A stretch of 37,375 nt of DNA from a bacterium (GTDB lineage Bacteria; UBP18; UBA7526). Location of the stretch: positions 1-37,375 of the forward strand of contig JAUWYL010000010.1 of NCBI GenBank assembly GCA_030615855.1, written 5' to 3'. A program made the translations under genes and the position numbers. Below the pieces are notes generated by a model that did not search any database, had not been told where the DNA came from, and saw nothing but the letters and a program-made list of their open reading frames with translations. Below, in pieces: positions 1-37,375 of the stretch (its first letter is position 1; the number at the start of each line of letters is the position of its first letter).

Positions 1-1226
1 GAGGCGATGAAAATGACTAAGAAGAAGATGAAGAAGGTCTTGAGTTTATAGAACAGAAGATAACAGCCGAAAAAGGCAAAAAGAGTATAAAGGAGAAAAC
101 CATCCTCCAGAGCAATCTTCTTCTGAAAGAGCTTCTTGAGAGAGGTAAATACCGGATAAGAAGCCAGAAGAACGAGAACTATAAACTCGTTTAAAAACCT
201 AAAGAGGGTAGGTGAGGAATAAGGAGGAGTCCAGTAGTGACGGGCTTCGAAGGGAAGGAGGGAGGGATCAGTCGGTTTTATTCCCAGATACCTTATCTTA
301 TAGAGCGTTGTCTGCCAGACGTGGTTATACTGCCCGGTCTTGGGAAAAAGGAAAAAGAGACCTGCTGCGATGATAAAGAAAAGAAAGAGACTCTCCACTT
401 TTTTTCCACGCCACTTCCTCCATCCCCAGGAGGCAAGGAGAGAATAGGATAGAAGCATAGGTAGAGAGAAGATAAAGTAATCCGTCTTTAGGTTTGTGGG
501 AAGGGTTAAGGCCCCAACGAAGTTAATAGCAGTAAAAAATGCTAGGGCCTGCATAGTCAAATAGTATCTATTACTAAAGAGATAGGCAAGGAAGATATAA
601 CTAAAAAGGATAAGATAGTAGAATCGAGCCAGTTTCCAGCTTACAAGGCCTAAAAAGAGGAAAAGGGAAGAAGCAAGGATATCTCTCCCTCTTCTACTCT
701 GTAGGAATTTATAAAAGAAGTAGACGTGAAGGAAAATAATAACTAAGGCAAACTGCTCCCTCTGGATATGATTTCCTAAAGAGCGCTCGATGGCCGGAAG
801 GGAGAGGGCATAGAAGGAGGCCCCAATAATCCCAGAGGTCCTGCTCTTCGTTGAAGCAAAAAGGAGAAAATAGACAATAAATATCGTCAGGCAGTACCAG
901 GAGCGGACGAAGTATCTTACGAAGAGGCTTAAAGGGATGTGCTTCAAGGGAAGGATACGATAGAGAGTACCTACAACATATTCCTCCAGATTGGTATCTG
1001 TCCTGGTATCGAAGCCCTCTGGCCAGGCAAGGAGTTTATCTATCTTAGGAATTCTTTTCCCCTGAGCAACGAGAGCGGTGTGGTAATAGTGCTGGGCGGA
1101 TTCTATGGTAAAGAGATGAGAGTTGCTATGACCCCGAATGGTGAAGCTCTCTGTGCGGATGAATATTCCCAAGCAATAGATCAGAATCAGAGCTAAAAAT
1201 ATTCCTATATTAACTTTCTTATTCAC
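1..1226 (-). CDS. GT-C-fold membrane glycosyltransferase, possibly STT3-like (partial, runs off left edge)
   Basis: An uninterrupted minus-strand reading frame runs from a GTG at 1226 to the left edge, about 408 codons with no stop, so the 3' end lies outside. The protein starts with a membrane segment (about residues 7-22). A long extracytoplasmic loop follows with the pattern ESAQHYYHTALVAQG and then LLAWPEG. Many hydrophobic helices come next. An acidic residue in the first loop followed by tyrosines and PEG, ahead of 8 or more helices, resembles GT-C enzymes such as STT3 oligosaccharyltransferases and lipid-linked sugar transferases. The donor and acceptor are not deducible. The start is uncertain because no clear ribosome site precedes the GTG and the frame stays open upstream. 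It follows the GH94 gene after only 65 bases and may be co-transcribed with it. The family call is moderate; the reading frame itself is solid. Confidence 0.72.
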   Translation of the reverse strand, partial: MNKKVNIGIFLALILIYCLGIFIRTESFTIRGHSNSHLFTIESAQHYYHTALVAQGKRIPKIDKLLAWPEGFDTRTDTNLEEYVVGTLYRILPLKHIPLSLFVRYFVRSWYCLTIFIVYFLLFASTKSRTSGIIGASFYALSLPAIERSLGNHIQREQFALVIIFLHVYFFYKFLQSRRGRDILASSLFLFLGLVSWKLARFYYLILFSYIFLAYLFSNRYYLTMQALAFFTAINFVGALTLPTNLKTDYFIFSLPMLLSYSLLASWGWRKWRGKKVESLFLFFIIAAGLFFLFPKTGQYNHVWQTTLYKIRYLGIKPTDPSLLPFEARHYWTPPYSSPTLFRFLNEFIVLVLLASYPVFTSLKKLFQKKIALEDGFLLYTLFAFFGCYLLFYKLKTFFIFFLVIFIA

Positions 1227-1291
1227 ACTTTGTATTGTTAATTTTTCATTTTGCATTTTTCATTGATCTTCTTTCCCACTTTCTCACTTTC
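1227..1291. repeat. Short-word spacer between GH94 and GT-C genes
   Basis: The 65-base gap consists of iterated words: TTTTTCATTTTGCATTTTTCATTG followed by CACTTTCTCACTTTCTCACTTTCCC on the plus strand. The TTTTGCATTT word recurs at 27806-27870 and 30868-30896. No gene is seen. Confidence 0.6.
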
Positions 1292-3670
1292 TCACTTTCC
1301 CATTACTACTCTCACCTTGTGACTCTTTCCATCTCTGTGAGGTTTGATCAGATTTCCCTCTATTCTCTTTCCATCTACATAGATCTCTTTTACCCCATAC
1401 TCAATTCCCTTTGGATTCTCAATCTCGATCTGATAGATTGCTTCTCGGAAGGGTCTTCTTATCTTGCACTTCTTCCAGGAAGAAGGAAGATGGGGATCAA
1501 TCCTTATTCCCTCCACATGCTTTCTAACACCCAGCATCCATTCAGTAACGATCATATAGACCCAGCCTACGGTGCCAGTAAGCCAGGAGAAGGCCCCTTC
1601 CCCAAAGAGATAGGGATGGCTAGGTCCCACCAGATATTCACTGAATACATAGGGCTCCATTTTATAAAGTTCGTAATCCTTCTGTTTATTGGGCATAATC
1701 TTCTTCAGTGTCTGCCAAGCTTTATTGGAATATCCCAGCATAAGATAGGCTACGATAAGAAAGGTTGCTGCATGACAGAAGATAGCGCCATTCTCCTTGG
1801 TTCCTGGAGCAAACATAGTCGCCCGACCCAACGAAGGCTCATATTGGCTATAGGTAGGATAGAATAAAGCCGGGCCATGGTCACTATCCAGATATTTGTC
1901 TATTGACTCCAAGAGTAACCTTAACCTCTTCTTGGGAACAATATCTGAAAGGATAGCCCAGGACTGGGTATTTAAAAAGATCTTTCCCTCTTTATTCCTA
2001 TTCGAACCAAAGGCCTCGCCAGTATCTTTAAATCCCCTGAGATACCACTCCCCATCCCAGGCATTCTCATTGATTATCTTAGTCATCTCCTCTGCCCGAT
2101 CCTTCGACTTCTGGGACATCTTTAAATCCTCTGTAAGAGCCGCTAAACGGGAGGCAACCTTAAGGGAACCCACAAAAGCTTGGGCAAGCATCACACTCTC
2201 TCCCTTCCCCTTAATCCCGCAGGCATCCAAACCATCGTTCCAGTCTCCCCGGCCTATAAGGGGAAGGCCGTGTGCCCCCCGATGAGAATAAGTATAGTCC
2301 AATTCCCGATAGATATGCTCTATAACCGTTCCTTCTCCCTCTTTAGGACACCACTTATCCACTAAATAGGGGGCCTTCTCCCCTAAGACCCCGATATCCC
2401 CGGTCTCCCGAATGTACTCAGAAACGAGGTAGGCCAGCCAGATGGTCTGACCTTTCATGGGTGGAGCATCCCCTGGTCCCCAGAGGGAGTAATTTACAGC
2501 ATTCGTCCCATCAGCACGCACCAAAGAGGCTAATTTCAAAATAGTCTCGCGCACCGATTGCGGTTCAAAAGCCGCCAAACTCTCAGCATCCTGTACTACT
2601 CCCCGGTATCCTCTTCCCGGACCCCCACCATGATAGTAGGAGGGGCTACGATTCCAGAGGTTATTAATATATAACTGATAGGGAAGCCAAGTATTTACTA
2701 AGATGTTGAAGTCCTTATCTGGGGTCTCAACCTTTATCCTTGAAGTTTTTTCCTGCCAATCCTTCCTTATGGCATCCAATTCTTTCCTTACCTGAATGAT
2801 ATCCTGATATTTGTTTAATATCTCTTTGACCTTATCCTTGTTCTCTGCTTGTCCCAGAATGAAGATAAATTCTTTTTCCTGTAATCCATCCAATCCAAAG
2901 TTATGCTGCAATACCCCTACCGCATCCTCTCCTTCACAATTAGAGTTCCCTAAAGCCTCGTTCTTTAGTCCATCGGGATTCGAGATATCATTATACCTTC
3001 CGGTGAAGGCTGTCTTAAGACACTCGTAGCCATCCACTTTAAAATTGGAGCCAAAGAAGACCAGCCCCTCAAAAGGTCTAATATCCCCTTCCTGCCACTG
3101 GGCAGACTTCCGCCCTAAGATGGCTTTTGCCTCACCATCCCACCAGACCTTATTATAAAGAGTAGTAACATTATGGATGCGCAACTCTAAAAAATATTGG
3201 CCGATGAGCCATTCAATAAAGCCATAAAGATGGAATCTTCTCTTTCTTCTGGTATCATTCTTTATCCTCACCTTCCAGATCTCACAGGGCTCTTTCCGGG
3301 GAACGAAGTAGGTTATCTCTCCTGTCACCCCAAAGGCCTTAGTAGTAATGGTGGTATATCCTAAACCATGCCTTCCCTCATAGAAGTCCAGTTCCCTCCT
3401 CATGGGCTGCCAGTTTAAAGACCAGTACTGCCCGGTAACTAAATCCTTCAGATAGACATACCTTCCCGGCCGATCAGTCAAGAAATTACTTGGGCCCCAT
3501 CTCAAAATCCTGTTTATCCCGCAGTCCTTATAGAAACTATAGCCTCCTCCAGTATGGGAGACCAGGGCACAGTAATCCTCATTGGTCAGATAATTGATCC
3601 AGGGCCGAGGCGTCGCTGGATTGGTTATCACATACTCCTGATTCTTCTCATCAAAATGTCCGTATTCCAT
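1292..3670 (-). CDS. Glycoside hydrolase family 94 phosphorylase (chitobiose/cellobiose phosphorylase-like)
   Basis: 792 residues, the usual length for GH94 disaccharide phosphorylases, which split a beta-glycosidic bond with inorganic phosphate to give an alpha-sugar-1-phosphate in the cytoplasm. The start (FDEKNQEYVITNPATPRPWINYL, then GGGYSFYKD at 41-49 and TDRPGRYVYL at 65-74) closely matches the N-terminal beta-sandwich of N,N'-diacetylchitobiose phosphorylase as I remember it. GRGDWNDGLD at 473-482 holds the DWND motif with the catalytic acid, D479 by analogy. GEGAFSWLTGT near residue 700 is the other family hallmark. Substrate is unresolved, because the region around 345-361 (YYHGGGPGRGYRGVVQDAESL) differs from the chitobiose enzymes I recall. 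An AAGGGGG site lies upstream of the ATG. No signal peptide is seen. Confidence 0.9.
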   Translation of the reverse strand: MEYGHFDEKNQEYVITNPATPRPWINYLTNEDYCALVSHTGGGYSFYKDCGINRILRWGPSNFLTDRPGRYVYLKDLVTGQYWSLNWQPMRRELDFYEGRHGLGYTTITTKAFGVTGEITYFVPRKEPCEIWKVRIKNDTRRKRRFHLYGFIEWLIGQYFLELRIHNVTTLYNKVWWDGEAKAILGRKSAQWQEGDIRPFEGLVFFGSNFKVDGYECLKTAFTGRYNDISNPDGLKNEALGNSNCEGEDAVGVLQHNFGLDGLQEKEFIFILGQAENKDKVKEILNKYQDIIQVRKELDAIRKDWQEKTSRIKVETPDKDFNILVNTWLPYQLYINNLWNRSPSYYHGGGPGRGYRGVVQDAESLAAFEPQSVRETILKLASLVRADGTNAVNYSLWGPGDAPPMKGQTIWLAYLVSEYIRETGDIGVLGEKAPYLVDKWCPKEGEGTVIEHIYRELDYTYSHRGAHGLPLIGRGDWNDGLDACGIKGKGESVMLAQAFVGSLKVASRLAALTEDLKMSQKSKDRAEEMTKIINENAWDGEWYLRGFKDTGEAFGSNRNKEGKIFLNTQSWAILSDIVPKKRLRLLLESIDKYLDSDHGPALFYPTYSQYEPSLGRATMFAPGTKENGAIFCHAATFLIVAYLMLGYSNKAWQTLKKIMPNKQKDYELYKMEPYVFSEYLVGPSHPYLFGEGAFSWLTGTVGWVYMIVTEWMLGVRKHVEGIRIDPHLPSSWKKCKIRRPFREAIYQIEIENPKGIEYGVKEIYVDGKRIEGNLIKPHRDGKSHKVRVVMGK

Positions 3671-3783
3671 CTTTAAACCCCCTTATCGATTAATGTTGAA
3701 TATTTTACATTGAGCATTGAACAATGAACATTGAACAATTAAAAATAAAAACTAAGTTAGTTGTTTTGGGAGAAAATTATTAG
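3671..3783. repeat. AT-rich spacer with ATTGAACA words
   Basis: The gap contains iterated short words on the plus strand (ATTGAGCATTGAACAATGAACATTGAACAA, seen at about 3710-3738), partly self-complementary through TTGA/TCAA. No reading frame or clear terminator is present. Confidence 0.5.
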
Positions 3784-4113
3784 TTACTTAACTTTATCTA
3801 ATTTTTGCTGCATTTCTTCACGAAGTTTTGTTGCTGCTTTCTGAGCCCGCATCATAGCTTCTAGTGCCTCTTTCCACTCTTTCGGGCATTTTTTTATCTC
3901 TTCTTCTGGAACGTCTGTAATTTTCTGTAATAAGACGGGTAGAAGCTGAACAATTTGCATCTGCAGATTAAGTTCTGCGGTGAGCTTCATCACTTTTTTT
4001 ATAGATTTATTTATCTTCAAATTGACTACTGTTGCCCCTGCTATAACTATCGTAGCTATCGCCACTATTCCACCAACTACACAATTAATTATTACCGGTA
4101 TTTCCATTTTCAA
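3784..4113 (-). CDS. Small single-pass membrane protein with charged coiled-coil tail, unknown function
   Basis: 109 residues. One hydrophobic helix (about 9-31, VGGIVAIATIVIAGATVV) is followed by a Lys/Glu/Gln-rich helical tail with coiled-coil character (about 35-109). I do not recognise the family. It sits 26 bases after the 226-residue helical protein in transcription order. Both genes are more AT-rich than moeA and GH94 on either side, which suggests they moved in as a pair. A GAGGGTTG ribosome site precedes the ATG. A holin-like or membrane-partner role is possible, but nothing in the sequence proves it. Confidence 0.6.
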   Translation of the reverse strand: MKMEIPVIINCVVGGIVAIATIVIAGATVVNLKINKSIKKVMKLTAELNLQMQIVQLLPVLLQKITDVPEEEIKKCPKEWKEALEAMMRAQKAATKLREEMQQKLDKVK

Positions 4114-4139
4114 CCCTCCGTATTAGTATTCCTAGAATT

Positions 4140-4820
4140 TTAATTAATTTTTTCGAATATCTCGGCTACAAGATCTAAAAGTATTATGTATAAGATTAAT
4201 CCCTTCAGTAATACCTTTAATAATTCTTTTCCTGAAGTAGCTTTGATATTAATTCTTGTTTCTTTCACCTCTCTTTTATAAAGTCGCATTAGAATACCAT
4301 CTTTGTCTAAAAGCGTAGGAAGAATTTTATGACTTAACTGGTGTCGGACTCGTTGTAACTTAACAAATGCTGGAGATTTCCTGATGTCATTCAATAAACT
4401 TACAAACTCATGGTTTCTATACTCTTTATGTAATCTAAGTTTATTTATACAGTTAGAAAGACTTATCTCTTTTCTTGTATCATCTAACATAAGATTTAAA
4501 TAGGTATTTAGGGTAAAACCTATTTTATTAAAGGCATCATACAGTCGTATTATACCGTTTTCTGCTTCAATAATAGCGATTTCTTCGTTCCTTGCGGATA
4601 AAATTTGCTCAATTATAATAACAATTTTTGCAGATTCAGAAACGTTTTCCCAATATAAAATAAAACTTTCGAAGTTATTAGCTTTACTCAACTTTTTAGC
4701 AATATTTGCACTATAAAAAATATCGCTTACTACTTTTGGTAGTTCTATGCCAAGTTTTTTAACGGTGCCATAAGCAGCAATTAAATCTTTCTGTATTTTG
4801 TCAGATGACATTTCATCCAT
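4140..4820 (-). CDS. All-helical hypothetical protein with a weak HEPN-like RxxxxH motif
   Basis: 226 residues from the chosen ATG. A GTG nine bases upstream also starts this frame, but AGGTG lies 6 bases before the ATG and overlaps the GTG, so I prefer the ATG. The sequence appears entirely helical, with RHQLSH at 159-164 giving an R-x4-H spacing like the active site of HEPN ribonuclease domains. A second candidate, RNH, lies at 135-137. The last 25 residues are hydrophobic (LLKVLLKGLILYIILLDLV) and could be a membrane or packing helix. Composition is AT-rich compared with moeA upstream. The HEPN link is inference from one short motif and could be chance. Confidence 0.55.
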   Translation of the reverse strand: MDEMSSDKIQKDLIAAYGTVKKLGIELPKVVSDIFYSANIAKKLSKANNFESFILYWENVSESAKIVIIIEQILSARNEEIAIIEAENGIIRLYDAFNKIGFTLNTYLNLMLDDTRKEISLSNCINKLRLHKEYRNHEFVSLLNDIRKSPAFVKLQRVRHQLSHKILPTLLDKDGILMRLYKREVKETRINIKATSGKELLKVLLKGLILYIILLDLVAEIFEKIN

Positions 4821-4922
4821 ATAGTACACCTGTTACAAATTCGGCATTTTATTGGAAATTAGGAATTAGAAACTTAACATGTATCTTGTCTCTTGGTTAT
4901 TGGTGATTGCTTATAATGAGTC

Positions 4923-6134
4923 TTAATCCCACAACTCCACTTCCACCATCTGGTCTTTCTCGATTCCCTCACTTAAACGCGGTATCCTTAATAGTCCATC
5001 AGCTTTTACTAAGGAGACGATATTCGCTGAACCCCTATGTAACGGGATAGCAATTAATTTCCCCTCTTTTTCTTCCAGTCTTATCCGAATATACTCCTCC
5101 CTTCCTGTAGAAGAGGTAACAGTTCTTGCTAATCGGACATTTACTACTTTTATCTTCTCTTTGGCATTCATCATGGCCAAGATAGTAGGCTCCACTATCT
5201 TCCTGAAGACGATCATGACGCTCACTGGATTTCCCGGCAGCCCAAAGATAATTTTTTCTTTTATTTTTGCAATAATGGTAGGCTTTCCAGGCTTTATGGC
5301 TACCCCTTGAGTTAGGACCTTTCCTTGGGTTAAAGAATTCATTACCTTTAAGGTAAGATCATAAGCACCAACTGAACTTCCTCCAGAGATGAGAACCATG
5401 TCTGCCTTAGACAATGCCTTTTCTATCTTCTCTCTTAGAATTTTAGGATCGTCTTTAATAATCCCAAAGGGAATGGGTTCTCCTCCACATTTTTCGATTT
5501 GAGCAGACAGGGAATAGGTATTCATATTCCTAATCTGTCCAGATTCTGGTTTCCTTTTCGGCTCAACCAACTCGTCCCCAGTAGGAATAATGGCTACCTT
5601 GGGCCTTTTGAATATCTTTATCTCTGTAATCCCCAATCCGCTCAAGGCACCGATATCCTGTGCCCTTATCCTGTGCCCTTTTGCTAACAGGACCTCGCCC
5701 TTTCGAATATCCTCTCCTCTCTTAGCAACGTTCTCTCCGGGGGTTAAAGCCTTCCTTATTTTTACTCTTTTTCCCTCAACTTCTATATATTCCAACATCT
5801 CAACGCTATCTCCCCCTCTGGGCATTATGGCCCCAGTATCAATCTTTATCGCCTCGCCCTTCTCGACCTCTTTCTTGGAAATCTCGCCGATCTTTATTTC
5901 ACCAATTAAAGATAAAGAAATAGGATTCTCTTCAGAAGCCCCAAAGGTATCTTTTGCTCTTACCGCATAGCCATCCATCATAGCTTTATTGAATGGTGGC
6001 AGGTCCTCGGGAGAGATGACATCAGTAGCCACGAACCTATCCAGACTATCAGCAACCTCTATGGTCTCATTCCCCATAGGTTTTATTTTCCCAACTATCT
6101 TCCTTGCCTCACTTACTGTCTTCAGTTCTAACAT
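4923..6134 (-). CDS. moeA: Molybdopterin molybdenumtransferase MoeA
   Basis: 403 residues, the standard length. MoeA inserts molybdate or tungstate into adenylylated molybdopterin to finish the pterin cofactor in the cytoplasm. Visible hallmarks are PPFNKAMMDGYAV at 46-58, the GGSSVGAYD loop at 251-259 with the family GGxSxGxxD pattern, and FGLPGNPVS in the C-terminal half. It is the last gene of a tupA-tupB-tupC-moeA run, about 75 bases after tupC. The metal handled is therefore probably tungsten, although MoeA itself does not reveal this. GAGGTTGGG immediately precedes the ATG. Confidence 0.95.
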   Translation of the reverse strand: MLELKTVSEARKIVGKIKPMGNETIEVADSLDRFVATDVISPEDLPPFNKAMMDGYAVRAKDTFGASEENPISLSLIGEIKIGEISKKEVEKGEAIKIDTGAIMPRGGDSVEMLEYIEVEGKRVKIRKALTPGENVAKRGEDIRKGEVLLAKGHRIRAQDIGALSGLGITEIKIFKRPKVAIIPTGDELVEPKRKPESGQIRNMNTYSLSAQIEKCGGEPIPFGIIKDDPKILREKIEKALSKADMVLISGGSSVGAYDLTLKVMNSLTQGKVLTQGVAIKPGKPTIIAKIKEKIIFGLPGNPVSVMIVFRKIVEPTILAMMNAKEKIKVVNVRLARTVTSSTGREEYIRIRLEEKEGKLIAIPLHRGSANIVSLVKADGLLRIPRLSEGIEKDQMVEVELWD

Positions 6135-6209
6135 CCCAACCTCGTTCTACTTAGAATAGTGAGTCTTTATCTGCGATAATCTGCATCTATATCTGCGGTT
6201 ATCTGCGTC
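6135..6209. repeat. ATCTGCG-word spacer
   Basis: The moeA-tupC gap holds four degenerate copies of TATCTGCG or ATCTGCA on the plus strand (about 6168-6208). The same word fills gaps at 8655-8698, 9548-9602, 9656-9720 and 32905-32955. Confidence 0.6.
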
Positions 6210-6941
6210 TCAAAAGATCATCTTTCCTTCAATGAATCTCAAGATGCGCTTGTCTTTGGGACTGGTAAAGATTTCTTGAGCATTTCTTGATTCAATGATC
6301 CGGCCCTTAAATAGGAAGCTGGCCTCATGGGCTAGGCGCCTTGCCTGGAACATATTATGGGTAGCAATAACGATGGTAGTCTTGAATTCTCTATTAATGT
6401 ATTTTATCAATTCCTCAATTATGGCTACATTCCTGGGATCGAGATCACTCGTGGGTTCATCGAGAAAGAGGATCTCTGGTTCCAAGACCATGGCCCTTGC
6501 TATAGCCACCCTCTGCTTCTCGCCTCCAGAGAGATCCCTTGCCCTTTTATGCTCATAGCCTTTAAGGCCTATTACTTCTAAGGCCTTCTTTACTTTCTCA
6601 AGGATCGAGCTCCTATTCTCTTTTCTCACCTTCAATCCATAGGCCACGTTCTCATAGACAGAGGTATTAAAAAGGGCGGGCTTCTGGAAGACCAGAGTCA
6701 TCCTGCGATGTAGGTTCAGGCGGTTATTCTCTCTTAGTGCTTTTCCATCGAAGTGGATCTCTCCAGAGGTTGGTTCTTCCAGGAGATTTAAGAGGCGCAG
6801 AAGGACGCTTTTACCCACACCGCTTGGGCCTATTATAGCATGTATTCTTCCCCTTTCCAATTGAAGATTTATCTCTTTTAGAACGGCCTCTCCATTATAT
6901 TCCTTGGATAGATTGTGGGTTTGTATGGTATAGTTTTTCAT
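6210..6941 (-). CDS. tupC: Tungstate ABC transporter ATP-binding protein
   Basis: 243 residues. This is the ATPase subunit that powers oxyanion import from the cytoplasmic face. The Walker A motif GPSGVGKS is at 38-45, the Q-loop in LVFQKPALF near 83-91, the ABC signature LSGGEKQR at 137-144, Walker B EILFLDEP at 156-163, and the switch histidine in IATHN at about 195. It follows the permease gene. The gap between them is a long inverted repeat whose left arm supplies the ribosome site AGGTGCGGG directly against the ATG, so translation of this gene may depend on that structure. Substrate is taken from the TupA-like binding protein of the operon. Confidence 0.92.
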   Translation of the reverse strand: MKNYTIQTHNLSKEYNGEAVLKEINLQLERGRIHAIIGPSGVGKSVLLRLLNLLEEPTSGEIHFDGKALRENNRLNLHRRMTLVFQKPALFNTSVYENVAYGLKVRKENRSSILEKVKKALEVIGLKGYEHKRARDLSGGEKQRVAIARAMVLEPEILFLDEPTSDLDPRNVAIIEELIKYINREFKTTIVIATHNMFQARRLAHEASFLFKGRIIESRNAQEIFTSPKDKRILRFIEGKMIF

Positions 6942-7078
6942 CCCGCACCTTTTTTATAATTCACCCCGCTCCTTCTTTTCCCTAAATCCCGACCGCGTGC
7001 AAGGAAGGGGCGGGGTTCACAAGGCTTTTTCTTTTGCTTTTTAAAAGATAAGTAGAAAACACGATAAAAGGTGCGGGA
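6941..7078. repeat. Inverted-repeat element between tupB and tupC
   Basis: The 138-base gap is bounded by near-perfect inverted ends: TCCCGCACCTTTT at 6941-6953 and its complement at about 7066-7078. Inside lies a 60-base segment (6960-7019) that recurs at 10438-10497 with about 10 differences and ends in an identical AAGGAAGGGGCGGGGTTCA. In tup mRNA the ends can pair, placing the tupC ribosome site in a helix. It may be a MITE-like element, a translational control element, or both. Confidence 0.65.
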
Positions 7079-7079
7079 C

Positions 7080-7772
7080 TCATTCTCTAATCCTCTGTAA
7101 ATAATAAAGTCCGGTGTTAATTAGAAAAGCAACGGCCAAAAGTATAATCCCTAAGGCCAAAGCGAGCTCAAACCTTCCTTTCCCGGTCTCCAAGGCGATG
7201 GCCGTAGACATCACCCGGGTAGTTCCCTTTATATTCCCTCCCACGATCATGGCTGCTCCGATCTCAGTGACCACCCTTCCAAACCCAGCGATTAAAGCTG
7301 CTAAAATGGCCACTCTCGCCTCTCTTAAGACAGTGAGCGTCGTCTGGACCTTTGTTGCCCCAAGGGAGATGGCACTCTTAGTAATGGCAGGGTCCACGCC
7401 TTTTACTGCTACCAAGGAAAGAGCGCCGATAATGGGGGTAGCTAAGATAGTCTGGGCAGTGATCATGGCACCTGGGGTATAGAGAAGTCCTAACATGCCC
7501 AAAGGGCCCCTGTGGGATAGGAAGAGATAGACGAAGAGCCCCACCACTACTGTGGGAAGAGCGAAGCAGGTATTGAGTAGGGTAGTTATCACTCCTCTTC
7601 CCGGAAACTTGTGGAGTCCGACCAATGCTCCCAGGGGGATACCAAGGCATGAGGCCAGAAGAACTGCAATTCCTGAGATGCGCAGGGATAGGAATATAAC
7701 GGTATAAGTCCCTCTATCAAAACTGAAGAGTAAGCGGAAGGCCTCTTTAAGTCCCGCCAATATGTAATCCAT
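7080..7772 (-). CDS. tupB: Tungstate ABC transporter permease
   Basis: 230 residues with about five membrane helices. It forms the transmembrane channel of the tungstate importer. The stretch AISLGATKVQTTLTVLREA, within about 134-172, is the EAA-type coupling loop that docks on the ATPase. PTVVVGLFVYLFLSHRGPLG near 73-92 is typical of TupB/WtpB permeases. The gene starts one base after the tupA stop, so the two are translationally linked. Its stop codon abuts the inverted repeat before tupC. Confidence 0.92.
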   Translation of the reverse strand: MDYILAGLKEAFRLLFSFDRGTYTVIFLSLRISGIAVLLASCLGIPLGALVGLHKFPGRGVITTLLNTCFALPTVVVGLFVYLFLSHRGPLGMLGLLYTPGAMITAQTILATPIIGALSLVAVKGVDPAITKSAISLGATKVQTTLTVLREARVAILAALIAGFGRVVTEIGAAMIVGGNIKGTTRVMSTAIALETGKGRFELALALGIILLAVAFLINTGLYYLQRIRE

Positions 7773-7773
7773 A

Positions 7774-8604
7774 CTATTCCCCTATGGGATGGAAGAGTGG
7801 CTCTCCGAACTTTTCCTTGCCAAACTCCCTTATTATCTTTTGTCCTTTAACTGAAATTAGAAAGTTGATAAATTCTATACCCCTTCTATACTTAATGTGA
7901 CCATGCTTTTTAGGATTAACCAATATTATGCTATATGGATTATGTAATAGTCGATCTTTTTCATATAAAGTAACTAGGACTAACCTATCTTTACAGGATA
8001 AATGGGTAGCACGATCTGTTAGACAATAGGCCTGCTTCTGACTTGCGATAACTAAAGTGGCTCCCATCCCCTGTCCCGTTTCTTGATACCATTCACCCTC
8101 TGGGATTAAACCTGCTCTTTCCCAGAGTCCCCTCTCCCTCTTATGCGTTCCAGAATCATCTCCCCGGGAGATGAAGGACGCTTTCTTGTGAGCAATGGCA
8201 GATAAAGCAGGTATTACTCCAGTCATCCCCTTAATCTTCGCTGGATCATCCTCTGGTCCTGCAATGACAAAGTCGTTATACATGATGCTCCTTCTATTTA
8301 CCCCATACCCTTCCCTTACAAATCTTTCCTCTGCCTCCGGATCGTGGACCAGAATGAGATCGCAATCCCCATTCTTTGCCAATCGGATGGCCTTCCCCGT
8401 TCCGCAGGCGATGACGTCCACCTTTACTTTTGCTTCTTTCTCAAAAGAAGGGATTAAGGCATCGAGGAGACCAGAGTTCTCTACACTTGTGGTAGTAGCC
8501 AGAACGAGATGAGGGATTTCTCTTCTGCACCCCAGGGTAAAAACCATAACGCAGATTACCGCAGATAACAAAACGCAGATGACCATATTCCTCCCCATTT
8601 TCAT
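7774..8604 (-). CDS. tupA: Tungstate-binding lipoprotein TupA
   Basis: 276 residues. The N-terminus is a lipoprotein signal (MKMGRN, a hydrophobic stretch, then TLGC with the lipidated Cys at 26), so the protein should be anchored outside the cytoplasmic membrane. ATTTSVENSGLLDALIP at 36-52, CGTGKA at 67-72, DLILVHDP at 82-89 and YNDFVIAGP at 109-117 are the signature segments of TupA-family tungstate receptors; the TTTS and GTG segments line the oxyanion site. It is the first gene of tupABC-moeA, behind a promoter and a structured leader. Selectivity for tungstate over molybdate is inferred from the family. An in-frame ATG six codons in is also preceded by GGGGAGG, but the first ATG gives the better signal peptide. 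Confidence 0.93.
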   Translation of the reverse strand: MKMGRNMVICVLLSAVICVMVFTLGCRREIPHLVLATTTSVENSGLLDALIPSFEKEAKVKVDVIACGTGKAIRLAKNGDCDLILVHDPEAEERFVREGYGVNRRSIMYNDFVIAGPEDDPAKIKGMTGVIPALSAIAHKKASFISRGDDSGTHKRERGLWERAGLIPEGEWYQETGQGMGATLVIASQKQAYCLTDRATHLSCKDRLVLVTLYEKDRLLHNPYSIILVNPKKHGHIKYRRGIEFINFLISVKGQKIIREFGKEKFGEPLFHPIGE

Positions 8605-8698
8605 CTCATTTCCTCTCTCTCCTAAAACCGCACTTAAAAAAGAGGTAAGTCTTTTTATCCGTGATAATCTGTAACAAATCCGTGCTAATCTGTGTCAT

Positions 8699-8735
8699 AA
8701 AAAAACCAGCTCCCGTGGGTTTAAAGAAGCTGGTT
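8699..8735 (-). terminator. Rho-independent terminator in the tupA leader
   Basis: On the minus strand an 8-base stem AACCAGCT/AGCTGGTT (8735-8728 with 8711-8704) is followed by a run of Ts (8705-8699). It lies about 95 bases before the tupA start and is not at the end of a gene. The CACGGGAG in its loop and 3' arm (8717-8710) can pair instead with CTCCCGTG at 8760-8753, as expected for attenuation. Confidence 0.75.
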
Positions 8736-8845
8736 TAAATCTCCTTTCCAAACACGGGAGGTATGGCCGTTTCCCGCCATGCCCTATCGCCCCGATATCA
8801 TATCCCTTAATTGGGATTTAGAACATTGGGGTCGGAACAATATTC
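8736..8845 (-). promoter_or_regulatory. Structured leader of tupABC-moeA, candidate Moco/Tuco-type riboswitch
   Basis: The minus-strand RNA can form three helices. The outer helix pairs CCCC (8831-8828) with GGGG (8793-8790), extended by a CG pair across one bulged base. It encloses the hairpin ATCCC-AATTAA-GGGAT (8817-8802). Next comes ATGGC (8780-8776) with GCCAT (8767-8763), capped by a loop holding GAAA, a possible GNRA tetraloop. A CTCCCGTG arm then competes with the terminator. Position ahead of tungstate uptake and moeA genes makes a molybdenum- or tungsten-cofactor riboswitch the best guess. I cannot align it to the Moco family model, so the ligand is inference; the terminator switch is directly visible. 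Confidence 0.6.
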
Positions 8846-8858
8846 AGTTTTTAAATCA

Positions 8859-8887
8859 AGTCTAACTTAATTTTTCGGATTTGTCAA
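8859..8887 (-). promoter_or_regulatory. Sigma-70-type promoter of the tup operon
   Basis: On the minus strand TTGACA (8887-8882, a perfect -35) is followed by exactly 17 bases and TAGACT (8864-8859, four of six matches to TATAAT). Transcription would start near 8852, just ahead of the structured leader. The -35 begins four bases after the stop codon of the HAD gene. Confidence 0.65.
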
Positions 8888-8890
8888 GAA

Positions 8891-9472
8891 TTACTTTATC
8901 AGTTTTGCTATCTCGTTCTTTACCCTTATCCAATCTTCTTCAGAGGATTCTTTGACTTTGATGGCTGCTATTCCGCAGGTTTGGTAAGCGGTGATATCCC
9001 GGTCCCTATCGCCAACCCCAAAGATGACATCATAACTTTTCTGGATGGTTCTGACAGTATCGATCTTGTATTCCAGACTCCGAGTAAAGGGCCTTCTATG
9101 ATATACTTCTCCTTGAGGGAAGTTATGTGCCTTTAACCACCACTTGGACGCCTTGAGGACCGTGGTCTCTCTACTACTTACATAGAATATCTTAATCCCT
9201 TTCTGCTCCACCCACCTCAATACTTCTCGGGATTTAAGAATCGGTTTATCCTTCTTTACCAGTTCAGGATTAAAATACTTTCTCCAGTTTGTACTGCCAT
9301 CTGGATTAGTGGCAATCGCTCTTCTCTCATTTTCATTAGCTATCGTTCCATCGATATCAATAATGCAGGCCTTGGGCTTAGGTAGTTGAGTAAAAGCCTT
9401 TTGAACTCCGCCAAATAAGACAGAAACAATAACTAACCCCAGAACCCCAATCCATAGATACCTTCTTCTCAT
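8891..9472 (-). CDS. Membrane-anchored or secreted HAD-superfamily phosphatase
   Basis: 193 residues. An N-terminal hydrophobic segment (about 6-22 after MRRR) acts as anchor or signal peptide. The rest is a compact HAD hydrolase: motif I DIDGT at 39-43 (nucleophile D39, acid/base D41), motif II YVSSRE at 97-102, motif III K136 in LEYKID, motif IV GDRDRD at 154-159. It resembles HAD-type acid phosphatases and polynucleotide 3'-phosphatase-like proteins that act on phosphomonoesters. The substrate cannot be told. It lies between the 57-residue gene and the tup promoter. A GGAGGGGAAGG ribosome site precedes the ATG. Confidence 0.85.
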   Translation of the reverse strand: MRRRYLWIGVLGLVIVSVLFGGVQKAFTQLPKPKACIIDIDGTIANENERRAIATNPDGSTNWRKYFNPELVKKDKPILKSREVLRWVEQKGIKIFYVSSRETTVLKASKWWLKAHNFPQGEVYHRRPFTRSLEYKIDTVRTIQKSYDVIFGVGDRDRDITAYQTCGIAAIKVKESSEEDWIRVKNEIAKLIK

Positions 9473-9710
9473 ATCCTTCCCCTCCTTTGCAACCGCAAAA
9501 GCGCAAAATTATAAACAAAAACGCAAAATTAATTTATAGGATTTTTAGTTGCTGTTGATAATCTGCGATCATCTGCGTCTTAATCTGCGCCTTAATCTGC
9601 GCCTTGCTTTTAGTTTTTAGTCTCCGAACTCCGAACTATTAACTCCGAACTAACTTATCTGTGCTCATCTGCGGTCTTTTTCTGTGGCCATCTGTGGTTC
9701 TCATCTGCGG
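9473..9710. repeat. Spacer of iterated words upstream of the HAD gene
   Basis: The gap is built from several word families on the plus strand: GCGCAAAATTATAAAC with a second CGCAAAATTAA; four ATCTGCG-type units at 9548-9602; CCGAACT units near 9623-9652; and a further run of ATCTGTG/ATCTGCGG units at 9656-9720. No gene is visible. Confidence 0.6.
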
Positions 9711-9884
9711 TCATCTGCGTCTACCGAAGCAGCCTAACTGACAGTCAGTAATCTTAATCCCCAACTCATTCGCTGCCTTACCAATCTCTATAGGCTTCAC
9801 CTTCAACCTTTTAGCCAGAGCCAAGGCTTCAACACAGGGAAGTCTCTTGTTCTGTGCTACTTTTAAAACTTCATCTTTAATCAT
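9711..9884 (-). CDS. 57-residue protein with conserved-looking CQLGCFG end, linked to MobB
   Basis: The frame runs ATG to TGA: MIKDEVLKVAQNKRLPCVEAL, then a helical AxELGIKI segment and DCQLGCFGRRR at the end. GAGGG sits about 8 bases before the ATG. Three cysteines (LPC, CQLGC) and short helices suggest a winged-helix-like fold with possible metal or thiol chemistry. From memory, small proteins ending in CQLGCFG occur beside Mo/W cofactor genes in anaerobes and archaea; I cannot confirm this here. It lies directly downstream of the mobB-like gene. The last three arginine codons and the stop fall inside an ATCTGCG-word repeat, so the repeat has set the gene's end. Confidence 0.75.
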   Translation of the reverse strand: MIKDEVLKVAQNKRLPCVEALALAKRLKVKPIEIGKAANELGIKITDCQLGCFGRRR

Positions 9885-9957
9885 TTCATTTCCCTCTTGA
9901 CAAGTCTTACGGCAAACCTAATTAACACCGCGTAGGTGTTAACGGTTAACTTCTCAA
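9885..9957. repeat. GTTAAC-word hairpin between mobB and the 57-residue gene
   Basis: The gap contains AACACC (9920-9925) and GGTGTT (9932-9937) separated by GCGTA, followed by AACGGTTAAC. The stem AACACC/GGTGTT could be a weak hairpin, but no T-run follows on the minus strand. Confidence 0.4.
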
Positions 9958-10419
9958 TTACCTGATCCTCTTTTTAACGAACTTTACTGCCTTATCAAAT
10001 TCATTAGATGAGATTATCAAATCTACTTTCTTTAGTACTCTCTTGGCACTCTCCTTTATCCTCTTTCCCTCTGCCTTAATCATTACAGCAACGTCTGGTT
10101 TAATATAATCTAAGACGCTCGTTCCTTCAATGATTACTCCCTTGCATCCCGAGACCATTCCCAGGGCAACCTTAAGCGCCCAGCCTAAGTCTTTTCTGGG
10201 AGAACTAACCAAGACCACCTTCTCTGCTCCGGCTTCCTTTAGTAAAGCAGTATCCTTTCCCGGAGCCTCGATCGCCTCCTCTTTAGAAGTGACGGAGATA
10301 TTCTCTTTGGAAACCGTGGTCTTTATTGCTCCGAAGTCCTTCAGACTTTTAAGAATCTTACAGGCCAAAGCGGTCTTCCCCACCCCCTTATGCGCCCCTG
10401 ATATCGTAATAATCTTCAC
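9958..10419 (-). CDS. mobB: MobB-like P-loop GTPase of molybdopterin cofactor synthesis
   Basis: 153 residues from a GTG at 10419. The frame opens ten codons earlier, but those lie in a repeat, and AGGTGCGGG sits directly before the GTG. Residues 8-16 are the P-loop GAHKGVGKT in the position usual for MobB. Later strands include VVLVSSPRKD and GVIIEGTS. MobB binds GTP and assists attachment of a guanine nucleotide to the cofactor. The usual pattern of longer MobB proteins is shortened here and the sequence is divergent, so a related P-loop role in Mo/W metabolism remains possible. Neighbours (the CQLGCFG protein, and the tup-moeA operon 1.4 kb on) support the assignment. Confidence 0.72.
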   Translation of the reverse strand: MKIITISGAHKGVGKTALACKILKSLKDFGAIKTTVSKENISVTSKEEAIEAPGKDTALLKEAGAEKVVLVSSPRKDLGWALKVALGMVSGCKGVIIEGTSVLDYIKPDVAVMIKAEGKRIKESAKRVLKKVDLIISSNEFDKAVKFVKKRIR

Positions 10420-10497
10420 CCCGCACCTTCTACCATCTTCACCCCGCACCCTCTCCTCTCCAAATCCTAACCGCGGACAAGGAAGGGGCGGGGTTCA
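10417..10497. repeat. Second copy of the tupB-tupC gap repeat, upstream of mobB
   Basis: 10438-10497 matches 6960-7019 at about 50 of 60 positions without gaps. It is preceded by another TTCACCCCGCACC unit at 10416-10428. Its plus-strand ends CACCCCGC and GCGGGGTT are imperfect inverted repeats. In both places the unit provides the ribosome site of a Mo/W gene (GGTGCGGG then the start codon). Confidence 0.7.
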
Positions 10498-10507
10498 TCT
10501 TTATTCC

Positions 10508-10711
10508 TTAGAGAGAGTTGATGTAGCTCTCAATCAATGCTTTTGCCTCTTCTGCCTGCTCTTTTGAAGTTAGAATATCTACCTTACCCATAGGACCTAA
10601 GTGAGGGATATCTGCAGAACGAAGCATTACCAGAATCCCATTCTTCTCCAACAAGTCTTCCAACATCTCGGCAATCGACCTATTCGGTGCAAGGTAAACT
10701 ATTTCCCACAT
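10508..10711 (-). CDS. DUF2007-type small protein (putative signal-transducing)
   Basis: 67 residues with the DUF2007 layout: WEIVYLAPNRSIAEMLEDLLEKNGI, then a short strand pair, then KVDILTSKEQAEEAKALIESY. Proteins of this family are small ferredoxin-like folds annotated as putative signal transducers; no reaction is known. It is the last gene of the membrane/TPR cluster, 30 bases after the 427-residue membrane protein, with AAGGGAAAT as ribosome site. Confidence 0.75.
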   Translation of the reverse strand: MWEIVYLAPNRSIAEMLEDLLEKNGILVMLRSADIPHLGPMGKVDILTSKEQAEEAKALIESYINSL

Positions 10712-10741
10712 TTAATATTTCCCTTCATCTCCCTTTGGATT

Positions 10742-12025
10742 TTAGTTCTGGAATTCTGCAGTTTTTACAGAGATCACTTTTCCGGAACTTACTGAGGAGT
10801 AAAAGATCATGGTGGCAGCAATTACTACTAAGTTAAAAAGAACAACCAAGGCCGTAGTAAAGGGTCTTATGGATAGGTTCATCCAGGGACGCCAAGCTAA
10901 TAAACAGCGTAAGATGTTATCAATTTTAAGGGGAATGAAGAGAATAATAGCCCCGCAGATAATAAAGAAAGAACACTTCACAAAATTCCTCTTCCAGAGG
11001 ATGAAATTAGATTTCAGAGCAGATGAAAATCCCAGACCTTCTTTCACAATTATACAAGGGATGAATATGATAAAAAGGTTAATAATGTGGGGGATAAAAG
11101 TATGATAAAATTGATAAATTTGGAGGAAGCTTCCCGAAGGCCGCCAATAGGTTTTGCCCAGACTAACGGATAGAAGAAAAGGCAATTCAGGGATTAGCAG
11201 GATGACGGCAAGGATTATATGAAAGAGAAACAGAGGTTTAAAATATCTGAGGGCATAAGACATAATCCCAGATCTCATTAATTTCTCACCCTTTATTGCT
11301 CTATCGATAATGGATAATATACCTCCTTCAAGCAATGAAATGAATCCAGCACCGAACCATAGCCCAGGAAGAACCAGGGCCACCGGCCAAGCAGCAAGCT
11401 CTCTGAATTTGCCCCGGCAGAATAAAAACATACCGGCAAAAAATAAGACCGAAAAGACCAAAGAAGGAAGGAGCAATTTATCTACAAATACAACAGATTC
11501 TTTAAGATCGGTTTCTTTGAATCGGTTGAGATATTTCTTTATGAGGCTAATGCCAAACAAAACTATTAAAAAGAATATTATAGCCTCTATTTGATAGTTA
11601 CGGGTTCCAAGGCGAAAGTATTCTAAACCATGCAAGAGAATCTGCCGCCAAGATTTGAATCCCCATATTAATGGTATAATTTTTGTTTTACCTTCTGCTG
11701 CTTCCTCTACAGACTTTGCTATCTTTTCTGCATGCTTGTGATACCAAGAGACACGTATAAGAGCGCCATATAGAAAATTTAATAGGGTAATAAATAAAGG
11801 AACTAAGAATATCCAGATATGTTTTCTGACTATGTAAAAGCCTTCTTTGAACATCAGGAAGTAGGTCTTTATCTTTCGAAACTCTTCATTCTTCTCCCTG
11901 GCAAGCAGTTTACGTAATCCAAGAATAACAATGATTGCTATTACCAAAATTAACAGAATATCCATAAGAATATCTATGGGGGTCAATAGAGCAAACGGCT
12001 GGGTAAAGATTCTTATAGAAGGCAT
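10742..12025 (-). CDS. Polytopic membrane protein, paralogue of the one at 15276-16553
   Basis: 427 residues with roughly eight membrane helices and a short conserved head (MPSIRIFTQPFALLTPIDILM). A cytoplasmic-looking stretch KEKNEEFRKIKTYFLMF follows, and the tail is IAATMIFYSSVSSGKVIS. The second copy at 15276-16553 shares the head, the EKNEEFRKIKTYFLMF stretch, the helix pattern and the tail. I recognise no transport or enzyme motif. It follows the TolB-like gene with the stop, junction block and start packed in about 30 bases. A role as membrane base of a multi-protein complex is inference from context. Confidence 0.7.
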   Translation of the reverse strand: MPSIRIFTQPFALLTPIDILMDILLILVIAIIVILGLRKLLAREKNEEFRKIKTYFLMFKEGFYIVRKHIWIFLVPLFITLLNFLYGALIRVSWYHKHAEKIAKSVEEAAEGKTKIIPLIWGFKSWRQILLHGLEYFRLGTRNYQIEAIIFFLIVLFGISLIKKYLNRFKETDLKESVVFVDKLLLPSLVFSVLFFAGMFLFCRGKFRELAAWPVALVLPGLWFGAGFISLLEGGILSIIDRAIKGEKLMRSGIMSYALRYFKPLFLFHIILAVILLIPELPFLLSVSLGKTYWRPSGSFLQIYQFYHTFIPHIINLFIIFIPCIIVKEGLGFSSALKSNFILWKRNFVKCSFFIICGAIILFIPLKIDNILRCLLAWRPWMNLSIRPFTTALVVLFNLVVIAATMIFYSSVSSGKVISVKTAEFQN

Positions 12026-12055
12026 CGATTATTTCCTTTCATTTCCCTTTGGATT

Positions 12056-12631
12056 TTAGTTCTTCAGAGTTAGTGTTATTTCTCTCTCTTTTTCTGGCAC
12101 TCTAAAGACTATTTTCTCATCGGAGAGCCATTTAGCATCTGTCTCAAATCTGTCTGGAGTATTAGTTAATTGGGTTTGATTAGTACCGTCAGCATTTATT
12201 GCCCAGATATCTCGGTTAAATGTCTGGTGGCCGTCCTCCCAAATGATGGAAAAAAGAACCCTTTGCCCATCGGGTGACCAGCGAGGATAGTCGGCATAAG
12301 CATATTCCCTTCCGGTAGAAGACCTAGTACTGGGAATGGTTTCTGGAGTATGGGTTAACTGTTTTTTATTGCTACCGTCAATATTCATCACCCAGATTTC
12401 AGCATTAAAAGTAAATAGTGCCTTCTTCCCATCTGGAGATATTGCTTTCCTTCCTATTGCTTCTAGTGAGATCGGTTTCACTATTTCTATTTTAACCCCT
12501 GGCTTTATTTCAACCTTTTCCATTTCTTTAACTTCTCTTGTTTTTCTGGAAAGATGCCATTGATATCCTCTAATCGCCCCTAATATTAAAATAACGGCTA
12601 AAATTATAAGCAATGTCTTCTTTATCTTCAT
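12056..12631 (-). CDS. Membrane-anchored protein with TolB-like (PD40) beta-propeller repeats
   Basis: 191 residues. An N-terminal anchor (about 5-20) is followed by two clear PD40 units and part of a third. Each unit has SPDG(K/Q)xxLF, then (E/D)IWxxNxDGxNxxQLTxTP (ISPDGKKALF, WSPDGQRVLF). A closed propeller needs six or seven blades, so this protein must oligomerise, pair with another protein, or be a remnant. Its start overlaps the stop of the TPR gene by four bases (ATGA), so the two are translationally coupled. Likely location is the outer face of the inner membrane or the periplasm. Confidence 0.75.
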   Translation of the reverse strand: MKIKKTLLIILAVILILGAIRGYQWHLSRKTREVKEMEKVEIKPGVKIEIVKPISLEAIGRKAISPDGKKALFTFNAEIWVMNIDGSNKKQLTHTPETIPSTRSSTGREYAYADYPRWSPDGQRVLFSIIWEDGHQTFNRDIWAINADGTNQTQLTNTPDRFETDAKWLSDEKIVFRVPEKEREITLTLKN

Positions 12632-13749
12632 TTCCCTTTAGGCTTTAGTTCTTGGATTCGCTTTTTGGCTTTCTCTACTAAGTATTTTTTCTTGGGGTAA
12701 TTATCTATTGCCTTTTGATAGGATTGGATTGCCTGGGGATATTTTTTCTGCTTTTCGTAAAGGCTTCCTATCTCATACTGGTCCATGGGGGCTCGCCTAT
12801 CCTGAGGATAATTCTTTAAAACCTTTTGATAGGTCCTGATAGCTTCTTCATAATTGTTTGTTTCTTTATAGCATTCAGCAAGTCTACGATAAGCAGAGGT
12901 TATCAAAGGGTTCTCCTGACCCTTTTCTATTATCTTCTGGTATGCTTTTATGGCAGGCTCATAATCGTTTAATGCCGGAGAACAATGTTTCTTAATCGTT
13001 GTTGCTGCCATTAGTGCTATTCTATCCTGGGAATAGTTATCAATGACTTTATTGAATTCTATCACGGCCTGTTTGTAATCCCCCCGATCCCTCCAATAGA
13101 TAAAAGCGATATTATATTGAACTAAAGCAGCGAGGTTTACATTTGATGATCCAATAAAATAAGAATGCCGAAACACCCAATCTTCAAAATCATCAAAGTT
13201 ATGTTGAGGATACTTCGCGATAAACTTTCTCATTTCCTTTATTTGCTCATCAGGTTTTTCTTGAAGATAGAGAAACATAATAATAAAGTATTGTGCTTCA
13301 TCAGCCCATTTGCTCTCTGGATGATTGTCAATAACTTCTCGCAGGGATTTTATGGCTCTATTGACTCTTTCTTGCCATTTTTCGTTCTTCTGTACTTGGG
13401 AAATTCTGGCCTCTAACACTTCCTGTGGCGGAATCTCAATTCTTGGATGGGTTTTAGACTCTCTGATTTTTGGATAAGGACAACGAACATATCTGGCGAT
13501 ATCATTATTGATCCTAATGGCATACTTAAAATGCTCCTCTGGAGTCCTCGGCCTCTTTAGATATTTAATCCCCCAGTAGAGGTTCGACCTTAAACAATTA
13601 TACTCTACCATTCGCTTCAGTTTCTTATGGGGATATTCCATAGATTTCAAATTGGTAAAGAAACTATTTACCCAATAGCTCCATCCTACAATGGCTAGAA
13701 CTCCAATGCTCAACAGAATAATTAATCTTTTCTTAGTAGGCTTCCTCAC
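12628..13749 (-). CDS. Membrane-anchored TPR protein
   Basis: 373 residues from a GTG at 13749, chosen because AAAGGGGG stands 5 bases before it; the frame also opens at a TTG 24 bases earlier that lies in the junction block. Residues 8-25 are a membrane anchor. The rest is helical with tetratricopeptide repeats, clearest in the second half (AVIEFNKVIDNYSQDRIAL, AIKAYQKIIEKGQENPLI, AIRTYQKVLKNYPQDRRAP, AIQSYQKAIDNYP). TPR arrays hold partner proteins. The C-terminus ELKPKGK is encoded by the cluster's junction block. Confidence 0.8.
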   Translation of the reverse strand: MRKPTKKRLIILLSIGVLAIVGWSYWVNSFFTNLKSMEYPHKKLKRMVEYNCLRSNLYWGIKYLKRPRTPEEHFKYAIRINNDIARYVRCPYPKIRESKTHPRIEIPPQEVLEARISQVQKNEKWQERVNRAIKSLREVIDNHPESKWADEAQYFIIMFLYLQEKPDEQIKEMRKFIAKYPQHNFDDFEDWVFRHSYFIGSSNVNLAALVQYNIAFIYWRDRGDYKQAVIEFNKVIDNYSQDRIALMAATTIKKHCSPALNDYEPAIKAYQKIIEKGQENPLITSAYRRLAECYKETNNYEEAIRTYQKVLKNYPQDRRAPMDQYEIGSLYEKQKKYPQAIQSYQKAIDNYPKKKYLVEKAKKRIQELKPKGK

Positions 13750-13798
13750 TCGTCCCCCTTTAGACTTCAGCAAGCGAAATAAATAATAGTAAATATAG

Positions 13799-15262
13799 TT
13801 ATGAATTTGGCTGTAAGGGATGCCTTTCTCTGAATTTTATTGCTTTAATTCGCTTATCTACTTGCCGTTGAGCAGACCAACTATCTGGATATTTACTCTT
13901 TAATGTCTGATAAGTGGCAATTGCCTTTTGGTGTTCGCCCTTTTCTTCGTAGCACTCTCCAATCTTAAAGTAAGCCTCAGCGACATTATGGGCTTCGGGA
14001 TAATCTTCTATGAATTTCTGGTAGGCTTCTATTGCCTTATCAAATTCTCCTAATTTCTGATAGCACTCTCCAATTCTAAATTGAGAATGGATAGTCTGAA
14101 ATTTCTTAAGCGCTTTCTGGTAGTTTCTTTCAGGAAAAAAGAAGATTCGCCCTAAGCCAGCGTGGGCTGATACCGCTTCTTTGCTTTTTGGATACTCATT
14201 TATAATCTTTTGGTAGGTTTCTTTAGCTTCTTCATACATCCGTAGTTGTCTATAGATTCTGCCCAAGTTTAGATAGATTCCCGGAATGCGGGTAGGGTCT
14301 TGCTTCTCAGTAAGTTCTTTCTTAAGCCTATAGATTTCTTCCCTCCTCCACCAATCGCTTCCCCATTTAGATTCCACCTTGGTGATTTTCCAGAGACCAC
14401 TCTTCTTAGTAAGGGTAAAATCAGCATGACCATAGTGCCTTGTAGGAACTTTGGTCTCTCCTTTTACTAAAATAGACTTCCATTGGAAGTGAGTATTTAC
14501 CCTTGCCTTGTCGTCTTCGAACCAGATACTATCCCAAGGATTCAAGAAGAGGGGAAAGGCGACTAATTTAAGGGAGATTTGCTCATGATTGTCAAAATAA
14601 TCTTTTAAGACTATTCTCTGTATTTCTCTGGGCTCAGCAAAGCAGAATAGATATGAATCAATGTCTTCGTTTTCAAAGGCTTTTACATAAGAATCAAGAA
14701 ATTTCAAAATCGGGGCTGCTCTTACTTCTCTTATTATAATACGAGAAACAACAGTTCCTATGATTAAGAGCATTATGATTAAAAGAGAAAGTTTAACTTT
14801 TCTATTCAGCCTTTTTATGCCTCTTATAATAATGGCCGGGAAAGAAAAGAGAAAGTATAGAGCTAAATAACTCCATAAGACCCAGCCGAAGTTTACACCC
14901 AAATCCAGATACCAAATAGTAGTAATATCTTCATGATATACTCCCCATAAAAACGAATAGATATAGTTATTGAAACGAAATAGGCCAATCAAAATAATCA
15001 GAGTAATAAAAGATGTTATTCCTAAAATCTTGGTCTTTCGTCTTGCTGACAAGAAAGCAATCCAAGCAGCCACACAGATTACAAGGTTACTGAGAAAAAG
15101 GGATACTATTACCAATATATTTTTGGTCTGCCAATAATGACGATATGCTTCCCAGCTGCCTAATATAACTATTCCAAATATGGCAAGAAAGGCTAAGGCA
15201 GATAAGATTATTAACCAGCGTGGTTTGAGCAGACTTTTAAGGTGTCCTTTTTTCATCTTCAT
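13799..15262 (-). CDS. Multi-pass membrane protein with NTF2-like middle and TPR tail
   Basis: 487 residues in three parts. About five membrane helices span residues 16-180. An alpha+beta segment at about 185-300 (ILKFLDSYVKAFENEDIDSYL, then GHADFTLTKKSGLWKITKVES) looks like an NTF2/SnoaL-type fold. TPR repeats fill about 315-475 (AKETYQKIINEYPKSKEAV, AIEAYQKFIEDYPEAHNVA, AIATYQTLKSKYPDSWSA). Tetratricopeptide tails of this shape occur in envelope assembly factors. It lies between the 425-residue membrane protein and the anchored TPR protein, all spaced by 50 bases or less. Confidence 0.75.
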   Translation of the reverse strand: MKMKKGHLKSLLKPRWLIILSALAFLAIFGIVILGSWEAYRHYWQTKNILVIVSLFLSNLVICVAAWIAFLSARRKTKILGITSFITLIILIGLFRFNNYIYSFLWGVYHEDITTIWYLDLGVNFGWVLWSYLALYFLFSFPAIIIRGIKRLNRKVKLSLLIIMLLIIGTVVSRIIIREVRAAPILKFLDSYVKAFENEDIDSYLFCFAEPREIQRIVLKDYFDNHEQISLKLVAFPLFLNPWDSIWFEDDKARVNTHFQWKSILVKGETKVPTRHYGHADFTLTKKSGLWKITKVESKWGSDWWRREEIYRLKKELTEKQDPTRIPGIYLNLGRIYRQLRMYEEAKETYQKIINEYPKSKEAVSAHAGLGRIFFFPERNYQKALKKFQTIHSQFRIGECYQKLGEFDKAIEAYQKFIEDYPEAHNVAEAYFKIGECYEEKGEHQKAIATYQTLKSKYPDSWSAQRQVDKRIKAIKFRERHPLQPNS

Positions 15263-15275
15263 TGGCCTTTGGATT

Positions 15276-16553
15276 TTAGTTCTTGGATTCTTCAGCTTTT
15301 AGAGAAATTACTTTTCTTGAAGTTACTGAGGAGTAAAAGATCATGGTGGCGGCAATTAGTATTAAATTAACAAAGGTCAACAATAAAGTTGTAAATAAAG
15401 GGCCTAATAGACCTATTCCTATAGGCGTGGTAACCAACCGTCTTATTGAACTAGAAATTATAAAGGGAATCAATAATATAGCCGCTCCACAAAAAATAAA
15501 AACAACGATCTTGGCAAAATGGTTTTTCCAGAAAAGAAAATTTTCTTTGAGTGCCGGTTTAAAGTTCAGGCTTTTACTAACAATAATATAGGGTATAAAG
15601 AGGACCAAAAGATAAAGGAGAGGCATTATAAAATCAACATAGGCTCTGGATAAATGTTGGGTAAATAATCTTATATATTCACTGTAACTAAATATACGTA
15701 ACCTCAAAATACCAGGTAAAATAAAAATCCATGTAACTATAGCAAGAAATAAATGGAGCATAAACAAAGGTCTAAAATGTCTGAGAATATCTGAAATAAT
15801 ATTACTCTTTGTAACTTCTTTTTTATTTATTATTCTTTCAACTGTTCCTAATATTCCAGCCATAACTAGAGTGAGCAAAATAATACTAAACCAAGAAAGG
15901 AATGGAGTCAAAAGGATTAGGTTTTTTGGAAAAAAGGGACAAGAGATGCGAAGTATAATACTTATTAATATTCCTAAGGCAATAGCAGAAGAAAGAGGCA
16001 ATATCTTTTTGATAAATGATACAGATTCTTTAAGTTCAGGTGCTTCACTTTTGTCCAAATATCTTTTAATATATCTTCCTCCTAAAAGAACTACTAAAAC
16101 AAGTAATAGGGGTACCAAACGACCTTGGCTACGAAATTGAAAATATTTTAAAGAAGAAGGGATAACCCTTCTAATAGTCAATAGTAAAAAGTGCCATAAA
16201 CTACTAAAAAACCCTCTCCAGCCTATCCCTTGAGGAAGTCTCTCCTTATAAATTTTAAGCCAATGAATATGCATAAGGCTACTATACAGGCAATCAGTTA
16301 AATTTATAAAAAGAGGTATTAGTACCAACCAGATGTATTTTTCCAACATACGGAATCCGTCCCGAAACATTAGGAAGTAGGTCTTTATTTTTCGGAACTC
16401 TTCGTTCTTCTCCTTAGCAAGTAGTCTAGCAAGTAGTTTGTGCAATCCAATAATAGCGAGGGCTACTATTACTAAAATTAACAAAACTTTCATGAGAATA
16501 TCTATGGGGGTCATTAAAGCAGTGGGTTGAGTAAAGATTCTTATAGGAGGCAT
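15276..16553 (-). CDS. Polytopic membrane protein, paralogue of the one at 10742-12025
   Basis: 425 residues with roughly eight membrane helices. The head MPPIRIFTQPTALMTPIDILM, the EKNEEFRKIKTYFLMF stretch and the tail IAATMIFYSSVTSRKVIS repeat those of the second copy, while the interior has diverged. The upstream 30 bases (junction block, then TTTCCTTTC and CGATG on the appropriate strand) are also nearly identical, so gene and ribosome site were duplicated together. No known family is recognised. Confidence 0.7.
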   Translation of the reverse strand: MPPIRIFTQPTALMTPIDILMKVLLILVIVALAIIGLHKLLARLLAKEKNEEFRKIKTYFLMFRDGFRMLEKYIWLVLIPLFINLTDCLYSSLMHIHWLKIYKERLPQGIGWRGFFSSLWHFLLLTIRRVIPSSLKYFQFRSQGRLVPLLLVLVVLLGGRYIKRYLDKSEAPELKESVSFIKKILPLSSAIALGILISIILRISCPFFPKNLILLTPFLSWFSIILLTLVMAGILGTVERIINKKEVTKSNIISDILRHFRPLFMLHLFLAIVTWIFILPGILRLRIFSYSEYIRLFTQHLSRAYVDFIMPLLYLLVLFIPYIIVSKSLNFKPALKENFLFWKNHFAKIVVFIFCGAAILLIPFIISSSIRRLVTTPIGIGLLGPLFTTLLLTFVNLILIAATMIFYSSVTSRKVISLKAEESKN

Positions 16554-16597
16554 CGACTACTTCCTTTCATTTCCCTTTGGATTTTAGTTCTCTGGAA

Positions 16598-17509
16598 TTA
16601 TTTTACTAAGGAGGGATTAGATTTATATCGATGTATTCTTATTTTCGTTTCTATCCTTTTTAGGGAATCAACAGATTCTATGAAAAAATCATCGTAGGAT
16701 ATTTTCAGTTTTCTTACTGTCTTTAATGGAATGCTATCAATGTTTGTAATCTGCTTAAGTTCCTGTTTCTCCTTATCAAATCTTATGATTCCATCTCCTC
16801 CAGTTCCAATCCATAGAAAACATTCATCAGCCACTAATGGTCCAGGACCTTTATAAATATTGGCTGGGACGTAAACTATAAAATGGGTGTTTTTACTTTT
16901 ATTATATCCTATTACTGGCCCTTTAAAATAGCCTGTCCATACATAGTCTCCATCCACAATTTCTCCAGTCTTAGAAACGTCTAAACGACTTTCACCAAGA
17001 TATTGCCGTATCTTTACTTTACCACTTTTAATGTAGCCGTTATCTTTTAGCCACTGGGCATGTTCTATCCCATGGTTATATTTACATTTCTTAAACTCTT
17101 TTATTGCTTTATCATACTCTCCTACATTAATATAAGATTGACCAAAAATAAAATAACGGTTCTCCTCGTTCTTTAATTTGATACCGCTCTTATTAAAGCA
17201 GCTAATATATTTCTCTAACATCTTTATTTTTTCACTTGGTAAACAATATCCACCTGATCCGCTGTGGCCACCTATAATATGATATTCTAATCTGTAATAT
17301 GCCTCGGTGGCAATTTTACTCTCCGGATAATTGTCTAAAATCCTTTGATAAATCTCTACCGCCTGATGGCGTGTATCATAGTTTTTCCAGAGTTTTTCTG
17401 CTTCGTTATATAACTTTTCAGCTTCTGAAATTGCAGCAGATTCTTCAATATAGATAAAAGAAGAAACTAAAAATATCAAGATTACTGAAATTATTAAACT
17501 ATGCTTCAT
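16598..17509 (-). CDS. Secreted TPR-like protein with a propeller-like C-terminal blade
   Basis: 303 residues from the ATG at 17509. The frame is open for 30 codons more, but a signal peptide (KHSLIISVILIFLVSSFIYI) begins at this ATG and GGGAAAAGGAA precedes it. TPR-like helices follow (AVEIYQRILDNYPESKIAT, YDKAIKEFKKCK). The C-terminal half is beta-rich and contains LWIGTGGDGIIRFDKEKQELKQI, the look of a two-component-regulator-type propeller blade. Exported, probably periplasmic. The family is not recognised beyond these parts. Confidence 0.7.
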   Translation of the reverse strand: MKHSLIISVILIFLVSSFIYIEESAAISEAEKLYNEAEKLWKNYDTRHQAVEIYQRILDNYPESKIATEAYYRLEYHIIGGHSGSGGYCLPSEKIKMLEKYISCFNKSGIKLKNEENRYFIFGQSYINVGEYDKAIKEFKKCKYNHGIEHAQWLKDNGYIKSGKVKIRQYLGESRLDVSKTGEIVDGDYVWTGYFKGPVIGYNKSKNTHFIVYVPANIYKGPGPLVADECFLWIGTGGDGIIRFDKEKQELKQITNIDSIPLKTVRKLKISYDDFFIESVDSLKRIETKIRIHRYKSNPSLVK

Positions 17510-17628
17510 TTCCTTTTCCCTTTGGATTTTGGTCCTTTCATTTATTGTCTTGCATATTTGCAAAGTGCCGAAGGTATTCGGGTAAGTGCCGTAAGACACG
17601 AACCTTTTATGCTGTGTTATATACTGTT

Positions 17629-17976
17629 TTAATCGATAACAGCATAATCGAGATATAATTTTGAGAGCTCAACAATAATATCATTAGGATTCTCAAAGTC
17701 ATTCTTATTTTCGTCGGATGCCTTAAACACTAAGTCGATCTTGATATAAGGGGAACTCTTATGGGTATACGTCACATGCGTTCTAGTATAAATACCACCC
17801 TGAATTGTAAAATTTTTAAGAACCTCCGCTCTTTTCATACCAGGTTTTAACTGACGATAATTAGATATTACCTTGAGTAATTTTTTATCGAAATCAAATT
17901 CCTTTTGGCAAGAGGTTAGCGAGATAATGGAAAAAATAAATATGGTTGAAATGACAATATAAAATAATTTTTTCAT
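17629..17976 (-). CDS. Small lipoprotein, unknown function
   Basis: 115 residues from the ATG at 17976, with GAGAGGAGG as a strong ribosome site; five upstream codons are also open. The signal peptide ends in SLTSC, a lipobox with the lipidated Cys near residue 23. The mature part has MKRAEVLKNF and a beta-rich region ending in a helix. KPGMKRAEVLKNF resembles the start of SmpA/BamE-like small lipoproteins (GMxxxxVxxxxG), but the match is weak. Confidence 0.65.
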   Translation of the reverse strand: MKKLFYIVISTIFIFSIISLTSCQKEFDFDKKLLKVISNYRQLKPGMKRAEVLKNFTIQGGIYTRTHVTYTHKSSPYIKIDLVFKASDENKNDFENPNDIIVELSKLYLDYAVID

Positions 17977-18029
17977 GGTTCCTCCTCTCAAGATTAAAAT
18001 GGTGTATAACTCCTCTTATATGAACTTTC

Positions 18030-18686
18030 TCATTTCCCTTTGGATTTTATTTCTTCTTCTTGAATATATTTTTGCTTCCGATTTTCACACTCTTTTAAGT
18101 ACTTGGAATAAGAACCTTTAAAGTAAGCCCAATATTCTCCTAGAGTGCCCTTACCGGGACTTTCTTTATAAAGCCACTTTTCCGCTTTCTCAATATCAGC
18201 AGAAGTGCCGTGAAAGGTACAAATAACAACCGGCCATTCTGTACCCCACTCGCTACTAGGCATTATTATGTATTCTCGTCCACTTGGACATTTACTATAA
18301 CGTGATTTTAAATATTCCCCATCAACTAATTCAGTTGCTCCACTGGGAAGTTCAGAGTAGAAATGATCTTTCTGCCATTTCTCAACAGCCATATGGATGG
18401 CATACATATTATGGTCACAATCCACCAAATCCCAATGGACTGGGGCAATTTTAGCAAATAACACATAAAATAAGTAAGCCCCTATAATTAATGAAACAAC
18501 TAAGATAATAAGTGGAATCTTAATTATTTTTCTCATCTTTTTTCTTATTAAAGATACCAGTCCAAGGATAACCGCCAAAGGCACGCAGATAAAGCCAACC
18601 CACAGGAACAAACCATTCGCAGAGGGACCGTATGATAGTATTGCAATGATGCCGATTACTCCCAATAATAAACTGGCAATACCCAT
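18030..18686 (-). CDS. Membrane protein with pseudopilin-like C-terminal domain
   Basis: 218 residues. Three membrane helices lie in the first 75 residues (DUF4190-like layout), followed by DCDHNMYAIHMAVEKWQKDH, LPSGATELVDGEYLKSRYSKCPSG and a strand with Cys. The order C..N...I..A.E.W, then yl...CP.G, mirrors the soluble part of type II secretion/type IV pseudopilins, although a normal prepilin leader is missing. It begins one base after rsmI ends. The C-terminus IKSKGK is encoded by the junction block. The pilin relation is inference. Confidence 0.65.
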   Translation of the reverse strand: MGIASLLLGVIGIIAILSYGPSANGLFLWVGFICVPLAVILGLVSLIRKKMRKIIKIPLIILVVSLIIGAYLFYVLFAKIAPVHWDLVDCDHNMYAIHMAVEKWQKDHFYSELPSGATELVDGEYLKSRYSKCPSGREYIIMPSSEWGTEWPVVICTFHGTSADIEKAEKWLYKESPGKGTLGEYWAYFKGSYSKYLKECENRKQKYIQEEEIKSKGK

Positions 18687-18687
18687 T

Positions 18688-19533
18688 CTATCCCTTCATC
18701 TTCAGGCTTACTTGATAGACTTCTCTTTTGGGGATTCTCCGTAATTGGGCGACTCTTTTGGTGGCCTCTTTTTTGGAGAGGTTCTCCTCTCTCATCACTA
18801 ATTTCAGATGGTCGAGGATTGGTAAATTCTGCCACTTCTCTTTTAAGATCTCTTTCTCTTGAGCACCTTTTAAGATAATGGTGAATTCTCCCTTTGGCTT
18901 AACAAACTTCTCTATCGCTTCGCTTGTCCTTCCTCTGAATGTCTCTTCAAACTTCTTGGTCAGTTCCCTGGTCAGAGAGACTTCCCTATCCCCTAAAACC
19001 TCCAGAATATCCTTTAAGGCAGGAATCAATCGATGGGGTGCTTCGTAGAAGATAATGGTTCTTGTCTCAGACTTTAATTCCTTTAACTTGTCACATCTTG
19101 CCTTCTTCCTAGAGGGAAGGAATCCCCCGAAGATGAAACTGTCTGTAGGAAGGCCGGAGATGACTAAGGAAGAGATTAAAGCAGTTGGGCCAGGAATAGG
19201 AATAATAGAAATATTCTCTTTTAATACTTTCTGGATAATAAAATAGCCCGGATCAGATATTCCGGGCATCCCGGCATCAGAGACCAGGGCAATATTCTTC
19301 CCTTCTTTTAATCTCCTAATTAAGAAATCAGCCTTGGTTATCTTATTATGTTCAAAGTAAGAAGTTAACGGGGTATGGATATTGTATCTACTTAATAGTT
19401 TCCTTGTCCTTCTTGTATCCTCACAGGCTATCAGGTCGACTTCTCTTAAGATTCTTAAGGCTCTTAGAGTAATATCCTCTAAGTTCCCAATAGGTGTTCC
19501 CACGATATAAAGAATGCCTGATCCATGATCCAT
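18688..19533 (-). CDS. rsmI: 16S rRNA (cytidine-1402 2'-O)-methyltransferase
   Basis: 281 residues. RsmI 2'-O-methylates C1402 of 16S rRNA with S-adenosylmethionine. Hallmarks of this tetrapyrrole-methylase-fold family are VGTPIGNLEDITLRAL at 11-26, EDTRRTRKLL at 38-47, VSDAGMPGISDPG at 84-96 and FYEAPHRL near 170. It lies just after nadE and one base before the pseudopilin-like gene, so it may share transcription with the membrane/TPR cluster. Confidence 0.95.
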   Translation of the reverse strand: MDHGSGILYIVGTPIGNLEDITLRALRILREVDLIACEDTRRTRKLLSRYNIHTPLTSYFEHNKITKADFLIRRLKEGKNIALVSDAGMPGISDPGYFIIQKVLKENISIIPIPGPTALISSLVISGLPTDSFIFGGFLPSRKKARCDKLKELKSETRTIIFYEAPHRLIPALKDILEVLGDREVSLTRELTKKFEETFRGRTSEAIEKFVKPKGEFTIILKGAQEKEILKEKWQNLPILDHLKLVMREENLSKKEATKRVAQLRRIPKREVYQVSLKMKG

Positions 19534-19539
19534 GATATA

Positions 19540-20310
19540 TCACAGTTTAGCAATTGGGACTAGTTTTCTCTTGTGTTCTGTATTTTTAATCTTATCTCTC
19601 ACTTTTTCGATGAATTCTTCTTTGAATCCTAGATTTATCAACTCCTCATCATTCTTCTTCTCATCGAGCATATGATAGAGGAGTCTATCTACTTCTTCGT
19701 AGGTAAAGCCCAGTTCCCCCTCATCTGTCTGGCCAGGCCAGAGGCCTGCGGTAGGTGTCTTTTTGATGATTCTATCTGGAACTCCTAAATCCTTTGCCAA
19801 TTGCCTCACCTGAGTCTTGTAGAGGTCTCCTAAGGGTTCAATATCTACTCCGCCATCACCATACTTTGTAAAATATCCTAAGAGTAGCTCTGTCTTATTG
19901 CTCGTTCCCAAGACAAGTGCCTTATACTTTGCTGCCTGATCATATAAGAAAATCATCCTCGTTCGGGCCATTATATTTCCCTTTCTAGTTTTGTCTGTAT
20001 CTTTCGAAGAAGTCGATAAACTATCAACCATTTGTGTAATATCTACCTCAATAAGATTAATCCCCAACGTCTTTATTATTTCCTTAGTATCCCCGATATC
20101 TTCCTTATTTGTTGTCTTGTAAGGTAGAACTACGCCATAGACATTCTCTCTTCCCAGGGCCTCCTTCGCAAGATAGGCAACTGTTGAGGAGTCAACCCCA
20201 CCAGATAATCCAATCACGGCTCTACTAAGACCGGCTCCCTTCACCTGCTTGCGAATAAACTCAATGATCTTCTCTTTTACTCTCTTGATATCAATCCTCA
20301 ACCCTTCCAT
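19540..20310 (-). CDS. nadE: NH3-dependent NAD+ synthetase
   Basis: 256 residues from the ATG at 20310, which AGGTG precedes by 7 bases; a GTG three codons upstream is also open but less well placed. NadE turns nicotinate adenine dinucleotide, ATP and ammonia into NAD+. SGGVDSS at 36-42 is the ATP-pyrophosphatase loop. LLLGYFTKYGDGGVDIEPLGDLYKT and TPTAGLWPGQTDE are the family's substrate-binding segments. There is no glutaminase domain, so ammonia is the nitrogen source. It pairs functionally with the nicotinate phosphoribosyltransferase at the right edge. Confidence 0.95.
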   Translation of the reverse strand: MEGLRIDIKRVKEKIIEFIRKQVKGAGLSRAVIGLSGGVDSSTVAYLAKEALGRENVYGVVLPYKTTNKEDIGDTKEIIKTLGINLIEVDITQMVDSLSTSSKDTDKTRKGNIMARTRMIFLYDQAAKYKALVLGTSNKTELLLGYFTKYGDGGVDIEPLGDLYKTQVRQLAKDLGVPDRIIKKTPTAGLWPGQTDEGELGFTYEEVDRLLYHMLDEKKNDEELINLGFKEEFIEKVRDKIKNTEHKRKLVPIAKL

Positions 20311-20319
20311 CCTGATCAC

Positions 20320-20450
20320 CTGATATTCAAACCTACAATCGGTTACTAGCAGTTACTAACGGTTACAAAAGCAACTGATAGTAACAGCGAAGCGTAGTAA
20401 CCAATAGTAACAGTCCCAATTTATTGGGACGTAGTAGCCAGTATTTATTT
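20320..20450. repeat. GTTACT-word spacer with GTCCCAA hairpin
   Basis: The nadE-subunit D gap holds about seven GTTACTA/GTAACAG-type words plus a perfect hairpin GTCCCAA-TTTA-TTGGGAC at 20413-20430. No T-run follows the hairpin on the minus strand, so termination is doubtful. Confidence 0.6.
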
Positions 20451-21071
20451 TTAGTGCGCTCTTATGATCTCCTTAATCCTCATGAGTCTGGTCAAATCCG
20501 CCCTCTCCATTTCGGAAAGTTTCATAGTAATATACTTTATGGTCTCTTCTAAATTGGGGATGAAGATGTACTCTAAGGCGTTCACCCTTCTTCTTGTCCT
20601 TTCTATCTCAGCAGCCAAAAGTTCCATTGTTTTCTCTAAAGAGGCTAATTTTACTAAGGAAGGTAATAGGTCAGAATAGGCTTTTAAAGCAACATCCAAC
20701 TCCGATGAGGTAGTTACCAGACCATAGTTATGAATATCTTCTTCTTTCTTAATCTCATATTCTGGAACTTTAACACCTACAATATATCTGTAAGAAACCT
20801 CAAGAGTTATTCTCTCTCCGGGCCACATTAAGGACTCCTCGACAAATTCTAGAGGCATAAGCATCCGAGCAATAACGAGACTCTGGAAGGCTTTCTTCAG
20901 GCCTTCTTCTACTTCTTTCCTCAAGTTTATTACTTCTTTCACCAGAGGCATGAACTGCTTTATCAATTCATCCTGCTTGTCTTTAAGAAGTCTGTGGCCT
21001 CTTTGAGCAAGGAGGATCCTCTTCTTCAGTCTCAATAACTCCATTCGGGTAGGACTAACACTCAAACGCAT
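20451..21071 (-). CDS. atpD: V-type ATPase subunit D (central stalk)
   Basis: 206 residues, typical length. Subunit D is the long coiled-coil rotor shaft inside the A3B3 head. SPTRMELLRLKKRILLAQRGHRLLKDKQDELI at 6-37 is the family signature, and RTRRRVNALEYIFIPNLEETIKYI near 164-187 is the matching C-terminal helix. It is the last gene of the ATPase cluster. Confidence 0.95.
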   Translation of the reverse strand: MRLSVSPTRMELLRLKKRILLAQRGHRLLKDKQDELIKQFMPLVKEVINLRKEVEEGLKKAFQSLVIARMLMPLEFVEESLMWPGERITLEVSYRYIVGVKVPEYEIKKEEDIHNYGLVTTSSELDVALKAYSDLLPSLVKLASLEKTMELLAAEIERTRRRVNALEYIFIPNLEETIKYITMKLSEMERADLTRLMRIKEIIRAH

Positions 21072-21145
21072 CCTTCACTCCATTCAGATAGTTTATAGTA
21101 ACCAGCGAACAGTAACCAGTCTTTTTACTGTAATCTGTAAACTGG
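21072..21145. repeat. GTAACCAG-word spacer
   Basis: The B-D gap contains repeated AGTAACCAG and ACTGGTTAC words, self-complementary to each other (plus-strand GTAACCAGTC near 21111-21120 and ACTGGTTACTGGTTAC near 21142-21157). The words extend into the 3' end of the subunit B gene. Confidence 0.6.
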
Positions 21146-22525
21146 TTACTGGTTACTCTGTTTGAGGTATTTCTTTATGTATTCGTCTCTTATTCTCTTC
21201 AAGTCACTAGTGGGAATCATGGTGAGGAGTTTCCAGCCGAGGTCTAAGGTCTCTTCGATGCTTCTATTCTCGTCCCCGCCCTGAGCAACAAACTCCTCCT
21301 CAAATTTATCGCTGAGCTTTGCATATATCTTATCCAATTCTGTCAAGGCTGCTTCACCAAGAATGATGGCTAATTCCTTGGCCTCCTTCCCTCGGGCATA
21401 ACAGGCAAATAGCTGATTGGTAACATCCCCATGGTCCTCCCGGGTCTTATCCTTTCCAACCCCCTTTTCCTTCAATCTCGATAATGAAGGAAGGACATCT
21501 ATGGGAGGATAGACCCCTCTTCTATGTAGTGGTCGAGAGAGAATAATCTGTCCCTCTGTAATATATCCTGTTAAATCCGGAATGGGATGGGTCTTGTCAT
21601 CCTCGGGCATGGTGAGTATGGGGATCTGGGTGATAGAGCCCTTCTTTCCCTTTATTCTTCCTGCCCTTTCATATATGGTGGATAAATCGGTATACATATA
21701 TCCGGGATAGCCCCTTCTTCCCGGGACCTCCTTACGGGCAGCCGATATCTCCCTTAGAGCATTGGCATAATTGGTCATATCGGTTAATATCACTAAGACA
21801 TGCATATCCTTTTCAAAGGCAAGATACTCAGCGCAAGTCAAGGCCAACCGGGGAGTAGCAATTCTCTCAATGGCCGGGTCATCTGCTAAGTTGACGAATA
21901 GGACCGCCCTCTCAATGGCTCCGGTCCTTCTAAAGTCAGTGATGAAGTAGTTTGCCTCTTCGAAGGTAATACCCATGGCAGCAAAGACCACAGCGAATTT
22001 CTCCTCTTTCCCCAAGACCCTTGCTTGCCTGGCGATCTGGGCAGCAATCTGGGGATGGGGAAGTCCGGCACCAGAGAAGATGGGAAGTTTCTGTCCCCTC
22101 ACTAAGGTATTCATGCCATCGATGGCAGAGATCCCGGTCTGGATGAACTCTGTAGGATAGTCCCTTGCTGTGGGATTGATGGGGTTACCATTAATATCAA
22201 TCCTCTTCTCCGGTATAATCTTGGGGCCACCATCTATGGGCCTTCCCAATCCATCGAATATTCTTCCCAATAAGTCCATCGAAACACCGAGTTCAATTCC
22301 CTTACCTAAAAACCTCACCCTTGACTGATAAACATTGAGTCCCGTTGTCCCCTCAAATAGTTGAACCAAGGCCTTATCTGCGGTGATCTCTAATACCTTC
22401 CCTCTCCTCACCTCTTTGGTAGCCAGTTCAATCTCGGCAATCTCACCATACTTAATCCCGCTTGTCTCCTCTACCAAGATTAAGGGACCGGCAATATGGG
22501 ATATAGTCAGATATTCTTTTACCAC
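21146..22525 (-). CDS. atpB: V-type ATPase subunit B (non-catalytic)
   Basis: 459 residues. Subunit B alternates with A in the cytoplasmic head. [49 protein letters not shown] and [11 protein letters not shown] are standard B-subunit segments, and there is no complete Walker A, as expected for the non-catalytic subunit. The last codons (KQSNQ, stop TAA) are written by the AGTAACCAGTAA spacer repeat, the same tail ending as CysK. Confidence 0.96.
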
Positions 22526-22612
22526 TATTTACTCCTTATTTGTTTGGCCAGTTGACCAGTTTGCCAGTTTGCCAGTTAGACAAGTTAACAGGCTAACCGA
22601 CTAACCGGCTAA
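22526..22612. repeat. GCCAGTTT/CTAACCG-word spacer
   Basis: The A-B gap contains four GCCAGTT-type units (22540-22577) followed by three CTAACCG-type units (22590-22612). These are word families different from the flanking gaps. Confidence 0.6.
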
Positions 22613-24415
22613 CTATTTCGTTAATCCTTCTATTTCTCTTTTTATTTCTTTCTCTATGCTATCGAACTCTCTTATATTCTTCTCCTCTATATACTTCATC
22701 CTATCAATCTTCTCCTTAATCTTCAAAGTAAGTAACTTCTCCAAGAACACTCCCTTCTCCAGGGCATGCTCAGAAGAATGGTGGAGCTCTAAGATCACTT
22801 TTAGCATGCGATACTGCTTTGCCAATGGAGCATAGACATCTATCTCATGGAAAGCATCCTGCATAAGGTAGTCCTCCCGGATGGACTTGGCGGTCTCCAC
22901 GACCAGCTGTTCTCTTGGAGAGAGGGCTTCCTTTCCCACCAATCTTACAATCTCCTGTAAGGAGTCCTCTTCCTGCAATATGGCCATAGCGATATTCCTT
23001 AACTTCATCCAATCGTTAGCAATCTCCTTTCCCAGATATGCCTCTACATTATCAAGGTATAAGGAGTAACTATTGAGCCAGTTGATTGCCGGGAAGTGCC
23101 TCATATAGGCCAACCTATCCTCTAAGGCCCAGAAGACCTTCACCGTCCTCAAGGTTGCCTGAACCACAGGATCTGATAGGTCCCCTCCCGGGGGAGAGAC
23201 GGCCCCCATCACAGTAAGCGTCCCTTCCCGGTTCTTCGTTCCCTGACAGACGACCCTTCCCGCCCTCTCATAGAACTCAGCCACCCTGGTCCCCAGATAG
23301 GCGGGATAGCCCTCTTCACCAGGCATCTCTTCCAATCTTCCTGAAATCTCCCTCAGGGCCTCAGCCCATCTCGAGGTGGAGTCAGCCATAACCGCCACAT
23401 TATATCCCATATCCCGATAGTACTCGGCAATGGTGATCCCGGTATAGATTGAGGCCTCCCTGGCCGCAACGGGCATATTGGAGGTATTGGCGATCATGAT
23501 TGTTCTTTCAATTAAGGGTCTTCCTGTCTTGGGATCCTTCAGTTTGGGGAATTCTAATAGGACATCGGTCATCTCATTCCCTCTCTCACCACATCCAATA
23601 TAGACGATGATCTGGGCATCTGCCCAGGCGGCGATGGCATGAAGGATGACCGTCTTTCCGCTCCCAAATGGCCCAGGGATACAGGCCGTTCCTCCTTTTG
23701 CCACTGGGAAGAAGGTGTCAATCACCCTCTGACCAGTAACCAGGGGGATCTCTGGAGGAAGCTTCTTCTGAACCATTCTTTCTCGTCTCACTGGCCACTT
23801 CTGCAACATCCTGATCTCTTTTATTCCACCTGCCCGCCGAAGCCTCGGCGCAGGCGGGGAGGAGGTCCTCACCTTAGCAATAGTTTGAGTAACAGTGAAC
23901 CTTCCTTTCTTAATTACCCTTATCTCTCCTTCTATTCCCGAAGGAACTAAGACCTTATGAATAACAAGGGGGGTCTCCTGGACAGTGCCCAGGATATCCC
24001 CTGTCCTTACCTCATCTCCCTCCTTTACTAAAGGAATAAAGTCCCACTTCTTCTTCCTATTTACTGCAGGTAAAGTAATCCCCCGGGTAATGTAACTACC
24101 TGTTTTATCTCTAATAATATCCAGCGGCCTCTGGATGCCATCGTATATCCCGCTCATCAGTCCCGGGCCCAGTTCAACGCTCAAGGGTGCCAGGGTAGTC
24201 TCTACCGGCTCACCTGGCCCCAAGCCACTTGTCTCTTCATAGACCTGGATGCTCGCCCTATCCTCTTTAATCTCGATGATCTCACCAATGAGACCCATCC
24301 TGCCCACTCTTACCATATCATACATCTTGGCCTTCACCATCCCCTCGGCAACTACCAAGGGGCCAGAGACCTTAATTATTCTCGCTTTGGTTGGAGAGGT
24401 TGTAACTCTTTCCAT
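22613..24415 (-). CDS. atpA: V-type ATPase subunit A (catalytic) with a repeat-encoded insert
   Basis: 600 residues. Catalytic subunit of the rotary ATPase; hydrolyses or makes ATP in the cytoplasmic head. The P-loop GPFGSGKT is at 248-255, the non-homologous A-type region at about 110-190, and GERGNEMTDVL with PVAAREASIYTGIT follow. Residues 185-197 (SSPPAPRLRRAGG) interrupt the segment just before EIRMLQKWPVRR, which in homologues I remember is continuous. The insert is encoded by a GC-rich palindrome (23829-23860) of the kind seen in intergenic repeats. The start overlaps the previous gene by 40 bases. Confidence 0.95.
   Translation of the reverse strand: MERVTTSPTKARIIKVSGPLVVAEGMVKAKMYDMVRVGRMGLIGEIIEIKEDRASIQVYEETSGLGPGEPVETTLAPLSVELGPGLMSGIYDGIQRPLDIIRDKTGSYITRGITLPAVNRKKKWDFIPLVKEGDEVRTGDILGTVQETPLVIHKVLVPSGIEGEIRVIKKGRFTVTQTIAKVRTSSPPAPRLRRAGGIKEIRMLQKWPVRRERMVQKKLPPEIPLVTGQRVIDTFFPVAKGGTACIPGPFGSGKTVILHAIAAWADAQIIVYIGCGERGNEMTDVLLEFPKLKDPKTGRPLIERTIMIANTSNMPVAAREASIYTGITIAEYYRDMGYNVAVMADSTSRWAEALREISGRLEEMPGEEGYPAYLGTRVAEFYERAGRVVCQGTKNREGTLTVMGAVSPPGGDLSDPVVQATLRTVKVFWALEDRLAYMRHFPAINWLNSYSLYLDNVEAYLGKEIANDWMKLRNIAMAILQEEDSLQEIVRLVGKEALSPREQLVVETAKSIREDYLMQDAFHEIDVYAPLAKQYRMLKVILELHHSSEHALEKGVFLEKLLTLKIKEKIDRMKYIEEKNIREFDSIEKEIKREIEGLTK
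23829..23860. repeat. Palindromic repeat inserted in the subunit A gene
   Basis: The plus strand carries CCCGCC (23833-23838) and GGCGGG (23853-23858) around a nested GCCGAAGCCTCGGC. It is the most GC-rich stretch of the gene, keeps the reading frame, and encodes Pro/Arg/Ala/Gly. The general design (arms of CCGCC/GGCGG) is shared with the hairpins at 26234-26262 and 29958-29987. Confidence 0.75.
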
Positions 24416-24894
24416 TTTTTCTTCTCCATCACTGGTTTAGGTTTCTCTATTTCTTTTTTAAAGGGTTTTTCAATCTCAGGTTCGGGTGGTTTGGGAACCT
24501 TTTCCCCTATGCCCAAAAATTCCATTATCTTATCAATCTTCCCTATTGTCTCTTCTGTGTCCATTTGAAGGGAAGCTATTGTTTCCTGAATAACAATGCT
24601 TCCCTTCCTCAGGTGCCTGAGTTCCTCAAGGTTATTCCTTATCTTTATAGAAAGGGCTTTGGTTTCTTCCCTCAAGTCTTTCAATAAGTCCTTTAATTCC
24701 TCTTTTTTGAAGGGGGGTTCCTCTGGTTCTTTCATCTCTACTTTCTGAGAAGATAGAGAAATGACCTTTTGCTCTAAAGTAGTAATCTTCTTCTCCATGA
24801 GGCCTACCCCCTGGCTTATCCTTATACTAAGATAGAGAAGGAAGAAGAGAATAAGAAGTAAAAAGGAATAGGCGAGAATATTAGCCTTCTTCAT
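24376..24894 (-). CDS. Membrane-anchored coiled-coil protein embedded in the V-ATPase operon, unknown function
   Basis: 172 residues. One membrane helix (about 7-26, LAYSFLLLILFFLLYLSI), then a long charged coiled coil (about 33-140), then a Pro/Glu/Lys-rich tail. It starts with a four-base overlap (ATGA) to subunit F and runs 40 bases into subunit A, so it is translated as part of the operon. It is not a standard V-type subunit in sequence: E and H/G, the usual peripheral stalks, are already present. An accessory tether or stalk factor is inference. Confidence 0.75.
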   Translation of the reverse strand: MKKANILAYSFLLLILFFLLYLSIRISQGVGLMEKKITTLEQKVISLSSQKVEMKEPEEPPFKKEELKDLLKDLREETKALSIKIRNNLEELRHLRKGSIVIQETIASLQMDTEETIGKIDKIMEFLGIGEKVPKPPEPEIEKPFKKEIEKPKPVMEKKKWKELQPLQPKRE

Positions 24895-25208
24895 TTCTCT
24901 TCCGCCTTTAGGATATCTGTGCCCAATGCCTTCTCAGATATTTTCTTTAATCTCTCTCTTGCCAGACCTAAAGCCTCACCTTTTGCAGGAATGACAACAA
25001 TGTTTGAGAATTTGCTAAGATCTGTTATCGATTCCTTAATCTGAGACGATAGGCTCTCTGTGATGTAGATGGTAGCATAATCCCTATTTTGGGCGAGACT
25101 CTTTAATCTCTCTTCTGCTCCCTTGGAATCGGTTACAGGATAGATCTCGATCCCTAAGGGCTTGAAGCCTAAAATAGTATCCTTCTCACCAATTATGGCA
25201 ATCTTCAC
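24891..25208 (-). CDS. atpF: V-type ATPase subunit F
   Basis: 105 residues from a GTG (GGGGTGAAGATT context). Subunit F is a Rossmann-like globule on the central stalk with D. MKIAIIGEKDTILGFKPLGIEIYPV and YATIYITESLSSQI match the family. It overlaps the next gene by four bases. Confidence 0.92.
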   Translation of the reverse strand: MKIAIIGEKDTILGFKPLGIEIYPVTDSKGAEERLKSLAQNRDYATIYITESLSSQIKESITDLSKFSNIVVIPAKGEALGLARERLKKISEKALGTDILKAEEK

Positions 25209-25224
25209 CCCACATCTTCCTCCG

Positions 25225-26187
25225 TTAGATAAAGGTCTCTCTCATCCTTTCCCTGATCATCTGGGCAGGAATCTCGCTTATCTTCCCCGTCAACACACTC
25301 CTTAAGAGTTTTATCTCATTCTCTTTAGCAATTAGGTAGGCGATGAGCACTTCCAGGCCAGCAGTAACAAGTTTTGTCTTCTTTATATACTCCAAGAGAA
25401 AGTTATCACAGGAAAGCTCCAATCCTTTCAAGCCTTCTTTCTCATATCCCATAATGACCTTAGCATAAGGAGTGAAGGAGAGCTTTCTCAAGAAGGCGTT
25501 CTCTTCCTTCTCATAGAATTCCAGGAAGAGTTTCTTGGTTAAACATCCTCCCTCAAGAAAGACTTTTGAAAAGAATACTTTATCTCTTTTTAAAGCTCGA
25601 CAGCGGAAGAATGTCTTTATATTAATGAGGTCGATCTCCCTACGAAAAAGGTTTATTACGAATTTATCTTCAGATTCTCTTGCCTTTCCCAGACAGAGTT
25701 TATAGTACTCCTTATCTAAGATTATATCAATGTCCTGGGGATTCTTGCTCTTTTCAAAAGCCTCTGTTGTCTTTTTCTGGGTCTCTAAAAGTTCTTCTGC
25801 CTTTTCTATCTCTTTAGGATCGACGGTTCCCAGATTAACGAATGGTAATTTTTCCAAAGGAAGGGGTTTCTCTTTAAACTTATTCTTTAGAAAGACTTTC
25901 AGGTTATGAAAATCGTAACGCATCCTGAATAGATCGGTCAATTCCCTGTTTAAAGACCACTTATCAATGAAGAAATAGAGTCTCCTTAATTCATCGTGAA
26001 GTAATTCTTCAAAGTTGTTAATATCCTTTAGTTGTGAAACGTAGGAGCCATAGTCTGTCTCCTCAAGCTCTGAGAAGCTGGCTTTGACCGAGGTAGCAGC
26101 GACCATCCTCTCCATTTTTAATTTATCGAGAAGCCGTACCTCAAGGGCTCTTACTCTTCCTGTGATATAGGCGTATCTTGTGTCCAT
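25225..26187 (-). CDS. atpC: V-type ATPase subunit C (d-type, rotor socket)
   Basis: 320 residues, all helical, normal length. Subunit C (d) connects the central stalk to the membrane ring. YAYITGRVRALEVRLLDKLKMERMV at 5-29 and the LRSVLTGKISEIPAQMIRERMRETFI end (roughly NEIKLLRSVLTGK) are family features. It lies between E and F. Confidence 0.92.
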   Translation of the reverse strand: MDTRYAYITGRVRALEVRLLDKLKMERMVAATSVKASFSELEETDYGSYVSQLKDINNFEELLHDELRRLYFFIDKWSLNRELTDLFRMRYDFHNLKVFLKNKFKEKPLPLEKLPFVNLGTVDPKEIEKAEELLETQKKTTEAFEKSKNPQDIDIILDKEYYKLCLGKARESEDKFVINLFRREIDLINIKTFFRCRALKRDKVFFSKVFLEGGCLTKKLFLEFYEKEENAFLRKLSFTPYAKVIMGYEKEGLKGLELSCDNFLLEYIKKTKLVTAGLEVLIAYLIAKENEIKLLRSVLTGKISEIPAQMIRERMRETFI

Positions 26188-26406
26188 CCTACTTCCTCAG
26201 TGATCAATGATTCGAAGTTTACAGTAACCAGCGTCCGCCAGAGGCGGATCAGCCTTTGGCTGAAACAGTTTACAGTAAAAAGAAGGAAAGATAGATAAAG
26301 ACAATGTGTGATATGTGATGTGCGATGAAAAAATCTCAAATCCCACATCACATTACTCATATCATCATTCACCGACCACCGTCCACTGTTAACTGGTTAC
26401 TGGTTA
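26188..26406. repeat. Spacer with twin hairpin and GTTACT words
   Basis: The 219-base gap between E and C holds AGTTTACAGTAACC words at both sides, GTGTGATATGTGATGTGCGATG, and a twin hairpin at 26234-26262: TCCGCC-AGA-GGCGGA then CAGCC-TTT-GGCTG. A 73-residue frame through it overlaps the subunit C start and is not credible. Confidence 0.6.
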
Positions 26407-26982
26407 CTACTTAAAGAGTATTCTCACCAAGCGGGATTCCAGTTTCTCGCGCTGGGAGCGAAAGAGGGATTCAAAAGAATTATTTATCTCTATCTTCTCT
26501 CTTTTCAGGATAAATCCTCCACTAATTTCCCTATCTTCTTTGGAGATTCTCAGGTTTTTATTAATGCTTTTAATGAAAGAAGGGGTGATTCTCTTTTTAT
26601 CTTCCTTGGAAAGGATAATCGCGCCCGACCCACTCTTTGCTACTTTGAGAAGCATCTTCTTAATCAGTTCCTGATATGGTCTTTTACCAAGCTTTTTAAG
26701 TTTCGCTAAGGCCTTCCCATAGGCCTCCTCAATGAGTCGTTCCTTCTCCTCCAGGACCGTTCTCCTGGCCTCTAAGTTGGCCATGGTAAGGATATGGTCT
26801 CTTCTCCTTTGGGCTTCGAAAGAGGCTGCCCTTAGGATCTCCTCTTTAATGGAGGCTGCTTTCTCCTGGGCCTCTTTTGAGATCTGGCTTACTTTTTCCT
26901 GAGCCTCTCGCTCAAGCGTCTTTATCTCGAGCGCAGACTCTTCATCAATGCGCTCAATAATCTTCTCTAAAGGCATTCTCAA
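26407..26982 (-). CDS. atpE: V-type ATPase subunit E (peripheral stalk)
   Basis: 191 residues. The N-terminal half is a charged coiled coil (EKIIERIDEESALEIKTLEREAQEKVSQISKEAQEKA), and the C-terminal half a mixed fold with GSGAIILSKED and ISGGFILKREKIEINNSFESLF, the ending typical of subunit E. It clamps the stator to the head and partners with the H/G coil at 30000-30311. Confidence 0.93.
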   Translation of the reverse strand: MRMPLEKIIERIDEESALEIKTLEREAQEKVSQISKEAQEKAASIKEEILRAASFEAQRRRDHILTMANLEARRTVLEEKERLIEEAYGKALAKLKKLGKRPYQELIKKMLLKVAKSGSGAIILSKEDKKRITPSFIKSINKNLRISKEDREISGGFILKREKIEINNSFESLFRSQREKLESRLVRILFK

Positions 26983-27092
26983 CCCCTAAGATAGTTAATA
27001 ACAGTTAACAGCGGTTAATAGTGGTTAATATCAGTTGCTCTTTTTAAATGCAACCGATTTTAACCGTTGTTAACAATTTTAACCGATATTAA
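26983..27092. repeat. GTTAATA/GTTAACA-word spacer
   Basis: The K-E gap contains units such as AGTTAACAGCGGTTAATAGTGG (iterated GGTTAAT) on the plus strand and AACCGATTTTAACCGTTGTTAAC in the opposite sense, so the two halves can base pair. Confidence 0.55.
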
Positions 27093-27563
<471 letters not shown>

Positions 27564-27872
27564 TTAATTCCACCTCCTTTTGAACACAGATTCACACAGA
27601 TTTAATACAGATGGCCACAGATCACAGATATTTGCGCAACTTGGAGAATAGACGCCAGGCAAGCTGGCTAGATTCTTCGCAAGGCTCAGAATACAGAACA
27701 TCAGAGTATCAGAATGAGAATTCAGAAATCAGATTTCAGATTCAATCTGACTTTCTGATATCTGGCCTTCTTTATCTGATATTCTGGTTATCTGATGCTC
27801 TTTTCATTTTGCATTTTGCATTTTGCATGTTTCATTGTTAATTTTGCATTTTTCATTGTTCAATGTTAATTG
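27564..27872. repeat. Spacer built from three word families
   Basis: No gene in 309 bases. On the plus strand the stretch holds CACAGAT units (27585-27630), then ATCAGA/TCTGATAT units with inverted halves (27700-27800), then tandem TTTTGCA and TTTCATTGTTAA units (27806-27870). A 76-residue plus-strand frame in the repeats is not credible. Confidence 0.6.
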
Positions 27873-29807
27873 TTACTTAATAGTGGTATATTCCTCTCTC
27901 CTCTTGAAGGGTGTAAAGGGTCTTCCTCCTCCCTCAAAGAAGTAGGGGAAGAATTCCACGAACTGAAGACGAGCGGTATGGACGAATCCTCCTAAGGTAT
28001 TGATGGCAATAACGAAGAGATGTCCCAGAATGAGGATAATAAACATAAATAGATAGCCGATCACCGGGATTTGATGGGCCATCTTGGCGATGAGATTGAC
28101 CACCATGGCCATGGCGCTCGTGGCCAGTCCCAAGGCCATGAGACGGGAATAGGAGAGGATGTTAGAGAGGAAGTCCTTCGATCCATTGAGAATATCGGCC
28201 AACCCCTTTCCCATCTCTAATAACTTTTTCTTCTGAAAGAGGCCAACTAAAATGATCCGAGAGAAGACCCCGAGATAAACAGACCACAGACCTATTCTCA
28301 TTATCATCTCTTCCATTCTTAATCTACCCAAAACAAAGCACAAGATCCCGAGATAGATTACCACCCAAGAGCCTTGGTGGAAGAGGGCTTGAGAAAAATT
28401 CTTATTTTTTAGGTTCTTATACATCTTAACAAGGGTAGCAAACCAAATCTGGATGAAGCCTAAAGAGAGAGCGAGAATAAAGAAGATCATGGGCTCTTTC
28501 AAGGGAATGAAGAGCCTCAACCTTTCTAAGGAAGGGGGGAGTTGTTCCAGTCCAAACCAGCCACCAGTGAATGCTCCGCAGATGACCGCTGCCAAGCCAC
28601 CTAAGATTAATAGCTGGAAGAGTCTCCTTCCAACTTTTATCTTCCATAAGAAGAAGAGGCTTATTAAAACAAGGATTATCCCATAGCCAGCATCTGTCAG
28701 GCAGAGACCGAAGAAGAGAAAGAAAAAGGGAGCAAAAAGTGGTGTAGGATCGACCTCCCAGTACCTGGGAGCGCCATAGAGATTGGTGACAAACTCGAAA
28801 GGTCTAATTACCCTTCTATTCTCCAAAGCAATGGGAACCCTTTCTCCAGGAGAGGGGTCTTTGGTAATAACTTCGATCTCCTTAAATCTTTTCTCTAAAG
28901 CGGACTTTAATCCTTTGACATCCTCTTTTCTTATCCAGCCGGCAATGCGAAATGTTCCATAGGTCTGGCTGAAGGAGTTCTGGATGTCCCTCTGGGCCTT
29001 GAGGTTAGTAAGATAATCGTATAGTGCGACTACTTTTACCTTTGACTTCTTTAAGAGGGCCTTGCCCTTGGTAATGAGTTCTTCTCTCTCCCTTTCTGCT
29101 TTTACCAATCTCTCATCAATGAAAGAGTTGAGCTGAAAGGGAGTGATACCCAGCTTGGGATAGAGAACCCTCTCAAAGTTGTATCCCTTTAAGGTCTCGT
29201 TTACTTTTTGATTATTCTCTTTCAAATGGATTAGAAGGATGTACCTCTTGACCTTGCTTTCGCTTATTATCTTAAAGGAGAGATGCTCCTCTGTTACCTT
29301 CTTTAAATCCTTCAGTAAATTCTCCATCATGCGGAAGGATATGGCACCAAGAATAACTTCTGTCTTCTCTGTGGGACGGACATCGGAGAGGAGCATATCG
29401 AGACCCAGCCAGGGGAGGACCTCCTCCCTCCAGCTATGGAGTTTTCTGAAAGTATGTTTCAGCCTATTTAAGCGCTTCTCCAACCTCTGGCACTTCTCAT
29501 AGACCTCCTGGTAATTAAACTCTTTGGTAACCTTCTCAAATTCTTTCCTGGATAAGGAAAACTTCGGCTTGACAAAACTCTCTAATATTCCTTTCTTCTC
29601 TTCAAATCTGGAGAGGAACTTAAGGATATAGGTGAGACTTCCTAATTCCTTCTCAATGTCCCTTTCTTCTTCAACAGGAAGGGAGACCTTCTCTTCTCTG
29701 ATATCCACTATCTGGACTAATCCTCTATCCTGCAGGTATTTTACTATTTCTTTCCGGTGCTCCTTATAAGTGATGATGTCTATCTTTTGTATGGGTGTTA
29801 TAGCCAT
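27873..29807 (-). CDS. atpI: V-type ATPase subunit I (a), stator and ion channel half
   Basis: 644 residues. The N-terminal cytoplasmic arm (about 1-340) contains coiled coils; seven or so membrane helices follow (FAPFFFLFFGLCLTDAGYGIILV onward). It forms the ion path against subunit K and holds the stator. NLYGAPRYWEVDPTPLFAPFFFLFFG and ATSAMAMVVNLIA are typical for bacterial/archaeal I subunits. Confidence 0.94.
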   Translation of the reverse strand: MAITPIQKIDIITYKEHRKEIVKYLQDRGLVQIVDIREEKVSLPVEEERDIEKELGSLTYILKFLSRFEEKKGILESFVKPKFSLSRKEFEKVTKEFNYQEVYEKCQRLEKRLNRLKHTFRKLHSWREEVLPWLGLDMLLSDVRPTEKTEVILGAISFRMMENLLKDLKKVTEEHLSFKIISESKVKRYILLIHLKENNQKVNETLKGYNFERVLYPKLGITPFQLNSFIDERLVKAEREREELITKGKALLKKSKVKVVALYDYLTNLKAQRDIQNSFSQTYGTFRIAGWIRKEDVKGLKSALEKRFKEIEVITKDPSPGERVPIALENRRVIRPFEFVTNLYGAPRYWEVDPTPLFAPFFFLFFGLCLTDAGYGIILVLISLFFLWKIKVGRRLFQLLILGGLAAVICGAFTGGWFGLEQLPPSLERLRLFIPLKEPMIFFILALSLGFIQIWFATLVKMYKNLKNKNFSQALFHQGSWVVIYLGILCFVLGRLRMEEMIMRIGLWSVYLGVFSRIILVGLFQKKKLLEMGKGLADILNGSKDFLSNILSYSRLMALGLATSAMAMVVNLIAKMAHQIPVIGYLFMFIILILGHLFVIAINTLGGFVHTARLQFVEFFPYFFEGGGRPFTPFKRREEYTTIK

Positions 29808-29999
29808 CTGGCATCTCCTATTAGGAGATTTCGTTTACCGTTGAGCGGTGCGTTTTACTTACCCCGCTGGTGAATAGCTGCTATTCAATTTGCCCGTCCC
29901 GACAGCCGTCGGGACTGTTTACCGTTAACCGTTTTTTATCGTACACCGTAAACCGTTCCAGCCAGAGGCTGGTCCGCCTTTGGCGGAAACCGTAAACCT
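29808..29999. repeat. Spacer with GTTTACCG words and hairpins
   Basis: The H/G-I gap holds GTTTACCGTTAACCG words, a perfect hairpin GTCCCGAC-AGCC-GTCGGGAC at 29896-29915, and a twin hairpin at 29958-29987: CCAGCC-AGA-GGCTGG then TCCGCC-TTT-GGCGGA. No gene is seen. Confidence 0.65.
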
Positions 30000-30311
30000 T
30001 TATTTAACGATCTCCCGTGCAATAAAAGAGGCGGCCTTCTTCATCCTTTTTCTGGCCGCTTTCTTTATCTTCTCTCTCTCTTTTAAGGACTTCTTCTTTA
30101 TTTCCTGGGCTTCCTTATTTGCCGTCTCTCCTTCCTTTTTAACTAATCTATCTCCTTCTTCCCGTGCTTTTACTTCTGTCTCTTTTAATAACTCCCCTGC
30201 CTTCTCTTGAGCTTCCTTTATCCTCTTAATGCTTTTTTCCTTTGCCTCTTCCAAGGCCTTGGCGCAAGCAGCCTCTTTCTCCTTTATCTTTTTAATCGCT
30301 TCCTCAACCAT
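30000..30311 (-). CDS. atpH: V-type ATPase subunit H/G-like coiled-coil (peripheral stalk)
   Basis: 103 residues, a single Lys/Glu/Ala-rich coiled coil without other domains, as in the archaeal/bacterial H (G) subunit that dimerises with E to form the stator. It is the first gene of the ATPase cluster. Sequence alone is low-complexity; position makes the call. Confidence 0.85.
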   Translation of the reverse strand: MVEEAIKKIKEKEAACAKALEEAKEKSIKRIKEAQEKAGELLKETEVKAREEGDRLVKKEGETANKEAQEIKKKSLKEREKIKKAARKRMKKAASFIAREIVK

Positions 30312-30459
30312 TAGCTAAGCCTCACTCCGTTCGGCAAGACACAGATTCAAACAGATGTAAGTAGATTCATGCGGATTTAGTTCTAACCACTTTTTCCGTT
30401 TGCATCCGTTGCCATCCGTCTGAATCCCTTCTTCATAATTTATTGAGATTCCGATGCTT
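30312..30459. repeat. CAGAT/GGATT-word spacer
   Basis: The gap carries CACAGATTCAAACAGATGTAAG and GCATCCGTTGCCATCCGTCTG units on the plus strand (30338-30425). No convincing promoter for the ATPase operon was found here. Confidence 0.45.
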
Positions 30460-30660
30460 CTAGCCGGTTTTCCTCTTGAGGTCATGGAACCATATTCTAT
30501 AGCAGCCCCTTATCCTGAGGCAACTGGCACAATCAATGGACTTTGCCCATTTGAGATGGTAACAAGAAGGCTTCTCTATAGGATGGGCTCTATCCCTCTT
30601 TCTTCTCTTTCCATGGGATATCCCCTTTGGCCACTTAGCCTTCCCTCTCTTAGGTTTCAT
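30460..30660 (-). CDS. 66-residue basic protein with C-x10-C-x2-C-x5-C motif
   Basis: Starts at an ATG at 30660 with GGGAG 8 bases before it; a GTG six codons upstream is also open. A Lys/Arg-rich head is followed by CYHLKWAKSIDCASC, LRIRGC and FHDLKRK: Cys at 33, 44, 47 and 53. The 65-residue neighbour upstream has the same motif and flanks. Four cysteines at fixed spacing suggest a zinc or iron-sulfur site. No named family recognised. Confidence 0.72.
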   Translation of the reverse strand: MKPKRGKAKWPKGISHGKRRKRDRAHPIEKPSCYHLKWAKSIDCASCLRIRGCYRIWFHDLKRKTG

Positions 30661-30902
30661 CCCTTTTCTCCCAACCACAGATCATCACAGATTTATTATC
30701 CCAAAGGGATCCCTTCGGGACAGATTGACACAGATTATTCTGGATAAAGCATATCAGGATATCAGTAAATCAGTTGGCAGAATATCAACCTGTCAGATAA
30801 AATTTTCTACCTGATATCCTGATCTTCTGATACTCTTCCTACTGGTATTCTGGTAATCTGATACTCTTTTCATTTTGCATTTTAAATTTTGCATTGATGT
30901 TT
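30661..30902. repeat. Spacer with ATATCAG inverted repeat between the twin Cys genes
   Basis: The gap holds CACAGAT words, a TCCC/GGGA hairpin near 30699-30720, and a perfect 13-base inverted repeat ATCAGGATATCAG at 30753-30765 with its complement at 30811-30823. A further TCTGATACTC word pair and TTTTGCATTTTAAA close the stretch. Confidence 0.6.
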
Positions 30903-31100
30903 TTAGTCCCCCCTCTTCCTTTCCTTCACCTCATGAATCATTACTGCATAGCAATTCCTAATATGGCCGCAGGTAGTGCAGTCAATACTCTTTCCCCACT
31001 TAAGATGATAACAGTCCTTTCTCTCTACCTCACTTAGAGGCCCTTTCTTTTCACCCTTCTTCCTCTCTTCAAGATATCGAAAGGCATCTGCCTTACGCAT
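30903..31100 (-). CDS. 65-residue protein with C-x10-C-x2-C-x5-C motif
   Basis: CYHLKWGKSIDCTTC, GHIRNC and IHEVKERK; Cys at 30, 41, 44 and 50. It follows the NIL-ferredoxin by a short gap with GAGGAG ahead of its ATG, so it is probably co-transcribed with the radical SAM and ferredoxin genes. The paralogue downstream differs mainly at the N-terminus. The motif could bind zinc or a cluster; function unknown. Confidence 0.75.
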   Translation of the reverse strand: MRKADAFRYLEERKKGEKKGPLSEVERKDCYHLKWGKSIDCTTCGHIRNCYAVMIHEVKERKRGD

Positions 31101-31109
31101 ATCTACTCC

Positions 31110-31520
31110 TCAGAACTTTATTTCCATTGCTCGATAGGGGCAGGCCTTGATGCATAGTTCACAGACAATGCACTTCTTCTTATCAAAAGAGACCTTACGT
31201 GTCTTGGGGTCTACAGTAAAGGCCTGGGTAGGACAGATGGCAATACAGGCCCCACAGTGGGTACATCTAGCCTCAATCCATCTGATATCCTGGGCAAGGG
31301 GCTCGATCCTTATTCCCAGGTCTTTCAAAAACTTGATCCCTTTATTGAGGTTTTTTCTTTCCCCTTCTATCTCAAGGACCAGCCGTCCCTCCTCCCGGGG
31401 AGTGACCCGAGCCTTTAAAATATTGAAGACCAATCCATAGTCCTTCACCAGATGATAGGTAATCGGCTTATCAACTAAGGAATGAGGAAAGGTCAGGACT
31501 ACTCTTTTCTTTCTTACCAT
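31110..31520 (-). CDS. NIL-domain protein with two [4Fe-4S] ferredoxin motifs
   Basis: 136 residues. The NIL domain (about 1-78, LTFPHSLVDKPITYHLVKDYGLVFNILKARV) precedes CTHCGACIAICP (Cys 86, 89, 92, 96) and CIVCELCIKACP (Cys 117, 120, 123, 127). In methanogens a protein of this build works with DUF39 in making homocysteine from aspartate semialdehyde and sulfide. The DUF39 gene lies two genes upstream. It starts directly at the radical SAM stop codon with AGGAGGAG as ribosome site, so the two are tightly coupled. Confidence 0.92.
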   Translation of the reverse strand: MVRKKRVVLTFPHSLVDKPITYHLVKDYGLVFNILKARVTPREEGRLVLEIEGERKNLNKGIKFLKDLGIRIEPLAQDIRWIEARCTHCGACIAICPTQAFTVDPKTRKVSFDKKKCIVCELCIKACPYRAMEIKF

Positions 31521-32900
31521 TTAAGTACTCCTCCTCTTTTTCGCTTCTGCCTTTTTCTTATACTCCTTCTCCCAGATGGGATCCGCCACCTTCTTCCATT
31601 CCCGGGCATAATCGTCCAGCGAAGGGGCAAGGTCATTGATAATGTGCTCTGCCCCTTCATATGTAGGATGGGCTTTCGCCTCCTTCACCACTTCTCTTAG
31701 GATCCAGGGGTGGTCGTGCAAGGGACAGGGGCGGAGGAAGTTATCACAGAAGGGCATCCGGGAACGAAGGGCTCTGAAGTAGGGAGAGTTTATTGCCTCT
31801 TTTAAAGATTTTTCTTTGATATTATCCGTAGCAAAGTGCAAAAAGACGCAGGGCTCCACCTTTCCCTGATTATTGATATGAAAGTACTTTCTCCCGGCAG
31901 CCATACATCCTCCCACGATCTGCCCCTCATTGAAGAAGCTGGCCAAAAGGATGGGCTTCGTTCCCCGATAGTAATTTATTTTATCTAAGAGTTCCTTCCT
32001 CTGCTGGGTATTGGCCATGAGTCCCATATGGGGATGACGGCCGATGGGAACATAGGAGAAGTACCAGCCCAAGATACAACCTTTCTCTATGAGCATATCT
32101 ATGAACTCCTCGCTGGTGACCACATCAGCATTCCTCCTAGTATGGGTAACAGAGAAGCCAAATAAGACCCGGTTCCCCTTCAGGATATCCATGGCCTCCA
32201 TCACCTTATCGAAGACCCTTTCCCCCCTTCTCTCATCCGTCTCCTTCTTGAATCCTTCCAGACTCAGGATGGTGAGGACATTCCCTACTTTGAGAAGACG
32301 CTTGGCAAAGGTCTCATCGATCATGGTCCCATTGGTGTAGACCATGAAGGCAGTCTCTGGATGCCGGGCAAAGATATCGAATAAGTCCTCTCTTAAGAAG
32401 GGCTCCCCACCGATGACCACCACATAATAACTACCCATCTGGTTAGACTCTCTTATTACCCGGTCGATAACTCCGGCATCCAGGTCTTCTTTCTTAGAGT
32501 AATTCCCGGCATAGCATCCGTGGCAATGGAGGTTACACCTCATGGTGGGACTGATGGCGAAGAATCCTGGAGGATAGAAGCCGTTCTCTTCACTGAACTT
32601 CTTCCTCTCATTGGACCCTTTGAGCATCTGATTGATGACAAAGGCCTTGATGATTCTCTTGCGGTGATGGGGGTGGCTGAAATTGATGATGCGTCTGGTA
32701 ATCTCTAAGATGGGATGGCCCATCCTGTATAGTCTCCTTATTTTCCTAATCCAAACCAGATAATGCTTCCTCTTGGTGATTCTTTCTGTCAAGTAGGTGA
32801 GGCGCATAATATTTTTCTCTGGATTCCTCGCCAAGAGAGTGAGGAAGGCATTTATCGCCTGAGTCAGGGTATAGCTCTTAATCTTCTCTAAATACTTCAT
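31521..32900 (-). CDS. Radical SAM protein with SPASM-like C-terminus, unknown substrate
   Basis: 459 residues. MRCNLHCHGCYAG carries the C-x3-C-x2-C cluster site at 122, 126, 129. GGEPFLREDLF follows at the usual distance for SAM binding. The C-terminal part has GGCMAAGRKYFHINNQGKVEPCVFLHFA and later FCDNFLRPCPLHDHP, cysteines like those of SPASM/Twitch auxiliary cluster domains. The N-terminal 110 residues are helical and basic. It sits between DUF39 and the NIL-ferredoxin, whose start is flush with its stop, so a shared electron-transfer task is plausible. The product is not known. Confidence 0.88.
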   Translation of the reverse strand: MKYLEKIKSYTLTQAINAFLTLLARNPEKNIMRLTYLTERITKRKHYLVWIRKIRRLYRMGHPILEITRRIINFSHPHHRKRIIKAFVINQMLKGSNERKKFSEENGFYPPGFFAISPTMRCNLHCHGCYAGNYSKKEDLDAGVIDRVIRESNQMGSYYVVVIGGEPFLREDLFDIFARHPETAFMVYTNGTMIDETFAKRLLKVGNVLTILSLEGFKKETDERRGERVFDKVMEAMDILKGNRVLFGFSVTHTRRNADVVTSEEFIDMLIEKGCILGWYFSYVPIGRHPHMGLMANTQQRKELLDKINYYRGTKPILLASFFNEGQIVGGCMAAGRKYFHINNQGKVEPCVFLHFATDNIKEKSLKEAINSPYFRALRSRMPFCDNFLRPCPLHDHPWILREVVKEAKAHPTYEGAEHIINDLAPSLDDYAREWKKVADPIWEKEYKKKAEAKKRRST

Positions 32901-32954
32901 CGTAAATCTCTTTATCTGCGTTCATCTGCGTTTTGATCTGCGGCCATCTGCGTT
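32901..32954. repeat. ATCTGCG-word spacer
   Basis: Four TCTGCG-type units lie in 54 bases (plus-strand TATCTGCGTTCATCTGCG, GATCTGCGGCCATCTGCG). Same family as the gaps near moeA and the 57-residue gene. Confidence 0.65.
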
Positions 32955-34109
32955 TCAGGGGAGAGGAGCAACAGGCTCTGTCAAGAGGAACTTCTTCCTC
33001 CTTATCCAATCCTTCAAGATATTAGCAATTTCCCTCGCCTTAGCATAGCTCGATAGACTGGAAGTAGGAACCTCCTTCCCTCTTATTCTAATAGAGCCTG
33101 AGCGAAGTTGGGCATAGCTCACCTCTTTTATAATGGTCTCCTTGCCCAGAGGATAGGCCTTGCTATAATCGATGACCGGGGCATATATCTGGGAATCCTC
33201 TACCGCAGTGAACCTCAGTATCCTTTCATTCAAGATAGGTATCGGTATTCCTATCCCTACCGTCAAGGTAGCTCCATACCCGGTAAAGGAAGTCCCTCTT
33301 AGCCACTTGGGGCTCATCTTCTTCAGATTCCCGATTAGGGCCAGAGTCCCGGCGGGCGATCTTGGAATACCTTTAGAAGTTCTCTTCACCCTTGGGTTAT
33401 GCTGGGTTCCGCTAAAGGCAACATAACCTATTCCTCCTCCTAAGAAGATCCTGGTTCCGATGCCTATGGTCTCATAGTAAGGATCGTTAAAGAGAGGGCT
33501 CAATTGGCCAGCGGAACAATAATTGGCATTCCCTAATCTGGGCTGCAGAACGCCCATATAGGTATAGATTACTCTATCTGATAGGTTAACCGCCACATTG
33601 TAATTCTGATAGACATTCCTGGGATTATAGAGAATGGCCTTATCCAAATCTCTTATATTAATCTTGGTCTCTAGTTCCTTTTTAGGATAGCAGTCCGTTC
33701 CATAGCCTGAGGCCTTTAGCCTGATATCCTTCCCTGCTACCAGTTCCTCTATGACATGTCCTCCTCCATACCTGAACTCCCCAGGATAGACCCTATTGCG
33801 GGGATCGTCATCTGGTAAAGCGCTGGCACCCAGATAGAGGTCTACCGCTGCCAGACCTCCATAGGCCGGGACATCATTGAGATAGACCTTACCCCCTCCT
33901 ACCTTAATCTTTGGTTTGGTATGGCCGAAATTGATAAAGACACCACTTGAACACATGGGTCCAAAGGTAGCGGTAGTCACCACATCCACCTCTCTGGCAC
34001 ACCTCTTCATTCCTCTTTTCTTCACTAAATCTATGATCTCCTCTGCAGTGACTACTACCGCTTTGCCCCTCTTTATCTTCTCATTTATCTTCTTTATGGT
34101 CTTGGCCAT
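32955..34109 (-). CDS. DUF39 homocysteine-biosynthesis protein (COG1900)
   Basis: 384 residues. The family, studied in methanogens, makes homocysteine from aspartate semialdehyde with a persulfide-type sulfur. FGPMCSSGVFINFGH (C53) and GYGTDCYPKKE (C140) carry the two conserved cysteines. VGGGKVYLNDVPAYGGLAAVDLYLGA and YCSAGQLSPLFNDP are also family segments. No CBS domains are fused. It follows cysK in transcription and precedes the radical SAM and NIL-ferredoxin genes. Confidence 0.93.
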   Translation of the reverse strand: MAKTIKKINEKIKRGKAVVVTAEEIIDLVKKRGMKRCAREVDVVTTATFGPMCSSGVFINFGHTKPKIKVGGGKVYLNDVPAYGGLAAVDLYLGASALPDDDPRNRVYPGEFRYGGGHVIEELVAGKDIRLKASGYGTDCYPKKELETKINIRDLDKAILYNPRNVYQNYNVAVNLSDRVIYTYMGVLQPRLGNANYCSAGQLSPLFNDPYYETIGIGTRIFLGGGIGYVAFSGTQHNPRVKRTSKGIPRSPAGTLALIGNLKKMSPKWLRGTSFTGYGATLTVGIGIPIPILNERILRFTAVEDSQIYAPVIDYSKAYPLGKETIIKEVSYAQLRSGSIRIRGKEVPTSSLSSYAKAREIANILKDWIRRKKFLLTEPVAPLP

Positions 34110-34377
34110 TTCTTGAACCTCTCTATAGTCTCTTTATTAGTAATCAGTGATCGGTGACCAGTACCTCGCTATCGCTCGGAGTAAGAAAGTATCAAAGTAG
34201 GAAAGTAATGGCTGGGAATGGGTAGTAAGTAGTGAGTCGGGTAGTGAGTAGTGGGGGTGGGGTAAAGAGACCTCACAACTCACCCCCACAACTCGACTCA
34301 CAACCCATAACTCACCCTCATCCTTTGCTGTTACTCTCTTACTCTTCTTCTCTTCTACTTCTCTACTTTTCTATTGG
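34110..34377. repeat. Spacer with a long imperfect inverted repeat
   Basis: The gap holds GTAGTGAGTCGGGTAGTGAG (34220-34247) followed by CAACTCGACTCACAACCC-type sequence (34273-34310), which can fold into a hairpin of roughly 30 imperfect pairs. Further units are TACTCTCTTAC/CTTCTCTACTT words, and GGTTACTGGTTACT at the cysK end. No gene on either strand is credible. Confidence 0.6.
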
Positions 34378-35307
34378 TTACTGGTTACTACTGAAGAGTT
34401 CAGTGCTCAGGTATCTCTCTCCAGTATCTGGTAAGATAACAACGATTAACTTTTCCTTATTCTCTTTTCTCTTCCCCACCTCTAAGGCAGCATGGACAGC
34501 AGCACCAGATGATATACCGGCCAATATCCCTTCTTCCTTTGCCAGTCTCCTGGCCATTTTAAAAGCCTCTTCATCGCTCACCTGGAAGACCTCATCAATC
34601 AATGACCTATCCAGAACCTTGGGGATGAATCCCGCTCCGATTCCCTCGATCCTGTGGGAACCGGGCTTACCACCCGAGAGAACATTAGAAGAGGAAGGTT
34701 CGACAGCAATTACTTTAATCCCTAGCTTCTTTTTCTTTAGATAGCGGGAGGTGCCAGTAATTGTCCCTCCCGTTCCCGCTCCTGCTACTAAGATATCTAT
34801 CTTCCCTTGAGTATCTTTCCAGATTTCTGGTCCGGTGGTTCTTGCATGGGCTAAAGGATTGACTGGGTTCTCAAACTGATTCAGAATAAAGGAATCTGGG
34901 TTCTCCTTCGCCAATTCTCTTGCCTTTTCTATGGCTCTCTTTATCCCCTTCTCCTTCGGGGTTAAGACTATCTCCGCCCCCAGGAAGGAGAGAATCTTCT
35001 TCCTCTCTTCACTCACGTTCTCAAGCATGGTGAGGATCAGTCTATAGCCACGGGAAGCAGAGAGAGAGGCTAAAGCAATGCCTGTATTACCACTGGTAGC
35101 CTCAATGAGGGTTGTTTTCCCTGGGGTAATCCTCCCTTCCTTCTCTGCCTCATCAATCATGGCCACCCCGATCCTATCCTTTACGCTCCCTAAAGGGTTG
35201 AAGGACTCCAACTTGGCCACTATCTCGGCTTCTAATCCTTCAGTTATTCTATTCATCCTCACTAAGGGTGTCTTGCCAATGGTCTTAGTTATATCAGAGT
35301 AGATCAT
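34378..35307 (-). CDS. cysK: Cysteine synthase A (O-acetylserine sulfhydrylase)
   Basis: 309 residues. CysK makes cysteine from O-acetylserine and sulfide using [11 protein letters not shown] has the PLP lysine at 43; TSGNTG at 71-76 and GTGGTITG near 177-184 bind substrate and PLP phosphate. Its ATG overlaps the cysE stop by four bases. The C-terminal SNQ and stop are written by the AGTAACCAGTAA spacer repeat, as in AtpB. Confidence 0.96.
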
Positions 35308-35945
35308 CTCTTCTTTTCTAATCTCTTTACTCTCTTCTCTAACTTCTCCTGCTTCTCTAAGAGGATATTCACCGCCTCTGCTACTGGATCAGGAAGTCTT
35401 CCATGCTCCAAGTCAATTCTAGGTTTCACCTTGGGTCTTTCCACTGTTCTTCCCGGAACACCGACCACTACCGCTCCCGAGGGGACATCCTTCACTACCA
35501 CAGAGCCAGCACCGATCCGCGCTCCCTCACCAATCTCTATGGCTCCCAGGACAATGGCATCCGCACCCACTACCACCTTATTCCTGATGGTGGGATGCCT
35601 CTTCCCCTTCTCCTTCCCTGTTCCTCCTAAGGTTACTCCCTGATAGAGAAGGACATCATCCCCTATTTCAGTCGTCTCACCGATGACCACTCCCGAGCCA
35701 TGATCGATAAAGAACCTTCTTCCGATCCTCGCCCCAGGATGGATCTCAACATCTGTCAAGTGGCGACTGATGTGGGAGATAATCCTTCCCAAGAAGCGCA
35801 TTCTATGGTTCCAGAAGAAGTGGGCTATCCGATGGAGCCAGAGGGCATGGAGACCAGGATAGCAGAAGAGAACCTCTAAGAGATTCCTTGCTGCTGGATC
35901 CTCATCAAAGACCGTCCTGATATCCTCAGCTATTCTTCTAAACAC
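35304..35945 (-). CDS. cysE: Serine O-acetyltransferase
   Basis: 213 residues, the short (EpsC-like) form. CysE acetylates serine with acetyl-CoA for CysK. Hexapeptide left-handed-helix repeats fill the middle. [28 protein letters not shown] starts at D81-H82, the catalytic pair, and KGKRHPTI has H117. The tail ([26 protein letters not shown]) is a basic coiled coil, unlike the Ile-ending tail that docks in CysK of enterobacteria, so that complex may not form the usual way. Confidence 0.96.
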
Positions 35946-35994
35946 TTATCTCTCCTTACATAAAAACATATTTTATCATAATTTCTTAGTTAAC

Positions 35995-36768
35995 TCAAAG
36001 TCTTTTTATGATTGACTGGGCGACCTTCTTCCCGGAGAGAAGCATCCCTCCGAATATGGGACCCATCCTGGGACCACCGAAGACGGCATTGGCTGCCATG
36101 CCTGCCACATATGCTCCAGGATAGAACTCCTTGGTATTCTTAACGATGGCCTTCTCACCGACATCGGCCCACATGGGCTCCTCTCCCACAATTCCTCCTG
36201 TTCTGGTCTTTAATCTTGTTCCCAGTTTCCTTTGAATAATACTTGCTACCTCACAGTCATGGCCCGTAGCATCTACTATAAACTTTGCCCTGACGGTCAT
36301 GGGATCAACATGGAGATTTGCCAATTCCACGCTACTCCAGTTTAGGACAAAGCCCGTTACCCTATTCTGCCTCATCTCAACATCCTCAATGCTCATGAGA
36401 TTAAATACCTGGGCCCTAGCCTTGACCGCCTTAGAAGCCAAAGTAGTCACAGCCTCAATGGCATCCGCCACATAGTATCCCTTCTTATATTCTTTATTTC
36501 TAATTCCGAACTCATCTAAGATCTTTTTGCCTTCAGAGCAGACCACGATGCTATTGAACATCATTCCTCCGCCCCACATGCCGCCACCAATAGATAACTT
36601 CCTCTCAAATAGAGCCACCTTCTTCTTTGCCTTTGCCAGATAATAGGCAGCGCAGAGGCCCGCCGGTCCTCCACCAGCAATGGCCACATCAGAGGATAGA
36701 TAATCCCTGAACTTCTTGGTAAAAGTCTCTATAATGGCTTCGGTTATGATGATCTCATCCAGTTTCAT
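35995..36768 (-). CDS. thi4: THI4-family thiamine thiazole synthase, histidine (sulfide-dependent) type
   Basis: 257 residues. THI4 makes the thiazole of thiamine from NAD+, glycine and sulfur. [15 protein letters not shown] at 31-45 is the dinucleotide fold, and [26 protein letters not shown] and [18 protein letters not shown] are family motifs. At the place where the yeast enzyme has its sacrificed cysteine (C205, before MDP), this one has H153 in ANLHVDP. His-type enzymes are catalytic with iron and external sulfide. It follows the nicotinate phosphoribosyltransferase, which feeds NAD+ synthesis. A ribose-1,5-bisphosphate isomerase is the other known related enzyme, but is less likely. Confidence 0.92.
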
Positions 36769-36840
36769 TTCTCGCTCCTTTCAGTCACTCGTGTCCAAAG
36801 TCCAATGTCCTATGTCTGATGTTGACTTTGGACTTTGGAC
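36769..36840. repeat. GTCCAAAGTCC inverted repeat between pncB and thi4
   Basis: A perfect 11-base inverted repeat, GTCCAAAGTCC at 36793-36803 and its complement at 36830-36840, plus CCAATGTCC variants between. The repeat overlaps the end of pncB and encodes its last residues (KSKVQSQHQT). Confidence 0.65.
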
Positions 36841-37375
36841 TTTTTTAGTTCTTTTAAGACACCTTTGCGAATTTCCTGGACCTTGGGAAGTTTAGTGACT
36901 AACCTTCCCCTTCTCATTAATGGTCTAATCAACCCTTCAAACCTTCCTCCACAGGAGCATCTGATGAGTCTCTTGTTGGCCAGAGTAATCTCTCTCTTTC
37001 CGCACTTAGAACATCGCCAAAGCTGTTTTTTACCCGATAACTTTCCCCTCTTGGCAAAGAGCTTTCTCTCGATCTCAACGATATCTAAAGAGAAGTCAAT
37101 TACTCTGGCATTGCTTATTGCTGTCCCCACACCATAGGCATCGGCACATGGGTTTAGTTTCAGAATCTCATCCTCATCCATTCCTCCGCTTAAGAATAAT
37201 TTTACATCCTTAAATCCCCTCTGATCTAACTCCCATCTCACCTCTTCTAGTAGTCTTAAGAAGTCTCCTCTCCTCGACCCCGGAGTATCAAGCCTTACAG
37301 CAAAGAGATTTTTTCCTAGGGCCTTAGCCACTTTTAGGGCTTCAAACTTCTCATCCCCTAAGGTATCGATTAATG
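36810..37375 (-). CDS. pncB: Nicotinate phosphoribosyltransferase, C-terminal part (partial, runs off right edge)
   Basis: About 187 residues of open frame reach the right edge, so the start is outside. LIDTLGDEKFEALKVAKAL, NLFAVRLDTPGSRRGDF and LFLSGGMDEDEI are the C-terminal barrel segments of the enzyme that joins nicotinate and PRPP, the first step of the Preiss-Handler NAD route. A zinc-ribbon-like insert (WRCSKCGKREITLANKRLIRCSCGG) follows, as in archaeal and some bacterial forms. The final ten or so residues lie in a spacer repeat. nadE at 19540-20310 completes the pathway. Confidence 0.92.
   Translation of the reverse strand, partial: LIDTLGDEKFEALKVAKALGKNLFAVRLDTPGSRRGDFLRLLEEVRWELDQRGFKDVKLFLSGGMDEDEILKLNPCADAYGVGTAISNARVIDFSLDIVEIERKLFAKRGKLSGKKQLWRCSKCGKREITLANKRLIRCSCGGRFEGLIRPLMRRGRLVTKLPKVQEIRKGVLKELKKSKVQSQHQT

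Follow-up and report, generated by a model that had tools for sequence, protein, structure and literature searches.

The window analysed here (the whole stretch of DNA, 37,375 nucleotides) carries on its minus strand the operon tupABC-moeA. This gene order had been proposed in the first-pass annotation, and matches to Pfam or NCBIfam families for all four products bear it out. The first gene, tupA (7774-8604), encodes a tungstate-binding lipoprotein that matches PF12849 and, at 9.7e-65, NF041772 (TupA); the latter, the only NCBIfam family listed for this protein, was matched with 218.6 bits, under its 400-bit equivalog cut-off. The permease gene tupB (7080-7772) matches NF038017 above the cut-off and NF041773 (TupB), the best transporter-specific NCBIfam family for the second protein, at 1.2e-59 and below the cut-off. 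The product of tupC (6210-6941) was assigned as an ABC ATPase from its match to PF00005 and its position in the operon, and moeA (4923-6134), for metal insertion into molybdopterin, shows MoeA_N, MoCF_biosynth and MoeA_C, all above cut-off. On the same strand we found the predicted sigma-70-type promoter (8859-8887), with TTGACA (8887-8882) separated by 17 nucleotides from TAGACT (8864-8859) and 10 of 12 positions agreeing with the consensus. Chance alone would provide one promoter of this quality in the region; a TTGACA-16/17-TATA(C/T)T counterpart lies at the same place in three relatives. Transcription would be expected to start near 8852, and an intrinsic terminator (8699-8735, minus strand) is followed after approximately 95 nucleotides by tupA and then by tupB, tupC and moeA. 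The site of interest, between the promoter and tupA, is accordingly placed as the 5' leader of genes for molybdenum/tungsten transport and cofactor synthesis.

Within this leader the covariance model RF01055 (Moco/Tuco riboswitch) matches 8849-8724 on the minus strand with 65.8 bits against a gathering score of 36, i.e. close to twice the threshold (E = 7.6e-14 for the whole window), and the alignment runs end to end over model positions 1-135. It covers the candidate helices of the first-pass annotation and upholds the proposal of a molybdenum/tungsten-cofactor riboswitch. The aptamer (8724-8849, minus strand) comprises P1, P2, a GNRA-capped P4 and P5; the P3 columns are empty in the Rfam alignment, and just a few nucleotides (CGAUA) lead from P2 to the conserved GGG of P4. 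We conclude that the tupABC-moeA leader is a P3-less member of the known family RF01055 from an obscure lineage, and an ordinary one, no new RNA class. The helices do look divergent to an unaided reader, and a divergent or new class had been suggested on that account, but a new riboswitch class or an unrelated leader RNA is so improbable as to need little discussion, given that the model aligns over its full length as the standard P3-less subtype and that RF01055 was the only Rfam family above threshold at the site (the runner-up scored 15.3 bits, with a gathering threshold of 49.5). Matches of 14-15 bits to anti-hemB and Betaproteobacteria_toxic_sRNA arise from the hairpin and U-run and were rejected.

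The leader shares with the Moco RNA motif of Regulski et al. 2008 (PMC2408646) the P1, P2, P4 and P5 helices, the conserved CCUCCCGU...UUGGAAAGG core, the full-length match and a context of metal-transport and cofactor-synthesis genes. It differs from the E. coli moaA RNA in having no P3 and in ending in an intrinsic terminator; the ribosome-binding site of the E. coli RNA was described as lying in P1 (PMC2408646), and a 2025 RNA-seq analysis reports termination at the E. coli moaA RNA too (PMC12121620). With the P3-less 'Tuco' subtype of PMC2408646 the leader has in common the missing P3, the tungstate transporter genes and a tungsten-using organism; what differs is the host, which belongs to a sparsely sampled candidate phylum (UBP18-type) and whose genome gave no PF00384 match.

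The aptamer is also supported by comparison within the phylum. Five leaders were aligned, and since one of them (G002b) is identical to ours over aptamer and terminator they amount to four independent versions. In these, 90.4% of the cells in aptamer helices are paired and five pairs have changed on both sides; the covariation score of 0.304 compares with 0.182 +/- 0.026 in shuffled alignments, was reached by none of 500 shuffles, and fell to at most 0.144 when the partners were slid. Covarying helices ahead of tup/moe genes, a prediction of the first-pass annotation, are thus present. A seeming second riboswitch copy in G002 (L009 26-151 and L017 1501-1595) was rejected as a single locus broken by the assembler, because the two hits share exactly 141 nucleotides at contig ends and the public contig name contains 'k141'. 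Our host genome has a single RF01055 match, the tupABC-moeA leader itself.

Downstream of the aptamer lies an expression platform made up of a terminator and an alternative pairing, and here too the initial description, a terminator whose loop and arm can switch partners, holds. The terminator consists of AACCAGCT (8735-8728) and AGCTGGTT (8711-8704) followed by a T-run to 8699, with a folding energy of -15.0 kcal/mol; as RNA, AACCAGCU pairs with AGCUGGUU ahead of the U-run, and both arms and the U-run are invariant in the five aligned leaders. The antiterminator would use as its 5' arm CUCCCGUG (8753-8760, minus strand), which lies in the conserved aptamer core at the end of P4 and in P5 and extends to UUU at 8752-8750, and as its 3' arm CACGGGAG (8710-8717, minus strand), which lies in the terminator loop and the first two nucleotides of the terminator's 3' arm and extends to AAA at 8722-8720. 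In the RNA, CTCCCGTG (8760-8753) can pair with CACGGGAG (8717-8710), and three A-U pairs follow beyond a 2-nucleotide bulge. The two helices cross and should therefore exclude each other.

By itself the 8-nucleotide complement is weak evidence for an antiterminator, as a perfect one arose in 328 of 10,000 dinucleotide-shuffled platforms (3.3%). What makes the pairing credible is that it is conserved, with matched variation in relatives. The element CCACGGGAGCUGGUUUUUUU is kept in all five leaders, the insert in G005 notwithstanding, whereas other parts of the terminator loop vary; past the bulge the leaders have UUU/AAA, CUU/AAG or wobble variants, and 54 of 55 antiterminator cells are paired, with one pair appearing as U-A, U-G and C-G. 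Furthermore, minimum-energy folding of all five leaders gave the antiterminator for RNAs ending at CACGGGAG and the terminator for RNAs reaching the U-run (for our leader and G005 the folded stretch starts inside the promoter). For full-length RNA the gap between the two states is 0.6 kcal/mol in G002b, which is identical to our leader over the 141 nucleotides folded, and 0.2 kcal/mol in G001. In G005 (L003/L020) about 80 extra bases separate an intact aptamer from an intact terminator, and this insertion constitutes a natural test of the distance that can be tolerated between the two halves.

It could be argued that the aptamer is real and the terminator constitutive, or controlled through P1 only, and that the match of CUCCCGUG to CACGGGAG is a coincidence of invariant sequences. 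Consistent with this idea, the complement is seen in 3.3% of shuffles, and there is little covariation inside the phylum, where the antiterminator hardly varies and its score showed no excess over shuffles (293 of 500). With double-sided change confined to a single pair, the phylum gives the antiterminator no statistical support. In addition, L099 (Caloramator) appears to oppose its terminator with another element, GGAAAGGAG. Against coincidence stand the retention of CCACGGGAGCUGGUU beside a varying loop, even with approximately 80 nucleotides inserted in G005, the folding of partial transcripts of all five leaders into the antiterminator, and the fact that in other phyla terminator loops match their own aptamers. 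On balance we regard this alternative as decidedly unlikely.

The last of these points comes from 12 terminator-type RF01055 RNAs, one standing for this phylum and 11 from other genomes (L010 and L016 share a genome, as do L100 and L110), in which each aptamer's CCUCCCG...GGAAAGGAG segment was paired with every terminator hairpin. Summed over all 12, the pairing energy of true partners was -225.8 kcal/mol, compared with -205.7 +/- 7.6 when partners were permuted, and 1,082 of 200,000 permutations did as well, in what was an exploratory test, the hairpins having been picked by eye after the first examples had been seen. The core/loop pairs include CCCCCCG/CGGGGGG (L015), CUCCCGAC/GUCGGGGG (L106) and GAUUGG/CCAAUC (L103); four of the 12 RNAs (L010, L099, L104 and L110) did not prefer their own partner. 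L104 and L106, from Synergistaceae/Synergistales, resemble our leader in having a terminator after the aptamer core with a loop that complements core CUCCCG, but their loop and stem sequences are different and L106 has changed on both sides. In the accessible portions of the earlier papers terminators are mentioned and a loop-to-core pairing is not.

With regard to the ligand, the gene content of the host points to tungsten. In the genome (1,375,042 bases in 45 contigs, 93.6% complete), the tungstoenzyme family AOR (PF01314, AFOR_C) is matched six times, in some cases at contig ends, and there is a MoaA match. At that completeness, the genome yielded zero matches to PF00384 (bis-PGD oxidoreductases), PF02738 (xanthine dehydrogenase family), PF00174 (sulfite oxidase family) and ModA. 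Among six genomes of the phylum, AFOR_C is found in all six, RF01055 in five and PF00384 in one. The natural reading, for incomplete genomes and with PF00384, PF02738 and PF00174 as the molybdoenzyme families searched, is a tungsten-only cofactor economy. Tungsten-cofactor sensing was proposed for the P3-less type by Regulski et al. 2008, who found no P3 in 58 of 176 Moco RNAs and tungsten-cofactor genes in 17 of 19 organisms with P3-less RNAs (PMC2408646). Later reviews name the tungsten cofactor as a ligand and rest on that study (PMC9971707, PMC10043782). The rule linking P3 to the ligand is correlative, as in E. coli the Moco RNA without P3 lost its regulation instead of changing in specificity (PMC2408646).

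We therefore weighed a scenario with the same riboswitch and the same switch in which the ligand is the molybdenum cofactor, or either metal form. RF01055 was defined on the Moco-sensing E. coli RNA, and the metal preference of P3-less RNAs is based on correlation (PMC2408646). Nevertheless, our aptamer has no P3, the transporter is of the TupA type, and in the genome AOR-family genes are present while the tested molybdoenzyme families and ModA gave no match; we consider this scenario unlikely. The tungsten cofactor is the likely ligand because of the AOR matches and the lack of any to the three molybdoenzyme families or ModA.

We favor, and hold to be very probable, the reading that the leader acts as an OFF riboswitch of the P3-less Moco/Tuco type, working by transcription termination and most likely sensing the tungsten cofactor. 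Its family membership, the absence of P3, the operon, the terminator, the alternative pairing with its conservation and the tungstoenzyme-type gene content were all computed directly. The scheme that follows is one in which we infer the identity of the ligand, the direction of regulation and the use of the pairing in the cell. When the cofactor is scarce, nascent CUCCCGUG(UUU) of the aptamer's 3' core would pair with (AAA)CCCACGGGAG once this is made, and since the resulting antiterminator crosses the terminator hairpin, polymerase would read into the tungstate transporter genes and moeA (ON). When the cofactor is bound, the CUCCCG core would be held in P4/P5/P1, leaving CACGGGAG free, so that the AACCAGCU/AGCUGGUU terminator could form and the operon would be OFF. 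The net effect would be feedback control of tungstate uptake and MoeA, in keeping with the way Moco represses the moa operon of E. coli (PMC2408646). To a broader proposal, that this is a natural riboswitch specific to the tungsten cofactor, in a lineage perhaps making no molybdenum form, and that the CUCCCG-complementary terminator loop recurs across phyla, we would give about even chances.

Since 2008 the case for tungsten-cofactor sensing by P3-less Moco RNAs has been correlation-based, and this leader offers a convenient test case, with six tungstoenzyme-family matches in its genome, none to the tested molybdoenzyme families and a compact terminator readout. The loop-to-core pairing leads to specific predictions, open to test by mutation, about switching in terminator-type members. 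Other arrangements were seen among the RF01055 RNAs collected. In L044 (1011-1144) a Moco RNA with an apparent P3 stem (AAAGC/GCUUU) lies upstream of a gene for a probable molybdate/tungstate-binding protein, and farther downstream the same locus has a TupA-like sequence. In L002 (1501-1618) and L105 the Moco RNAs have neither P3 nor a strong terminator, and each lies directly upstream of an AOR-like tungstoenzyme gene and near its likely ribosome-binding site.

The window has further features. A MobB-like protein (9958-10449, minus strand; PF03205, 34.8 bits) is encoded upstream of the promoter as a separate unit, and a HEPN_Cthe2314-like protein (4140-4829, minus strand) just 3' of moeA; the minus strand also encodes a glycoside hydrolase family 94 protein, of the phosphorylase family (1292-3670), and a gene cluster for an archaeal/vacuolar-type ATP synthase (20451-29807). 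Short ATCTGCG / CGCAGATTA repeats form clusters at 6169-6207, 8556-8580, 9561-9713, 27585-27623 and 32914-32946 that are mostly intergenic. One cluster falls in the part of tupA that encodes the signal peptide; the N-terminus of this TupA is unlike that of relative G001, as though the signal peptide had absorbed the intergenic repeat.
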